The notes under the pieces were generated by a model that was given only the letters and a program-made list of their open reading frames with translations, did no database searches and was not told where the DNA came from. From the NCBI RefSeq assembly GCF_003627755.1, contig NZ_CP032695.1, positions 620,001-684,000 on the forward strand: a DNA stretch of 64,000 nt. Reading direction: 5' to 3'. The position numbers and the translations under genes were made by a program. Shown here piece by piece: positions 1-64,000 of the stretch. Source of the stretch: Rhizobium jaguaris. Lineage in GTDB: Bacteria > Pseudomonadota > Alphaproteobacteria > Rhizobiales > Rhizobiaceae. Position 1 is the stretch's first letter. Every line of letters starts with the position of its first letter.

Positions 1-1769
1 GCCTCGAACGCCCGGTCGGCCGTATCTGGATCGAGGCCGACGCCGTTGTCCGACACGCTCACCTGCGCAAGCCCGTCGCTCTGAAGTCTGGTGACTACGT
101 GCAATACCCTTCGCTCGTCTTCCAGCGTCGTCATTGCATCCGCGCCATTCATGACCAGGTTGATCAGCACCTGCTGGAGCTGGATGCGATCGCCATTGAC
201 CGCGTCCGCGGCACCGTCATAGGCAGCCTCGACAACGACGCCTTGCTGACGGAGCTCGCTCTTCGTCAAATGCAGCACTTCCTCAATCACGCCCCGGATG
301 CTCAATGGTTCAACCTTCGGCCGCGAATTCCGTGCGAGAGCAAGTATCCCGCTCAGGACCGCGCCGGCGCGGTGGCCGTCTCGGAGAACCCACCCGATAG
401 CCTCCGAGGCTTCCTCGATGTTGGGAGATCTGCTTTCGAGCCAGCTCAAGGCTGCGGCTGCGTTTGTGACGATCGCCATCAGCGGCTGATTCATCTCGTG
501 CGCCACGGACACGGCCAGTTCCCCGATCGCGGTCAGACGGCTCATGCGAGCAAGGTCCTCCTTGGATTTGCGCAGAGCTTCCGCGGTCTCGTTTCGTTGG
601 GTCATGTCCCGGAACACCAGCACCGCGCCCTTCATGTCGCCACGAGAGTCGATGATGGGCGCTCCGGACAGGTCGACTATCGATTCCGACCCGGCCCTGG
701 ATCGGAGGGTGTACTGGTTGCCGATTGCGAGATCGACCTCGCGGCCGAGTATCTCCGACACCGGGTCGGCGACGACTTCGCGCGCCTCGTCGATCAGCTG
801 GAATACTTCTGCCACCGATTTCTCCGCGGCATCTTGCTGCGTCCACCCTGTAAGCTTCTCCGCTACCGGATTGATGAATATCAGATGACCTTTGTCGTCC
901 GTCGATATCACCGCGTCGCCGATACTCGACAGCGTCGCCGCGTAACGCCGCTCGCTCTCCTGGATCCGATCCTGCGCGACCTTCAGGTCCTCGACATCGA
1001 TGTTAATGCCGTACCAACGGATTACCTTGCCACTTTCGTCTCTGATCGGCACTGCCCGTATGAGAAACGTGCGCGAAGAGCCGTCGCGGCCTACCATGCG
1101 GGACTCGGTGCCTCCCGCTACCTCTTCGGTTCGCAGCCGCGTCCAGATGGTGTCGACGCGCGCCCGATCGTCCGGATGGAAGACACGCATGTAACCAAAG
1201 CCGACGGACTCTTCCTCGGTAAGGCCGAAGTAAGTTGACCACTGTCGATTGACTGCCTCGAGGATGCCGTCCGGTTTCGTGTGCCAGGCATGGGCGGGAA
1301 GCATGTCCCATGAAAGGCGGAGCTCCCGCTCGGCTAGACGCGCTCTTTCACGCACTTGCCCGAGTTCGGCGTCCGATGTCGCCTTCGCGATCCGGACGGC
1401 GGCATAAGTGGCCAGGATTTCGAATGCCTCGGTTTCCTCCGCGTCGAACGCCGCGATCGAGAAGCTCTCCAGCTCCAGGATGCCAAGAATGCGCTCTCCA
1501 AACTGTAGCGGCACTAACAAGGAGCAAGCGAGACCCTCTCCAGCTAGGGCGTGGTTCGTCATCGCGACCGGTTTCCGGGTCTCTGAAAGCGACGAGATGA
1601 CCGAAGCGGGAACACTTGGGTGCGAGCCGTCTTCGGAAAGAAAGACCACCTCCGCCCGTCCGACCTTGCCGCACCCCAGACAGGCCGTCGCGAGCGCATC
1701 GGCGATCCTATCGCGGTCCGCATCGACGGACAGCGCTCGGAGCATTCGCAGGCCTGCCGTTGTGTCCAT
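1..1769 (-). CDS. GAF-PAS-PAS sensor histidine kinase, 3' end cut by window edge
   Basis: The minus strand reads through from the window edge with no stop, giving about 590 residues. In order they show a GAF-like segment, a PAS with the phrase FLIRAVPIRDE and a C-terminal WYGIN, a second PAS (GDAVISTDDKG), then the kinase core. The core has an H-box (VAHEMNQPLMAIV) and an N-box, and reaches the G1 box (VSDNGVGLD) before the edge. No transmembrane segment is visible, so it is probably cytoplasmic. The first ATG is at 1769. A TTG at 1829 with GAGG upstream is a plausible longer start, and an in-frame stop lies at 1910. The PAS and kinase halves closely resemble the C-terminal third of the giant kinase at 4278-9764, which suggests a common origin. 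The signal is not known. Confidence 0.85.
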   Translation of the reverse strand, partial: MDTTAGLRMLRALSVDADRDRIADALATACLGCGKVGRAEVVFLSEDGSHPSVPASVISSLSETRKPVAMTNHALAGEGLACSLLVPLQFGERILGILELESFSIAAFDAEETEAFEILATYAAVRIAKATSDAELGQVRERARLAERELRLSWDMLPAHAWHTKPDGILEAVNRQWSTYFGLTEEESVGFGYMRVFHPDDRARVDTIWTRLRTEEVAGGTESRMVGRDGSSRTFLIRAVPIRDESGKVIRWYGINIDVEDLKVAQDRIQESERRYAATLSSIGDAVISTDDKGHLIFINPVAEKLTGWTQQDAAEKSVAEVFQLIDEAREVVADPVSEILGREVDLAIGNQYTLRSRAGSESIVDLSGAPIIDSRGDMKGAVLVFRDMTQRNETAEALRKSKEDLARMSRLTAIGELAVSVAHEMNQPLMAIVTNAAAALSWLESRSPNIEEASEAIGWVLRDGHRAGAVLSGILALARNSRPKVEPLSIRGVIEEVLHLTKSELRQQGVVVEAAYDGAADAVNGDRIQLQQVLINLVMNGADAMTTLEDERRVLHVVTRLQSDGLAQVSVSDNGVGLDPDTADRAFE

Positions 1770-1929
1770 GACGAGGTCCGCCGGAGGTGCACCCGACCGC
1801 CAGAGTAGCAGGCCCCGAGATATGGGCAAGCTGTCCTCGATTTCGTTAAAGTACGATAGCGGGCGCCCGGAGGCATATGCTTCTCGACAGGGAATGAACC
1901 GGGTGCCTTAATGCAGGAAAGCCATCGAA

Positions 1930-2100
1930 ATGGAGGCGGGCATGGATGAAAAGTATCCGCCGCTGTCGCCGCTCAAGACGGGCGTCCGCGGGATCGCCAC
2001 CGTCGAGGAGGCGGCGGCCGGCATCGTCTTCCTCGCAAGCCCGGCGGCTGGCAACGTGACGAGTTCTGTGCTCGACGTGAACGGCGGGTATCTCGCCTAG
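1930..2100 (+). pseudogene. C-terminal remnant of a short-chain dehydrogenase
   Basis: About 56 codons read EEAAAGIVFLASPAAGN, then a stretch ending in DVNGGYLA and a stop. This matches the end of classical SDR proteins (E-A-A-x-x-V-x-F-L-A-S ... D-G-G). The Rossmann TGxxxGxG motif and the catalytic Tyr-Lys are absent, and an in-frame stop (1909-1911) lies just upstream, so this is the tail of a lost gene. It is not a copy of the intact SDR at 3428-4174, whose end differs. A short translated peptide from ATG 1930 cannot be excluded. Confidence 0.7.
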
Positions 2101-2260
2101 AAAAGGCGGCGTCTCCTGGACCAGACTATTTCGAAAGACCGTCATTGGTCGAAACGCAACAATCACGGCGTTCGATAAATGAGCGGCGGACGTCACGCGC
2201 GTGAGGACCGGGTGCCGCCGGAAGCTGCCTCATCCGTCAAACTTCTGGAGGATCGCTCAA

Positions 2261-3229
2261 ATGACATTGGGGTCCGCTATACCTCTTACAAGACGAGATG
2301 CTTTGTTGGCGGGCTCCGCTGCCGCGATCGCGCTGGCAGTCGCCCCGACCGCCTCAGCCGCCACTAAACCGAAACAAACACGAACGGAGGATAAGTTCAT
2401 GGGAACTGTAAAAGTGAAGGACGGAACCGAGATCTTCTACAAGGACTGGGGTTCGAAGGATGCGCAGCCGATCGTCTTCCACCACGGCTGGCCGCTGAGT
2501 GGCGACGACTGGGACAACCAGATGCTCTTCTTCCTTAGTGAAGGATACCGAGTTATCGCGCACGACCGTCGCGGCCATGGCCGGTCCTCGCAAAGCCGGA
2601 CTGGTCACGAGATGGACACCTACGCCGCCGACGTTGCAGAAGTGGCGGAAGCTCTCGATCTCAAAAAAGCGGTCCACATCGGTCACTCGACCGGAGGCGG
2701 CGAAGTCGTCCATTACGTCGCGCGGGCAAAGCCGGGCAGGGTTGCCAAGGCGGTCATCGCGGGCGCAGTCCCTCCGGTCATGTTGAAATCCGACAAGAAC
2801 CCCGGCGGCCTTCCGATCGACGTCTTCGACGGCTTGCGCAAAGCACTGGCCGCCAATCGCGCGCAGTTCTACATCGATGTACCGACCGGCCCGTTCTACG
2901 GCTTTAATCGCCCGGACGCCAAGATCTCGCAGGGTCTGATCGACAACTGGTGGCGGCAGGGCATGATGGGCGCCGCTAACGCCCACTACGAATGCATCAA
3001 GGCTTTCTCGGAGACGGACTTCACCGAAGACCTGACGAAGATCGAGGTGCCGGTATTCGTGATGCATGGCACGGACGACCAGATCGTCCCCTACCAGGAT
3101 GCCGCCCTCCTGTCGGTCAAGCTTCTGAAGAACGGGACGTTGAAAACGTACGATGGATATCCGCATGGGATGCTGTCGACGCATCCGGAGGTGCTGAACC
3201 CGGACATCCTGGCATTCATCAAAGGATGA
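2261..3229 (+). CDS. alpha/beta hydrolase, non-heme chloroperoxidase/esterase type, Tat-like leader
   Basis: The 322-residue protein has an alpha/beta hydrolase fold. It shows an oxyanion HHGWP (about 74-78), the nucleophile elbow GHSTGGG with Ser143, an acid in HGTDDQIVP and a late His in YPHGM. This is the cofactor-free chloroperoxidase/aryl-esterase branch, so ester hydrolysis (or perhydrolysis in vitro) is likely; the substrate is unknown. ATG 2261 follows TGGAGG and starts a leader containing TRRDALLAGS, a hydrophobic run and an Ala-rich end, which suggests Tat export. A second strong Shine-Dalgarno (CGGAGG, 2385-2390) precedes ATG 2399 (MGTVKVKDG), where family members usually begin, so a cytoplasmic form may also be made. 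Confidence 0.88.
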   Translation: MTLGSAIPLTRRDALLAGSAAAIALAVAPTASAATKPKQTRTEDKFMGTVKVKDGTEIFYKDWGSKDAQPIVFHHGWPLSGDDWDNQMLFFLSEGYRVIAHDRRGHGRSSQSRTGHEMDTYAADVAEVAEALDLKKAVHIGHSTGGGEVVHYVARAKPGRVAKAVIAGAVPPVMLKSDKNPGGLPIDVFDGLRKALAANRAQFYIDVPTGPFYGFNRPDAKISQGLIDNWWRQGMMGAANAHYECIKAFSETDFTEDLTKIEVPVFVMHGTDDQIVPYQDAALLSVKLLKNGTLKTYDGYPHGMLSTHPEVLNPDILAFIKG

Positions 3230-3427
3230 CATGAGAGGCGGGGCCAGCAAGCGTTGACCCCACGACTCCAATAGGCTGTTGCCGTCCTCCGACATCCGGC
3301 CCCATCTTCGCTGTCAACTCTTCTCACGCAGACTCACAAGCGCTTGCTGCAACTCCTTAGCCTTCTATCAGTCCCGAGAGTACCTTCGCAGCCATCACAA
3401 CAGGTCACGTCACCATAGGAGATGAAC

Positions 3428-4174
3428 ATGCGACTCCAGGGAAAGATCGCCGTCGTTACCGGTGCTAACAGCGGCATCGGCCTTGCGACCGCCAAGCGAT
3501 TTGCAGAAGAGGGCGCTCGCGTCTTCATGACCGGCCGGCGCAGGGAGCAACTCGATGCGGCCGTCAGCGAAGTCGGTGCGAACGCCCGAGGTGTCCAAGG
3601 CGACATCGCCAACCTCGGCGATCTCGATCATCTTTATGATATCGTGAAGGCCGAGGCCGGCCATCTGGACATCGTGTTCGCAAACGCCGGAGGAGGGGAG
3701 TTCGCACCGCTCGGCGCGATAACCGAGGAGCACTATGACCGGACCTTCGCCATCAACGTCAAAGGCACGCTTTTCACTGTTCAGAAGGCATTGCCGCTCC
3801 TGAAGGACGGCGGCTCCGTCATCCTGACCGGTTCGACGGCGGCGTCGACGGGCATTCCGGCGTTCAGCGTCTACGGCGCGACGAAGGCTGCCATCCGCAG
3901 CTTCGCCCGGAACTGGATCCTTGACCTCGCTCCACGCGGCATTCGGGTGAACGTGCTTGCGCCCGGCGCGACGTCGACGCCTGGCTGGCACGATCTTGCG
4001 ACGTCGGAGGATATGAAGAAGGAGATGATGCGTCTGACCTTGGCGGGTATCCCCCTGGGGCGCATGGGCGATCCACGCGAAATCGCCAACGCCGCACTCT
4101 TCCTTGCCTCGGACGAAAGCAGCTTCGTCAACGGATGCGAGCTTTTCGCGGACGGCGGGTCGGCGCAAATATAG
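3428..4174 (+). CDS. SDR family NAD(P)-dependent oxidoreductase
   Basis: This is a classical short-chain dehydrogenase of 248 residues. The cofactor motif TGANSGIG lies at 11-18, NAG (FANAGGG) near 85, and the catalytic Ser and Tyr-Lys in STAAS...YGATKAA, with a standard C-terminal FADGG. An Arg pair after beta-2 (GRRRE) is compatible with NADP(H) preference. ATG 3428 fits the TAGGAG ribosome site better than ATG 3422, which sits almost on it. It follows the hydrolase by about 200 bp and may have its own promoter. The substrate cannot be told from sequence. Confidence 0.9.
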
Positions 4175-4277
4175 GCTTCGCCGCCTCACTGTGGGCGCCG
4201 GATTTTTTTTGCATCGCCATTGTCGAATGTTCTAGGATCGCGAGCCGGCTCGAAGCAAGGCCGATCGGAGCATCGTG

Positions 4278-7200
4278 ATGGACGTGTCTCGATACCAGCG
4301 CCAGCTTCTGCGAGAGGACGACAGCTTCGTCCTTTACCGCGGCATTTCCGGGGATGGAAACACCTCCGTCCTTATGAAGGCTTCGGTTTCGATCGGCGCC
4401 TCACACGAAGGAATGCAGCGCCTCGAGCGTGAAATGTCTCTTGCGGATCGGCTGGATTCAGGGTGGGCGGCGAAACCGCTCGCTCTCGAACGCCACGACG
4501 GACAGACCTACCTCCTTCTGACGGACGGCGGCGGCATGCCGTTGAGCAACTCCGTAGAAGCGGCCCTCGATATCGGGACCTTCCTCTCCGTCGCGGTGAA
4601 CGCCGCCGCGGCTCTACGCAAGGCACACGCTCGGGGCATCGTCCACAAGGATCTCAGACCCGACAACGTGCTCGTCGACGCTTCGGGAAAAGTATGGCTC
4701 ACCGGCTTCGGCATCGCCGGTCCAACCCGGCCTGCGGGCGAAGCATCGGGAGGTTCCCAGGGATTCCAACGAAATTCGCTGCCCTACATCGCCCCCGAAC
4801 AGACAGGCCGGGTAAAGCGCTCGATCGACGCCCGTAGCGATCTCTACGCGCTGGGCGTGGTGTTCTACGAGATGCTCACGGGGGATCTGCCGTTCGTGGC
4901 CGTCGATGCGGTGGAATGGGTTCATGCGCATGTCGCGCGACGGCCGATCCCTCCACATCAGCGAAACGAGGCCGTTCCGCCTGTCCTGGAGCGCATCGTC
5001 CTCAAGCTCCTTGCCAAGAGGCCGGAGGACCGATACCAGACCGCGGCGGGTCTCGAAAGCGATCTCCAGAGATGCCTCGACAGTTGGAACTCGACCGGTC
5101 GCGTCGCCGATTTCGAAGTGGCCTCCAGTGACGCTGCAGACCGTCTTCGAGTGCCGGAGGGATTGTATGGTCGGTCACGTCAGATAGGCACCATCAGGGC
5201 GGCTTTCGATCGGGTGAGGTCGCAAGGCGCTACCGAGGTCGTCCTGGTTTCCGGCCCGGCGGGCGTCGGGAAATCGTCCGTCGTGCACGAGCTGCGAAAG
5301 TCGCTGGCCCAGACCGGCAGCCTGTTCGCATCCGGTAAGTTCGACCAATACACGCGCGACATTCCCTATGCGACGATCGCACAGGCATTCCGAGGTGTCG
5401 TCCGCCAGATGCTAGGTTCCGGCGACGCCGACCTGGAGCGTTGGAGAAAAGAACTCGTCGAAGCCTTGGGGCCGAATGGCCGGCTTATGATCAATCTCGT
5501 GCCAGAACTCGCCCTGATCATCGGGGAGCAGCCGCCGGCCCCCGATCTTCAGCCTCACGAGGCCAAAACAAGGTTCCATCTCGTCTTTCGGCGGTTCATT
5601 GCAGTTTTCGCCCGTCCCGAACTCCCGTTGGTGTTGTTCATCGACGACGTCCAGTGGTTGGACGCAGCCACGATCGAGCTCATCGAAACGATCACTCTCG
5701 ATCAAGAGGTGAGGAACCTGCTTCTCATCTGCGCCTACCGCGACGACGAGGTTTCACCACAACATCCGTTCAATGCGACGCGGGGCTCGATGCGGGAGGA
5801 CCTCGACAAGCTTGGAGAATTGAAGCTGGGCCCGTTGACTCCTCAGGACGTCGGAAGTCTGCTGGCCGACATGCTGCGCTCGGACGCGCGCTCCGTCGGG
5901 CCCTTGGCCGGTCTCGTGGTCGACAAGACGGAAGGAAATCCCTTCTTCGTGCTGCAGTTCCTCGCCTCCATGGAGGAGGAGGAACTGATCGTGTTCGACG
6001 CCGACAGGGGCGTGTGGCGATGGGACGCCGACCGAATACGGAATACTGGCGTCACCGACAACGTGGCCGAACTCGTTGCTTCCAAACTTGGTCGCCTCCC
6101 TCGTCTGACGCTGGAAGCCGTCAAATTGCTGGCCTGTCTGGGGACTGGGGCGTCACTGGCGACATTGAGCATCGCATCCGGTAAGCCCACAAGGGAGATC
6201 GTGGCGATCCTGTGGGAAGCAGTTCAAGCAAGGTTTCTGCTGCGTGTCGACGATGCCTTCGTGTTCGCTCACGACAGGGTGCAGGAAGCGGCCTACCTGT
6301 TGGTGCCGGCAGCCGATAGGCCGGTCGCCCATGTCCGGATCGGGCGCGCGTTGATGTCGAGCCTGACATCGTCGGGAATTCAAGAGCGCATATTCGAGGT
6401 GATCGATCAATTTGACCGAGGACTTGGACAGGTCACCTCGGACGACGAACGCGAGCAGGTCGCCGAACTCTTCCTTGAAGCCGGGATTCGCGCAAAGACC
6501 TCCGTCGCTTATCCGTCGGCGCTGAGGTATTTCCGCACAGGTCTGGGCCTTCTGAAACCATCGCACTGGGAAAAGCGCTATGACCTCATATTTCCACTCG
6601 AACTCCAGCAAGCGGAATGCGAATACCTGACAGGTGATCACGTTGTCGCCGACGACCATCTTCTCGAGTTGTCTCTGCGGGCTGGGAACCGCGTGGACGG
6701 CGCGGCGGTGGTGCGCCTTCGATCGTCGCTTTACGTTACACTCGGAGATCAGGCGAAGGCGGTCGACGTCGCTCTCACCTATCTTCGCGACTTCGGCATC
6801 GAGTGGTCTGCCCATCCGACCGAACAGGAGCTGCGGGTGGCGATCGAGGCGTTGCGCGGATTGCTCGCGGACCGTCCGATCGAAGATCTCGTAGACCTTC
6901 CAAGAATGACGGACCCCGATTGGCTCGCCGCGATGGACGTCCTCGCTTACACGATCCTTCCGGCAATCTTGACCGATGGCAATCTCGAAGACTTAATCTA
7001 CACGCAGATGGTCTCGCTCAGCGTGCAGCACGGCAATTGCGACGCCTCCTGTTATGCCTACGTGTCGATCATGGTGGCGTTGGGCCTTCGTTTTGGAGAC
7101 TACGATTCCGGCGGCCGCTTTGGCGACGTGGGCCTCGCACTCGTCGACGGTCACGGGATGGACCGCTTTAAGACGCGAACCTATACCTGTTACGCCTGCT

Positions 7201-9764
7201 TCGTTGTTCCCTGGAAAAGACATCTTCGCATATCGGAGACCTTCAGCCGGAAGGCCATCGAGGTTGGCGTCGCGGCCGGTGACCTGGTGTTCATCGTCAC
7301 GACCGCGCAGATGCTGGTTTCGCATCTATTGGTCGCAGGCGCCGACCTTACACTGGTGGAGGAGGAGGCCGAACGGTTTCTGGCGTCGGCCCGGAGGACC
7401 GGGTTCAGCCTTGCCGCGGACTCTGCGATCGGCCAGCTACTTCTTATTCGCGAGCTGCGCGGGCTCGACGGTCCGGACACGCCGGAGGGCTCGGTGCTTC
7501 CGGACAAGAGTTCGTATCACCGGCATCTGCAGGACGCTGGCGCGCAGCTCGTGCTTCCACTCGCCTGGTATTTGATCCAGCAGATGCAGGCGCGTTATGT
7601 TGCGGGCGACTACGTTTCGGCGATCGAGGCCGAGCGCGAAGCTCGCAGCGTCGTGCAGGCCACCAGGTCTTTCATCGACATCGCCGAATACCATTTCTAC
7701 GCCGCACTTATTCATGCGGCCGCCTGCGATGCGGCAATCGGCGACGACCGGCGAGAGCACTTCGAGGCGATACGGCGGCACCAGAAACAGATCGACACAT
7801 GGGCCGAGAGCGGCCCGGAAAACCATGGCAACCGTCGCGCCCTCGTTGCCGCCGAAGTCGCCCGGCTCGAAAACCGCGACATGGATGCACTCGGGTTTTA
7901 TGAGGAAGCCGTTCGCTCGTCGAGGCAATACGGCTTCATTCAGAACGAAGCCATGGCGAATGAACTGGCGGCGCGGTTCTGCCTGGATCGCGGCCTGAAG
8001 ACGAGTGCCAGCGCATTCATGCGCAACGCGCGGTCCTGTTATCTGGCATGGGGTGCGAACGGAAAGGTCCGTCAACTCGATCTCGAAAGTTCAGGTCCGA
8101 ACCCGGACGTAAACGGGAAGAGGACAATCCTCGGCTCCGAGACGCAACAACTTGATATGGCCGCCGTTCTGACGATGTCTCAGGCCGTTTCCGGCGAGAT
8201 CGTTCTCGACCGCCTCGTCGAGCGTCTGATGATCACCGTGGTTGAACATTCCGGGGCGGTCCGGGGTCTGCTTCTCCTTCCGAAGCGAGCAGAGATGCGC
8301 ATCGTCGCCGAAGCGCTCACCAACGACGAGGGCGTTGCGGTCAGGCTCGAGGGGTTCGAGAGGAAGCTTCCGGAAACGATCATCAGCTACGTGACCAGGA
8401 CACAGGAGGTCGTGCTTCTCGACGACGCCCGGAGGGCGGAGCTGTTCTCATCCGACCCATACGTGGAAGAAGTCGGTTCAAGTTCGATCCTCTGCCTTCC
8501 GCTGGTAAAGCAGAAGCAACTTGTCGGAGTACTCTATCTCGAGAACGGACTGTCGTCCCACCTCTTCACCCAGGACCAGGTGGCCGTACTTCAGCTTCTT
8601 GCTTCCCAGGCAGCGATCTCGCTCGAAAACGCCGCTCTCTTTCACGAAGCACAGGAAACGCACGAACGTGCCCGCCGCGCAGCGGAAGAGCTTCGACTGT
8701 CATACGACATGATCCCGGCGCTGGCCTGGAACAGCCGTCCGGACGGGTCGATGCTGGTGTTCAACAAGCAATGGCACGATTACACCGGGATACCGCCGGG
8801 TGACTCGCTCGACAGCGGCTGGGCGAGGTCGATACATCCCGACGACGTCCAGAAGGTCGCCCAAAAATGGGGCGAAGCTCTGGCGGCGGGCGAAGCCGGC
8901 GAATTCGAAGGGCGGATTATTCGCTATGATGGAGTTGCTCGCTCCTTTCTTATTCGTGCGACTCCCATGCGCGACGAGCACGGCAACATTCTCAAATGGT
9001 ACGGCACCAATACGGACATCGACGATCTCAAGAGGATCGAGGAGGCTCAGGAGCTGCTGGCCCGCGCCGGACGACTGACGGCGTTGGGCGAGCTCACGGC
9101 ATCGATCGCGCATGAGGTCAACCAGCCTTTGATGGCCATCGTGATGAACGCAGCGACCTGCCTGCGCTGGCTGAGCGACGACCAGCTCGACGTCGAAGAG
9201 GCCCGGCAGGCAGCCGAGCGGATCATCCGGGACGGCCATCGCGCCGGAGATGTTATTACGGGTATCCGCGCGCTCGCAAGGAAGTCGCCGTTGGCCATGG
9301 AGGAGGTCGACGTGAACGCGATGATCGAGGGGGTTCTTGTCCTGACCCGCGGTGAGCTGCAGCGGCATGGCATAAAGCTCGAAACCGAACTGGATATGAA
9401 TACGGGATCGACAGTGGGGGATCGCACCCAGTTGCAGCAGGTCGTCCTCAACCTGATCCTCAATGCGGTCGAGGCCATAGGATCATCCGAAAGCAGACCG
9501 CGGCGCCTGCAGGTGCGGTCCGGGAAGTCGCGCGACGGGAATCCCCTCGTCGAGGTTGCCGACAGCGGACCCGGTGTGGACGCGTCGACGATGGAGCAGA
9601 TCTTCGACGCGTTCTTCACCACTAAATCGGGAGGTCTCGGCATGGGTCTGTCAATCTGCCGCTCGATCGTGGAAACCCATGGGGGCCGTCTCTGGGTGAC
9701 TCCGAACGAACCGGAGGGAAGCGTGTTCTCGTTTACGCTGAGGGCGGCGCAGGACGCGTATTGA
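4278..9764 (+). CDS. giant Ser/Thr kinase-like / AAA ATPase / GAF / PAS sensor histidine kinase hybrid
   Basis: The protein has 1828 residues. Residues 1-270 form a eukaryotic-type kinase domain with the catalytic loop HKDLRPDN (123-130). The DFG triad reads GFG (143-145), so the Mg-binding Asp is missing. Then come an AAA/NACHT-like ATPase with Walker A (GPAGVGKSS, about 326-334) and Walker B (LFIDDVQWLD), and a long alpha-helical region (about 650-1290) like the TPR-like part of related proteins. A GAF domain (about 1310-1450), a PAS (about 1475-1590) and a histidine kinase core with the phospho-His in IAHEVNQPL (His1612) and an ATPase ending GLGMGLSICRS follow. This architecture is known as the trifunctional kinase/ATP-binding/sensor kinase group. 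ATG 4278 is preferred over GTG 4275 because of GGAG seven bases upstream. No partner response regulator is adjacent. Confidence 0.93.
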   Translation: MDVSRYQRQLLREDDSFVLYRGISGDGNTSVLMKASVSIGASHEGMQRLEREMSLADRLDSGWAAKPLALERHDGQTYLLLTDGGGMPLSNSVEAALDIGTFLSVAVNAAAALRKAHARGIVHKDLRPDNVLVDASGKVWLTGFGIAGPTRPAGEASGGSQGFQRNSLPYIAPEQTGRVKRSIDARSDLYALGVVFYEMLTGDLPFVAVDAVEWVHAHVARRPIPPHQRNEAVPPVLERIVLKLLAKRPEDRYQTAAGLESDLQRCLDSWNSTGRVADFEVASSDAADRLRVPEGLYGRSRQIGTIRAAFDRVRSQGATEVVLVSGPAGVGKSSVVHELRKSLAQTGSLFASGKFDQYTRDIPYATIAQAFRGVVRQMLGSGDADLERWRKELVEALGPNGRLMINLVPELALIIGEQPPAPDLQPHEAKTRFHLVFRRFIAVFARPELPLVLFIDDVQWLDAATIELIETITLDQEVRNLLLICAYRDDEVSPQHPFNATRGSMREDLDKLGELKLGPLTPQDVGSLLADMLRSDARSVGPLAGLVVDKTEGNPFFVLQFLASMEEEELIVFDADRGVWRWDADRIRNTGVTDNVAELVASKLGRLPRLTLEAVKLLACLGTGASLATLSIASGKPTREIVAILWEAVQARFLLRVDDAFVFAHDRVQEAAYLLVPAADRPVAHVRIGRALMSSLTSSGIQERIFEVIDQFDRGLGQVTSDDEREQVAELFLEAGIRAKTSVAYPSALRYFRTGLGLLKPSHWEKRYDLIFPLELQQAECEYLTGDHVVADDHLLELSLRAGNRVDGAAVVRLRSSLYVTLGDQAKAVDVALTYLRDFGIEWSAHPTEQELRVAIEALRGLLADRPIEDLVDLPRMTDPDWLAAMDVLAYTILPAILTDGNLEDLIYTQMVSLSVQHGNCDASCYAYVSIMVALGLRFGDYDSGGRFGDVGLALVDGHGMDRFKTRTYTCYACFVVPWKRHLRISETFSRKAIEVGVAAGDLVFIVTTAQMLVSHLLVAGADLTLVEEEAERFLASARRTGFSLAADSAIGQLLLIRELRGLDGPDTPEGSVLPDKSSYHRHLQDAGAQLVLPLAWYLIQQMQARYVAGDYVSAIEAEREARSVVQATRSFIDIAEYHFYAALIHAAACDAAIGDDRREHFEAIRRHQKQIDTWAESGPENHGNRRALVAAEVARLENRDMDALGFYEEAVRSSRQYGFIQNEAMANELAARFCLDRGLKTSASAFMRNARSCYLAWGANGKVRQLDLESSGPNPDVNGKRTILGSETQQLDMAAVLTMSQAVSGEIVLDRLVERLMITVVEHSGAVRGLLLLPKRAEMRIVAEALTNDEGVAVRLEGFERKLPETIISYVTRTQEVVLLDDARRAELFSSDPYVEEVGSSSILCLPLVKQKQLVGVLYLENGLSSHLFTQDQVAVLQLLASQAAISLENAALFHEAQETHERARRAAEELRLSYDMIPALAWNSRPDGSMLVFNKQWHDYTGIPPGDSLDSGWARSIHPDDVQKVAQKWGEALAAGEAGEFEGRIIRYDGVARSFLIRATPMRDEHGNILKWYGTNTDIDDLKRIEEAQELLARAGRLTALGELTASIAHEVNQPLMAIVMNAATCLRWLSDDQLDVEEARQAAERIIRDGHRAGDVITGIRALARKSPLAMEEVDVNAMIEGVLVLTRGELQRHGIKLETELDMNTGSTVGDRTQLQQVVLNLILNAVEAIGSSESRPRRLQVRSGKSRDGNPLVEVADSGPGVDASTMEQIFDAFFTTKSGGLGMGLSICRSIVETHGGRLWVTPNEPEGSVFSFTLRAAQDAY

Positions 9765-9840
9765 ACGCGAGGATGACGGTGACGAGCTTCGCCGCGACGT
9801 CGCTTAGTTCCTCGGCAATCCAGGCCCAACGCTGCACGTA

Positions 9841-10236
9841 TCAAGAAGAGGATCGTCCGTCTCGGGAGTTGATCGACGGGGTATATGATCCCTGCGAACT
9901 GGAACGGTTACCGGTCACTGCCGCGAAAACAACAGCCGAACGACGCCACCCGGCGGAATTGGCGTCGGCGTCCCGCACCCGGTAATCGCATCGATAGGGC
10001 GCTCCGCTCGTCATCGCGGCGTGAAGCTCCAGCGCCACCATCGATAGATCGTCAGGATGATTGCGGCTCAGATAGGCTGTCATCCTCTGGCCACCCAAGG
10101 CGGATTCGGCATTAAACCTGAAGAGCCCCGCGATCGCACTGTCACCGAACACGAGATCCGACCGCACGTTCCAGGTGAAGATGCCCGCTTCGCCCACCTC
10201 CTTAGAACTGGTGCAGCGCAACTTATTCACGATCAT
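9841..10236 (-). pseudogene. decayed PAS-domain protein
   Basis: The N-terminal 85 residues form a recognisable PAS (GIFTWNVRSDLVFGDSA ... HPDDLSM ... YRCDYRVRDAD). After that the reading frame stops making sense. Shifting by one base restores PAS-like sequence (RRVASFGCCFRGSDR), then an in-frame TAA interrupts, then GIIYPVDQL continues. So at least one frameshift and one stop separate the C-terminal half. No convincing ribosome site precedes ATG 10236. It may have been a small single-PAS regulator related to the neighbouring PAS kinases. Confidence 0.55.
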
Positions 10237-10248
10237 TGCGGGATTGCA

Positions 10249-10263
10249 ATCACAGAATGTGAT
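10249..10263. promoter_or_regulatory. inverted repeat ATCACA-GAA-TGTGAT
   Basis: A perfect 6-bp-arm palindrome sits between the decayed PAS gene (minus) and the metallo-hydrolase gene (plus). The arms TCACA/TGTGA resemble half-sites of CRP/FNR-type regulators, but the spacer is 3 rather than 6, so the factor is unknown. It lies about 130 bp upstream of the hydrolase start. Confidence 0.4.
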
Positions 10264-10395
10264 CGGATTTTTCTACTCGCGCAGATATCGAAGTGCAACT
10301 TCCGGACGATCGCTCTCACAACATCTCACGGGAAAACACTCGCGTTTCTCGCTTCGAGGCGGCAAGATCCTCGAAGTTGATCGAAGGAGACCGAC

Positions 10396-11274
10396 ATGAC
10401 TTCCAAGAAGGCTGTGCTTGCACCCTACGTGCTCGCTGGTGGTTTCCACAAGCTCTGGCACGGGGGCTTCGAAATCACTGTCCTCAGTGACGGCTACATC
10501 ACCCTGACGTCGGATATCCTCATGCCCGATGGCGATCGGGAAGAAACGCGAAGCATTCTCGGTCGGCTCGGCGGCGACGCCGACAGCGCCCCGCTACAGA
10601 CAAACATCCCGCTCATCCGCCACGGAAACGATCTCATTCTCGTCGACACCGGGGCAGGCGGCAACTTTCAACCAAGCGACGGCCGGCTCGCCGAAAACCT
10701 GTCTTCGATCGGCGTCGATCCCGCATCCATCACCAAGGTCGTTTTCACGCACGTTCACCCCGATCACTCCGGCGGGACCACGAAAGCTGACGGATCACTC
10801 TTGTTTCCGAACGCGCAGTACTTCGTCAACGAAGCCGAGTGGTCGTTCTGGACGGATCCCGACTACGAAGCGAAAATGCCGGAACCGCTGCATGTGTTCG
10901 CGCGCGGCGCCCAGCGCGATCTGACTGCCGTCAGGGACAGGCTGACGATGGTGGAGCCCGGAGACGAGATCGTTTCAGGAATGAACGTGGTTAGCACCCG
11001 CGGGCATACGCCGGGGCACATTTCGCTGGAGCTGGCGGGAGATGGAAACCTGCTAATCGCCGGCGACGTCATCCCGAACAACATCGTTTCCTTCGAGAAT
11101 CCGGGGTGGCACTTCGGTTTCGATACGGAGCCGGAGATCGCATTGGCGAACAGGGCGGCTCTGCTGGACAAGGCTGCGAACGAGAAACTTCGGATGCTCG
11201 GATACCATTGGACATACCCGGGCGTTGGGTATGTGGAGCGGAACGGGGCGGCGTATCGGTTCGTCAGAGGGTGA
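10396..11274 (+). CDS. MBL-fold metallo-hydrolase
   Basis: The 292-residue metallo-beta-lactamase-fold enzyme has the dinuclear metal motif HVHPDH (119-124), a later metal ligand in GHTPGH (203-208) and GDV. The general arrangement resembles N-acyl-homoserine lactonases and related lactone/ester hydrolases, but sequence alone does not fix the substrate. No signal peptide is evident. ATG 10396 follows GAAGGAG. It is a single gene, with the palindrome at 10249 as a possible control site. Confidence 0.88.
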   Translation: MTSKKAVLAPYVLAGGFHKLWHGGFEITVLSDGYITLTSDILMPDGDREETRSILGRLGGDADSAPLQTNIPLIRHGNDLILVDTGAGGNFQPSDGRLAENLSSIGVDPASITKVVFTHVHPDHSGGTTKADGSLLFPNAQYFVNEAEWSFWTDPDYEAKMPEPLHVFARGAQRDLTAVRDRLTMVEPGDEIVSGMNVVSTRGHTPGHISLELAGDGNLLIAGDVIPNNIVSFENPGWHFGFDTEPEIALANRAALLDKAANEKLRMLGYHWTYPGVGYVERNGAAYRFVRG

Positions 11275-11451
11275 GTTTCTGGTTTTGAGCTTGTGCTAAC
11301 CGCTGCGAGCACAGGAGTGACCCACGAAGGACGACGAGGTAGGTAAAGTCACGCGACTTGAACGAGTTCGCGTCTCGCGAGTTGTTTCTTTCGTTCAATA
11401 AACCGTTAATTGACTGGTAGTCCGTTCCTGTTATGTTCATCTTATCCAGAC

Positions 11452-11904
11452 TCAGCGAGTAGTCATGCAACCGACGTTCAGATACATTATCATCCGCAGG
11501 GCGGCTTTTATTATATTGATTTTGAAACGTTTTTCCGATTTCCTGGGATTTCCCTCCGTTGCACCATGAAGCCCGAAGACCTCGCGTCTTTTCGAAGCCT
11601 GCCCAAAGCCGAGCAGGATGCTGTCGATGCTATCGGCATCGGACAGTGGGCGGACTGGGAGCAAGGAAACGCTGCGTCTACAGCCGCCGCCGCCGGGCAC
11701 CAAGAGGACGTCACACGACTCGATGGCGGCCAAGTCCTGCAGATTTGCGAATGTCAGGTTGTCCGCCGTGATCGGCTGTCCTCCAAGCGAGGCCACTTGA
11801 ATATTCAGGTCGGGGGTCCGCGACAGAAACTGGTGGGGGCCTGTGAAATCGAGTTGGGTCACCCCGTCGTATACCGGCATTACAACAGTGATTGGTTTTG
11901 ACAT
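11452..11904 (-). pseudogene. truncated DJ-1/PfpI family protein
   Basis: ATG 11904 with CAGGAG starts a protein whose first ~75 residues are a normal DJ-1/PfpI N-terminus (PITVVMPVYDGVTQLDFTGP ... LLVPGGGG). After the GGGG the expected helix and the nucleophile region S-V-C-T-G are missing, and the rest (to 150 residues) has no family resemblance. A +2 frame gives VDAAF, the expected next residues, so a frameshift followed by decay or replacement is likely. Family members beside GlxA regulators are often isonitrile hydratase-like. This copy should be inactive. Confidence 0.65.
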
Positions 11905-11943
11905 GATCTGGTCTCCTGAGCGCAAACTACAGCACGAAACATT

Positions 11944-11957
11944 TGACCAAAAGGTCA
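11944..11957. promoter_or_regulatory. inverted repeat TGACC-AAAA-GGTCA
   Basis: A 5-bp-arm perfect inverted repeat lies in the 73-bp gap between the broken DJ-1 gene and the divergent AraC-family regulator, 20 bp before the regulator's ATG. The position suits an autoregulatory operator. Confidence 0.4.
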
Positions 11958-11977
11958 TAGTTCCCTATCTTTCAGCC

Positions 11978-12913
11978 ATGCACAGAATCGGCTTTTACGT
12001 TTCTTCTGGGTTCCAAATGCTCGACCTCGCGGGGCCAGCGGGAGCGTTTGAAGCCGTAAATCAGCAACTTGGAATCTCCGCCTATCGCATCCAGGTGCTT
12101 GCAGCGATTGAGGGTGTTGTAGCAAACAGCCTCGGTATGGCAACGCCTGTCGCATCGCTTGATGACGCCGAGCTCGACACCCTTATCGTCATCGGCGGAC
12201 CGATCAACCAGCCGCCTTCGGCAGACACACAACGCCGCATCGTGGAGGCTTCCAAGCGAAGCCGTCGCGTGGCTAGCGTTTGCACCGGTGCGTTTACCCT
12301 CGCTGCCGCAGGACTGCTGGATGGTCGTCGAGCGACGACGCATTGGCAATATGCGGCGCGCCTTCAGCGGGACTACCCGTCGATACATGTCGAGGTAGAC
12401 CGCATCTTCTGTCGGGACGGCGACGTCTGGACTTCAGCGGGTATCACAGCAGGCATCGATCTTGCGTTGACACTGATCGAGGACGACCATGGTTTTGCGG
12501 TCGCCAAGGGCGTAGCGCAACATCTTGTAGTCTACCATCGCCGCCACGGCGGACAGTCGCAATTCGCAGCTTCCGTCGATCTGGCACCCAGGAACGATCG
12601 GCTTGCAGCGGCCCTCGGTTATGCCCGCGACCACATCGCAGAAACGCTCACGGTCGAACGTTTGGCAGAGATAGCGGGTATGAGCCTCCGGCAGTTCGGC
12701 CGCGTATTTCGCGCGCAAACTGGCACCACACCGGCCCGCGTAGTGGAACGCCTTCGAGTCGATCTGGCTCGAGGTCGCATTGAGACGACCACCGAACCTG
12801 TCGAACGCATCGCTGAGGCGGTCGGCTTCGGCGATGCGGAAAACATGAGACGGGCCTTCATCCGCATCTACGGGCAGCCGCCTCAATCGATCAGGCGCGC
12901 GGTGCGAAGTTAA
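11978..12913 (+). CDS. GlxA family transcriptional regulator (DJ-1-like + AraC HTH)
   Basis: The protein has 311 residues. The N-terminal DJ-1/PfpI-like domain (to about 165) has GG-P-x-N (IVIGGPINQP) and the elbow-type SVCTGAFTLAAAGLL, followed by GRRATTHW. The C-terminal AraC double helix-turn-helix (about 215-305) shows LAEIAGMSLRQFGRVFR and IAEAVGFGDAENMRRAF. ATG 11978 is where family members begin; upstream in-frame codons run into the divergent gene. It is divergent from a truncated DJ-1 gene, the usual partner of such regulators, so its main target may be lost. The effector is unknown. Confidence 0.9.
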   Translation: MHRIGFYVSSGFQMLDLAGPAGAFEAVNQQLGISAYRIQVLAAIEGVVANSLGMATPVASLDDAELDTLIVIGGPINQPPSADTQRRIVEASKRSRRVASVCTGAFTLAAAGLLDGRRATTHWQYAARLQRDYPSIHVEVDRIFCRDGDVWTSAGITAGIDLALTLIEDDHGFAVAKGVAQHLVVYHRRHGGQSQFAASVDLAPRNDRLAAALGYARDHIAETLTVERLAEIAGMSLRQFGRVFRAQTGTTPARVVERLRVDLARGRIETTTEPVERIAEAVGFGDAENMRRAFIRIYGQPPQSIRRAVRS

Positions 12914-13359
12914 AGTTGCGGTTCCACCAGTCGAAGCTGCCGCAAACCGATAAGCAGGGAGGTGCGGGGCATCGGATTGTTTGGTGCTTCCTATAGAACC
13001 TCGAACACGTTGTAGATTGGGCCGTCTGGGAGGCGGTGCCCCGTGCCTACCGCGATGATATCGTTGAGCCAAGTGTCGCTTTGCACTTCTGTGGTTGCCG
13101 CCCGTTTTGCAAGAAGTTTCTGACCTTTTGTGCGTGTGATCGAGTGCGGTCTTCTGTCAGGCCTTTCGTTGCGACGCTTCCAAAGGCCGCCGGCCGGTAT
13201 GGTGATCTGCGGAGCGGGTCCAAATCTTAATTCCGAGCTTGCATGCTCAAAGTGCCAAACTGGTTTTCCCGTCCCGATCGGTTCGATCATGCGCCCATTC
13301 TGGTCATTGCCTTCTCACACCCGTCTCCCTGCGTTACTCAGGCATGCTCTGCATGAAGT
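12914..13359. other. intergenic stretch between regulator and IS110 transposase
   Basis: About 445 bp without a convincing gene. A 99-codon minus-strand frame (12991-13290) has no recognisable motif and no ribosome site. Part of this stretch, near 13300-13359, is probably the right flank of the IS110-type element, but no terminal repeat could be defined by eye. Confidence 0.4.
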
Positions 13360-14388
13360 TCATACAGCCATGCCCGACGCCGGAACTCGATAATTTTCAC
13401 CCTTCGCCAGCATGGCCCAGATCGCCCGCGCCATCTTGTTTGCGAGAGCGATCGCCACCAGCATGCGCGGCTTTCTTGCCAGCATCCGGGCCAGCCACGA
13501 ACCGTCAGCAATCCGTTTACGACCCATCCATGTGATGCGCGACATCGCGCCAATGATCAGCAACCTGCGAATGTCGGCCTGCCCAGCTTTGGAAACGCGG
13601 CCAAGGCGCTCTTTCCCGCCGGAGGAAAACTGTTTTGGGACAAGACCAAGCCATGCCGCAAAATCACGGCCGCGACGGAAGCTTCTCATTGCCGGCGCGA
13701 AGGCTTCAACGGCCATTGCCGTCATCGGGCCGACGCCGGGCATGGTCTGAAGCCGCTGCGCGATATCCGTCTGCTTGGCGACCTCTCCAATTTTCTTTGT
13801 CTTATCATCGATCCTGGCGGTCTTCTCCGCAATCTGAGCCAAAAGATCGCGGCACTCTTCCTGGACGAGCTGAGGCAGATCATTGCCTATTTCATCGAGA
13901 ATGGCCTCGATACGCTTGATATGACTGATCCCCAACGGAACGACATGACCGTATTCGTAGAGCACGGCGCGCAAAGCATTGACCAGTTCGGTGCGCTGAT
14001 GGACGATGCGCTCGCGTGCGCGGAATAAGATCGCTCGTGCTTGCTGAGCTTCCGTCTTTGGTTCGACAAAGCGCATTTCGGGACGCTGCGCGGCAGTGAC
14101 AATCGCCTCGGCATCTGCAGCATCATTCTTCTGCCTTTTGACAAAGGGCCGCACATATTGCGGGGCGATTAGCTTGACTGCATGTCCAAGCTTCACCAGC
14201 TCGCGCGCCCAGAAATGCGCGCTACCGCACGACTCCATAACCGCGACGCATGGCGGCTGCGCTTCCATAAACCTGAGAAATTGCACGCGGCCAATTTTCT
14301 TGCGGAACTTCACTTCCCCCATCATCGATGCCCCGTGAAGCTGAAATACATTTTTTGCCAGATCAATGCCAATCATAGTATCGTACAT
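13360..14388 (-). CDS. IS110 family transposase
   Basis: The 342-residue transposase has the DEDD-type catalytic N-terminus (MIGIDLAKNVFQLHG, with its Asp), ESCGSAHFWARE, the hallmark KRQKNDAADAEAI, and the C-terminal transposase_20 region (LQTMPGVGPMTAMAVEAF ... GLVPKQFSSGG). It matches the usual IS110/IS1111 length and is uninterrupted, so probably functional. ATG 14388 (MYDTM) with GAGG upstream is the family start; the longer open frame to 14658 is non-coding left flank. The element lies between the GlxA-type regulator and hipBA. Confidence 0.92.
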   Translation of the reverse strand: MYDTMIGIDLAKNVFQLHGASMMGEVKFRKKIGRVQFLRFMEAQPPCVAVMESCGSAHFWARELVKLGHAVKLIAPQYVRPFVKRQKNDAADAEAIVTAAQRPEMRFVEPKTEAQQARAILFRARERIVHQRTELVNALRAVLYEYGHVVPLGISHIKRIEAILDEIGNDLPQLVQEECRDLLAQIAEKTARIDDKTKKIGEVAKQTDIAQRLQTMPGVGPMTAMAVEAFAPAMRSFRRGRDFAAWLGLVPKQFSSGGKERLGRVSKAGQADIRRLLIIGAMSRITWMGRKRIADGSWLARMLARKPRMLVAIALANKMARAIWAMLAKGENYRVPASGMAV

Positions 14389-14600
14389 TCCGCCGTCCTC
14401 TCCGCTCGGTGGCCCTAACGAACCACCATCCTGGCACATTGCGATGCCGTTGGGGGAGGGCGGCAACCATCCCATCTTAGTTCCCATGAGCGGGTGTTGC
14501 AGAGTTCGATCAATCGCGCCTCCAGCATCAGTCACATAAGCATGGCGATGATAAGGTGTCGCGACCTTTCGAGCGTTATCCCGCTCTTGTGATGTTATTG
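13360..14600 (-). mobile_element. IS110-family insertion element, ends approximate
   Basis: The transposase plus about 210 bp of non-coding DNA on its 5' side ends just before the hipB operator repeats that begin at 14602. IS110-family elements lack classical inverted ends and usually make no target duplication, so the boundaries were not resolved by eye. The right end may extend beyond 13360. Confidence 0.4.
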
Positions 14601-14601
14601 T

Positions 14602-14683
14602 AGCGGAATACCGCTTGAATATTTGTCGCAAAGAATGTAGCGGAATATCGTACACCACCCTTAATATCGAGCGGAATACCGCA
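14602..14683 (+). promoter_or_regulatory. three AGCGGAATACCGC operator-like repeats upstream of hipB
   Basis: Three directly oriented copies are visible. AGCGGAATACCGCT at 14602-14615 is palindromic in its AGCGG/CCGCT arms. AGCGGAATATCGT at 14639-14651 is a weaker copy. AGCGGAATACCGCA at 14670-14683 touches the hipB start codon. Spacing is 37 and 31 bp. Multiple palindromic sites overlapping the promoter are typical for HipB autorepression. The copy overlapping the ATG could also hinder ribosome binding. Confidence 0.7.
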
Positions 14684-15027
14684 TGTCAGCGACAATCTTC
14701 AATATGTTGGGCGTTCAACTCCGCACCGCCCGGGTTCGGCGCGGCCTAAGTCAGCCCGAGCTTGCCGCCCGGCTCGGACGTAATCGAGCTCGCATCTCCG
14801 AACTCGAACGCGACCTTGCCGGCAATCGCTGGGGGCGCGATCGACTGACGTTGTTTGCTGAAATGTGCGACGCTCTCGATATGGTTCCGGTTTTGGTTCC
14901 GCGCTCGCGCGCTTCCGAAATTCGGGAGCTGCTCGAAGAGACTGGCCAGGTGCGGCGCGCCACTCCGATAGCAACGGCGTTCGACGAACTGTTCGTCGAT
15001 CTTGGCGATGAGGATGAGGAGAGTTGA
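14683..15027 (+). CDS. hipB: HipB-like antitoxin, XRE-family HTH
   Basis: The 114-residue DNA-binding protein has an N-terminal XRE helix-turn-helix (LRTARVRRGLSQPELAARLG, then RARISELE) and an acidic tail. Its stop codon overlaps the ATG of hipA by one base, giving translational coupling. By analogy to HipB it should bind the three upstream repeats and hold HipA inactive. Its start lies only about 300 bp from the IS110 transposase start, so the insertion stopped just short of the operator region. Confidence 0.85.
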   Translation: MSATIFNMLGVQLRTARVRRGLSQPELAARLGRNRARISELERDLAGNRWGRDRLTLFAEMCDALDMVPVLVPRSRASEIRELLEETGQVRRATPIATAFDELFVDLGDEDEES

Positions 15028-16310
15028 TGGCGAAGGTCCCCGCGATATTGGGCGCTCATCTTCTCGACCATGTGCTCGGCTCGGTGCGGGTCGGGACATT
15101 GACGCGGGACGTAGATGGTGGCGTCGCGTTCAGCGTTGCTGAACCGTATCTGCGGGAGCCTGGACGTCCGATCCTAAGCCTTGGTTGGTATGACCCCGAG
15201 AGCGATGAAGGCACACGCGATAGGCTTTCAAAACGGGGCGACAAGATCGGTCTGCACGGGACGTTACCTCCTTGGTTTTCTGGGCTCCTGCCGGAGGGCG
15301 CTCTTCGCCAACTGGTTCTAAGCGAAATGGGACCTGGTGATCATGATCAGTTCGACGTACTGACTCGGCTCGGCGCGGACCTTCCAGGTGCTGTCCTGAT
15401 CGTGCCGGAAACCGAAGTCCCCCCTTCAGCAGGCCCGCTTACTTTGGAGAATGTCGAGGGCTTTCAGGCACCGTTGCCCGAAGGCACGGTGAAATTTTCG
15501 CTCGCCGGCGTCCAGTTGAAGTTCACCGCCAATCCCTATGGTGACCGGCTGACCGTACCGGGACGCGGCGACACCGGCCGTTGCATTATCAAGGTTGCGA
15601 GCGAACGATTTCCCGATCTGCCTGAGGCGGAATATGGAGCCATGCGCCTGGCCGAGATGATCGGTGTGCGTACCGCGAATTGCCGTCTCGTTTCCCGCGA
15701 CGCGGTCACAGGCGTGCCCCCGGAGCTTCTTGCTCACGGTCAAAACGTTCTGGTCGTCGATCGCTTCGATCGCACGGCCGATGGGCAACGCATCCACACC
15801 GAAGATGCGGGACAAATCATAGGGGCGATCGGTGATCGGAAATATACCATGGCTACGACCGAGACGATTATCAACATGGTTCATCGCTTTAGTACCGACC
15901 ATCGGGACGACCTCTTAGAGGCAGTCAGGCGGGTTGTCGCAGATGTTCTGCTTGGGAACGGCGACAATCACCTCAAGAACTGGTCGTTTTGCTTTCCAGA
16001 GCCCGGCCAGATCCGTCTGTCTCCGGCCTATGACATCGTGCCGACTGTCCTGTTCATCCCCGGCGATACGCTGGCCTTGCGTTTCGTCAAAACGCATCAG
16101 TTCGAAAACGTCAATATTCACCGCTTCGAGCGAGTGGCTAGGTTTCTGCACGTTGATCCTAAATGGATCGCGCGCGAGGTTGCATCCGCCGTGAAGCAAG
16201 CGCTGGAGTTATGGCCGGCGGCTGCGCCTGAGCTTCTGGGTGAGGAGCGAGCGAAGCGAATTATCGACCGGCTGCCGACGTTACAGCTTGTCCGCGAGGT
16301 GACAGGATAA
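15027..16310 (+). CDS. hipA: HipA-family serine/threonine kinase toxin
   Basis: The 427-residue protein has an N-terminal HipA_N-type domain and a kinase core. Visible are a phosphate-loop region FSLAGVQLKF, the catalytic loop GNGDNHLKN (about 310-318) and the metal-binding P-A-Y-D-I-V-P. HipA of E. coli phosphorylates glutamyl-tRNA synthetase; whether this homologue has the same target is not known. ATG 15027 with GGAG is chosen over TTG 15024. All key kinase residues are present, so it is probably active. Confidence 0.9.
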   Translation: MAKVPAILGAHLLDHVLGSVRVGTLTRDVDGGVAFSVAEPYLREPGRPILSLGWYDPESDEGTRDRLSKRGDKIGLHGTLPPWFSGLLPEGALRQLVLSEMGPGDHDQFDVLTRLGADLPGAVLIVPETEVPPSAGPLTLENVEGFQAPLPEGTVKFSLAGVQLKFTANPYGDRLTVPGRGDTGRCIIKVASERFPDLPEAEYGAMRLAEMIGVRTANCRLVSRDAVTGVPPELLAHGQNVLVVDRFDRTADGQRIHTEDAGQIIGAIGDRKYTMATTETIINMVHRFSTDHRDDLLEAVRRVVADVLLGNGDNHLKNWSFCFPEPGQIRLSPAYDIVPTVLFIPGDTLALRFVKTHQFENVNIHRFERVARFLHVDPKWIAREVASAVKQALELWPAAAPELLGEERAKRIIDRLPTLQLVREVTG

Positions 16311-16688
16311 CTGCTGTAGGCCGATTGATATCAACGGGCGCCTCGTCGACCACGGGCGGCATAGGCGACTGCGCCATTGAAGCGAAGGACATCGGCAACG
16401 CGATTTTCTAGGTACTCACGGCATTGGAGCGCGCGTCTCGGGAGTTACCGTGGTTCTTCTTGTCGGCAGAATGGGGCTGGTATCACCTACAAGCAGTGAG
16501 GAAGATACATCCGGAGACGTAGTCTCGTTGAGGATGTCTCACCGAATTCCCTCAAGTCACGCTCTTTCATCGGCCTCTCACACGGTTGTGGTAGCGACAG
16601 GAAACAGGCTGTAGCCGCAGTTCGTTCCATGGACGAACCGGGTTGCAGCTCTAGTTTTAGATCGCGATCTCAACACGGAGGAATTTCC
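16311..16688. other. intergenic stretch after hipBA
   Basis: About 380 bp with no gene. A weak hairpin (TTCGT-tccatgg-ACGAA, around 16621-16638) has no following T-run. The stretch must hold the promoter of the DUF1269 gene, but no clear -35/-10 pair stands out. Confidence 0.4.
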
Positions 16689-17222
16689 ATGTCAGAACTG
16701 GTAGTGCTCGGCTTCGATGACGCCAACAAGGCCGATGCGATCCTCAACAAATTGTCGCAGCTTGAGAAGGAATACCTGATCGACCTCGAGGACGCCGTGG
16801 TCGCGGTACGCGACGGCGACGGCAAGGTTCGCCTCAAACAGAGCGTGAACCTGACGGCGACGGGCGCGACGCGCGGTGGTCTTTCGGGCGCCCTGTGGGG
16901 GGCGCTTGTGGGCTTGCTGTTTCTCAACCCGCTAGCCGGGATGGTGCTTGGCGGCGCGTTCGGGGCGGGGTCAGGAGCACTTGCCGGGTCGATCACCGAC
17001 TACGGCATCAATGACGATCTCATCAAGCGGCTGGCTGAAACGATCCCGGTCAATAGCTCCGCGCTTTTCCTGCTGGTGCGCAAGGTTCAGCCGGAAAAGG
17101 TGCTCGAGGAGTTCAAGGGCGAGCACGCACGCATCTTGCGCTCGTCGCTGTCGCCCGAGCAGGAGCGAAGGCTCCAGGACGCACTCGCCGCGGGCACGGC
17201 TCCGGCAACGTCGGCCACCTGA
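16689..17222 (+). CDS. DUF1269 domain membrane-associated protein
   Basis: The 177-residue protein begins SELVVLGFDDANKADAIL, typical for DUF1269. A central Gly/Ala-rich hydrophobic segment (ALWGALVGLLFLNPLAGMVL and the following GGAFGAGSG) is typical of glycine-zipper-like membrane insertion. The soluble C-terminus is rich in Lys and Glu. ATG 16689 follows CGGAGG. The function is not established for the family. It converges on katG and shares a bidirectional terminator with it. Confidence 0.88.
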   Translation: MSELVVLGFDDANKADAILNKLSQLEKEYLIDLEDAVVAVRDGDGKVRLKQSVNLTATGATRGGLSGALWGALVGLLFLNPLAGMVLGGAFGAGSGALAGSITDYGINDDLIKRLAETIPVNSSALFLLVRKVQPEKVLEEFKGEHARILRSSLSPEQERRLQDALAAGTAPATSAT

Positions 17223-17253
17223 CGCCACAGGCAATTTTTCTGACATAAAACTC

Positions 17254-17280
17254 GGGCGCGGCTGAAATTCAGCCGCGCCC
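17254..17280. terminator. bidirectional hairpin between DUF1269 gene and katG
   Basis: A perfect 13-bp stem (GGGCGCGGCTGAA / TTCAGCCGCGCCC) has a one-base centre. It is followed by ATTTTC on the plus side and by an AT-rich run on the minus side, and lies between two convergent genes. Confidence 0.85.
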
Positions 17281-17298
17281 GCGCATTTTCTGTCCGGA

Positions 17299-19826
<2,528 letters not shown>

Positions 19827-20768
19827 ATGACGAACTTGACACTCAAGCAGCTTCGCTATTTCGAGGCTTTGGCACGACATGGTCACTTCGGACGCGCGGC
19901 GGATGTCTGTGCGATCTCTCAACCTGCTTTGTCGATGCAGATCAAGGAATTGGAAGAATCGCTGGGCACCGAGCTCTTCGAAAGAGGCGCGCGCCAGGTC
20001 CGGCTAACCAGTTTCGGAGAAGCGTTTGCGCTGCGCGTCCGCGATATCCTGCGCTCGGTCGACGAACTCGGAGATATGGCGCGCGCATCGCAAGACCGGC
20101 TGGCGGGGCGGCTGCGAATAGGTGTCATCCCGACGATCGCACCCTATCTTCTGCCTCAGATCATCGGCAATCTCACCCGCATGCATGACGGGCTCGATAT
20201 TCACATACGCGAGACGTTGACTTCGAAGCTGGTGCAAGAGCTGACAGACGGCCGGCTTGACGCTGCAATTGTCGCGTTGCCGGTATCCGAACCCTCGCTG
20301 ACCGAGGTTGCGCTGTTTTCTGAGAACTTCGTACTGGTTCGGCCCAGCGAGGACGAGGGCAAGCCGGTACCCAATCGCGAAGCGCTCCGCGAGATGAGGT
20401 TGCTTCTGCTGGAGGAAGGCCATTGTTTTCGCGATCAAGCTTTGTCTTTTTGCAATATGCGCTCGATGCTGCCGCGAGAGCTGCTGGACGGCAGCTCTTT
20501 GTCTACCCTGGTCCAGATGGTCAGCGCCGGTATCGGCGTCACGTTGATTCCCGAAATGGCGGTATCGGTGGAAACACGCTCGGCATCGGTGTCTGTCGCT
20601 CGCTTCAATACGCCCCAGCCCTCGCGAACCATTGGCATGATCTGGCGCAGGACAAGCCCCTTGGCCAAGCAGTTCCTCGAGATTTCCGAAATCGTTCGCC
20701 AATCAGCCGATGCGATGCGCGCGCAACACGATCTGATGTCTTCGTCGCTGCGACTGAGCGGCCGGTGA
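19827..20768 (+). CDS. oxyR: OxyR, peroxide-sensing LysR-family activator
   Basis: The 313-residue LysR-type regulator has an N-terminal winged HTH (FGRAADVCAISQPALSMQIK) and a C-terminal sensing domain. The motif GHCFRDQALSFC places Cys200 and Cys209 exactly at the OxyR redox pair (Cys199/Cys208 in E. coli), which separates OxyR from other LysR proteins. It should activate katG upon disulfide formation. AAGGTAGGG precedes the ATG. The arrangement and motif make this call secure. Confidence 0.95.
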   Translation: MTNLTLKQLRYFEALARHGHFGRAADVCAISQPALSMQIKELEESLGTELFERGARQVRLTSFGEAFALRVRDILRSVDELGDMARASQDRLAGRLRIGVIPTIAPYLLPQIIGNLTRMHDGLDIHIRETLTSKLVQELTDGRLDAAIVALPVSEPSLTEVALFSENFVLVRPSEDEGKPVPNREALREMRLLLLEEGHCFRDQALSFCNMRSMLPRELLDGSSLSTLVQMVSAGIGVTLIPEMAVSVETRSASVSVARFNTPQPSRTIGMIWRRTSPLAKQFLEISEIVRQSADAMRAQHDLMSSSLRLSGR

Positions 20769-20797
20769 GATCGCATGATCCCGATTGGGCCTGTGGG

Positions 20798-21394
20798 TCA
20801 TGCGACGCGCTCGAATATGATGCCGTAGTGATAGGGCGGTAATGCCTCGACGCGAACAGTTCGAAATCCCGCAGGTTCGACGACTTTCCTCACGGCGTCG
20901 TACGACATGCGCATATCCGTCCTCGGCCCACGCGGCTTATCAAGCACGACGGTCTGCTCCCTGGGCAGCGGATGCCAGTTGACGATCGAGAACTTGCCGC
21001 CGGGTCGCAGAACATGCCAGACCGCCCGCGCAAGGCCTGGCTGATCGGGAACTCCATGAAACGTGTTGGCGATCAAAACGTAGTCGACCGGTTCATCAAG
21101 CAGCGATGCGATCTCGCGTGCATCGGCGTTGATCCATTGGCGAACAGTTCCACCGAGCCGCTCGACCTCGACCTTTGCCTGTTCGATCATCCCGGAATCA
21201 AGATCGAGGGCATAGATGCGGCCATCGACCAGCTTGGCGAGCGGGGCGGTAAAATAGCCATCGCCACAGCAAAGGTCGAGCACGGTCATGCCAGGCCGGA
21301 TGTCGAGCTGCTCCAGGACGTCCGTTGGTCGCGGCCAAAGTGCGGCCCACCAATCCCGGTCCGGCATCGAGGTCGCGGGGAACAGGTCGTCCAT
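20798..21394 (-). CDS. class I SAM-dependent methyltransferase
   Basis: The 198-residue Rossmann methyltransferase shows motif I VLDLCCGDGYFTAPL, an acidic residue after strand 2 (YALDLDSGMI), ANTFHGVPD near motif IV and LRPGGKFSIVNWHP. The substrate is unknown; the ubiE/arsM-like small-molecule group is the nearest general class. ATG 21394 follows AAGGAG. It is transcribed toward oxyR, with only 29 bp between the 3' ends. A strong palindrome lies 54 bp upstream of the start. Confidence 0.88.
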   Translation of the reverse strand: MDDLFPATSMPDRDWWAALWPRPTDVLEQLDIRPGMTVLDLCCGDGYFTAPLAKLVDGRIYALDLDSGMIEQAKVEVERLGGTVRQWINADAREIASLLDEPVDYVLIANTFHGVPDQPGLARAVWHVLRPGGKFSIVNWHPLPREQTVVLDKPRGPRTDMRMSYDAVRKVVEPAGFRTVRVEALPPYHYGIIFERVA

Positions 21395-21448
21395 TGTTCT
21401 TCTCCTTGGACGCCGACGTCCATTTGGCTTCGACGGCCGAATCTATAC

Positions 21449-21470
21449 AGCACCGAGCCGGCTCGATGCT
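21449..21470. promoter_or_regulatory. 22-bp near-perfect palindrome upstream of methyltransferase
   Basis: The core CGAGCCGGCTCG (21454-21465) is a perfect 12-bp palindrome. It is extended by AGCA/TGCT arms with one mismatch pair, so 20 of 22 positions are symmetric. It is in the right place to be an operator for the gene starting at 21394. Confidence 0.45.
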
Positions 21471-21651
21471 AGGGTTTGGCCGGTTCCTTTCACACCCCAT
21501 CCAAACGGTTGCTCGAAGCCCATTCCGGAAGATCCGTATCGACCGCAAAGCCGATCGCATCGGTTCAACGGCATCTCGACCAATGTGCTGGAGACGCGTG
21601 GGGACACCCTCCGTGGGCGCAGACAGATGGTTAGGCGATGCGCGAACTCGA

Positions 21652-22479
21652 TCATTGTACGCCGGCTTTGGTCCAGTCACATTGGAAGATTAGGACAGGC
21701 TTCGAAAAACCTTTCAGACGGCGACGGCTCGCATGGGTGAAGAGATCGGCGGTGCCGTATTCCCGAAAAATGCTCTCCGACACAAGGACCTGGTCGGTAG
21801 AGGCGGCGGCGCACAAACGTGCTGCAAGTTGAACGGTCGAGCCAAACAGGTCGTTGCTGTCCGCGACAGGCTCGCCGCAATCCAATCCGATGCGTATATG
21901 AATGGGCTCGGGATTGCCTCGGTTGTAACGCTCGAATTCTTGCTGGATCGCTATGGCGCAATCGACGGCGGCGGTGATGGAAACAAAGGTCGCCATTATG
22001 CCGTCGCCGGTGTGCTTCACCTCGCGGCCCGAAGATTGGCCGAGGCATCTGCGCACAACGGCGTCATGTGCCCTGACCAGCTCAATCGCCATGCGGTCGC
22101 CGAGGCGCGATGTCATTTCCGTCGAGCCGACAATGTCGGTGAAAAGGATCGCCCTGTGGCCGGAATCCATTTCGGACGAGGATTGTCCCGGCACGCCCTC
22201 GGGGTCGTGAATTCGGCCGAGAAATGCCTCGACCGCGGACAACGAAACCTCGACAACTTCACCGGCAACGAAGCCGTGCGCCTCGCGGTGCACGCATTGT
22301 GCCGTTTCCATATCGGGCGCATCCATGAGACAAAACGCAGTTCCGCGCCTCTGATCGAACCAGTATGTGAGGAATTTGACCCCGTAACGATCTTGGATAT
22401 CAAGGTCCTTGCGATGCGCTTCGGCAACGTCGGCTGCTGTGGTTCCCGACAGATCATGTCGATCCATGAAGATAGCCAT
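21652..22479 (-). CDS. DUF4242-adenylate/guanylate cyclase domain protein
   Basis: The protein has 275 residues. The N-terminal ~90 residues resemble the DUF4242/SCO4226-like ferredoxin-fold domain (MAIFMDRHDLSG ... TAFCLMDAPD). The remainder is a class III nucleotide cyclase domain: the metal-binding AILFTDIVGSTEM, GREVKHTGDGIMATF and HIRIGLDCGEP. It makes cAMP or cGMP if active; the metal-binding aspartates appear intact. No membrane segment is seen. ATG 22479 follows GCGGGGG. The two-domain fusion suggests a ligand- or metal-gated soluble cyclase. Confidence 0.87.
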   Translation of the reverse strand: MAIFMDRHDLSGTTAADVAEAHRKDLDIQDRYGVKFLTYWFDQRRGTAFCLMDAPDMETAQCVHREAHGFVAGEVVEVSLSAVEAFLGRIHDPEGVPGQSSSEMDSGHRAILFTDIVGSTEMTSRLGDRMAIELVRAHDAVVRRCLGQSSGREVKHTGDGIMATFVSITAAVDCAIAIQQEFERYNRGNPEPIHIRIGLDCGEPVADSNDLFGSTVQLAARLCAAASTDQVLVSESIFREYGTADLFTHASRRRLKGFSKPVLIFQCDWTKAGVQ

Positions 22480-22601
22480 TATTTGCCCCCGCTGGAATCT
22501 TCAGAATATAAGAATATCCTAATGGATTGGCGTGGCTCAGTCTATCTTTGGGATAATTGCGAGCGGTTGACGCTTGCCTGACCTCAATGCCTCTATAGCC
22601 T

Positions 22602-22997
22602 TCATGCTCCCAACGCTTCGTTGATGGATTGGATCAATGAGCCCGCAGGAAACGGCTTGCGCAGATAGGCGAAGCAACCCTCTTTCTCCGCGTCGGCTTG
22701 CAGCGCCTCGTCTTCAAGGGCGGTGATGAAGATGATCGGGGGGCAGGAACCATCGCCCTTCAACCGCCGTTGCAGTTCGATCCCGGACATGCCACCAAGA
22801 TCCACGTCCAGGACGAGGCATTCCACGTTGCCGTCGCCGGTGCGTCTGAGAAAGGACTCGGCCGACGGATACTCTTCGGTGGCGAAACCATGGGCGTTCA
22901 AAAGTCGCTTGACGCTCCTCCGCATGCTTGCATCGTCCTCCACGATAGCGACCATATGGAGCGGGGTTGCCAATTTGTGCCTCTCTTCTATTCGCAT
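22602..22997 (-). CDS. single-domain response regulator (receiver)
   Basis: A receiver-only protein of up to 131 residues: acidic pocket IVEDDAS, phospho-acceptor in CLVLDVDLGGMSG, a Thr in FITA and the conserved Lys in YLRKPFP. No output domain follows, so it is CheY/FixJ-receiver-like and may act as a phosphate shuttle. A shorter start (MVAIVEDD, ATG 22955) is equally possible. It lies just upstream of, and in line with, the FixJ-type regulator and kinase genes but transcription order suggests a separate unit. Confidence 0.85.
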   Translation of the reverse strand: MRIEERHKLATPLHMVAIVEDDASMRRSVKRLLNAHGFATEEYPSAESFLRRTGDGNVECLVLDVDLGGMSGIELQRRLKGDGSCPPIIFITALEDEALQADAEKEGCFAYLRKPFPAGSLIQSINEALGA

Positions 22998-23079
22998 GGG
23001 AGGATATTCGGCTCTCCGGCATGAGCTTATGCCTGGGGCGGCACGTCCGATATTGTCCTAAAGGGAAGCTGCCCGATGA

Positions 23080-23706
23080 CTATACTTGATGATCAAGCAT
23101 GCCTGTTCTCTCGGCGATCGACACAACCTCCGCCAGAGATCTTACGCCCAGCTTTTCCATTACACGATGCCGGTGGGCCTTCACCGTTCTCTCCGACGTC
23201 CCGAGGGAATAGGCAATTTGCTTGTTGAGATAGCCTCGTACGATGAGAGCAAATACCTCGGCTTCGCGCGGCGTCAGGGCGGCCACCAGGGCGCGAAGGG
23301 TGTCGATGCGTTCGTGTTCCAGCCGTCGTTTCTCGTACTGCGCCAAGGCACGGTCGATCGCCTCCACGACGACGGAAGCGGGAGCCGGCTTCTCCAGAAA
23401 GTCCTCCGCGCCCGCCTTGATGGCCCGCACGGAGGCCCTGATATCGCCACGGCCGGAAAGGTACACGATCGGCAGCAGGGGCGCTTTCTCCAGAAGTCGA
23501 TTCTGCAGTTCGAGCCCGCTTAAGCCAGGCAGATCCAGATCGAGGAGAACGCAGCCGGCTCCCCCGCCAGGCAGTTGGTGTAGAAATTGGTCGCCTGATT
23601 CATAGAGGGCGACCTGGTAGCCGGATACCGACAGCAAACGTCCGACTGCGGTGCGGACGGACTGATCGTCATCGACGATGTGAACGGTGGGTTCCATTTG
23701 ACTCAT
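23080..23706 (-). CDS. FixJ/NarL-type response regulator
   Basis: The 208-residue protein pairs a receiver (VHIVDDDQSVR, CVLLDLDLPGLSG, FLEKPAP) with a LuxR-type C-terminal HTH (LTPREAEVFALIVRGYLNKQ, TSERTVKAHRHRVMEKLGV). Its ATG 23706 overlaps the stop of the histidine kinase gene by ATGA, so the two are translationally coupled and should be cognate partners. It belongs to the FixJ/TodT branch. The target promoters are unknown. Confidence 0.92.
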   Translation of the reverse strand: MSQMEPTVHIVDDDQSVRTAVGRLLSVSGYQVALYESGDQFLHQLPGGGAGCVLLDLDLPGLSGLELQNRLLEKAPLLPIVYLSGRGDIRASVRAIKAGAEDFLEKPAPASVVVEAIDRALAQYEKRRLEHERIDTLRALVAALTPREAEVFALIVRGYLNKQIAYSLGTSERTVKAHRHRVMEKLGVRSLAEVVSIAERTGMLDHQV

Positions 23707-25583
23707 CCACTTTGGGCAAGGGGAAGCACAATTCGAAAGATGGCGCCACCTTGCGGGCGATTGCCGGCCGAAATCTTGCCGCCATAGGTCTCGACAATCG
23801 CGCGTGCGATGGAAAGTCCGAGACCGGTTCCGGTCGGCTTCGTCGTAAAGAATGGCTCGAAGACGCTTGCAAGTTGGCCGTCTGGAATTCCTCGGCCCGT
23901 GTCGGAAACCGACAGTTCGACCTTCGATCCGCGTGCCAGGGCGGTCTCGATGATGAGGCGTCGGTCGCAAGCGGCTACGTCCAGCATCGCGTCCATGGCA
24001 TTCGTCGCCAGGTTGAGAATAACCTGCTGGACGTGCACTTTGTCGGCCCGGATCGGCAGCTTCCGCGGCAGAGGGTAAGTGTGAACCGCGACGCCCCTCC
24101 GCAGCGCCTCGCCGTGAAGTATCTTGATCGCGCTGGCGGCAACATCGTTGAGGTCGAATGTCTGACAATCGATGTCGCCCCGCTTTTTCAGCAGGTTCCT
24201 CACTTGCGATATGACTTCATGGGCGCGCTGATCGTCGTCCCGGATGTCTACGAGGATTTGCTCGATCAGCTTCAGATCGGGCGTCTCCGACCGAAGGATG
24301 ACTGCCGCTGCCTCGGCATTGCTGCGGATGGCGCCGAGGGGTTGGTTGAGCTCATGTGCGATCGACGCCGATAAGGCGCCCGCAGTCGCGGACTGGTTGA
24401 GATGCACCACTTCGAGCAGACGACGGTGCGATTCGCTCTGTGCCTTGCGGCGGCGGCGGCGCTCAATAAGCAGCCCGGTGATGACAACGCCTTGCGCCGT
24501 TATGACGGCAAGCGTTGCGATGATCACATAGTGGTACTGCTCCCAGAACGTCTTTTCCTTGAACATCTGGATGGCGCCCGGCGGCAGATTTGCCGCGGAC
24601 AGGCCCCAGTGCCGCAGTTGTCTTGCGTCTACAACATATGTCGGGGGAGCATCGACGCTGGACCCCCCCTTGCCGGCGATCGCGCCGAGGGCAAGATCGG
24701 CCATGGTCGTTCCGAGCGAGTTGAAGGTGACGAAATTGCCGCCGACAGCGCCGTAGTCGATATATGTGGGGTAGGGACCATAGATCGGTGCGCTGGCAGT
24801 CTGGGCGATCTGTCTGATTGCTTCGCGCGGAATGAAATTGCTGCCTGAGCTGTCCTTGAAAATGGTGAGGGCAAGAATGATGCTGTCTCGGGGCAGCTCG
24901 GCGACCCGCCTGGTGAACTCTTCGATCGTCAGGTTTTCCAGATAGGTGGTTTCGTAATCTTTCGAGAAGTTTGCAAGATCGGTTCGGGCGGTCGCAAGCC
25001 AGGCGCGGTCGAAGTCCGCCGAACCTCCGATGATGTAGAGGTGGTGTGCCTGTGGCTGCAGCCGGCGAGCCATCTCCGCCGTCTTGAGAATGTCGAATTC
25101 GCTGAGCGCGCCGATCATGTCGTCCGGCAGTTTCAGGTTGTTGGCGGTCGCACGGCTGAAGCCGCCGAAGATGATCTTCGCATGGTCCGCAAGGCCGTTG
25201 CGGTTTTGAACGATAAATCTTGCCGATTCCTCACCGAGCGCGATCACCACATCCGGCTGGCGATCGGCATATTTCGCCGAAAGATATCGAGCCATGCGTT
25301 CAAGGTGCTCGCGCTCCGGAAATCTCGAGAGATCGAGAAACTCAGAGAAGAGCTCGATCTTCGCGTTGGTCACTTCGAGCAGGCGCGTCCTCACCGCTTC
25401 TCCCGCCTCGGTCGTCGCGACTATCCGTTCATCGTATGGGTAGAGGATGAGGATGCGTGGAACACGGCGGGCAATCTCCATAGACGAAGAAGCTGCGGTG
25501 CCGAATATCGCGATAAGGAAGCAACAGATGGCCGCGCACCAACGGACCCCGCGCGATAGAACTTTCCCGCTCTGAAAGCCCAT
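23703..25583 (-). CDS. membrane histidine kinase with periplasmic ABC-substrate-like sensor domain
   Basis: The protein has 626 residues. ATG 25583 (after GGGGGAAGG) starts an N-terminal signal/TM segment (CAAICCFLIAIFG). A ~330-residue periplasmic domain of the ABC substrate-binding type follows (RILILYPYDERI, VVIALGEESARFIVQNRNG, IYGPYPTYIDYGAVGG). A second TM helix (IIATLAVITAQGVVITGLL), a short coiled linker, then the kinase core with phospho-His in SIAHELNQPLGAIRS and ATP-binding VSDTGRGIP and GTGLGLSIARAI come next. It presumably senses a small solute and phosphorylates the downstream FixJ-like regulator. Confidence 0.93.
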   Translation of the reverse strand: MGFQSGKVLSRGVRWCAAICCFLIAIFGTAASSSMEIARRVPRILILYPYDERIVATTEAGEAVRTRLLEVTNAKIELFSEFLDLSRFPEREHLERMARYLSAKYADRQPDVVIALGEESARFIVQNRNGLADHAKIIFGGFSRATANNLKLPDDMIGALSEFDILKTAEMARRLQPQAHHLYIIGGSADFDRAWLATARTDLANFSKDYETTYLENLTIEEFTRRVAELPRDSIILALTIFKDSSGSNFIPREAIRQIAQTASAPIYGPYPTYIDYGAVGGNFVTFNSLGTTMADLALGAIAGKGGSSVDAPPTYVVDARQLRHWGLSAANLPPGAIQMFKEKTFWEQYHYVIIATLAVITAQGVVITGLLIERRRRRKAQSESHRRLLEVVHLNQSATAGALSASIAHELNQPLGAIRSNAEAAAVILRSETPDLKLIEQILVDIRDDDQRAHEVISQVRNLLKKRGDIDCQTFDLNDVAASAIKILHGEALRRGVAVHTYPLPRKLPIRADKVHVQQVILNLATNAMDAMLDVAACDRRLIIETALARGSKVELSVSDTGRGIPDGQLASVFEPFFTTKPTGTGLGLSIARAIVETYGGKISAGNRPQGGAIFRIVLPLAQSG

Positions 25584-25933
25584 AGCCCTTCCCCCACGAA
25601 AAGCTGCACAACAATACCACCTGCGCGAAGCCTCGTCATCCTTGCAACCTTCGAAATATAACTGAGAAAATCGGCAACGATCACAGTTGCCCGAAGGTAC
25701 AATATCGCTCCATGCCGCCCTTCGGTAAGTTCTAGGCGACGAGCGCCCTTGCAATGAGCAACGGCTGCTCGCGGTTGAACGTCGTTCTCAGCGAAGGCGT
25801 TCGGAATTTGAAATCGCTTCAGAAGTTTCGATTGGATTCAGATTGAACACGCGACCGGCGGCGCTCGACGCATTTTGTCGTAGTGCGCCACGATGAATCG
25901 TCCGGCCGGAAATCGCAACGGGAGGAAGTTAAG
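25584..25933. other. divergent intergenic region, kinase / sulfatase
   Basis: A 350-bp stretch between divergent genes with no gene and no copy of the 17-bp element found upstream of the second sulfatase. It must carry both promoters; nothing more specific was recognised. Confidence 0.4.
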
Positions 25934-27622
25934 ATGGACCGCAAGATGATCTTTGGCATCGGGGCGTTGGCCGCATCGGCCGCTCTTTGGTGTACAGTGT
26001 CTCCCCTCCAAGCTCAGGAGACGCAGAGGAAGCCCAACATTGTCGTCATCATGGGTGATGACGTCGGCTGGTTCAACATCGGCGCCTACCACCGGGGCAT
26101 GATGTCAGGCAAGACGCCAAACCTCGACAAGCTGGCGTCTCAGGGCATGATGTTCACCGACTATTATGCTGAGGCGAGTTGCACAGCCGGCCGAGCGAGT
26201 TTCATCACGGGTGAGATTCCGTTGCGCACTGGTTTGACCACGGTCGGTCAGGCAGGCGCAGATGTAGGCATTCCGGACAAGGCGTCAACCATCGCCACCG
26301 TCCTCAAAACCGAGGGCTATGCCACCGGTCAGTTCGGCAAGAATCACCTCGGCGATCTGAACAAGTACCTGCCGACTGTCCATGGCTTTGATGAGTTCTT
26401 CGGCTACCTGTACCACCTCGATGCGATGTCCGATCCCTATTGGTATTCGTTCCCGGATGATCAGTCGTATCGTGACAAGATCGGGCCGCGCGATTTGGTA
26501 CACAGCTTCGCAACGGACACGGACGACCAGACCCAGCAGCCGCGTTGGGGCAAGATCGGCAAGCAGAAGATCGTCGATGAAGGCCCGCTGGCGCCATTCC
26601 CCGATATGTCCCACGTCCCGAACATGCACGACATCACGCCCAAGGCCAAGTACGACATGACCACGTTCGACGACGTCCTGGTCAAATCCTCGTGCGACTT
26701 CATGGACAAGGCCAAGGCCGACGGCAAGCCGTTTTTCGTCTGGCACAACACGACGCGCATGCACGTCTGGACGTTCCTGTCTCCCAAGTATCAGGCCATG
26801 ATGAACGCCCAGAGCAATTATGGTCTTGAGGAAGCCGGTATGGCGCAATTAGACGACAGCGTCGGCGCCATCATGAAATGCATTGATGACATGGGAGAGG
26901 CCGGCAACACGATCCTCATCTTCACGACCGATAACGGCGCAGAAGTATTTACCTGGCCTGACGGTGGCATGACGCCGTTCAAGGGTACCAAGGGCACCGT
27001 GATGGAAGGTGGCTTCCGTGTGCCGGCCATCATCCGCTGGCCTGGCAAGGTTAAGGCGGGCACCGTCGAGAACGGTATTTTCTCGGCCTTGGATTGGTAC
27101 CCCACACTGGTCGCTGCCGCCGGCAATCCCAACATCACCGATGAACTCCTGAAAGGCGCGAAGTTGGGTGATCAGACCTACAAGAACCACCTTGATGGCT
27201 ACAACCAGCTAGACCTGCTGGAGGGCAACGCGCCGTCTGCACGTCATGAGTTCTTCTACTTCGGAGGCCCTCATCTCGGTGCAATTCGCATCGACGATTT
27301 CAAATACCAGTTCTATCAACAGGACCAGGGTTGGCCTGGCGCGAAGACAACGACGGATATGCCCACGATGGTCAATATCCGCCAGGATCCATTTGAGCGG
27401 ACACCGTCTATTGCAGAGCAAAGCCTCAATGACCTCGGTGGAGGCTATATGAATGACTTCTATGCTCGCGAGTTCTGGCGCTTTGTCAGTGTTCAGGATG
27501 AAGTCAAAAAACTGGCGCTCACAGCAATCGACTACCCGCCGATGCAGGATCCGGCGTCTTTCAACCTCGATGCTGTAAAGAAACAGATCGACGAGGCGAT
27601 CAAGAATAAGCCGGGCAACTAA
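25934..27622 (+). CDS. exported arylsulfatase, C-T-A-G-R maturation motif
   Basis: The 562-residue sulfatase hydrolyses sulfate esters. After a Sec-type leader ending near LQAQE come the metal-binding Asp-Asp (GDDVGW, 42-43) and the maturation motif SCTAGRASF, where Cys83 should become formylglycine and the usual Pro is Ala. The C-terminal sulfatase body includes HNTTRMHVWT and FTTDNGAE (metal Asp-Asn). ATG 25934 follows GGAGGAAG. Its closest relative in the window is the sulfatase at 43538-45175. It is followed directly by a broken HAD gene, whereas an intact HAD gene is linked to the FGE homologue. Confidence 0.93.
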   Translation: MDRKMIFGIGALAASAALWCTVSPLQAQETQRKPNIVVIMGDDVGWFNIGAYHRGMMSGKTPNLDKLASQGMMFTDYYAEASCTAGRASFITGEIPLRTGLTTVGQAGADVGIPDKASTIATVLKTEGYATGQFGKNHLGDLNKYLPTVHGFDEFFGYLYHLDAMSDPYWYSFPDDQSYRDKIGPRDLVHSFATDTDDQTQQPRWGKIGKQKIVDEGPLAPFPDMSHVPNMHDITPKAKYDMTTFDDVLVKSSCDFMDKAKADGKPFFVWHNTTRMHVWTFLSPKYQAMMNAQSNYGLEEAGMAQLDDSVGAIMKCIDDMGEAGNTILIFTTDNGAEVFTWPDGGMTPFKGTKGTVMEGGFRVPAIIRWPGKVKAGTVENGIFSALDWYPTLVAAAGNPNITDELLKGAKLGDQTYKNHLDGYNQLDLLEGNAPSARHEFFYFGGPHLGAIRIDDFKYQFYQQDQGWPGAKTTTDMPTMVNIRQDPFERTPSIAEQSLNDLGGGYMNDFYAREFWRFVSVQDEVKKLALTAIDYPPMQDPASFNLDAVKKQIDEAIKNKPGN

Positions 27623-27639
27623 TCAAGGCGGGCAGGAAA

Positions 27640-27665
27640 GCGGGCGGCATCCTTACGCCGCCCGC
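27640..27665 (+). terminator. hairpin after sulfatase gene
   Basis: A perfect 9-bp GC stem (GCGGGCGGC / GCCGCCCGC) has an 8-base loop, 18 bp after the sulfatase stop. There is no T-run, so it may be a weak terminator or an mRNA-stabilising hairpin. Confidence 0.5.
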
Positions 27666-27828
27666 CTTCGCCGTGTTCGACTACAACGGCCCGTTGTGGG
27701 TCAAGTTCGCATACGACCGCGACGCCCCTTTCGGCTGGCTCGACAAGGCGCTCGATGCGCCAGTCAACGCAGGTTGGGCCGTCGTCGACAGGAAGGTCGA
27801 TTGGAAGCGGATCTTTCCCGAGGAGTAA
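27649..27828 (+). pseudogene. internally deleted HAD-phosphatase remnant
   Basis: The frame reads FAVFDYNGPLWVKFAYDRDA and then GWLDKALDAP, ending VDWKRIF and a stop. The first part matches the nucleophile motif AVFDNDGTLWVE and the last part the C-terminus (AYDRQSSFGKLDKALDEAE, ADWRKIF) of the intact HAD gene at 35082-36095. About 200 central codons are missing, the motif is damaged (DYNGP for DNDGT) and there is no start codon. It is thus the scar of a second sulfatase-linked HAD gene. Confidence 0.75.
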
Positions 27829-27835
27829 GACCAAA

Positions 27836-28678
27836 ATGTACAGCAACCGTTTCGCCGGCTTGATAGCCGTTGTCGGAGGCCTTGCGCTGGTAGCATCCGG
27901 TGCACTGGCCCAGGATTCCACCAAGAAGCAGCATATGCCGCTGGAAAAGACCATCGGCCAAGTCACGCCCACCGCTCCGGTACCGTCGCTTGCAGTTATT
28001 AATTCCGAGAGTGCCAAGATCGAGCACGGAAAGCTCGTACTGACAGGCGTGGCGGGAAGTGCGATCGTCTTTGCCGACCGGCCGGTGCGGGCTGCGGGAC
28101 ACGTGGCCACCGAACAGTTCATCATGCAATGGGATGAGGGCAAGGACAACTTTGCTATCGACCCTCCGAACGCAACGGTCTCGGTACTGGGAGGTGACGG
28201 GTCGGACGTGAGTGATGCCGTGGTCACTCTGAAATCTCCAAAGCTGGACGGCCATACGCTCACATTCGACATCGCCGTTCTGGAAGGAAGTCTGAGTGGC
28301 GCGGCCGGACCCGCCGCCGTCTTCATCGACCACTTCGGCGGCGGTTTTGGCGGAGGTGGTTTTGGCGGAGGTGGCTTCCGCGGCGGAGATTTTGCGGGCG
28401 GTTTTCATGGTGGAGACTTTGCTGCGGGCGGTTTCCATGGAGGCTATGCGCACGTGGGTGATGTGAACGTCGCCCATGTCGGAGGAACCTACTGGCATGC
28501 GCCCGTTTACCACGGGGCCTGGTATCGCGGTGCTCCGGTTGCCACAGGAGTGGCAGTCGGTGCAGGAGTGGCAGCGAGCGCGGCCATTGGCGCTGCGGCA
28601 GCCAACCCGTATTACTATCCATATCCGCACTATCCATATCCACGATGCGGCTACTATCCTTATCCGCCTTGCTACTGA
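27836..28678 (+). CDS. exported Gly/His/Tyr-Pro-rich protein of unknown function
   Basis: The 280-residue protein has a clear signal peptide (LIAVVGGLALVASGALAQ). A folded-looking middle (about 30-165) is followed by a low-complexity region of GGGF and GGxFHGG repeats rich in His, a hydrophobic Val/Ala/Gly stretch (GVAVGAGVAASAAIGAAAA) and a Tyr-Pro tail (PYYYPYPHYPYP). ATG 27836 follows GAGGAG 10 bases upstream. The function is unknown; the composition suggests a surface or periplasmic protein, possibly metal-binding through the His residues. It may be co-transcribed with the sulfatase. Confidence 0.75.
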   Translation: MYSNRFAGLIAVVGGLALVASGALAQDSTKKQHMPLEKTIGQVTPTAPVPSLAVINSESAKIEHGKLVLTGVAGSAIVFADRPVRAAGHVATEQFIMQWDEGKDNFAIDPPNATVSVLGGDGSDVSDAVVTLKSPKLDGHTLTFDIAVLEGSLSGAAGPAAVFIDHFGGGFGGGGFGGGGFRGGDFAGGFHGGDFAAGGFHGGYAHVGDVNVAHVGGTYWHAPVYHGAWYRGAPVATGVAVGAGVAASAAIGAAAANPYYYPYPHYPYPRCGYYPYPPCY

Positions 28679-29007
28679 TGGGCTGCTTGTGCCGGGCAGC
28701 CAGAAGGCAATCGTCGCAATGGGAAAAGGGAAGCCCGCCCGCGCGGTCTTCCCTCTTTTGGCTTCTGGCCGACGCTTTGATCGCGACCAATGCAGAACCT
28801 ACAGGCTGTTGTTCTGACGAGGTGACGGTGCGCGGCAGCCGATGCCGTAAAGTACGATCGCGATAACAATCCTATTCTAAATCAAGCAAAGGTTGATTAC
28901 AGTGCGACTTTCTACTTCGACGCCTTGCAACGGGGGCCTTTTAAGACGTCGCGGTGCAGTTCTAGCGGATTTCGTGGGCCCGTCGTGAATTGAAGTTGGA
29001 GGACGCA
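28679..29007. other. intergenic stretch before outer-membrane-like gene
   Basis: About 330 bp, no gene. TTACAGTGCGACTT at 28897-28910 is a shortened look-alike of the island's 17-bp element, two bases shorter, and is not counted as a copy. Confidence 0.4.
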
Positions 29008-29811
29008 ATGAAATTGCATTTGGCCATGATCTTCGTGCCCTGCGCGACGATCGCGAGTGCTGGCATCACGAACGCCCAAGAGGCGAATAGCGATCTGGCA
29101 AAAAAGCTGAGCAATCCCGTGGCATCGCTGATCAGCGTGCCGTTCCAGTTCAACTACGATCGTGGCTTCGGCCCCAACAACGGCAACCGCGAGACCCTCA
29201 ACATCCAGCCCGTCATCCCGTTTTCGATCAATGAGAACTGGAACGTCATATCCCGCACCATCCTTCCCGTCATCTGGCAGGACAACATCGCAGGTCCGTC
29301 CGGCAGTCAATTTGGGTTGGGCGACATCACGCAGAGCTTCTTCTTCTCTCCTAAGGAACCGACGGCGGGCGGGATCATCTGGGGTGCAGGTCCCGCGTTC
29401 CTGATACCGACGGCGACCGACGATCTGCTTGGCAGCGGCAAGTTCGGCCTCGGTCCGACCGCCGTAGTCCTCAAGCAGGAAGGCCCGTGGACCGTCGGGG
29501 CGCTCGCCAACCACATCTGGTCGGTGGCGGGCGAGGCAAACCGGCCTGACGTTAGCTCAACCTTCTTGCAGCCTTTCGTCTCCTACACGACATCCGATGC
29601 CTGGACCTTCACCCTTAACACTGAGAGCACTTACGATTGGAAAGGCGAACAATGGTCGGTCCCGATCAACTTTCAGGTAGCGAAGCTCGTCAAGTTCGGC
29701 AAGCAGCCTGTCAGCTTCCAGGCAGGCGCGCGCTACTGGGCCGCGGCCCCGGATAACGGGCCGGAGGGATGGGGCTTCCGGGTGGCGATGACTTTCCTCT
29801 TTCCGAAGTAA
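29008..29811 (+). CDS. outer-membrane-transporter-like exported protein
   Basis: The 267-residue protein has a signal peptide (HLAMIFVPCATIASAG, cleavage near NAQE). The body is rich in alternating aromatic and polar strands (FQFNYDRGF, NWNVISRTILPVIWQ, WGAGPAFLIPTAT) and ends in Phe-Leu-Phe-Pro-Lys, all typical of beta-barrel proteins. Database relatives are often labelled transporter or neuromedin U without experimental support. ATG 29008 follows TTGGAGG. In this island it could move a sulfate ester or its product across the outer membrane; that is inference. Confidence 0.78.
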   Translation: MKLHLAMIFVPCATIASAGITNAQEANSDLAKKLSNPVASLISVPFQFNYDRGFGPNNGNRETLNIQPVIPFSINENWNVISRTILPVIWQDNIAGPSGSQFGLGDITQSFFFSPKEPTAGGIIWGAGPAFLIPTATDDLLGSGKFGLGPTAVVLKQEGPWTVGALANHIWSVAGEANRPDVSSTFLQPFVSYTTSDAWTFTLNTESTYDWKGEQWSVPINFQVAKLVKFGKQPVSFQAGARYWAAAPDNGPEGWGFRVAMTFLFPK

Positions 29812-30366
29812 GGTCCCGACGGGCGAAAACTGAAAGGTCGAGTTTGACGCCTGATGGTATCATCAGAGCGCGATCTCGTGGCGTCAATCCTCAAGGCAAG
29901 CAGGCTGAATTGAATGGCAAGGTCACGACCAATCTGAAGGCCGGCCGGCAGATTCTGCGCGCCGATCGCGAGCATCGGCAATCCTCAGCCATCATAAAGT
30001 TGCCCTCCGTCCGGGGGCAGACGGAGGGCACGGAGCATCGACTCCATTGCGCGTTATATAGGGTAGGGGGCACCTTAACGCATGAATATATTACCGTTTT
30101 CGTAAATACTTTCATAGAGAAATATTTGGCTAGGTTTGATTAATTCATTCGGTCTTGGAAAGATTACTAGGATTGGGGGAGATGTTCTGGTTTTTCATGA
30201 TCGATTTGAGTATTTTGCCTTCCGCGGGCGCGATACTTCTAGCGACGGGGTACCGCGTGAGTGCCGGGAGCGTACGGTTCCGCCCGAGGCATGACACCAG
30301 ATTCGGCCGCAGCAGCCTCCTTGCCGTTCGGATCGGCACCTGGCTCCAGCGTCGATCCATAGAGAC
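29812..30366. other. AT-rich intergenic stretch with hairpin at 30002-30029
   Basis: A 550-bp gap. A perfect 10-bp stem (GCCCTCCGTC / GACGGAGGGC, loop 8) sits at 30002-30029 without a T-run. Beyond it the DNA becomes AT-rich (30055-30170). No gene was supported on either strand; several short frames overlap but lack ribosome sites. Confidence 0.4.
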
Positions 30367-30573
30367 CTACGGACGATGGTCCGGTCCGCGCCGGATCCCG
30401 AACCACCGCCACACGGTCGGTCCGTAGATCATCGCAGCGATAAAGCTCGCCAGCATCACGAGCGCGATGCCGAGCTGCACGACGTCGTAACGCAGCGTGC
30501 CTTCGGCAACGAACCAGCCCGCAATAATTCCTGCCACTGCGAACGGCAGGCGGGCGAGAATTGGGAACCACAT
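30367..30573 (-). CDS. small two-helix membrane protein
   Basis: A 68-residue protein with two hydrophobic helices (ARLPFAVAGIIAGWFVAEG and LGIALVMLASFIAAMIYG) and a basic tail (RWFGIRRG). ATG 30573 has a consensus GGAGG five bases upstream; ATG 30585 in the same frame lacks one. No family recognised. It lies downstream of the MscS gene on the same strand, but 140 bp separate them. Confidence 0.6.
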   Translation of the reverse strand: MWFPILARLPFAVAGIIAGWFVAEGTLRYDVVQLGIALVMLASFIAAMIYGPTVWRWFGIRRGPDHRP

Positions 30574-30712
30574 AGCGACCTCCATAGACTAGAGAAGCAA
30601 CAACCGCTTCACAATCGGTCCGGACTGAGCGTGCGAGGTACAAGACGCGACTACTACTAATAGCGGAAGGAGCGCAGGTAAGAGAGCCTGCCCGGTGTCG
30701 ACGATTGCCATG

Positions 30713-32689
30713 TCAGCCCTCCGATGCGGCGGCCTTCGCCTGCTCCGCCTTGATCGCGGTGGCGGTGGCTGAGGCGGCGGCAGCGGCGGCGGCCTTCTCC
30801 TCGCCGCCGACCTGAACGGTTGGCGTCGCGAATTCGATTCCGTTCGCCATGAAGACGTCGCGGATCATGGTGTAGGCGCGGCGGCGGATTACGGACTGAT
30901 GTCCAGGAGCGGTGGTGAATGCGAAGCTTATTTCCATCCCGAAATCGCCGATCTGTTCGACCCCCTTCATCTTCACCGTCTCGATGATGAAGGGTGCGAG
31001 TTCTTCATCGGCCAGCAATTCGGCGCCGACGCCTTTCACCAGCCTCTTCACTTTGGCGACGTCGGTGTTAAAGGGCACGCGGAGCATGAACTTGTCGATG
31101 ACCCAGTCTCTGCTCATATTCTGGACCGCGCCGAGGGAGCCGAAAGGCACAGTGAAGATCGGACCGCGATGGTGGCGTAATCTGACTGAGCGGAGGCTAA
31201 AGGACTCGACAGTGCCCTTGTAGCTGCCGCTTTGTATGTATTCGCCGACCCGGAAAGCATCGTCCAACATGTAGAAGATGCCACTTATGACGTCCTTGAC
31301 GAGCGTCTGTGATCCGAAACCCAGGGCCACGCCGAACACGCCGGCTCCAGCAATCAGCGGACCGATCTGAACGCCCAATTGGGCAAGGACCGTGAGTACT
31401 GCCGCCGCCAGTACGAAAACCGCAAGCGCATTTTTGAAGATCGGCAGGAGAGTAGCAATGCGGTGCTCGCTCGCGGCCTCACCGCCATGAGCGGAGGGAT
31501 CGGCGGAAAATGTCTGGAGCTTATCGTCTATGAAGGCCCTGGTGATATGCCAAATGAGATCGGCGACCAGAAGAATGACGACGCTCTTTAAAAGGCCGTA
31601 GACGATGGCAGCTATCGTGGGGTCCTGATGTGCAACTGAGCTGGGATTGAACTGCCAGACAACCGCCAGCCACCCCACCGCTAACGCGACAACAACTGCG
31701 CGGCTGCCGCGGACCAGGAAAATGCTCCGGACGCGGTTCTGGCGGGAGCCGTCTTCGGAGGAAATCGCTCCTTCGATCGATCGCCCGACGGCCTTCAAGA
31801 TACCGGGCAAAGTGAGCGCATAGAGTCCAATCCAAAACAGGCCCTTGAGATTAAGACACCAAAGCACCCAGATACCGACGAGACAGAGGCTCAGGGCGCC
31901 TTTGATGACGCGGGATTTCGTGGAAGTCCGCCAAACGGCTTCCACTCCGATCAGCAGGAGCACTACGGAAAAGCAATAGGAGATCGCCATCGAGACGGTA
32001 GGATCGACACCTAGCGGCTCGCCAAGGCTTCTGATGGCCAGGGCGAATACGAGAATGCCCAAGAAGAGACGTGCGCGTCGGAGCAGTCGATCGCTCTCGA
32101 CGCCGAACGCTGCAAGCACGGATAGAAAGCGATAGGCCACGAAGGCGATTAGGAATGTGAGCAGCGCGATGCGTGCCAGCGGCGGCCAATCGAAGGCAAA
32201 GAAGATCACAGCGATGACAAAAGCAAAGACAACCACGGGAAGCAGCTTGGCTCCGGCGGCGGCGATGGCGCCGGGCGCTTTGGCGAACCGAACCGCACGG
32301 ATCCGCAGGAATAGCTGCTCCGCTGCGGCGCCGACGGCGACCAGAACCGCGAAGATGGCCATAACCGGAGCGTAACCGTGGGATATAGCGTCGGACCTCG
32401 TTCGCGCGGACGCGGCCGCAATCTCGGAGGGTATGCGGGGGAGCGCAGATATGACGGTATGAATGCGGTCGCGGGTCTGGTTGTCCCAATTTTCCAGATC
32501 CGATTTGGCCGCTGCGGACGGGGGCATTGTTTCGCTCTTCGGCTTTTGGCTTTCCAGCCATGCCCTAACATCCGGGTCCTGCAGAAGGCGCACCAGATCA
32601 TCGATCTTCGGTTGAGCGGAGGGTGTGGTCTGTGCATGCGCCGCTATCGAGAAAAGTAAAACGAAAAGGACCGTTGCCACCCATCTCAT
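30713..32689 (-). CDS. MscS-family mechanosensitive channel
   Basis: The 658-residue protein has a signal peptide (VLFVLLFSIAAHAQ), a periplasmic coiled segment, about nine or ten TM helices and a C-terminal MscS core. The pore helix is AGVFGVALGFGSQTLVKDV, followed by the beta domain (GEYIQSGSYKGTVESFSLRS) and an Ala/Lys-rich tail. It is larger than E. coli MscS and closer in layout to MscM/YbdG-like proteins. It releases solutes when membrane tension rises. ATG 32689 follows AAGGGGACG. A copy of the island's 17-bp element lies 61 bp upstream. Confidence 0.93.
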   Translation of the reverse strand: MRWVATVLFVLLFSIAAHAQTTPSAQPKIDDLVRLLQDPDVRAWLESQKPKSETMPPSAAAKSDLENWDNQTRDRIHTVISALPRIPSEIAAASARTRSDAISHGYAPVMAIFAVLVAVGAAAEQLFLRIRAVRFAKAPGAIAAAGAKLLPVVVFAFVIAVIFFAFDWPPLARIALLTFLIAFVAYRFLSVLAAFGVESDRLLRRARLFLGILVFALAIRSLGEPLGVDPTVSMAISYCFSVVLLLIGVEAVWRTSTKSRVIKGALSLCLVGIWVLWCLNLKGLFWIGLYALTLPGILKAVGRSIEGAISSEDGSRQNRVRSIFLVRGSRAVVVALAVGWLAVVWQFNPSSVAHQDPTIAAIVYGLLKSVVILLVADLIWHITRAFIDDKLQTFSADPSAHGGEAASEHRIATLLPIFKNALAVFVLAAAVLTVLAQLGVQIGPLIAGAGVFGVALGFGSQTLVKDVISGIFYMLDDAFRVGEYIQSGSYKGTVESFSLRSVRLRHHRGPIFTVPFGSLGAVQNMSRDWVIDKFMLRVPFNTDVAKVKRLVKGVGAELLADEELAPFIIETVKMKGVEQIGDFGMEISFAFTTAPGHQSVIRRRAYTMIRDVFMANGIEFATPTVQVGGEEKAAAAAAASATATAIKAEQAKAAASEG

Positions 32690-32750
32690 GTTTCGTCCCC
32701 TTCTCTGCCGCTTCCGACGGAAACGAGATCACGAATTCTTCCGTTACGCC

Positions 32751-32768
32751 AGTACGCTACGGTAAATT
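32751..32768 (-). promoter_or_regulatory. 17-bp island element, copy 1 (mscS side)
   Basis: Plus strand AGTACGCTACGGTAAATT; toward mscS it reads TTTACCGTAGCGTACT. It is 61 bp before the start codon. It is the most divergent of the six copies. Confidence 0.6.
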
Positions 32769-32807
32769 CGGGCGTAACATTCAGCCGATCGAGGACGATC
32801 ATGGGCG

Positions 32808-32824
32808 TTTACTGTAACGTACTT
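32808..32824 (+). promoter_or_regulatory. 17-bp island element, copy 2 (32887 gene side)
   Basis: TTTACTGTAACGTACTT reads toward the gene at 32887, 62 bp before its ATG. It is inverted relative to copy 1, so each divergent gene has its own correctly oriented copy. Confidence 0.65.
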
Positions 32825-32886
32825 ACGGAAATCGCGAGACCGCATAGGATGTCTTCCTTGAACTCGAATGGAGGGCAGAACGGTCT

Positions 32887-33180
32887 ATGGGCACGGGTAG
32901 CACGAACCCGCAGGAAGGGGCCGCCCGGCGGGGACTTTGGAGGCTGATGCTAAAGCTGCCGGCGATGCGTGGCCGCCTTCAGATTCTTGGCGCCAAATCT
33001 TCCGCGCTTCAGGATCTGTTTGAAGCCTACGAGGACGCAAGCGTGACACTGGAGCGCCTGCTCAAGGAGAAAGGCGGCAACGCCCGTCCGATGATCCTCG
33101 AATATGAGACGATCTGCAGGGAGGTCGAAAACGAAGTCATCGAATATTGTCTCGAACATAGCCCGGACGTACCAAAATAA
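32887..33180 (+). CDS. conserved-looking small protein of unknown function
   Basis: A 97-residue, probably cytoplasmic, helical protein with a basic N-terminus (LWRLMLKLPAMRGRL) and an acidic C-terminal half (YETICREVENEVIEYCLE). No family recognised. GGAGGG lies 12 bases upstream of ATG 32887. It is supported by codon-consistent composition and by its own copy of the 17-bp island element, opposite the MscS gene. Confidence 0.65.
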   Translation: MGTGSTNPQEGAARRGLWRLMLKLPAMRGRLQILGAKSSALQDLFEAYEDASVTLERLLKEKGGNARPMILEYETICREVENEVIEYCLEHSPDVPK

Positions 33181-33303
33181 GGCGGAGAGGCGACCGAAAA
33201 AGATCACGTTTCGGTTTTGTTGGCATCTTGTCTTGCAACCGCTCGTCATCTGAGCAATATATTCATTTGTTCTGATGGACTTGGACCAAGCGTAGCGGGG
33301 GCT

Positions 33304-35058
33304 ATGATGCGCGCTGAGGAACATGGTACGAGGGACTGCGAGGTCAAGGAAACCGAGGCGCGCGCTGAAGTCGAGCGGCTTCTTTCTGACACCAGATTCC
33401 ACGCAACGGAGCGCCAGTGCGCCATACTGCGCTACCTCGCCGAGCGGCATTTCGATGGACATGACGATGGCGTCAAGGCCTACTCGATCGCGATAGACGT
33501 GCTTGGCAGATCAAGCAGCTTCGAGCCCTCTCTCGACCCCATCGTGCGGATAGAAGTCAGTCGCCTGCGGTCTGCGGTCGCGAACTATTATGAAGCTTTC
33601 CGACAGCCGGGTTGGGTTTCGATCGACCTGCCAAAGGGGAAGTACGTCGTCGTGTTCTCGAAGGCGGCGGCGGATGAGCCTGCGGAGAGCGGGGCGGCCG
33701 TGGGACACGGCGGGCAGGAAGCAGAGAGAGCATATTCTGTGACGCCGACAGAAACGGCAACGCCGGCGGTGGGCCCCGCCGCACGATCGAAAAAATGGAT
33801 TATCCCGTTGTCATCCGCGGCAATGCTTTGCGTGGCGTTGTCGGCCGCGACTGCCGTGTGGCTCTACACCCGTCCCGTGTTTACCACGAAGCCAGCGGTC
33901 TCGGTCATCATCTCGGCGGCCGATCAGCGGTTAGAGGGGGAGGCGACCCTGACACGCGACATGCTGATCACGGCGCTGACCCAGTTCCAGACTCTGACGG
34001 TGACATCGGAGGACGGCGCCACCGGATCGGTAACACCCGCGTCGCGTGATCAACCAGGGCGGTCGTACCGCATAGACATGAAGTATTACGGTGAAGATGG
34101 CGACCGAAGCGTGTGGTGGCAGATCGTCGACTCGGGATCCGGAGACCTTCTGAAGGCCGGGCTCGAGAAGGTCGAAGGAGATGGGAAGAGCCCGCAGGCG
34201 GTAAGCGGCGAGCTAATCGCGGCATTGTCGCGGCGGTTCGCCACGACCCGCGGCGTGATCAACAGCATCGAGATCCACCAGAATGCGATCGGAGCGCTTG
34301 GAAATGCCTGCATCTTGAGAGCGGAATACGAACTCGACGACGGCAGCCCCTCGGACATCGCAGGAACCTCCGGCTGTCTCGAACAAATGGTGGCAGCGCA
34401 GCCGTCCAATGCCGATGCCGCCGCAACGCTGTCGCGCGTGCTCGTCGCGAAGGAGGGGAGCGTTGTTCCGGAAGAGACCGTAGCTCGCGCGCTCACACTC
34501 GCCGATCGCGCCGTGTCGCTTGCACCGCTCTCGGACCGCGCGCAGATCGCGGTCATGATGGCGCAGTTCCACGCGGGACGCATCCAGACTGCGATAAGCG
34601 CCGGAAACCATGCGTTGGCTCTCAATCCCAACAATCCCGACGCCGCAGCCAAGCTCGGGATGATCCTCTTCGCGGCCGGTTACTGGCAGGCGGCCGCCGC
34701 GATGGCGGAAGGGTCTGCAAAGTCGGTGGATGTCGTTCCGCACGATGCCCTGCTCGTGCTTGCATTGGATGCCTATCGAAGAGGTAATTGGTCGGAAGCC
34801 TCGCTGCTTGCCGAGCAGGTAAACTGCAGCGATTTCGTTGTCAGAGCGCTTCGGGCCGCGTCGCTCGGCCAGCTGGGATCGGATGCGGCGGCACAACGGC
34901 TGGCGCAGCTCCGCAGCCAGAATCCAGATTTCGAAACGCGCTTTCGCAGCCTGATCGCAGGCAGGCGCTACCAGCAGGCATTGGTTGCCTCCATGGAGGA
35001 GGGGTTACGGAAGGCTGGCGCTCACCTGAGCTCCGAAGGCTTGGCGAGCGCATTCTGA
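33304..35058 (+). CDS. membrane regulator with N-terminal winged-helix-like domain and TPR region
   Basis: The 584-residue protein has an N-terminal ~110 residues (VERLLSDTRF ... ILRYLAERHFDG, then PSLDPIVRIEVSRLRSAVANYY and LPKGKYVVVF) like the winged-helix domain seen in rhizobial membrane TPR and adenylate-cyclase-like proteins. One TM helix follows (AAMLCVALSAATAVWLY). The C-terminal half has a domain resembling the beta-rich part of that family, then TPR-like helices (ALALNPNNPDAAAKLGMILF). This suggests one-component signalling across the membrane. ATG 33304 is used; ATG 33307 follows it directly. The ligand is unknown. Confidence 0.75.
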   Translation: MMRAEEHGTRDCEVKETEARAEVERLLSDTRFHATERQCAILRYLAERHFDGHDDGVKAYSIAIDVLGRSSSFEPSLDPIVRIEVSRLRSAVANYYEAFRQPGWVSIDLPKGKYVVVFSKAAADEPAESGAAVGHGGQEAERAYSVTPTETATPAVGPAARSKKWIIPLSSAAMLCVALSAATAVWLYTRPVFTTKPAVSVIISAADQRLEGEATLTRDMLITALTQFQTLTVTSEDGATGSVTPASRDQPGRSYRIDMKYYGEDGDRSVWWQIVDSGSGDLLKAGLEKVEGDGKSPQAVSGELIAALSRRFATTRGVINSIEIHQNAIGALGNACILRAEYELDDGSPSDIAGTSGCLEQMVAAQPSNADAAATLSRVLVAKEGSVVPEETVARALTLADRAVSLAPLSDRAQIAVMMAQFHAGRIQTAISAGNHALALNPNNPDAAAKLGMILFAAGYWQAAAAMAEGSAKSVDVVPHDALLVLALDAYRRGNWSEASLLAEQVNCSDFVVRALRAASLGQLGSDAAAQRLAQLRSQNPDFETRFRSLIAGRRYQQALVASMEEGLRKAGAHLSSEGLASAF

Positions 35059-35081
35059 AACGTCAACGCCGACCCTGCGGG

Positions 35082-36095
35082 TTACTCCCACCCGAAGATC
35101 TTTCGCCAGTCAGCCTTCATATCGACGACCAGCCAGTTCCGCCGTTCGGCTTCGTCCAAGGCCTTGTCCAGTTTGCCGAATGACGATTGCCGGTCGTAGG
35201 CATATTCGCGCTCGGCATCGGTATGATGGATCAGCATGGCGAAGCCGGGTCCCTTGGCCGCGGTCACCCAGCGCAGCATTTCGTAGTCGCCGTCCGAATT
35301 GCCGGCCACGAAAATCGGCTTTCTGCCAATAAACTGGTTGATGCCGACTGGTTTTCCTGGGCCGTCGTCCACGAAATCGATCTTCGGCAGCCGCCTGAGA
35401 ACTGGAACGTCGTCAACCAGGGCGTATTCCGTGGTGATCGTGCTGCCCACGACCTGTTCCGGTGGAATGCCATAGATCTTTTCCGTTATCGGACGCATGA
35501 ACTCTACGCCGCCGCCGGAGACGATGTAGGTCTTGAAGCCGTTAGCGCGCAGATAGTCGAGAAGCTCTCGCATCGGCACGTAGGTCATCTCCGTGTAGAG
35601 CTTCCCCGTCTTCGGATGCTTCGCGGTCGCAAACCAATCAGTGACGATCTTGGAAAATTGGTCGGTGGTCATGCCGGCATGCGTTGCCATGCCCAACTCG
35701 ACAATACCTTTCTCGCCACTCTTGGCGACGCCCTTCAGGTCTCCGGCAAGGACGGATTTGAATGGTGCCTGCTCTTTCCACTCCGGGTGGTCCGGAGCCA
35801 ATGTCTTGACCCGGTCGAACACAAAGCCGAGCTGGGTGTAGAACGGCTGCTCCACCCAGAGCGTACCGTCATTGTCGAAGACGGCGATGCGGTCCTCGGG
35901 GGCAACATAGCCTTCTCCGCCCTGCGTCGTGGTTGCTTTGACGAAGTCCATGATCCGGGTTTTCGCGGCCGTATCGTTCCAAGACGGCAGCGCTTCCTGT
36001 GCTAGCCCCGGAGATAATGCGCCTGCGATCAGCATGACCAGTGCGACGAGCAGCGATGCAAAGATCGCGTCGGAAGCCTTCAAGCGGTTTCTCAT
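35082..36095 (-). CDS. exported HAD-family phosphatase
   Basis: The 337-residue haloacid-dehalogenase-superfamily protein has a signal peptide (LLVALVMLIAGALSPGLAQ). Motif I is AVFDNDGTLW, motif II YIVSGGG, and motif III/IV is NSDGDYEML with upstream basic residues; all catalytic acids are present. Probable phosphomonoesterase in the periplasm; the substrate is unknown. ATG 36095 follows GAGGAG. Only 13 bp separate it from the upstream FGE gene on the same strand, so they form one operon. An internally deleted relative lies after the first sulfatase. Confidence 0.88.
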   Translation of the reverse strand: MRNRLKASDAIFASLLVALVMLIAGALSPGLAQEALPSWNDTAAKTRIMDFVKATTTQGGEGYVAPEDRIAVFDNDGTLWVEQPFYTQLGFVFDRVKTLAPDHPEWKEQAPFKSVLAGDLKGVAKSGEKGIVELGMATHAGMTTDQFSKIVTDWFATAKHPKTGKLYTEMTYVPMRELLDYLRANGFKTYIVSGGGVEFMRPITEKIYGIPPEQVVGSTITTEYALVDDVPVLRRLPKIDFVDDGPGKPVGINQFIGRKPIFVAGNSDGDYEMLRWVTAAKGPGFAMLIHHTDAEREYAYDRQSSFGKLDKALDEAERRNWLVVDMKADWRKIFGWE

Positions 36096-36108
36096 CGGAA
36101 CTCTCCTC

Positions 36109-37068
36109 TTAAGCGAGAACTCTTTTCACGCATCGGAAGCCGACATGGCTCGTCGAGGTATCCTCAGGCTCGGCATGGCGGGCGGCAGGTCGGTACCGGC
36201 GGCAGTAATTCGGCGCGCAGAGGTGCGACCCACCCTTCAGCACGCGGCGCGGTATCCGTATTTGCGGTTGCCTGGGATCGTAGCTCTGTTCGATATCGCC
36301 GCCGCGCGGATTTCTCGGGATGCAGCAGGATTTGGCGGCTGGCTCCGGATGCCGTGTCGACCAGTAATCTGACGTCCACTCCCAGACATTGCCGATCATG
36401 TCGTAAAGGCCGTGGCCGTTCGGCGGAAAAGATCGGACAGGCGAAGTGCGTTCGCGGCCTTTCGGCTTGGTGGAGTGCGTTGGGAAGGTGCCAGCCCAGG
36501 TGTTGGCCATGGCGACGCCACCCGGCATCAGCTCATCGCCCCACGCATATTCGGTATCATCCGATCCACCGCGAGCGGCCAGCTCCCATTCGGCCTCTGT
36601 GGGCAGATCGAGCCCAGCCCATTCCGCGTAGGTTTTTGCGTCGGTATAAGCGATATGGACGACGGGATGATCAAGCTTACCTCGAAGATCGCTCAACCCT
36701 CCGAGCGGCCGCCGCCAGTTTGCTCCGAACTTGAACGTCCACCATTGACCAATATCGGTACCGCTGATGGTCTTCGGCATGGTGAAGACGAGGGATCCAG
36801 CCTTCAGCATCTCCGGCAGTGCGCCCGGATAGTCTTTAGGATCGGGAGTTTTCTCGGCGAACGTGACGTATCCCGTGGCCTTCACGAACTCCATGAACTT
36901 CCGGTTGGTGACAGGCGTGTCGTCGATCCAGAAGCCATCGACCGCGACGGAATGGACGGGAGCCTCTTCCGGATAGTGGTCGTTCGAGCCCATGGCGAAG
37001 GTGCGGCCGGGAATCCAGACCATGCCTTCCGGTGCCTTCGCAGGTTCCCTTTCGAATGGCAATGCCAT
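36109..37068 (-). CDS. formylglycine-generating enzyme (sulfatase modifying factor) homologue
   Basis: The 319-residue protein has the FGE-sulfatase domain: VWIPGRTFAMGSNDHYPEEA, DDTPVTNRKFMEF, LPTEAEWELAARGG and NVWEWTSDYW. The C-terminus has RVLKGGSHLCAPNYCRRYRP, placing Cys284 and Cys289 at the two copper-binding cysteines of true FGE (GGSxxC-x4-C), which most FGE-like proteins without this activity lack. It should convert the sulfatase Cys to formylglycine. No signal peptide is evident. ATG 37068 follows CGGAGG. A 17-bp island element lies 53 bp upstream. Confidence 0.92.
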   Translation of the reverse strand: MALPFEREPAKAPEGMVWIPGRTFAMGSNDHYPEEAPVHSVAVDGFWIDDTPVTNRKFMEFVKATGYVTFAEKTPDPKDYPGALPEMLKAGSLVFTMPKTISGTDIGQWWTFKFGANWRRPLGGLSDLRGKLDHPVVHIAYTDAKTYAEWAGLDLPTEAEWELAARGGSDDTEYAWGDELMPGGVAMANTWAGTFPTHSTKPKGRERTSPVRSFPPNGHGLYDMIGNVWEWTSDYWSTRHPEPAAKSCCIPRNPRGGDIEQSYDPRQPQIRIPRRVLKGGSHLCAPNYCRRYRPAARHAEPEDTSTSHVGFRCVKRVLA

Positions 37069-37121
37069 TACAGCCTCCGAATATCGAAGGCCGTAGTTTC
37101 GCGCCTGGCGGGTGGAAGGGG

Positions 37122-37140
37122 AAGTACGTTACTGTAAATT
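37122..37140 (-). promoter_or_regulatory. 17-bp island element, copy 3 (FGE promoter)
   Basis: Toward the FGE gene it reads AATTTACAGTAACGTACTT, ending 53 bp before the ATG. A GTCAAC-N11-GTTGAC inverted repeat (37146-37168) lies just upstream. TTGACG 18 bp before TACTTC could be a -35/-10 pair overlapping the element. Confidence 0.65.
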
Positions 37141-37209
37141 CCGGCGTCAACGACGTAACGATGTTGACAAGGTTTTCCTGGCAGCCGCCCTTCCATCCGC
37201 CCATTGGGG

Positions 37210-38499
37210 TCAAACTGGATTGATATCCGGCAGGATAGGCTTTGTCCTGGACTTGGTGGATGAACCGCGTATTCCGACAAGGCGGGCAAGACGTTTTCTG
37301 TCGATCTCGACTTCGGCCTTTCCTCGAAACAGCCCTTCCGCAAGGAGGGAAACCTCGCGGGAGAGTTCGGGCGAGTTCTCCGACGAGAGCCAGTCCGCTA
37401 GTGTCCGATGCCCGAGCTTTGCGGACCATGCCTGCAGTCCGGCATAGATCACCATGGGATTGCCCGTCCGGATCGTCTGACGCAACTGTCCAAGCTGGTG
37501 CCGAGCGGAGAGCCGTCGCCTCTGGTCGATCTCAGAAATCCGGTCCGTAAGCCGGAGGGCCACTCGACGTGCAGGCCGAAAGAATATGACAAGCAGCACA
37601 AAGACGGCGACGCATGCGATCATGAGCCAGAGTGGATTTCCCAGCAGCCTGGACTGGTCGTCCTGAAGGTCGGGCGTAGTTACCTGACGCGTCGCGGCTG
37701 CCGCAGCGACTACGACTTTCACCGCAGGTAGCGTTGCCGACCTCCAAGTGTGATCGCTGACATCGAACCAGGGATAGGAGAGGGAGGGGATGTCGAAAAT
37801 CCCCGTGGTCTGCGCGGTATAAACCACGATCTGGATGCGCCGGCTGCCTGTCTCACGATCGGCTTTAATGCCGTCTTCGACCTTCGGCGGCTTTTCATAT
37901 TGCCGCAGATTGGGCGCCGTTCCGACGTCGACAGGCGGGATCATGATCGCCTGTGTATCCTCGGCGAAGACAGTAATGGTTCGGACAAGTGCATCACCCG
38001 CCTTGAGCGTCAACGGGTCCCGGTCGAAAGACTGCATCAGCGTCAACGCGCGCGCGGCAAAGCCCGGCGCCGCAGCCGCTCCATCAGCCGTTGCGGCGAC
38101 CTGGAAGCTCGTGGAAGGCGCATATACTGTCGCCTTCACCGGCCTTCCGTCCTGCGAGTAGCCGAGTTCGATCTCGATCTCCGGCAGGGTGAAGGTTCCG
38201 GCGGTCTCCGGCACGACGGCATAGCGCCGGCTGATCCCGGAATACTGCACGCCATCCACCGTCCGCAGAAGGTTCTGTGCTCGTTCTTCCGGCAACGTCA
38301 CGAGGGCATTCGGGACATTGAAAAGCGGAAATTGCGGTGGCGACGTGAAGAAGTTGGGCACGAAGACGTCAATGGCAATGTGCACCTGCTGGCCGGGGAC
38401 GATCTGTCCGCCACCCTCGACTGCGACCTGCGCGAACGGCTCGGTTGCGACAGCGATGCCGGATGTCGCCAGCCAGAAGAGTACCACCAGCAACCTCAT
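37210..38499 (-). CDS. batD: BatD-like protein
   Basis: The 429-residue protein has a signal peptide (LLVVLFWLATSGIAVA), a beta-rich periplasmic body (about 22-300; VHIAIDVFVPNFF, GTFTLPEIEIELGY), a TM helix (LWLMIACVAVFVLLVIFF) and a cytoplasmic helical tail. This order matches BatD/oxygen-tolerance proteins of MoxR-Bat operons. ATG 38499 (AGAGGAAG upstream) overlaps the preceding VWA gene's stop by ATGA, so it is coupled. It is the last gene of the long operon. Confidence 0.85.
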   Translation of the reverse strand: MRLLVVLFWLATSGIAVATEPFAQVAVEGGGQIVPGQQVHIAIDVFVPNFFTSPPQFPLFNVPNALVTLPEERAQNLLRTVDGVQYSGISRRYAVVPETAGTFTLPEIEIELGYSQDGRPVKATVYAPSTSFQVAATADGAAAAPGFAARALTLMQSFDRDPLTLKAGDALVRTITVFAEDTQAIMIPPVDVGTAPNLRQYEKPPKVEDGIKADRETGSRRIQIVVYTAQTTGIFDIPSLSYPWFDVSDHTWRSATLPAVKVVVAAAAATRQVTTPDLQDDQSRLLGNPLWLMIACVAVFVLLVIFFRPARRVALRLTDRISEIDQRRRLSARHQLGQLRQTIRTGNPMVIYAGLQAWSAKLGHRTLADWLSSENSPELSREVSLLAEGLFRGKAEVEIDRKRLARLVGIRGSSTKSRTKPILPDINPV

Positions 38500-40049
38500 G
38501 GCTTCCTCTTCTGTATTTCGAGCGAGAACTTTCGCGCCATAAGATCGGCCGGGCTCACCTGGAGATTCTTCATCCACATCTCCGACGTCTGCTCTGCGAT
38601 ATCGATCTGTCCTTCCTTGCCTTTTTTGCCCTTATCATCGAACTGCACGCTGTCCGGCTTTTCGTTCGGGTCCTGCTGCTCCTCTTGCTCCTTGTCCTTC
38701 TGTGCCTCCAGAAGCCGCTCGGCGATCACAAGGTTTGCCTGTGCGTCGGGCCAGTCCTTCCGCTTATCGAGCGCTTTGCCGAATGCGGCGACCGCCTCCT
38801 CGAACCTCGACAGATGGAGAAAGGCGTTCCCTTGATCGTACCAGCTCTCGGCCGTGTCGACGGAGGCGAAGGCGTCGACTGCGTCCGCGAACTTTCCTGC
38901 CCGGTAGAAAGAGACTCCTCTCCACATCAGATCGGAAAAATGCGATGCCGCACCCGCGAAGTCGCCGCGTTCGAATGCCAGGCGGCCCTGTTGATCCGGC
39001 GTCAGCCACATATCCGTGAATTCGGCTGCCCCCGCGTCGCCAGGTGAAAGCAGTCTCAGGGCAAGAAGGAAGACTCCGGTCCGCACCACCCAGCCCCGCC
39101 TAAAACTCAGCGCGAGAGCGACCACCACCGGCACGACGAGCCACCAGCCCATGTCGCGCCACCGATCGCCTTCGGTCGCCTTCTTCTCGGCGAAGTTCGA
39201 TCGGATCCGCTGTGAGACCCAGCGGATATCGGTGTCGTCGGCCGTCGCTGTCGCTACGTCGGCTCCGGTCAACCTATGCAAGTTCTGCAGGCCATCGACA
39301 TCGAGTTTGGCCAGGACTCGGTTTCCACCCTCGCTGAGGAATCCTTTGTCCGGCGTCTTCACCGGCCCACCCTCAGCCGTGCCGACGCCGAGCACGACGA
39401 TGCCGCTTCCAGTGTTTTGCTTGAAGGCTTCGAATGCAGTCTGTTCGACACCGTCGGTGATGAAGAGGATGGTTCCGGTCGCGCTTTCCTGCGCGAGCAT
39501 ATCCTCGGCAAGCTTCAGGGCCTTTGCCGTGTCCTTCCCGGAGACCGGCATGATGCGGGTGGCGAGCGCGTCGATGTAGGTCTCAATGAGGGACGCGTCC
39601 TCGGTCAGCGGCAGGACGAGATGGGCCGATCCGGCATAGGCGATGATGCCCGTGCGCGCACCATTTCTGGAGGCGATGACATCATGGATCTTCAGCTTTG
39701 CCCGTTCGAGCCGCGAGGGCGTGACGTCGATGGCATCCATCGTGGGGGAAAGGTCTACAGCGATGATCAGCGGAGCTGTATCTTCGACGAACGGAGGTCG
39801 CTCCCGCTCCCAGGCCGGACCCGCCGCCGCCAATATACCTACAGTGAGGATACCGGCCAGTACCCATGACGGTCGGATACTCGGTCCTTCGGTGACATCG
39901 ACGACCAGCCGGTCGAGCAGGTGCGGGGCAATTATTACCTTCCACTGATTTCGGACGTCGCCGGATCGGGACGACAACCACAGCACCGCGACCGGAAGGA
40001 CAAGGCTAACCAACAGCCAGGGCCGCATGAAGTGGAAGTCCGCGCTCAT
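38496..40049 (-). CDS. batB: BatB/BatC-like VWA-TPR membrane protein
   Basis: The 517-residue protein has two N-terminal TM helices, a von Willebrand A domain with a MIDAS-like DLSPT (99-103; Thr rather than the usual Ser at the third position) and GTILFITDG. A further TM follows, then a C-terminal TPR region (YDQGNAFLHLSRFEEAVAAF) and a charged KDKEQEEQQDPNEKP tail. It fuses what are BatB and BatC in other species. ATG 40049 (AGGAGG upstream) overlaps the batA stop by ATGA. The moonlit role is interaction with MoxR-type chaperone complexes at the membrane, by family inference. Confidence 0.87.
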   Translation of the reverse strand: MSADFHFMRPWLLVSLVLPVAVLWLSSRSGDVRNQWKVIIAPHLLDRLVVDVTEGPSIRPSWVLAGILTVGILAAAGPAWERERPPFVEDTAPLIIAVDLSPTMDAIDVTPSRLERAKLKIHDVIASRNGARTGIIAYAGSAHLVLPLTEDASLIETYIDALATRIMPVSGKDTAKALKLAEDMLAQESATGTILFITDGVEQTAFEAFKQNTGSGIVVLGVGTAEGGPVKTPDKGFLSEGGNRVLAKLDVDGLQNLHRLTGADVATATADDTDIRWVSQRIRSNFAEKKATEGDRWRDMGWWLVVPVVVALALSFRRGWVVRTGVFLLALRLLSPGDAGAAEFTDMWLTPDQQGRLAFERGDFAGAASHFSDLMWRGVSFYRAGKFADAVDAFASVDTAESWYDQGNAFLHLSRFEEAVAAFGKALDKRKDWPDAQANLVIAERLLEAQKDKEQEEQQDPNEKPDSVQFDDKGKKGKEGQIDIAEQTSEMWMKNLQVSPADLMARKFSLEIQKRKP

Positions 40050-41035
40050 GCTGCAATCCTCCTGCGCATGACCCCCGCGAAGCCGGATAGGATGTAGTAG
40101 GTAGAGAGCAAGCCGATGCCGGTAGCCAGTGGCCAATGGAACAATTCGATACGCGGCCGCCATGAGAGGTTCTTCTGGCTCTCGGGCGTAATCCGGTCGA
40201 GGACATTGTAGATTGCCGCGAGGTCCGACTGGTCGGCTCCGAAGAAGTAGCGCCCGCCGGTGTCATGCGCGATCTGCTGGAGTGTCGTCGTATCGAGCTT
40301 GTCTTCTCCGGTTGCTTCGGGATCGCCGATGCCGACCGCATGGATCACGATGCCTTTCAACCTTGCGATATCAGCCGCCTTGACCGGTGGCATTCTGCTG
40401 GCGGTGTCGTTGCCGTCGGTGAGCACGACCAGCACCTTTTCCGGAACCGTCGTCTTTTCGAACATCCTGATCGCAAGCCCGATCGCGTCGCCCAACGACG
40501 TCCGCGGCCCCGCGATTCCCGGCAGGGTATCGGCAATCATTGTCCGGACGAGCTCGTGGTCCATCGTGAACGGCGCGAGCGGGTAGGCCGCGTCGCCGAA
40601 GGCGATCAGGCCGATGCGGTCTCCCGATCGTCTGGCGACGAAATCGGCGACAACCGTGCGGACCGCATCCACGCGCGCCTCGATCGTTCCGTCTGGCGCA
40701 TGAAAATCCTTGGTGTCCATCGACTGCGACAGATCGAGTGCAAGCAGTATGTCCCGCTGCGGTTCGATCTTCTCGATCGGAGGTTCCACGAACTGGGGCC
40801 GGGCCAGCGCGAGAACGATCAGACACCAGGCAACGCTCTCGCAGATGAACTGCGGCCGCGTCCGCCGCATGACGATGGATCCTTCCGTCGGACGTACGCC
40901 GGCCGCTTTGGCGACCTGTTCGAAAAAGGGCAGGCGCACGGATGCCGACGTCTGGCGGTGCGGAGGCAGCAGCCACCGGACAAGCAGTGGCACCGGAAGA
41001 AGGAATAGCAGCCATGGAAGGTCAAGCTGATACAT
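40046..41035 (-). CDS. batA: BatA-like VWA membrane protein
   Basis: The 329-residue protein has an N-terminal pair of TM helices (LPWLLFLLPVPLLVRWLLPP and SVAWCLIVLALARP), a VWA domain with an intact MIDAS DLSQS (101-105) and VLVVLTDGND, and a C-terminal TM helix. It fits BatA. ATG 41035 lies 14 bp inside the 3' end of the DUF4381 gene, so translation is coupled. The partner is the VWA-TPR protein encoded immediately downstream. Confidence 0.88.
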   Translation of the reverse strand: MYQLDLPWLLFLLPVPLLVRWLLPPHRQTSASVRLPFFEQVAKAAGVRPTEGSIVMRRTRPQFICESVAWCLIVLALARPQFVEPPIEKIEPQRDILLALDLSQSMDTKDFHAPDGTIEARVDAVRTVVADFVARRSGDRIGLIAFGDAAYPLAPFTMDHELVRTMIADTLPGIAGPRTSLGDAIGLAIRMFEKTTVPEKVLVVLTDGNDTASRMPPVKAADIARLKGIVIHAVGIGDPEATGEDKLDTTTLQQIAHDTGGRYFFGADQSDLAAIYNVLDRITPESQKNLSWRPRIELFHWPLATGIGLLSTYYILSGFAGVMRRRIAA

Positions 41036-41546
41036 GATGACGCTCGATCCATCTGCGAGCGGCCGCGGCGATGTCGTCGCCATCGTTCTGCGGCAATCCG
41101 TCGATGTTCGCATCGTTGCGGTATTCGACGTCGTCGAGCAGCAGCGCGAGCATATGCCCGGCACCGCCCTCGGCGTGACCGTCGAGGAATCGGACCCATG
41201 CTTGCCCGGACAGAGAGGCGACCTCGTCGCGGGGCCATGCCGCCAGCGCGGTCCTTTTCAGAAGACCGGCAAGTTCATGGATAGCGTCCTGACGAGTTTC
41301 GGGATTGCGAATCCTGATTTCGATCCCGTCAAGGATACGCCGCGCCTTCCTCCGGTAGGCATTGGCGCGGTAATGCCGAAGCCAAAGCAGGAACGCGAGC
41401 GTCAGCCCCGCAAGAAAGATCAGCCCAAGGACCATCCAGCCCCAGGTCTGGGGCATCCAGGAGACAGGCGTCGGCATGGAGATGTCGTGCAGCGAGCGCA
41501 ACGCCGCTTCTGTCATCGGATCCGGCTGTGACGTTTGCTGTTCCAT
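41022..41546 (-). CDS. DUF4381 membrane protein of MoxR-Bat operon
   Basis: The 174-residue protein has one TM helix near residue 40 (WGWMVLGLIFLAGLTLAFLL) and a cytoplasmic part with AYRRKARRILDGIE and LAAWPRDEVASLSGQAWVRF, the DUF4381 signature. Such proteins sit between DUF58 and BatA genes in Bat operons; the role is undefined. ATG 41546 is five bases after GGAGG and shares an ATG with the stop region of DUF58; ATG 41549 is an alternative. Confidence 0.85.
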   Translation of the reverse strand: MEQQTSQPDPMTEAALRSLHDISMPTPVSWMPQTWGWMVLGLIFLAGLTLAFLLWLRHYRANAYRRKARRILDGIEIRIRNPETRQDAIHELAGLLKRTALAAWPRDEVASLSGQAWVRFLDGHAEGGAGHMLALLLDDVEYRNDANIDGLPQNDGDDIAAAARRWIERHHVSA

Positions 41547-42492
41547 CATCGCCTCCGCTGCCGCCAGGCGGATTGTTCGAGCAGGCGCCGCAGCTGAGGA
41601 GCGGTCTCCTCCGCCGCCGACACCGGAAGCATGGGAAGGCCGAGTTTGCGCTGCCAGGCCCGAAGCTCGCGTCCACGATTGCGCGCGAACCTGTCGATGG
41701 CGCGGCGGACGTCCGACTGCCGCAAGGCAAGTTCTGCCTGCAGGCGGCCGCCGCTGACGACGATGTCGCCGGACTTCGGCAATTCGAGCAGGAAGGGATC
41801 GTAGACAAGCAGGCAGATTACGTCGTTATGGGTTGAGAGCTTGAGCAACAGGTCGCGTGTCCGCGCCGTGTGGCCGTCGAAGTCGGAAATGACGACGACC
41901 AGATGGTCGTGATGGGCAATATTCGCCACCGTGCCGAGAACCACATCGAACTGTTCCGGTGCAGGGGGGGTGGCCGAGGTTACGCTCAGCTTACGGTTCT
42001 GCTTCGCCAATCTGTCGGCAAAGGCGATGACGGCGTTGCGGCTGCGGTGCGGCTTGACCTCGTCGATGTCGGTATCGTTGAAGACGAAGCCGCCGACGCG
42101 GTCGCCCGAGCCGAGGATGCGCCATGCGCAGAGCATCGCAGCCTCCGCGGCAGTGACGGATTTCATCGCCAGCCTGCTGCCGAAGAACATGTTGATCCTC
42201 TGGTCGACGACGAGGATCGCGGGACGCTCCTTCTCCTCGTCGTAGACGCGAACCACCGGCCTGTTCGTGCGGGCCGTCACGCGCCAGTCGATCGAGCGGA
42301 TGTCGTCGCCCGGTAGATAGTTTCGAAGTTCCTCGAAGGTCAGGCCGCGGCCACGCATCGAGGATTGCATGCGCCCGGCAAGCTGCTGGTGGCTGCGTGC
42401 CTTCTGAACGAATGCCAGGTCGCGCGCACGCCCTTCGAGTGTCACCAGACCTTCGGTGGTCACGTAGATGCCGTCCATGTTCGCGGACGTCT

Positions 42493-42496
<4 letters not shown>
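41546..42496 (-). CDS. DUF58 domain protein
   Basis: The 316-residue protein shows the DUF58 hallmark ELRNYLPGDDIRSIDWRVTA, then a VWA-like fold (PAILVVDQRINMFFGS; HLVVVISDFDGH). It is probably cytoplasmic or membrane-associated. It always accompanies MoxR ATPases. Its ATG overlaps the moxR stop (ATGA). Its role is taken to be an adaptor between the MoxR ATPase and the Bat proteins, by family inference. Confidence 0.9.
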
Positions 42497-43470
<974 letters not shown>

Positions 43471-43497
43471 GGCGGATCCAGTCGTTGCTACCGATGG

Positions 43498-43525
43498 GAA
43501 TGGCGCGGTCGGGACCGCGCCATTC
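43498..43525 (-). terminator. hairpin between sulfatase and moxR
   Basis: A perfect 13-bp stem (GAATGGCGCGGTC / GACCGCGCCATTC) has a two-base centre and no T-run. In this position it could attenuate, or act as an RNA-processing or stability element separating sulfatase from chaperone levels. Confidence 0.55.
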
Positions 43526-43537
43526 GGTTCGTTTGGA

Positions 43538-45175
43538 TTATTGAGCACTGGGGTTCTGCTGGAGGGACGACATCAGCGCTTCGATCATTTGATCGATGCT
43601 GAAGCTGGCCGGGCGCTGGCTCGGCGGATAGTCCCGGAATGTCTGCAGGAACGGTGCCACTCTCCAGATGCCGTATTGGACGAGATAGGCGTTCTTCACC
43701 AGCCAGTCATAATATTGGTCGGAAACTACGTCCGCGCGTTCATAAGGATCCATGCGAAGATTGAACACCTTCGGCACTCTAAGGCAGGTGAATGGATTGG
43801 CCCACACTTGCAGGCCGCCCGGAGCGCGCTGCTCGCAGAAGACAATCTTCCAATTGTCGTAGCGGTAGGACACCAGTTGTCCGTCATCGTTGAAATAATA
43901 GAAATCATGCCGCCCTGACTTCGGTTCCTGCCCGGTCAGATAAGGTAGCTGATTGTAGCCATCGAGATGGACTTTGAACTGGCTGCCGCCGATGGATGTT
44001 CCCTTGAGGAGGCGATCCTTGATGTCGGTGTCGCCGGCCGCAGCCAGCAGCGTCGGAAACCAATCAAGGCCCGACATCATATCGTTGGAAACTTGACCCG
44101 CCTTGATGTGTCCCGGCCAGCGTATCAATGCAGGCACGCGGAAGGCGCCTTCCCAGTTGGTGTCCTTCTCGCTACGGAAGGGTGTCGTCGCCGCGTCCGG
44201 CCATGAAAACTGGTTCGGTCCGTTGTCCGTCGTGTACAGCACGATCGTGTTGTCGGCGACGTTCAGATCATCGAGGATTTTCAGAAGTTTACCGACGTCA
44301 TTGTCATGCTCGATCATCGCGTCGGCATAGTCGTTGCCGGGCATCCCGCTCTGGCCCCTGTATTCGGGGCGGACGTGGGTGACGAAGTGCATATGGGTCG
44401 TGTTCATCCAGGTAAAGAAGGGCTTGCCCTGCTTCACCTGCCGCTGCATGAAATCTATCGCTGCCGCGGTCGTCTCGTCGTCGACCGTCTCCATGCGTTT
44501 TGCCGTCAGTGCGCCGGTGTCCTCGACACGGCCGTCGGCGAAGGAGTGAATGACGCCGCGGGGAGAGTTCGACTTGACGAAATCCTGATCATCCTTGGGA
44601 TAATATGGTCTTTCAGGCTCCTCTTCGGCGTTCAGGTGATAAAGGTTGCCGAAGAATTCGTCGAAGCCATGGTTCGTCGGCAAGAATTCGTTGCGGTCGC
44701 CGAGGTGGTTCTTGCCGAACTGGCCGGTTGCGTAGCCGAGCGGCTTCAGTGCCTGTGCGATGGTGATGTCGCGGGGTTGGATTCCTACCGTGGCGCCGGG
44801 GATCCCAACCTTGCAAAGGCCGGTGCGCAGGCAGACCTGGCCAGTAATGAAGGTCGAACGCCCTGCCGTGCAACTGTTTTCGGCGTAGTAGTCGGTGAAC
44901 ATCATGCCTTCCTTGGCGAGGCGGTCGATGTTCGGTGTTCGGTAGCCCATGACGCCGAAGGAATAGGCGCTGAGATTCGTCTGGCCGATATCGTCACCGA
45001 AGATGACAAGAATGTTCGGTCTCGAGCCGGCATCGCTTGACGGTTGCGCTGGCGCAGCAGCAGCCGGTGCCGTCTCCTGCGCTTGAACATAAGAGGCGGC
45101 GAGGGATACTGAGCCAAGCGTCATCGCGAAAGCTGCGGTGGCGCCGAGAAGGCGTCGCGAGAAGGCCGTGCGCAT
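43538..45175 (-). CDS. exported arylsulfatase, C-T-A-G-R maturation motif (second copy)
   Basis: The 545-residue protein has a leader (RRLLGATAAFAMTLGSVSLA, cleavage near VQAQE) and an Ala/Pro linker. The metal pair is Asp61-Asp62 (FGDDIGQ), and SCTAGRSTFITGQ puts the formylglycine Cys at 102. LYTTDNGPNQFSW carries metal ligands. The body is related to the sulfatase at 25934-27622 but clearly diverged. GGGGAGG precedes ATG 45175. It heads the moxR-bat operon and has its own copy of the 17-bp element 131 bp upstream. The substrate is unknown. Confidence 0.93.
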   Translation of the reverse strand: MRTAFSRRLLGATAAFAMTLGSVSLAASYVQAQETAPAAAAPAQPSSDAGSRPNILVIFGDDIGQTNLSAYSFGVMGYRTPNIDRLAKEGMMFTDYYAENSCTAGRSTFITGQVCLRTGLCKVGIPGATVGIQPRDITIAQALKPLGYATGQFGKNHLGDRNEFLPTNHGFDEFFGNLYHLNAEEEPERPYYPKDDQDFVKSNSPRGVIHSFADGRVEDTGALTAKRMETVDDETTAAAIDFMQRQVKQGKPFFTWMNTTHMHFVTHVRPEYRGQSGMPGNDYADAMIEHDNDVGKLLKILDDLNVADNTIVLYTTDNGPNQFSWPDAATTPFRSEKDTNWEGAFRVPALIRWPGHIKAGQVSNDMMSGLDWFPTLLAAAGDTDIKDRLLKGTSIGGSQFKVHLDGYNQLPYLTGQEPKSGRHDFYYFNDDGQLVSYRYDNWKIVFCEQRAPGGLQVWANPFTCLRVPKVFNLRMDPYERADVVSDQYYDWLVKNAYLVQYGIWRVAPFLQTFRDYPPSQRPASFSIDQMIEALMSSLQQNPSAQ

Positions 45176-45306
45176 CACATCCTCCCCGCCCAATTATGGT
45201 CGTTCAACATTTCGCTCTCCTTGTGATCGGGCAGGGCCTGGCCGCCGCCGAAACTGGATCGTTGTCATTCGACCAGGAGAGACTTCTACTTTTGGCGTTT
45301 GCGCGG

Positions 45307-45323
45307 AAGTACGTTACTGTAAA
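45307..45323 (-). promoter_or_regulatory. 17-bp island element, copy 4 (sulfatase-moxR-bat operon)
   Basis: Toward the sulfatase it reads TTTACAGTAACGTACTT, the exact consensus. It lies 131 bp before the start, further than the other copies, which implies a longer leader. Confidence 0.65.
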
Positions 45324-45362
45324 CGTGGGGTTGCGAGATGTATCAGGGACGTAAATCCGCGG

Positions 45363-46595
45363 TCAGGGTGTCAGGGGTTTCGACTCGGGACTTGACCGTA
45401 GCGTCTCATCCACATCTGCAGCAGTTTGTGGACGTGACGGCTGTTCTTTCGGACGTGAGGGCTGTTCGGTGATCATCAGCGGTGCCGCGACGGCCGTGCC
45501 GGCGACGGTGCCTACCGTCTTCACGGTGCCGCCGACAACGGCGGCGACACCTTCTCCGAGCGAGACCTGGGAATCGGTCAGCGGCTGACCCGTCATAATC
45601 CGCTGGCCGATGAGCTGAACGATCTGAGGGCTTTCGGCGAACTTGCCGTGGTTCGCGCTGTCGCCGGTCTTGACCTTGGTGAGGTCGATGGCGGTGATGC
45701 CCGCCTTCTCCAGGCGGGAGCGGTAAGGCTCTTCGGCCGGATTGATCCCGCCCAGGCGTCCAACGTTGCCCGCGATGAATCTGGACGCCGCAAGCGCGCG
45801 GTCGTCCTGTGAAACGAAGAGCGTGAACTTCGGCCTCGGCTCTCCCATCTCAACGAATTGCTTGGCGAAGACTTCGATATCGAGGTCCGGTGAGGCGAGG
45901 ATGACATTGTGAATCTTCGGATCCACGTGCCCGTCGCGGATGCCCATTTGCCGAAGCGATTCCATCGCGAGCCAGGTGCCCATCGAATGCGCGAGGATCG
46001 TGATGTCCTTGACCTCGGGATCTTGGGCCAGGACTCTCAGCACTTGTTCAAGGGCCGTGCGGGAATAATTTGCGCTTTCCTTGTCGTACACGTAGGCGGC
46101 GACCCGGGCGCGCGACGGCCAGGTAAAGAGGATCGGCGTCGCGTGCATGTCGCTGTCATGGACGATCTGGGCGAAGCGGAAGACCGAATCCTCGTAGGTG
46201 TTGTTGTAACCATGGATGAAGACGATCGCGTGGCCGCCTTCAGTGTGCTGGTGGAACCACGCGCGGCCCTCGGGAACCGTGTAGAGCTCTTTGACATGGG
46301 TGACGGCGAAGTCGGTGGCGGGATTGGGAGGAAGCTTCTTCGGCCACTGCACCGATCCGACCGGGCGCTTCGGCGGAATGGAGACCGCGATATCTGTCAG
46401 AGAGGGCTTGGGGCTGCGCTCACCGTTGAACAGCGTTGCAGGATTGCCGGAGGGCTGGCGGGTCGTCGCCACGAGCATGTCGACTTGTGCGGTTTTGGGC
46501 GTGGTCGCCGTCAGCGTCACGGGCGTCATCACACCAGTTGGATGCCCGCAGCCGGATAGCAGCAGCAGAATTGCAAGCACAAACTTCTTCCGCAT
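45363..46595 (-). CDS. DUF900 alpha/beta hydrolase lipoprotein
   Basis: The 410-residue protein has a lipobox (LLLLSGCG, Cys16), so it is likely membrane-anchored in the periplasm. The DUF900 hydrolase core shows IVFIHGYNNTYEDSVFRFAQ and the nucleophile elbow ILAHSMGTW, with DxD and a late His in NHGKF. The C-terminal tail is Gly/Val-rich, then Pro/Arg/Glu-rich and disordered-looking. ATG 46595 is preceded by GAGCGCCG. It may act on a lipid or ester; the substrate is unknown. It is divergent from the DUF1254 pair. Confidence 0.88.
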   Translation of the reverse strand: MRKKFVLAILLLLSGCGHPTGVMTPVTLTATTPKTAQVDMLVATTRQPSGNPATLFNGERSPKPSLTDIAVSIPPKRPVGSVQWPKKLPPNPATDFAVTHVKELYTVPEGRAWFHQHTEGGHAIVFIHGYNNTYEDSVFRFAQIVHDSDMHATPILFTWPSRARVAAYVYDKESANYSRTALEQVLRVLAQDPEVKDITILAHSMGTWLAMESLRQMGIRDGHVDPKIHNVILASPDLDIEVFAKQFVEMGEPRPKFTLFVSQDDRALAASRFIAGNVGRLGGINPAEEPYRSRLEKAGITAIDLTKVKTGDSANHGKFAESPQIVQLIGQRIMTGQPLTDSQVSLGEGVAAVVGGTVKTVGTVAGTAVAAPLMITEQPSRPKEQPSRPQTAADVDETLRSSPESKPLTP

Positions 46596-46647
46596 CGGCG
46601 CTCCGTCGGTCGTTCGGATTCACCATAAGCGGCACGGGCGTTTGGTT

Positions 46648-46666
46648 AAGTACTTTACGGTAAATT
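46648..46666 (-). promoter_or_regulatory. 17-bp island element, copy 5 (DUF900 hydrolase)
   Basis: Toward the hydrolase it reads AATTTACCGTAAAGTACTT, 52 bp before the ATG. It contains the palindrome TTTACGGTAAA on the plus strand. Confidence 0.62.
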
Positions 46667-46766
46667 ACAGCGATGAAGCGCGCGGTATCGCCTTGAAATC
46701 ACCGCTGCCGATGCCAGTGAGGCGTGTCCGTCAGACATGCCGCAACTCAAAGCATTTACGCTCGCA

Positions 46767-46783
46767 TTTACAGTAACGTACTT
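46767..46783 (+). promoter_or_regulatory. 17-bp island element, copy 6 (DUF1254 operon)
   Basis: TTTACAGTAACGTACTT, the exact consensus, 61 bp before ATG 46845. GCATTTAC occurs just upstream (46753-46760) as a half-copy. Confidence 0.65.
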
Positions 46784-46844
46784 ATGCGTCCTGCGGGGTT
46801 GCGCGATCCTGTCGCTCGGTGTGCGATCGGCAGGAGGTCGGCGC

Positions 46845-48248
46845 ATGAGAAGAATGCTTTTGGCGACAATGGCAGTGATGGCGATGGCATCGGCTGCTGC
46901 CGCCTTCTCGCCTGAGGAGCTGGCGAAACGCACGATCGAGCGCCGTGCTGTGGAGGCGGTCGTCTGGGGTATTCCGGCAGTCAATTACGACCTCATGCTC
47001 CAGGAGATGGTCACCAAAACGAGCGGTGAGGTGAACCAGATTGTCTATTGGTCGCGCCCTCTTGATTGGCACAATCAGACCCTGACACCCAATCCGGACG
47101 CCATCTATCTGATGGTCTTCACCGACACAAAGGACGTCGGGCCGGTCGTCATCGAGGTGCCTCCGGCCGAGGGAGGGTCGATCAACGGCAATATCGTCGA
47201 CGTCTGGCAGATGCCGCTTGAGGACGCCGGACCATCTGGCGCCGACCACGGCAAGGGCGGAAAGTACTTGGTCCTGCCGCCCGGCTACAAGGACAAGGTT
47301 CCCGACGGCTACATCCCGCTCGCTTCGGACACCTATGGCGGCTACGCGCTTCTGCGCTCCAATCTCGCTAGCCATAGCGACGCCGATATCGAAAAGTCTG
47401 TCGCCTACGGCAAGAGATTGAAAGTCTATCCACTGTCGCAGGCTGCCTCGCCGCCGGAGACCATATTCACCGACGCCAAAGACGTCTTGTTCGACTCCAC
47501 GATCAAGTATGACACCAGCTTCTTCCAATCTCTGGACCGGATCGTTCAGACCGAACCCTGGCTGCCGCGCGATCGGGCCATGATCGATCAGCTCAGGTCG
47601 CTGGGCATCGAGAAAGGCAAGCCCTTCGAGCCGGACGCGACGACAAGCAAGGAGCTTGAAACCGGAATCCACGAGGCGCGCGAATGGCTGGAGGCGAAAT
47701 ACGATACCAGTTTCAAGCCCTTTTTTGAGAGTGGCCACTGGAACTTCCCCGTTGACCCCGAACTTGTGAAGGCGGCGCAGGCGTCATTCGACAAGCCGGA
47801 TGCCTATCCTGTCGATATTCGCGGTCTCACCTACAGTTATGCCTATATCGGCATTAAACGCCTTGGAGCGGGCCAGTTCTATCTGATCGCAATCAAAGAC
47901 AAAAACGGCCATCCGTTTGACGGCTCGAAGACCTATCGCCTGAACGTGCCGGCCAACGTCCCGGTGGAGCAATATTGGTCGCTGACCGCCTATGATCGCG
48001 AAACGCATGCGCTGATCCTTAACATGCCCCACGCCAGCCGCTCGTCGCAAATCGCCGATCTGCAGAAAAACGCCGACGGCTCGGTCGACATCTTCATCGG
48101 ACCGAAGGCGCCCAAGGGCAGGGAGACGAACTGGATACCGACCGATGCGAAGCGCGACTTCGAGCTGATGTTCCGTCTCTACGCACCGACGAAGGCGCTC
48201 TTCGACAAGACATGGGTGCTCACGGATGTCGAGCTGGTGAGGAAATAA
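46845..48248 (+). CDS. exported DUF1254/DUF1214 protein
   Basis: The 467-residue protein has a leader (LLATMAVMAMASAAAAF), a DUF1254 N-terminal part (AVEAVVWGIPAVNYDLMLQE, WHNQTLTPNPDAIYLMVFTD) and a DUF1214 C-terminal part (VPANVPVEQYWSLTAYDRET, KNADGSVDIFIGPKAP). It is periplasmic, of unknown biochemical role. ATG 46845 follows AGGAGG. Tandem with a second, diverged DUF1254 gene three bases downstream; the two form one transcript driven by the element at 46767. Confidence 0.9.
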   Translation: MRRMLLATMAVMAMASAAAAFSPEELAKRTIERRAVEAVVWGIPAVNYDLMLQEMVTKTSGEVNQIVYWSRPLDWHNQTLTPNPDAIYLMVFTDTKDVGPVVIEVPPAEGGSINGNIVDVWQMPLEDAGPSGADHGKGGKYLVLPPGYKDKVPDGYIPLASDTYGGYALLRSNLASHSDADIEKSVAYGKRLKVYPLSQAASPPETIFTDAKDVLFDSTIKYDTSFFQSLDRIVQTEPWLPRDRAMIDQLRSLGIEKGKPFEPDATTSKELETGIHEAREWLEAKYDTSFKPFFESGHWNFPVDPELVKAAQASFDKPDAYPVDIRGLTYSYAYIGIKRLGAGQFYLIAIKDKNGHPFDGSKTYRLNVPANVPVEQYWSLTAYDRETHALILNMPHASRSSQIADLQKNADGSVDIFIGPKAPKGRETNWIPTDAKRDFELMFRLYAPTKALFDKTWVLTDVELVRK

Positions 48249-48251
48249 CCA

Positions 48252-49739
48252 ATGGAAAATCGGCTGGGGACAACGCGCATGCTCAACAAGTTTCTTCCGG
48301 CCCTCGGCGTGGCAGTGCTGTTCATCACAGGCGGGGCCGATGCCAAGGATGTCCTCAGCGGACGCGTCGATACCCCCATCGGACGGATCGAGCTGCAGAG
48401 CGGCTACCCCAGCGCCGGCTCGGTGAAGAAGCTCTATGACGAGATCGATTTCCAGCGCGCATCCCAGGCTTACATCTGGGCGACACCGATCGCGGCGATG
48501 GAGGCGGTCCGGCGAGCCAACAAACGCGACTGGGGCGTGGATTACAATGATGTCGGCCTGGTCGACGGCTATACCACTCCCGCAATCAGTGCGTTGACGG
48601 CCAATAACACCACCATCTACGCCGTCGTCTTTACCGATCTCGGACGCGACGGGCCGGTGGTGATCGACTCCCCCGAGGGGGCGTACGGCGTCATCGACGA
48701 TTTCTGGCAGCGTCCCGTAGTGGAAGTCGGCCCGTTCGGGCCAGACAAGGGAAAGGGTGGCAAATTCCTCCTGCTACCACCGGACTACACGGGCGTCGTC
48801 CCGGACGGTTACCTGGCTGCGAAATCGAAGACGAACCAGACCATGTTCGTCGGGCGGGCCTTCGTAAAGGATGGCGATGTCGCGTCGGCGGTCAAGACGC
48901 TGGCCGGTATCAAAGTCTACCCACTGTCGAAGGCGGCCGATCCTCCGCCAACCAACGTGGTCCACGCTGCTGACCGGCCTATGGATTCCATCGCGCCCAG
49001 AGGGTTTGAATATTGGCAGTTGCTCGCCGACGTTCTGGACAAGGAACCGGTCGAGGAGCGCGACCGGTTCTTTCACGCAATGCTCAAGCCGCTCGGTATC
49101 GAAAAGGGGAAACCCTTCGAGCCGGACGCTCGCCAGAAGAAGATACTGACGGATGCTGCCCAGGTCGGCTTCCTGATGGCTCAGACGATCAGCATGGCTC
49201 CGCGCTTACCAAACGCATCGTCCTATCCCGGAACGCATTGGGAATGGGTCTTGACCCTCAATCCGAACCAGGAGGCGGCGGATTACAGCCAGCTTGACGA
49301 GCGGACGGACTACACCTTCGAGGCGATCACGGTCGCGGAAGGCATGGTGAAAACCATTGTCGGCGCCGGCTCGCAGTATATGAGTGCCGCCAAGGACAAG
49401 GATGGAGCATGGCTCGACGGAGGAGAAGACTATACTCTCCACGTTCCCGCAGACGTGCCCGCCAAGGAGTTCTGGGCGGTGACCGTTTATGACGTTCTGA
49501 CGCGATCGATGGTCAAGACGGATACGATGAAGGCGGGCGTTTCAAGCAATGACAAGCTGCAGACGAACACGGACGGTTCTGTCGACATCCACTTCGGTCC
49601 CAAAGCATCAAAGGAGGGAGGCAACTGGGTGAAGACGATACCGGGCCGGGGATGGTTCGCCTATTTCCGCTGGTACGGGCCTACCGAACATTTCTTCGAC
49701 AAGAGCTGGACCTTGCCGGATATCGAGCGCCGGGATTGA
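48252..49739 (+). CDS. second exported DUF1254/DUF1214 protein
   Basis: The 495-residue protein has a leader (FLPALGVAVLFITGGADA), DUF1254 (IWATPIAAMEAVRRANKRDW, TTIYAVVFTDLGRDGPVVID) and DUF1214 (VPADVPAKEFWAVTVYDVLT, NTDGSVDIHFGPKAS). It is a paralogue of the upstream protein. ATG 48252 (GAGG nine bases upstream) is used; ATG 48279 (MLNKFLP) would give a more compact leader. Confidence 0.9.
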   Translation: MENRLGTTRMLNKFLPALGVAVLFITGGADAKDVLSGRVDTPIGRIELQSGYPSAGSVKKLYDEIDFQRASQAYIWATPIAAMEAVRRANKRDWGVDYNDVGLVDGYTTPAISALTANNTTIYAVVFTDLGRDGPVVIDSPEGAYGVIDDFWQRPVVEVGPFGPDKGKGGKFLLLPPDYTGVVPDGYLAAKSKTNQTMFVGRAFVKDGDVASAVKTLAGIKVYPLSKAADPPPTNVVHAADRPMDSIAPRGFEYWQLLADVLDKEPVEERDRFFHAMLKPLGIEKGKPFEPDARQKKILTDAAQVGFLMAQTISMAPRLPNASSYPGTHWEWVLTLNPNQEAADYSQLDERTDYTFEAITVAEGMVKTIVGAGSQYMSAAKDKDGAWLDGGEDYTLHVPADVPAKEFWAVTVYDVLTRSMVKTDTMKAGVSSNDKLQTNTDGSVDIHFGPKASKEGGNWVKTIPGRGWFAYFRWYGPTEHFFDKSWTLPDIERRD

Positions 49740-49794
49740 AAATGTACTGACACGCGACGCGCCAATGGCTGCGACCGCGAGGGGCGGACTGATA

Positions 49795-50265
49795 TCAGAT
49801 TAGCCGTTCCGCCACATCAGCCAATTGATCGATTGTGGCACCCCATCCGCTGTAAAAGCCCAATTCTTCGTGCTTCTTACCGTCGGCGGCATTCTTATGA
49901 AGCACGCGAGCCATATAGCGAGTGCCCATACCTTCGGGCATCAACGTGATGATCGCGGTGAGCGCCAACCACGGTTCGGCGGGGCGCCAGCCTTCGATGA
50001 GGGATGTCGTGAAGATCAGGCGCTGCTCGGGCACAATCTCGAGGAAGCAGCCCTCTACATGCGGCTCAAATTCACCATCGCCTTCGCGCATCAGCGTCTC
50101 GATGCCGCCGCCCGGGTGTAGGTCCAGTTTGACCACCTTGCATCGCAAAGGCGCAGGAATCCACCATTGTTCGAAATGTTTGGGGTCGCTCCATGCCTTC
50201 CACACTGCGGAGCGCGGAGCGCCTATGTACCGGGAAATTGTGAGATCAGAGCTTTCGGTTGTCAT
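49795..50265 (-). CDS. SRPBCC (AHSA1-like) domain protein
   Basis: The 156-residue protein has the START/Bet v1-type SRPBCC fold of activator-of-Hsp90-ATPase homologue type: SRYIGAPRSAVWKAWSDP, FEQWWIPAP, HPGGGIETLMREGDG and a C-terminal FYSGWGATIDQLADV. A ligand-binding or polyketide-cyclase-like function is possible; the role is unknown. ATG 50265 follows GGGGGG. Confidence 0.88.
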   Translation of the reverse strand: MTTESSDLTISRYIGAPRSAVWKAWSDPKHFEQWWIPAPLRCKVVKLDLHPGGGIETLMREGDGEFEPHVEGCFLEIVPEQRLIFTTSLIEGWRPAEPWLALTAIITLMPEGMGTRYMARVLHKNAADGKKHEELGFYSGWGATIDQLADVAERLI

Positions 50266-50342
50266 TGTTATCCCCCCTGCAAATCTGGTTTCCGACATAT
50301 CCGCCCGGCATTCCCGGAGCGCACTGTGGCGGAATGCTATAT

Positions 50343-50624
50343 CTATTGGTCGCTTCCCCGCGGTTCCAAGAATATCACGGGAACCGCCACCGTCCTGGCA
50401 GCCCGTATAAACGCCGCCCTCGCTGCCTCCGGCATCTCATTTCCTTCATAGACATCCAGGCAGATGCGCAAGGCCTCGTCGTATGCGTGGCTGTGATCCT
50501 CTGGCCAATGGTCCAACAAGCAGTCCGCAGCCTCTCGTGCGGTGGAAATGACAATCCTGCCGATTTTTGGAAGATCGACACTAATGGGCCTCGCCCAAAC
50601 TCGGTCATAGATATTATCACACAT
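50343..50624 (-). CDS. DUF982 protein
   Basis: The 93-residue protein has the DUF982 pattern typical of rhizobia: RVWARPISV, STAREAADCLLDHWPEDHSH and AARAAFIRAARTVAVPVIF. Small and soluble; function unknown. No strong ribosome site was seen before ATG 50624. Such genes are common on rhizobial plasmids. Confidence 0.78.
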   Translation of the reverse strand: MCDNIYDRVWARPISVDLPKIGRIVISTAREAADCLLDHWPEDHSHAYDEALRICLDVYEGNEMPEAARAAFIRAARTVAVPVIFLEPRGSDQ

Positions 50625-51166
50625 ACTGACTGTAATACTTCCGTTGATCGGGCGCGGTGGAAGAAAGCTATAGTGGTGATCTCGGACAGTCTACGCATGG
50701 ACCGCGCTAAAGTTCCGCCATCTAAGGCCGCATACTACTGGGGAAGATGTTCATCGCGATGCGAGATATCGCAGAAGGGCTCGCGTGAATATCGCGCGAC
50801 TGCGCGAAATTCTTCGCCCTGCATCGTCCTATAAGATGTTCGAACATTCGCCAAGAGCCATAGCGCGCGGCCGCTCGTCTGGAGACCTTGAGCCTGTTAC
50901 CGTGACGAATGCGACAGGCTTAAGCTGCGGCATTGTCCGCGGTGCGTGCGGCAAATAAAGTGGAAGTTATGCGCATCTATCAAAAAATGCTGAAACTCGG
51001 CTTGACGCCGTTTCGAAGAACAGTACCCCTGTTTTCGACAGGCACCTGCGTTTCGCCAGCCGGTTGAGAGTAACGGGCGCGCTGTAATCGAGCAAAACTT
51101 GCGTAAGTATCTGGCGACCGGCAAACGGCGTGCGCAAAGACAGATGTGGACAGGATGGACATACCC
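50625..51166. other. intergenic stretch before GGDEF gene
   Basis: About 540 bp between divergent genes. No supported gene. A 14-bp ATCGCG-rich patch near 50758-50800 has short self-complementary runs (GCGATGCGAGATATCGC) but no clear feature was identified. Confidence 0.4.
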
Positions 51167-52660
51167 ATGAGCGACGTGTTTGAATCCGACATCTTTGAAC
51201 TTGCGCCCATCGCGATGTGGATCGAGGATTTCAGCGAGGTGAAGGCACTGTTCGATCAATGGCGCGCTCACGGCGTCGATGACATCAGCGCATTCTTGCG
51301 CGAGGATTTGAGCCGGGTAGCCGAATGTTCACGGCGAATCAGGGTTTTGAGCGTCAACCGCAAGACGCTTGAGCTTTTCGAGGCGGACGACCTGGACCAT
51401 CTCATCGCCAATCTCTCGCATGTTTTTCGCGACGATATGCTGGAGACGCATGTCAACGAGCTTTCAGATCTATGGAACGGCAAGACAGATTTTAGCAGCG
51501 CCACAGCGAACTATGCGGTTTCCGGCAAGCGGCTGGACATCCAGTTGCGCGGCTCTGTGCTCCCTGGTTTCGAGAATTCGCTCGGGAAAGTACTGCTGAC
51601 GACTGAAGATGTGACGGCGCGCGAAAACGCCCGACGCGGAGAAGTAATCAACCGACGTTACGCTGAAGGCATCTTCGAACATTCGCCCGTCTCTCTTTGG
51701 ATAGAGGATTTTAGCGGCGTCAAGATGCTCATCGACGATGTTCGCGAGCAGGGGATCACGGATTTCCGCACCTTCACGGATGTGCACCCCGAGTTCGTCC
51801 GGCAGTGCATGAGCGAGATCAAGGTCATTGACGTCAACCAGGCGACGCTGGACCTATTTTGCGCGCCTGACCGGCAGACGCTCCTTCAACGTCTCGGGGA
51901 CATTTTCCATGATGACATGGAGAAGCCGTTCCGCGAGCAGCTTATGGAGCTTTGGAACGGAAACCTGTTTCATCACAGGGAGGTGGTTAACTACGCGCTC
52001 GACGGGACGGTTCGCCACATTCTTCTCCACTTTGCGGTTTTCCCAGGCTACGAGAGCAATTGGTTGCGTGTACAGGTCGCCTTGACCGATATTACGGCGC
52101 GCAAGAAAGCGGAGGCCTATCTTGAATACCTTGGCAAGCACGATGTGCTGACAAAGCTTCATAATCGCGCGTTCTACATGGATGAACTCAATCGTCTCGA
52201 ACGAAAGACACTTCGGCCCGTTTCCGTAATCGTTATGGATCTTAACGGCCTGAAGGACGCAAATGACACGCTCGGCCACGATGCTGGAGACGCACTTTTG
52301 CGCCGGTTTGGCGAAGTTCTGAACGGTGTCGTCTCGCAACCCAACCACGCCGCGCGCATCGGCGGCGACGAATTCGCCATCTTGCTGCCAGGCGCGGACA
52401 GGCAGGTGGCAAATGCCATGGTGGAGACGATCCACGAAGTGCTGAAGATCAACAATCAGTTTTATTCGAGCGCACCTTTAAGTGTCTCGATCGGCGTTGC
52501 GACGAGCGAGCCGGGAGAGGCGATGGAAAGCGTCGTGAAGCGCGCGGATATCCTGATGTACGATCAGAAGCGAGCCTCGCATGCGGCTCGCTGCGATGGG
52601 GATTGTTCAGTTTCGGCTCTCGGCGACGAGCACGCCGGCGCATCGTACGCAAGCAACTGA
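51167..52660 (+). CDS. tandem-PAS diguanylate cyclase (GGDEF)
   Basis: The 497-residue protein has two similar PAS-like halves in tandem (SDIFELAPIAMWIEDFSEVK and EHSPVSLWIEDFSGVKMLID), then a GGDEF domain with ARIGGDEFAILLPG (GGDEF at 399-403), so an active cyclase making c-di-GMP is expected. No TM helix. ATG 51167 is used; ATG 51146 and 51155 in frame give slightly longer proteins. The repeated PAS pair points to internal duplication. Confidence 0.9.
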   Translation: MSDVFESDIFELAPIAMWIEDFSEVKALFDQWRAHGVDDISAFLREDLSRVAECSRRIRVLSVNRKTLELFEADDLDHLIANLSHVFRDDMLETHVNELSDLWNGKTDFSSATANYAVSGKRLDIQLRGSVLPGFENSLGKVLLTTEDVTARENARRGEVINRRYAEGIFEHSPVSLWIEDFSGVKMLIDDVREQGITDFRTFTDVHPEFVRQCMSEIKVIDVNQATLDLFCAPDRQTLLQRLGDIFHDDMEKPFREQLMELWNGNLFHHREVVNYALDGTVRHILLHFAVFPGYESNWLRVQVALTDITARKKAEAYLEYLGKHDVLTKLHNRAFYMDELNRLERKTLRPVSVIVMDLNGLKDANDTLGHDAGDALLRRFGEVLNGVVSQPNHAARIGGDEFAILLPGADRQVANAMVETIHEVLKINNQFYSSAPLSVSIGVATSEPGEAMESVVKRADILMYDQKRASHAARCDGDCSVSALGDEHAGASYASN

Positions 52661-52789
52661 GCCCGCGCGCCGAAACCTCGCGGTTGCCGACAACCTTAAT
52701 CGGCTCGGGGCACTGAAGTCATCGGTGACCCGCATGCCGTCGGTTGGCCGATCGAACGCAGGCGCTGCGGATAGAGGCGTATCTGACGC

Positions 52790-53830
52790 TTAGGCCGCCT
52801 TTGCAATCTCGCAATAAATGATGTTGCGGTTATCCCCAAACCAGACAGACACTTTTGTCTCTGCGTTGCGGGTGCCCGCGTCGGCAATCATGCGCATGTC
52901 GCTTTCCGAACGCAGGAGGAGAGGCCAACTCATGAACGCTTCCATATAGCCGTCTACCTCGATTTCCTGCGAGAAGTTCGCAAACAGGAAGGAGCCGCCG
53001 GGCTTGAGCATTTCAATGCATTTGCGTGTCAGTCTGGCGGCAATTGGAAAGGTGAGATAGTCATAGAGGCCCGCAGCATAAATGTAGTCGAAACGACCGA
53101 GAGCGTGCTTGTTGGAAAGCAAGCTCTTAACCGAACCGTCTACGGCTTCGACGCAAGTTCCGGCAAAATCGCGCGCAACCGTTCCTACACTCAGCGGGTC
53201 CTGATCGAGTGCAATCCAGCGCTTGATTTTTCTTTCCCTGAGCGCAGTTGACAATGCCGCTTCACGAAGATGACCCGACGCCACCGCAAGGATTTCGACC
53301 GAGCCTGGTCGATCCTTGGCGTGCTCATCCACCCGCCGTGCAAGGATATCGCGGCGTTCTCTTACGGCGACCGATGAGGACGCGTTTTTGGTGTATTCAT
53401 ATATCGCTCTACCCAGCTCGGTGGACGCCTCGATTTCTGCCTCCACCATGGCATGACCGTAAATGAAGTCGAGCAGATGCGCGTCGCCTGAATAGCCACG
53501 CGGTTTATCGAATGACCATCGCGTGAATGGGTCCTGAAGCAGGAACTGAGCTACAGGATGGTTCTGCGCAAGGAAGGCAATTTCGCTCCATATATTGGCG
53601 TGAAATCGGCGGCGGATCTGATGCAATGCCTGCGACAGTCGGCTCACAATCGCATGAGGATCCACTTTGGATCGGATTTGTTGAAGGGATAAATCGAGCG
53701 TGAGGGCAAGCTCCGCCTTGGCGATTATCATCTGTTCCGAGGATGGAAGGCCGTCTGGCTTAGTCGGGCTAAAAATCTGTCCAGGTGCAATGAGACTCTC
53801 GCCGTCGAACTTAAAGCCTTGTGCCATCAT
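52790..53830 (-). CDS. class I SAM methyltransferase, PhcB-like group
   Basis: The 346-residue protein has an N-terminal helical half with DKPRGYSGDAHLLDFIY, the RGY-x-GD signature of proteins annotated with extracellular-factor (3-hydroxypalmitate methyl ester) biosynthesis, and a C-terminal methyltransferase fold (ILAVASGHLREAALS, IALDQDPLS, GRFDYIYAAGLYDYL, LKPGGSFLFANF). PhcB makes a fatty-acid methyl ester signal in Ralstonia; substrate identity here is inference. It lies between two c-di-GMP genes, which suits a signalling role. ATG 53830 (MMAQ) follows GAGGG; ATG 53827 is equivalent. Confidence 0.72.
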   Translation of the reverse strand: MMAQGFKFDGESLIAPGQIFSPTKPDGLPSSEQMIIAKAELALTLDLSLQQIRSKVDPHAIVSRLSQALHQIRRRFHANIWSEIAFLAQNHPVAQFLLQDPFTRWSFDKPRGYSGDAHLLDFIYGHAMVEAEIEASTELGRAIYEYTKNASSSVAVRERRDILARRVDEHAKDRPGSVEILAVASGHLREAALSTALRERKIKRWIALDQDPLSVGTVARDFAGTCVEAVDGSVKSLLSNKHALGRFDYIYAAGLYDYLTFPIAARLTRKCIEMLKPGGSFLFANFSQEIEVDGYMEAFMSWPLLLRSESDMRMIADAGTRNAETKVSVWFGDNRNIIYCEIAKAA

Positions 53831-53888
53831 GAACCCTCGGTTGACGAAACATTAACCACAAACGTGTGGACAACAGAACGCGATTGGA

Positions 53889-53929
53889 TTTTACTCGTCA
53901 AGAGGGTATTTCTAGTAATGCGAGTAAAA
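53889..53929. promoter_or_regulatory. 9-bp-arm inverted repeat upstream of GGDEF-EAL gene
   Basis: TTTTACTCG (53889-53897) and CGAGTAAAA (53921-53929) are perfect inverted copies 23 bp apart, between the divergent methyltransferase and GGDEF-EAL genes. A dimeric operator or loop site is plausible. Confidence 0.5.
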
Positions 53930-54008
53930 ACTCGTGGCTAAGACGAACGGAACTTTGGAAGCGGTGAGCTCAGGTTCATCGGCAGCAATGCTCGGAGGGC
54001 GTCGCCGC

Positions 54009-56012
54009 ATGTTCTATGATGGAATGTCTTCAGAACAGATTGCATCAGGAAGCCCCGCAACGGCCCCTTTTCCGGATGCAGACTGCGCTGTCCCGACAGA
54101 AAACTTCCGTAGCTCCCTTTCGGAGATGAGGGCTGCCTACGCATCGGAAAATGATGCTGTCCGCCGGCAATGCACGCGTCACGGCTTGTGGATGGCCGTC
54201 GCCGTCTATGTTGCCTTTGCCGCCCCTGACGTTTGGCTCATTCCTGACGTCGCGCCGCTAACGATCGCCTTGCGGTTTGTTACAGCGGTCATCGTGCTCA
54301 TGGCCTTTGAGATTTTGAGGTTGGCGAAGGCGAAGACCGTTTGGTTGGACGGCACATGCGCCTTGGCGCTGATCTTAGGTTACGTCGCCTGGCTCTGTCC
54401 GGCTGTCACAACAAAATATGCGACGAGCATGTCGTACTACATGATCTTCGGCGCGATTTTCATGATGGGCGCGAATCTGTTCTTCAGCTTCTCGTTTCGT
54501 CTATCCGTCCTGACATCAGGCACGGTGTTGGGCGTGTTTTTTGTGGCGCTCTACGGATTCTTTCCATCGACACCGGTGTACCACCTCGCCTTCGGACTGT
54601 TTTACGTCTCATGTTTTGTATTCACGTCGTTCGTGAACTGGCGTTTGAATGTCGAGCGTTACAACGTGTTCCTGAATGCGGCAGAGGCTCGCCATCAGCA
54701 TTGGGAGGCAACGGAGCGCGGAAAGGCCTTGCTGCGTCTTTCGCACACTGATTATCTCACGGGCATCGAGAACAGGCGCGCGATCGACCGAAGGCTGGAT
54801 GAGTGCTGGAGCGCATGGAAAAACGACGGCCGCGAATTTTCTGTCATCCTTATCGACGTCGACTTCTTCAAGCGCTTCAATGACCGCTACGGCCATCAGG
54901 AAGGTGACCGATGTCTGACCGTGATTGCCACGACGCTTCAGAAACTTGTCGAACGCCACGAGGGGATCATTGGTCGTTACGGCGGCGAGGAATTCATCGC
55001 CGTCATGCCTTTAAAGGCGCAGGGTGAAGCGACCTATATAGCGGGGGAAATTCGACACCAGGTTGAGGCGCGCGCAATTCGGCATGAAGAGCGGCCGGAC
55101 GACACACAGTTCGTAACGGTGAGTGTCGGCGTTGCTTTCATCAGCGAACGATCGGGAGCGAAGGTGGAATGGCTTGTGCGTGAGGCCGACCTCGCGCTCT
55201 ACAACGCAAAAGCCTCTGGCCGAAACTGCGTTCGAACATTTGATCCGACGTTGCGGCGTCCGAACGAGGATGCCGGAAAGCTGGTGCCGCTGCTGGCGGC
55301 GGCCATCGACCGGCGACTGGTATCGCTGGTCTATCAACCGATATTCGATCTCAGGGACGGCCAGATGAAAGCCGTCGAGGCTTTGATGCGGCTTCGTATG
55401 CCCGATGGAAGCTCCGTGCCGCCAGGCGTCTTTATTCCTGTCGCGGAACGGACTGGCTCCATCATCGAATTGGGTCGATGGGCCATCAAGACGGCATGCC
55501 AGGACATCCTGGCGTCCGATCGCTTGGCCACAGTGAGCGTGAATGTCTCTCCGGTGCAGTTAAGATCTCCCGGTTTCGCCATGAGCGTTGCAGCTATTCT
55601 GGAAGAAACCCGCGTCTCCGGCGCCCGGCTTGCGTTGGAAGTCACTGAGGGCTTGGATATGGAGATGCAACCCGAGGTGCTGCAGTGTGTCGCCGATCTC
55701 CAAGCGCTTGGCGTCGAGATTTGGCTGGATGATTTCGGCTCTGGTTATGCTGGATTGTCGTGGCTTCGGGCGATCGAGTTCAACACCGTCAAGGTTGACC
55801 GAACCTTCCTGCATGATTGTTCGGACCAACGGGGACTGACCATGTTGCAAGACATGGTCGCCCTTATCCGCAACCGGGGGAACACGATTCTTGTAGAAGG
55901 CGTGGAGACCGAGGCTCAGATGTCTGTCCTCCAGAACCTCAGCATCGACCGGGTTCAAGGGTTTCATCTGGGCAGGCCGGTGAGTGCCGATCTATTGGCG
56001 CTAAACGCATAG
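54009..56012 (+). CDS. membrane GGDEF-EAL dual c-di-GMP protein
   Basis: The 667-residue protein has an N-terminal membrane domain of about six TM helices (LWMAVAVYVAFAAPDVWLI ... FGLFYVSCFVFTSFVNW), a GGDEF domain with the functional variant YGGEEFIAVMP (GGEEF 325-329), and an EAL domain with intact AVEALMRLR (EAL 457-459), DDFGSGYAGLS and VEGVETEAQ. It could both make and break c-di-GMP. ATG 54009 follows GGAGGG; GTG 53934 gives a longer form. A strong inverted repeat lies upstream. It resembles MASE-containing sensors. Confidence 0.92.
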   Translation: MFYDGMSSEQIASGSPATAPFPDADCAVPTENFRSSLSEMRAAYASENDAVRRQCTRHGLWMAVAVYVAFAAPDVWLIPDVAPLTIALRFVTAVIVLMAFEILRLAKAKTVWLDGTCALALILGYVAWLCPAVTTKYATSMSYYMIFGAIFMMGANLFFSFSFRLSVLTSGTVLGVFFVALYGFFPSTPVYHLAFGLFYVSCFVFTSFVNWRLNVERYNVFLNAAEARHQHWEATERGKALLRLSHTDYLTGIENRRAIDRRLDECWSAWKNDGREFSVILIDVDFFKRFNDRYGHQEGDRCLTVIATTLQKLVERHEGIIGRYGGEEFIAVMPLKAQGEATYIAGEIRHQVEARAIRHEERPDDTQFVTVSVGVAFISERSGAKVEWLVREADLALYNAKASGRNCVRTFDPTLRRPNEDAGKLVPLLAAAIDRRLVSLVYQPIFDLRDGQMKAVEALMRLRMPDGSSVPPGVFIPVAERTGSIIELGRWAIKTACQDILASDRLATVSVNVSPVQLRSPGFAMSVAAILEETRVSGARLALEVTEGLDMEMQPEVLQCVADLQALGVEIWLDDFGSGYAGLSWLRAIEFNTVKVDRTFLHDCSDQRGLTMLQDMVALIRNRGNTILVEGVETEAQMSVLQNLSIDRVQGFHLGRPVSADLLALNA

Positions 56013-56109
56013 CGCCTCTCAGCAAGCGGTCGGTGAACCAGGCCGGCCGTTCAGCGCATCGCCGTGTCTAGCGGATGCGGTGATTGGTCTGATCGCTTGG
56101 AGGAAATGT

Positions 56110-56340
56110 TCACAACATCCCGGCGGTGATAAGCGGTAGGTTCTCGTCCTGCACGGCAATTGCCCTGGCATGGTAAAGAGCCGCATGTCGATCTTCTGGC
56201 AGCCGATGGGAAACGATGGCGAGCGCAGATGTGGTGATGCCAAAACGAAGGCACATCGGGCAGATAATCTCGACGCGGTCGCTTACGCGCGGCAGCTTTT
56301 CTTCGGCTTCGGCTTCACAGATAGGGCAGGTGATGCTCAT
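56110..56340 (-). CDS. zinc-ribbon mini-protein
   Basis: A 76-residue protein with CPIC near the N-terminus and CPMC at about 28-31, a four-cysteine zinc-ribbon-like arrangement, and a short helical C-terminus. AAAGGA lies 12 bases upstream of ATG 56340. No family named. It may be a small nucleic-acid or protein adaptor; function unknown. Confidence 0.6.
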   Translation of the reverse strand: MSITCPICEAEAEEKLPRVSDRVEIICPMCLRFGITTSALAIVSHRLPEDRHAALYHARAIAVQDENLPLITAGML

Positions 56341-56851
56341 CAGCTATATCCTTTGCTCTGGGACAGCAGTCCTCGTCAATCTTGTGACAGACTGGTCTAT
56401 TTGTCGACGAAATCCGCATCGGCTCGCTCGGCGGATATTATCACTCGCTCTCTGGCCGCAAAACAGCGCCACTTGAACAACCGAGAGTTATTGCACCCTC
56501 ATATTGGAGTAGAGGGGGCCAGCTTGTAAGGTCGAATCGAGCGGCGTAGCATGCGAAAACAAAATCGGCAGGCGACAGCAACGTTAGCCACTTGCTACGG
56601 ACTGTCGGTGGCGGGACAGTTGGACCGCTGGTTTTAAGCATCACGATCGATCAACTGTCCCTATCACTGTCTATCGATCTTATTCACGTCCATTGAAATG
56701 CCAAAGTGGCTCCTCTTACTATCGCACGATCTTCGCCGTGATCGGCGGCGCCTGATCGATGCTAGCACTATAGGAACGTTTGTTCATTTGAGGCGAGACA
56801 GGCCTATGGTTTCTGATCCCGTCTGATGAGCCGAAGAGGATTTCAGGCGGC
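56341..56851. other. intergenic stretch before acyltransferase gene
   Basis: About 510 bp between divergent genes with no supported gene; short frames on both strands lack ribosome sites. Confidence 0.4.
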
Positions 56852-57850
56852 ATGTTGAAAAGTCATAGCCAGATCAAGAGTATTCAGTATCTGCGAGCCG
56901 TGGCGGCGATTTCCGTCGTCTTCTTTCACGTCAGTGAGACATACGACCTTGGATTTAAGATCGGAGCTTCCGGCGTCGATATATTTTTCGTGATCAGCGG
57001 TTTCATCATGTGGGTTACGACCCAGGGAAAACTGACGAGCCCACAGGAATTCATGTCGCGGAGAATATCGAGAATAGTGCCGGTTTACTGGATTGCGACG
57101 ATCGTTACGGTTGTCATGATTATCATGAAGCCACTGTTCTTTTTCGAGGCGGATCCGAGTGCTACGAATTTTGTCGGCTCGCTATTTTTCCTGCCTCTTA
57201 TCAAGGATGATGCGCTGCATCCCATTGTGGTGCAGGGTTGGACATTGTCCTATGAGATGTTCTTCTATCTCATCTTTTGCATTTCATTGCTCCTTTCGGA
57301 ATTCAATCGGTTTTGCTTTTTGTTGATGGCTTTGGTTCTTATCGTTGCTGCGCATTCCCAGATGCCTTTCAGCTATGCGCGTGTTTTTACCGCGCCGATG
57401 ATTCTGGAGTTCGCGGCAGGCGTCATAATCGGGCGGCTGTGGACATCGAATTTTAGAATCCCTTTTCGGATCGCCATGGTCTTGATGATAGGCGGATTTG
57501 TCTTGCTGCTGATCAGTGCGTTGCTGCCCAATCTCGATCGGGTCCTTCGCTGGGGCGTGCCGGCAACTCTTCTGATCTTGGGTGCGGTTTTTGCCGAACG
57601 AGAGCGAGGCTTGCCAGAGCTGGCGGTCATGCACTTCCTGGGGGACGCCTCTTATTCGATTTATATCTGGCATGTGCTCACCGGTGTCGTGGTGACCGCG
57701 ATCCTGTTGCGCGTTGGGGTGCCGCATTTGGCGCTTCCCTTGCTCGTCGTGGCGGGCTCGCTGGGACTTTCCCTGGTTTGCTACGTCCTTATCGAACGCC
57801 CGATGCTTCGACTGATGCGTCCGTCTCGAACGAAGACCGTGCCGGAATAG
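56852..57850 (+). CDS. acyltransferase-3 family membrane protein, ExoZ-like
   Basis: The 332-residue protein has about ten TM helices, the conserved YLRAVAAISVVFFHV with its catalytic His, GVDIFFVISGFIMW and RRISRIVPVYW, all hallmarks of the OafA/ExoZ family that adds acetyl or other acyl groups to surface polysaccharides. ATG 56852 follows AGGCGG. It probably modifies an exopolysaccharide or LPS; the target sugar is unknown. Base composition is less GC-rich than its neighbours, which may mark separate acquisition. Confidence 0.9.
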   Translation: MLKSHSQIKSIQYLRAVAAISVVFFHVSETYDLGFKIGASGVDIFFVISGFIMWVTTQGKLTSPQEFMSRRISRIVPVYWIATIVTVVMIIMKPLFFFEADPSATNFVGSLFFLPLIKDDALHPIVVQGWTLSYEMFFYLIFCISLLLSEFNRFCFLLMALVLIVAAHSQMPFSYARVFTAPMILEFAAGVIIGRLWTSNFRIPFRIAMVLMIGGFVLLLISALLPNLDRVLRWGVPATLLILGAVFAERERGLPELAVMHFLGDASYSIYIWHVLTGVVVTAILLRVGVPHLALPLLVVAGSLGLSLVCYVLIERPMLRLMRPSRTKTVPE

Positions 57851-58158
57851 TGAAGCTTTTGCTTGGCTGCAGCTAGAACGTGGGTCGCGAGTTTAGCGGC
57901 CACGAAGTGTTGGAGTGCAGATGGCGCGGGCGGCCGAGCGCACAGCAACGGCCTGTTGAGTTGGGCAGACTTTGCGCCGTGGCCCAACGATTGGAGCTGA
58001 TGCGGCCTGAGGCGCCGAAGAATGACGTTGCCCGGCATTGCCGACAGCGCATGGCGAGTGCGCGAAAGCCTATGACAGTGTTTTCAAAGCTTTGATGGTT
58101 GAATGCGATGCAAAACCCATGTAGAATTCAACCGCATAAAAATATTGAGAGCGGTCAA
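57851..58158. other. intergenic stretch
   Basis: About 310 bp with two overlapping opposite open frames (71 and 85 codons) of no recognisable content and no good start signals. Nothing can be supported here. Confidence 0.4.
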
Positions 58159-58638
58159 ATGAGAGACCGGTTTGTCAGATTTGCGGGAGTAGGCTGTATT
58201 TCCGCAGGCTTATTTCTTTTATTGTCCGATACTGCTTCGGCCGGCTGCTGGTCAGCTTTGAAAAGCCCGGAATGGCGACAGATAGCCTCAATAATTTCTA
58301 CTGCAAAGCTGTGCGAACAGATGCCTTCAGGACCAAATCGCACCAGGAGGCTCGAGGTCACCGCTGTCGACTTCTGCACGGCTCCAAACGGCGTTTCAAT
58401 CACCGCAAACGTATCTCTGACATGCGGATCGAGTTCGGAATCCTTCCTGCAATTATCACCACTGGACGGCAAGGTCGTGGCGACGGTGACGATGGATATC
58501 GGTGCATGCAAGATAACGGATTCGGATATAAATATTAGCGGCAAGGCCGGCGAGCTCTTGTCGGGCCTGCCGCAGACGCAAGAATTTCTGCGCAACTGGG
58601 CGCAAATACGCCTGTCGAATCTGTGCGGGATGCAGTGA
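58159..58638 (+). CDS. small exported protein of unknown function
   Basis: The 159-residue protein has a signal peptide (FAGVGCISAGLFLLLSDTASA) and six Cys in the mature part (GCWSALKS, KLCEQM, DFCTAPNG, LTCGSS, GACKI, LCGM), suggesting disulfides in the periplasm. No family recognised. GAGAGCGG precedes ATG 58159; in-frame ATG 58099 would bury the leader, so 58159 is preferred. Confidence 0.65.
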   Translation: MRDRFVRFAGVGCISAGLFLLLSDTASAGCWSALKSPEWRQIASIISTAKLCEQMPSGPNRTRRLEVTAVDFCTAPNGVSITANVSLTCGSSSESFLQLSPLDGKVVATVTMDIGACKITDSDINISGKAGELLSGLPQTQEFLRNWAQIRLSNLCGMQ

Positions 58639-58842
58639 TCCGGCTGCGGGAGCAATCTGGATGGCGCGGGCCTGTTTAGAGCTTGTCTTCAGCGCGAGGG
58701 AACGCGATATAGAAAGCTGATGTTTCCCCCAAAGAGTTCAATTGGATGGCTGTTATCCTACGTGCTTGGCCTGCGCGATATGTGCGGGAGATGACGGAAG
58801 CCAACATACTGCCACCGCGTCGCTGCGGGCCTACATTGATTT

Positions 58843-60756
58843 TCAGGGTCGCACGAAGCGATTGGCCTTGGCCGCCCTATTCATATCCTTGCGCCGGAAG
58901 TAGATCGCCCGACCGCAGCGGATCGGACTGTTGCCCTGCACGATAATGATCTGCTCGTCCTTGCGCATCGATTGGGTGATCTCGTGTGGCATGATCAGCG
59001 GCCGGCGCTGCATGTTCACGCTCTCGGATTTGCGGGTGCCACCGCTTTTCATATCCCAGCCGATGTTGCGGGAGCGGCTTTGAACCTCGACGGTCATTTC
59101 CCCGCATTGCGCCGACACGTTGCGCGCGGTGTCGAGCGCTTTGATCGCCGCATAGGAGACGAAGGCACAGCCATCGATCCATGAGGTCGCTCCGTCCTTA
59201 CCGAAATGCCGTTCCAGTTGTCCGACCGATTGATACATAAGCATCATGGTGATGCCGTACCTGCGACCACGGTCGCGAGCCTCCTCCAGCAACCGCATAT
59301 AGCCGAGAAGATCGACCTCATCTAACATGAACAGCGCCCGACGCCCGAAGGCGCCGTCGGCCTGAATCATGGCATTGATCAGTGCACCGATGATGACGCG
59401 ACCAACACCCGGATAGGAGCGCAGGATTGAAGCGGGTATGTTAAGGAACACATCCTTTCTGCCATTGATGATATCGCTCGACTTGAAAGTACTGCCGCAC
59501 ACAAGCGCTGCGTAGCCGTCCAGTGACAGCCATTGCGTATCCTTCGACGCGGTGGAATAGACGCCGCTGAACGTCTGCTCGGTCATGTTGGTGAAGACGC
59601 CGAGCGTTTCCCGAATGAAGGCTGACCCAGAATTCTCCTGAATGTTGCGCAGCACAGCAAGCACCGATGGTTCCGGCTCTGACACCATCTGACGCAGGCT
59701 GCGGAGATTTCGCCGGCCGGCATATTCCGGCGACAACATGACATGCGCCAGCAGACCGGTCAGAAGATTGTGCGCCTGGTTTTGGAAATAGGAGCTGGTC
59801 GAGGACTCGAAGCGCGCGCTCTCCGACAGCAGCATATGCGCGATGCCGACAATGTCCTCCTCCTTCTGTTTCGACACTTCGATGCTGTCGAGAACGTTGA
59901 AGCCAATGATCGGGTTGGTCGGATCTAGCACCATGACCTCCCGGCCAAGTGCGTGCGCACGGTGCTTGACCACCATCGGCGCGACCTCGGTGGAGGGATC
60001 GAGGCATATCAGTGGACCGGTGTAGCGGAGAGCTGTCGGCACGACATTGCTGGTCGTCTTGTAGCCGCCTGAGCCAGCGAAGAAGAGCATGTGGGTGGAA
60101 TCGAAGTTTTGGCTGTAGGTTAGTAGCGGCGCCTTGCCACCTTTTCCCCAGGTGGCGCGATCGTTGGGATCGAAGGGCAGCTCATGAACGACTTCCTTGT
60201 CGACGCGATAACGCTCTCCAATGACGATCTCGCCATCGGGCGGAAATAGCTTCGCCGCCGCCGACATGGAAAGCCAGTCGGCGTCGCCGAAGATTCCGCG
60301 ACGCGCGCGTCTGACCTGTTCGGGCAGGACGACAGAAATGCGGACAGCAACGGCCATCGCCATGAACCCCGCGAGCGCGCCGATCACGACGACCATATCG
60401 AGATAGGATAGCGCCCGTTCCCAGGTGACGACCCCATTCTCCACGAAAGGTGTCAAACGTCTGTATTCCCTGAGCGCGTAGAACCCCGCGATGCCGAGAA
60501 AGCACAGCAGGTTCCCGATCGCGATCGGTCGCCGGTGATGCAGTGGCAGCGCCCAGACGGCCAAAAGCCCCGCCAACGATCCGAATAGTAGCGCTGGCAC
60601 CGGAGCTGCCCGAAGAAACCAATATTCCGCTTTGCCCGTCATGCCTGTGGCCAAACCCGACCACCGCCAGCCGACGATATAGACGGTGATCGCAGTCACC
60701 GTGATCGGCACGAACACGAGTGACAGACTCAGATGCAATCGACCCTTCAGCGCCAT
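58843..60756 (-). CDS. traG: TraG, type IV coupling protein
   Basis: The 637-residue conjugative ATPase has N-terminal TM helices, Walker A FFAGSGGYKTTSNVVP (GSGGYKTT), Walker B ALFMLDEVDLL and the VirD4/TraG C-terminal domain. It brings the relaxosome to the mating channel. ATG 60756 follows GAGGAG and overlaps the traD end by 10 bp. This is the Agrobacterium/Rhizobium-type traC-traD-traG order. Confidence 0.96.
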   Translation of the reverse strand: MALKGRLHLSLSLVFVPITVTAITVYIVGWRWSGLATGMTGKAEYWFLRAAPVPALLFGSLAGLLAVWALPLHHRRPIAIGNLLCFLGIAGFYALREYRRLTPFVENGVVTWERALSYLDMVVVIGALAGFMAMAVAVRISVVLPEQVRRARRGIFGDADWLSMSAAAKLFPPDGEIVIGERYRVDKEVVHELPFDPNDRATWGKGGKAPLLTYSQNFDSTHMLFFAGSGGYKTTSNVVPTALRYTGPLICLDPSTEVAPMVVKHRAHALGREVMVLDPTNPIIGFNVLDSIEVSKQKEEDIVGIAHMLLSESARFESSTSSYFQNQAHNLLTGLLAHVMLSPEYAGRRNLRSLRQMVSEPEPSVLAVLRNIQENSGSAFIRETLGVFTNMTEQTFSGVYSTASKDTQWLSLDGYAALVCGSTFKSSDIINGRKDVFLNIPASILRSYPGVGRVIIGALINAMIQADGAFGRRALFMLDEVDLLGYMRLLEEARDRGRRYGITMMLMYQSVGQLERHFGKDGATSWIDGCAFVSYAAIKALDTARNVSAQCGEMTVEVQSRSRNIGWDMKSGGTRKSESVNMQRRPLIMPHEITQSMRKDEQIIIVQGNSPIRCGRAIYFRRKDMNRAAKANRFVRP

Positions 60757-60986
60757 TCGGCGTTCTCCTCAATGTGCAACGGAACGGGATCGGGCGGAGG
60801 GGTTTTGAACGCCTCTTCGCCAATGTCGCGCAACCGCCTATGTTCGCTTGACCCCGGCGTCACTTGCGCCAGTTCGATGAGGCCGCCGAGCAGGAACGCC
60901 CGATCGGCTTTCGAAAGGCCGGCCTTCACGACGATGCCGCCGAGCAGGAATTTCTCGTGCGCTTCCTTCTTTCGATCAGCCCTCAT
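60747..60986 (-). CDS. traD: TraD, small conjugal transfer protein
   Basis: The 79-residue protein begins RADRKKEAHEKFLLGG and contains KADRAFLLGGLIEL, matching TraD of rhizobial/Ti plasmids. ATG 60986 follows GGAGG inside the traC end (11-bp overlap). It is a small auxiliary factor of the relaxosome; its exact role is not established. Confidence 0.9.
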   Translation of the reverse strand: MRADRKKEAHEKFLLGGIVVKAGLSKADRAFLLGGLIELAQVTPGSSEHRRLRDIGEEAFKTPPPDPVPLHIEENAEWR

Positions 60987-61263
60987 CTGAAACCTCCGAC
61001 GGCGCTCCAGTGCCACTATCTGGTGGTTGGTGCGTTTGAGGAGACGCGCCGCCAGCTCCTTTCTTTGCTTCTTTGCGAAATCGCGCAGCAACCTCTTCGA
61101 GGATCCGATCGAGCTCCTCGTCAGAAATCTCCATCTCCGCCAAGCCGGACTTGGTCGCAGCGCGGGCGAAGCGCTCGGCAGATTTAACTATTAAAACTCT
61201 TCGTCGTTCGCGGAGCTTCTCGATCTGTGCATCAAGGTCCATTATCGATGATTTTATGGCCAT
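60976..61263 (-). CDS. traC: TraC, relaxosome accessory protein
   Basis: The 95-residue protein starts with a coiled-coil-like N-terminus (LDAQIEKLRERRRVLIV) and contains ARAATKSGLAEMEISDEELD and EEVAARFRKEA, as in TraC of Ti and Rhizobium plasmids. The C-terminus is Pro/Gly-rich. First gene of the leftward traCDG unit, divergent from traA across the candidate oriT. Confidence 0.9.
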   Translation of the reverse strand: MAIKSSIMDLDAQIEKLRERRRVLIVKSAERFARAATKSGLAEMEISDEELDRILEEVAARFRKEAKKGAGGASPQTHQPPDSGTGAPSEVSDEG

Positions 61264-61385
61264 TTGTCACTTCCATTTCGATTGGGGCATCGTTTTGACA
61301 GCCTATTATACTGACTAGAACACATCAGTAAAATGGGTTATTTTGCGGCGGGGCGCAACATGCTCGGAAGGATTGGAGATCGATC
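61264..61385. other. candidate oriT between traC and traA
   Basis: This 122-bp region between divergent traC and traA is where rhizobial/Ti-type oriT lies. It holds an inverted repeat TACTGA-N10-TCAGTA (61309-61314 and 61325-61330) and TTTTGCGGCGGGGCGCAAC (61341-61359), which resembles the GC-rich conserved core of the nic region of Ti-type oriT (GCGCCC on one strand). A TTGACA (61295-61300) may serve a promoter. Nicking has not been shown. Confidence 0.6.
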
Positions 61386-64000
61386 ATGGCGATCATGTTC
61401 GTCAGAGCGCAGATGATTGGCAGAGGCGCGGGACGCAGCGTTATCTCGGCTGCCGCTTATCGCCACCGCAAGAAGATGGTGGACGAACAGATTGGCACCG
61501 CTTTCCCCAGCAAGGGCATCGCGGCGGAACTGGTGCACGAGGAATTGGCGCTGCCAGATCAGGCGCCGGCTTGGCTGCGCAGCGCGATTGATGGTCGGAC
61601 GGTCGCCGGCGCCAGCGAGGTCTTGTGGAATGCCGTCGAGACGGTTGAACAGAGGGTCAATGCGCAGCTTGCTCGCGAGCTGATTATCGCCCTACCGAAA
61701 GAGCTGGCGCCGGCCGAGAATATCGCGCTCGTGCGCGAATTTGTGCGCGAGAACTTGACCAAAAAAGGGATGGTCGTCGACTGGGTTTATCATGACAGGC
61801 AAGGCAACCCGCATGTCCACTTGATGATGACATTGCGTCCGCTGACCGATGAGGGGTTTGGGCTTAAGGTTGAGATGGTGATCGGAGAGGATGGTCAGCC
61901 GCTGCGTGTGCCCAGATCTGGACGTGCGACGGGAGATATCGTCTATCGCCGGTGGGGTGGTGACCGGCAGACGCTGAATGAGTGGAAGATCGCCTGGGCA
62001 CAAACGGCCAATCGCCACCTTTCGCTTGCAGGCCACGACATCCACCTTGACGGCCGCTCCTATGCCGAAAAGGGATTGGACGGTATTGCTCAAAAACATC
62101 TTGGCCCGGCCAAGGCGGCCTTGGTGAAGAAGGGTGGGAAGATGTACTTTGCTCCGGCGGAGTTGGCCCGCCGACAGGAGATAGCGGACCGTCTTCTTCG
62201 CGATCCACAGCTCGTGCTGGAACAGCTCGGCAATGAGCGCTCCACCTTCGATGAGCGCGATATAGCGCGAGCGCTGCATCGTTATGTGGACGATCCTTCC
62301 GACTTCGCGAATATCCATGCGAAGCTGATGATTTCGGATGAGCTTGTACTGCTGAAACCGCAGCAGAGTGATCCCGAGACCGCAATGGCGGCGGAACCGG
62401 CGATCTTCACGACGCGGCATATGCTGCGCGTCGAATATGAGATGGTCCGGTCGGCGGAGATTTTGTCGAGGCGCGGTGGATTCGCAGTTGCGGAGAAGCG
62501 TGTCGCCGCGGCCATCAGAAACCTCGAGGAGCACGATTCGGAAATCGTGCTTCGTCTGGACAGCGAACAGATCGATGCGATCCGTGACATCACGCGCGAC
62601 AACGGCATTGCGGCCGTCATTGGTCTTGCCGGCACTGGCAAGTCAACGCTTCTGAAAGCGGCTCGCATCGCCTGGGAAAATGACAGTCGACGCGTCATTG
62701 GCGCGGCCCTTGCAGGTAAGGCGGCGGAAGGACTTGAGGACAGTTCGGGGATCCTCTCACGGACGCTGGCTTCCTGGGAGGCCGCCTGGGCCGCCGGTCG
62801 CTCTAAACTCGAGCGTGGCGATATTTTTGTCATCGATGAGGCCGGCTTGGTGTCGTCGCGTCAGATGGCGCGTGTTTTGAAGGTTGTGGAGGAAGCGGGC
62901 GCGAAAATAGTTCTGGTCGGTGATGCGATGCAGTTGCAGCCGATCCAGGCGGGTGCTGCATTTCGTGCTATTGTCGAACGCATCGGCTTCGCCGAACTCG
63001 CCGGTGTGCGCCGCCAGCGCGAGGACTGGGCACGCGATGCATCCCGCCTGTTGGCGCGCGGCCAGGTAGAACCGGCGCTTGATCTCCAGGCAGCGCATGG
63101 TCGCATTACCGAAACGAACAGCAGAGACGAAGCCGTCGGTAGGATCGTTATCGATTGGACAAAAGCCAGGATGCAGTGTCTGGAGGAGGCGGACGATCCT
63201 GCAGATCGCGCTGCGCGCCTCCGCGGTGATGAATTGCTCGTTATCGCCCACACCAATGCGGACGTAAAGCGCCTTAACGAGGCATTGCGGGCGGTCATGG
63301 TCGAACAAGGGATACTGCGCGAACAGCGTACCATCATGACTGAGCGCGGCAAACGCGAATTCGCCGTCGGAGAGCGCATCATCTTCCTCGAGAATGCGCG
63401 CCTCGTTGAGCACAGGGCACAAAATCTCGGTCCTCAGCATGTGAAAAACGGTATGCTCGGAACGGTGATGTCGATTACCGGCAGGCCCGGTCACACGCTG
63501 CTTTCGGTCCGTCTCGACAGTGGCCGTGAGGTTGTCTTTGGCGAGGATAGCTATCGCAATATCGACCATGGTTATGCGGTGACGATCCATAAGTCGCAGG
63601 GTGCAACCGTCGATCGGACCTTCGTGCTGGCAACTGGCATGATGGACCGGCATCTGACCTATGTGGCAATGACGCGTCATCGCGACCGGGTCGATCTTTA
63701 TGCGGCAAAAGAGGATTTCGTACCACGCCCTGAGTGGGAAAGGCCGGCGCGTGTCGATCATGCCGCTGGCGTTAGCGGGGAGCTCGTGGCGGTCGGTCAG
63801 GCAAAGTTCCGCGAGGGCGCCGATGTCGACCCAAGCCCCTATGCCGAGGTGAAGACCGACGACGGAAAAACACATCGCCTCTGGGGCGTCAGTATGCCGG
63901 CGGCATTGGAGAAGGGCGGTATCTGCGTCGGCGATACCGTGACCTTGCGCAAGGACGGCGTCGAGCGAGTGACCGTGAAGGTGCCAGTCGTCGATGGAGA
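61386..64000 (+). CDS. traA: TraA relaxase-helicase, 3' end cut by window edge
   Basis: At least 871 residues visible with no stop before the edge. The N-terminal MobA/MobL relaxase domain begins MFVRAQMIGRGAGRSVISAA and contains GNPHVHLMM (metal-binding His pair). A RecD/TraI-like helicase follows, with Walker A GLAGTGKST (about 413-421), FVIDEAGLVSS and VTIHKSQGATVD. It nicks oriT and unwinds the plasmid during conjugation. ATG 61386 follows GGATTGGAG. The length and order fit TraA of Ti/Sym plasmids. Confidence 0.95.
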   Translation, partial: MAIMFVRAQMIGRGAGRSVISAAAYRHRKKMVDEQIGTAFPSKGIAAELVHEELALPDQAPAWLRSAIDGRTVAGASEVLWNAVETVEQRVNAQLARELIIALPKELAPAENIALVREFVRENLTKKGMVVDWVYHDRQGNPHVHLMMTLRPLTDEGFGLKVEMVIGEDGQPLRVPRSGRATGDIVYRRWGGDRQTLNEWKIAWAQTANRHLSLAGHDIHLDGRSYAEKGLDGIAQKHLGPAKAALVKKGGKMYFAPAELARRQEIADRLLRDPQLVLEQLGNERSTFDERDIARALHRYVDDPSDFANIHAKLMISDELVLLKPQQSDPETAMAAEPAIFTTRHMLRVEYEMVRSAEILSRRGGFAVAEKRVAAAIRNLEEHDSEIVLRLDSEQIDAIRDITRDNGIAAVIGLAGTGKSTLLKAARIAWENDSRRVIGAALAGKAAEGLEDSSGILSRTLASWEAAWAAGRSKLERGDIFVIDEAGLVSSRQMARVLKVVEEAGAKIVLVGDAMQLQPIQAGAAFRAIVERIGFAELAGVRRQREDWARDASRLLARGQVEPALDLQAAHGRITETNSRDEAVGRIVIDWTKARMQCLEEADDPADRAARLRGDELLVIAHTNADVKRLNEALRAVMVEQGILREQRTIMTERGKREFAVGERIIFLENARLVEHRAQNLGPQHVKNGMLGTVMSITGRPGHTLLSVRLDSGREVVFGEDSYRNIDHGYAVTIHKSQGATVDRTFVLATGMMDRHLTYVAMTRHRDRVDLYAAKEDFVPRPEWERPARVDHAAGVSGELVAVGQAKFREGADVDPSPYAEVKTDDGKTHRLWGVSMPAALEKGGICVGDTVTLRKDGVERVTVKVPVVDG

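Follow-up and report, generated by a model that had tools for sequence, protein, structure and literature searches.

Regulators of the CadC/ToxR-like family combine an N-terminal winged helix similar to that of OmpR and PhoB with one membrane helix and a C-terminal region that possibly has a sensing function, according to PMC5430869. The predicted layout of a protein encoded at 33307..35058 of the 64-kb window (i.e., the whole stretch of Rhizobium jaguaris DNA analyzed) agrees with this, and no receiver domain was found in the protein, as expected of a family that transfers its signal without phosphorylation. The protein differs from CadC/ToxR in that its DNA-binding domain has no sequence match in Pfam or PDB, in that a gene for a small helical protein usually adjoins its gene, and in the many dispersed putative targets found here. 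In addition, the model of this domain begins with helices and has no N-terminal beta-sheet, whereas one is described for CadC in the same paper. The nearest fold neighbors of the winged-helix domain are PhoB/OmpR-type response regulators, and TAC repeats spaced 10 bp apart are found in the DNA element described below; unlike this protein, however, these response regulators have an N-terminal receiver domain. For FeuP of Sinorhizobium, PMC3616915 gives the candidate motif TTCA-N7-TTCA. While this is likewise a rhizobial regulon with a short promoter motif, the motif itself is different; FeuP was rejected as an explanation since the consensus of 78 sites among the matches listed does not match TTCA-N7-TTCA.

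Judging from sequence analyses, a short element upstream of genes in this window is probably the binding site of the CadC/ToxR-like, membrane-anchored regulator encoded at 33307..35058, which would activate an envelope and sulfatase regulon as well as its own operon. Computation supports the sites as well as their geometry, the set of targets, and both co-occurrence and co-variation with the regulator; binding, activation, membrane topology and the signal are inferred.

The element and its putative target genes

A search of the window with the pattern TTTACNGTAACGTACTT, allowing up to 3 mismatches, yielded 6 matches, whereas dinucleotide shuffles averaged 0.04 and never gave more than 1. The search bears out six copies of a 17-letter element described in an earlier note, as well as their constant orientation, each copy being directed at the start of its own downstream gene; the distances to the start given there (61, 62, 53, 131, 52 and 61 bp) are correct to within a base. 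Three copies (37122, 45307 and 46767) are identical, and the remaining three differ from those by 1-3 positions. The start of the first copy, given as 32751, is actually 32750.

This first copy (32750..32766, minus strand, 2 mismatches, TTTACCGTAGCGTACTG) is located 5' of a putative target gene for a mechanosensitive MscS-type channel (30713..32689, minus strand; Pfam MS_channel_2nd, 8.6e-15), and reads TTTACCGTTGCGTACTC in all three close relatives. The copy at 32808..32824 (plus strand, 0 mismatches) is followed by the gene for a small 97-aa helical protein (32887..33180, plus strand) and then by that for the proposed regulator (33307..35058, plus strand; 583 aa, start taken from homologues), so that the regulator operon may be under its own control through this site. 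A HAD-family hydrolase gene (35082..36095, minus strand; Pfam HAD, 9.5e-11) is also found within the cluster. The next two copies, both on the minus strand and without mismatches, precede a putative target encoding an FGE/SUMF1-like enzyme (element 37122..37138; gene 36109..37068, minus strand; Pfam FGE-sulfatase, 2e-80) and the putative target operon sulfatase-moxR-DUF58-DUF4381-batA-batB-batD (element 45307..45323; operon 37210..45193, minus strand), the sulfatase of which has the C-x-A-x-R motif (CTAGR). The last two copies are located 5' of a putatively targeted DUF900 alpha/beta hydrolase gene (element 46648..46664, minus strand, 1 mismatch; gene 45363..46595, minus strand; Pfam DUF900, 1e-93) and of a DUF1254/DUF1214 gene pair that is also a putative target (element 46767..46783, plus strand, 0 mismatches; genes 46845..49739, plus strand). 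An Rfam search of the window from 30 to 50 kb matched no RNA element. The window also contains another sulfatase gene (25883-27619), which no element precedes, and genes for a TraG/TraD-like coupling protein and TraD (58846-61091) indicate conjugation genes on this replicon.

When all 8.03 Mb of the genome were searched, the pattern matched at 10 places if up to 2 mismatches were allowed, and its reversed control at 2. Broadening the consensus to KTWACNGTWRCGTACTT and allowing at most 1 mismatch gave 8 sites, namely the six window copies, C1:3744951, which is 5' of a ProX-like binding-protein gene, and C2:1317007, which is 5' of an outer-membrane-barrel gene (both named by sequence resemblance); both families are element targets in other rhizobia too. 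Another site, C2:497845 (2 mismatches), is found 5' of a Cys-rich gene, and this family is also targeted elsewhere. As the broadened pattern with up to 2 mismatches gave fewer matches in this genome (15) than the control (33), the argument for C2:497845 is its target family, and the site at C1:727709 is probably a chance match.

A scan of a contig collection found the exact 17-mer in at least 119 stretches, those listed being 81 Rhizobiales and 38 non-Rhizobiales; the 81 Rhizobiales stretches among the matches listed contain 98 sites, and non-rhizobial matches were excluded from motif building. The exact 17-mer was also found in Microcoleus/Tychonema (L029, L062, L085), in a conserved cyanobacterial context with seemingly unrelated flanks. 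Literature searches with 11-14-base pieces of the element returned no paper on rhizobial regulation, judged by title, and searches by target and architecture words returned no title or abstract start describing such a regulon.

Targets were classified by comparing 20 seed proteins with ORFs of at least 25 aa downstream of the sites. Such an ORF was present at 95 of the 98 sites among the matches listed; 71 of these 95 matched a seed and 24 matched none. Again among the matches listed, the targets included DUF1254 proteins (13, in two groups), a second type of sulfatase (12), the small protein (10), FGE (9), sulfatase (7), the outer-membrane barrel (5), ProX (4) and DNFARAES (4), with MoxR, MscS and Cys-rich proteins (2 each) and DUF900 (1) being rarer. 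In the reverse direction, 13 of the same 95 sites had a seed match, at divergent gene pairs. The seeds for the second-type sulfatase and DNFARAES were derived from genes downstream of foreign sites; without these seeds, there were 55 forward and 12 reverse matches among the matches listed. Other similar proteins, outside the 71 matches, recur directly 3' of a site in L047, L065, L080 and L089 and in L014 and L108. With targets recurring across rhizobia, and given its promoter geometry and conservation, the element behaves as the putative regulon proposed earlier would.

Promoter geometry and conservation

Once sites with near-identical flanks had been removed, 78 of the 95 with sufficient flanking sequence among the matches listed were left, and 77 of 92 in a second analysis. 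The consensus of the rhizobial sites among these matches is an extended element, TTTAC-N7-[AG]TTTACNGTAACGTACTTCC, in which the TAC repeats are spaced by 10 bp. TTTAC (at least 4 of 5 positions) was found at -11 in 28 of the 77 sites, compared to 0-6 at every other offset from -40 to -5, and 37 of these 77 have a hexamer NA...T at +38 or +39 (background 7.6, sd 2.8), which places a sigma70-like -10 at +38/+39 from the element across rhizobia. Five of the six window sites have this hexamer, including those at 32808 (predicted -10 TAGGAT at +38) and 46648 (TATGGT at +38), the exception being the mscS site, which has no clear -10 at +38/+39. The -10 proposed in the earlier note, TACTT, has to be moved, as the -10-like signal is found 20-21 bp further downstream. 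Since a -35 is expected at about 16-21, the element covers it, and the position of TTTAC at -11 together with that of the -10 means that the element overlaps the -35 as expected of an activator site. Fixed-orientation sites overlapping the -35 are typical of PhoB/OmpR-type activators.

Conservation was assessed through 18 promoter comparisons with three close relatives, gaps being scored as differences. Identity was 95.4% in the element (306 bases compared), 92.9% at positions 38-44, 83.3% in the spacer (18-38) and 72.2% at -60..-13. In L167, the element of the sulfatase promoter has decayed to TTTACAGCAGCATCCCT, while it is intact in the two other relatives. Geometry and conservation, like the constant orientation, agree with the promoter polarity and activator-type site suggested earlier; we infer activation rather than repression from site geometry alone.

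The proposed regulator and its association with the element

While the earlier note had reported no regulator gene beside the sites, the product of the gene at 33307..35058 is predicted to be a membrane protein with a winged helix, and its presence follows that of the element from genome to genome. The predicted layout comprises a winged-helix N-terminus (~1-125), whose link to that fold is modest, one membrane helix (~165-185) and a C-terminal region of ~390 residues that matches TPR weakly; no Response_reg match was found in the protein at E<=5. Of 31 regulators, 30 have a hydropathy peak that starts between residues 137 and 167 of the aligned stretch; L151, the exception, has none above threshold, and the L141 and L016 regulators have one further borderline peak. 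In the proposed mechanism, the extended site TTTAC-N7-TTTACnGTAACGTACTTcc would be recognized by the N-terminal domain and would overlap the -35 of a sigma70-type promoter that is itself weak; signal sensing would fall to the C-terminal TPR region, past the membrane helix. The bound regulator would then activate its own operon along with sulfatase, FGE, MoxR/Bat, DUF1254, MscS and other envelope genes.

Among 199 genomes of the family, 9 carried the regulator and 4 the exact element, all 4 with both (Fisher 2e-6). Among 148 genomes of the genus, both were found in 50, the element only in 6, the regulator only in 8 and neither in 84. Close regulator orthologues were present in 49 of these 148 genomes, and 48 of the 49 had the exact element, compared to 2 of 18 genomes with FGE but without the regulator. 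By name, the relatives nearest to the regulator are those of Rhizobium mayense and R. calliandrae. On co-occurrence alone, the regulator is not separable from all other genes of the cluster; the case for it draws on this FGE control, on the predicted fold and on co-variation with the element.

Most of the distant regulators inspected are found within similar gene clusters with changed elements, and a similar cluster was also present in each of the 6 regulator-only genus genomes inspected (all 8 but G515 and G622). In L149-L152, read by eye, the small gene is preceded by GTWACNGTWACAWTCT and the sulfatase by GTAACAGTTACAAGCTT-like sites; the sites are GTTACSGTWACGTACTT-like in L153, while TTTACCGTTRCGTACTT is found in L154. 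In other genera, the sites are GTTACTGTTACGTACTT (L141 and L142), GTAACYGTAACGTACTK (L139) and GTTACAGTTACGTACTT (L135). In a regulator tree, which was built by a quick method and has several long branches, groups are formed by L141-L142, by L149-L152 and by L155-L156-L157-L159, and the element type differs between these groups. Contrary cases are L137 and L140, in which no site was recognized, and L154, which is unlike its tree neighbor L089. Also contrary are the six element-only genus genomes, which have exact sites but no detectable regulator and one of which (G572) retains regulator-like remnants. Short regulator-like stretches were also seen at L144:9056-9162, adjoining retained sites, and at L143:10595-10717.

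Alternative explanations

Another regulator encoded elsewhere, such as one of five other proteins of this genome that share the N-terminal domain, could bind the element, with the TPR protein merely being a co-regulated target. The gene for the TPR protein is itself located 3' of a site, and the six element-only genomes would also fit, but the element is almost always present with close regulators and rarely with FGE alone, and its variants shift along with the adjacent regulator, making this alternative unlikely. No other regulator found in the window recurs across the 21 clusters compared, in all of which the proposed regulator is present by construction since the loci were selected for containing it. 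The domain scan of the 52 ORFs of at least 100 aa in the window covered all but 4275-9761, and the candidates rejected were a LysR (19827-20765, homologues in 3 of 21 clusters), a histidine kinase (23706-25754, 1 of 21), an AraC/DJ-1 protein (11843-12910, 0 of 21) and a stand-alone receiver (22605-22997, 0 of 21). A strict regex for an OmpR-type response regulator found none in 1.6 Mb of DNA. The small protein (32887-33180), whose gene is directly 3' of a site and which has a homologue in 20 of the 21 clusters, might instead be the DNA binder, with the TPR protein as a partner or sensor. It has no family in Pfam (E<=0.001) or NCBIfam (E<=0.1), and fold comparison of its four-helix model (AF2, pLDDT 87.7) gave no informative match; we give this reading only a slight chance.

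Constant orientation and a similar distance to the start codon are also compatible with the core promoter of an alternative (ECF) sigma factor. A sigma70-like -10 is, however, present 20-21 bp downstream, and the 17 conserved bp plus the upstream half-site exceed the usual length of a -35, so such a promoter is very improbable here. Least probable of all is the operator for a TetR-type regulator proposed in the earlier note. TTACnGTAA is palindromic and GTAACGGTTAC (L141, L142) retains a palindrome, but other variants, for instance GTAACTGTAAC and TTTACCGTTGC, have lost it, and none of 56 TetR_N matches in the genome (150 of 266 first-look candidates scored) was linked to sites, i.e., located inside the window interval or within 20 kb of other sites with up to 2 mismatches.

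We lean toward regarding the TPR protein as part of a previously undescribed branch of one-component regulators that are anchored in the membrane and have a diverged winged-helix domain, for which this would be the first operator and regulon, operator and regulator co-evolving. If so, rhizobia would have a program by which genes for sulfatase maturation, MoxR/Bat and the envelope are turned on jointly; with sulfatase and FGE genes tied to those for MoxR/Bat and DUF1254 as one program, their role becomes testable. Proteins that databases name "TPR protein" or "adenylate cyclase" would gain an operator together with a candidate regulator and a defined set of targets, and the operator and regulator variants could serve as a natural series for deciphering the recognition code. 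On this reading, each of the five paralogues encoded in this genome (C2:604238, C2:396893, C1:1841298, C1:2595377 and C1:2740195) would have a code of its own.
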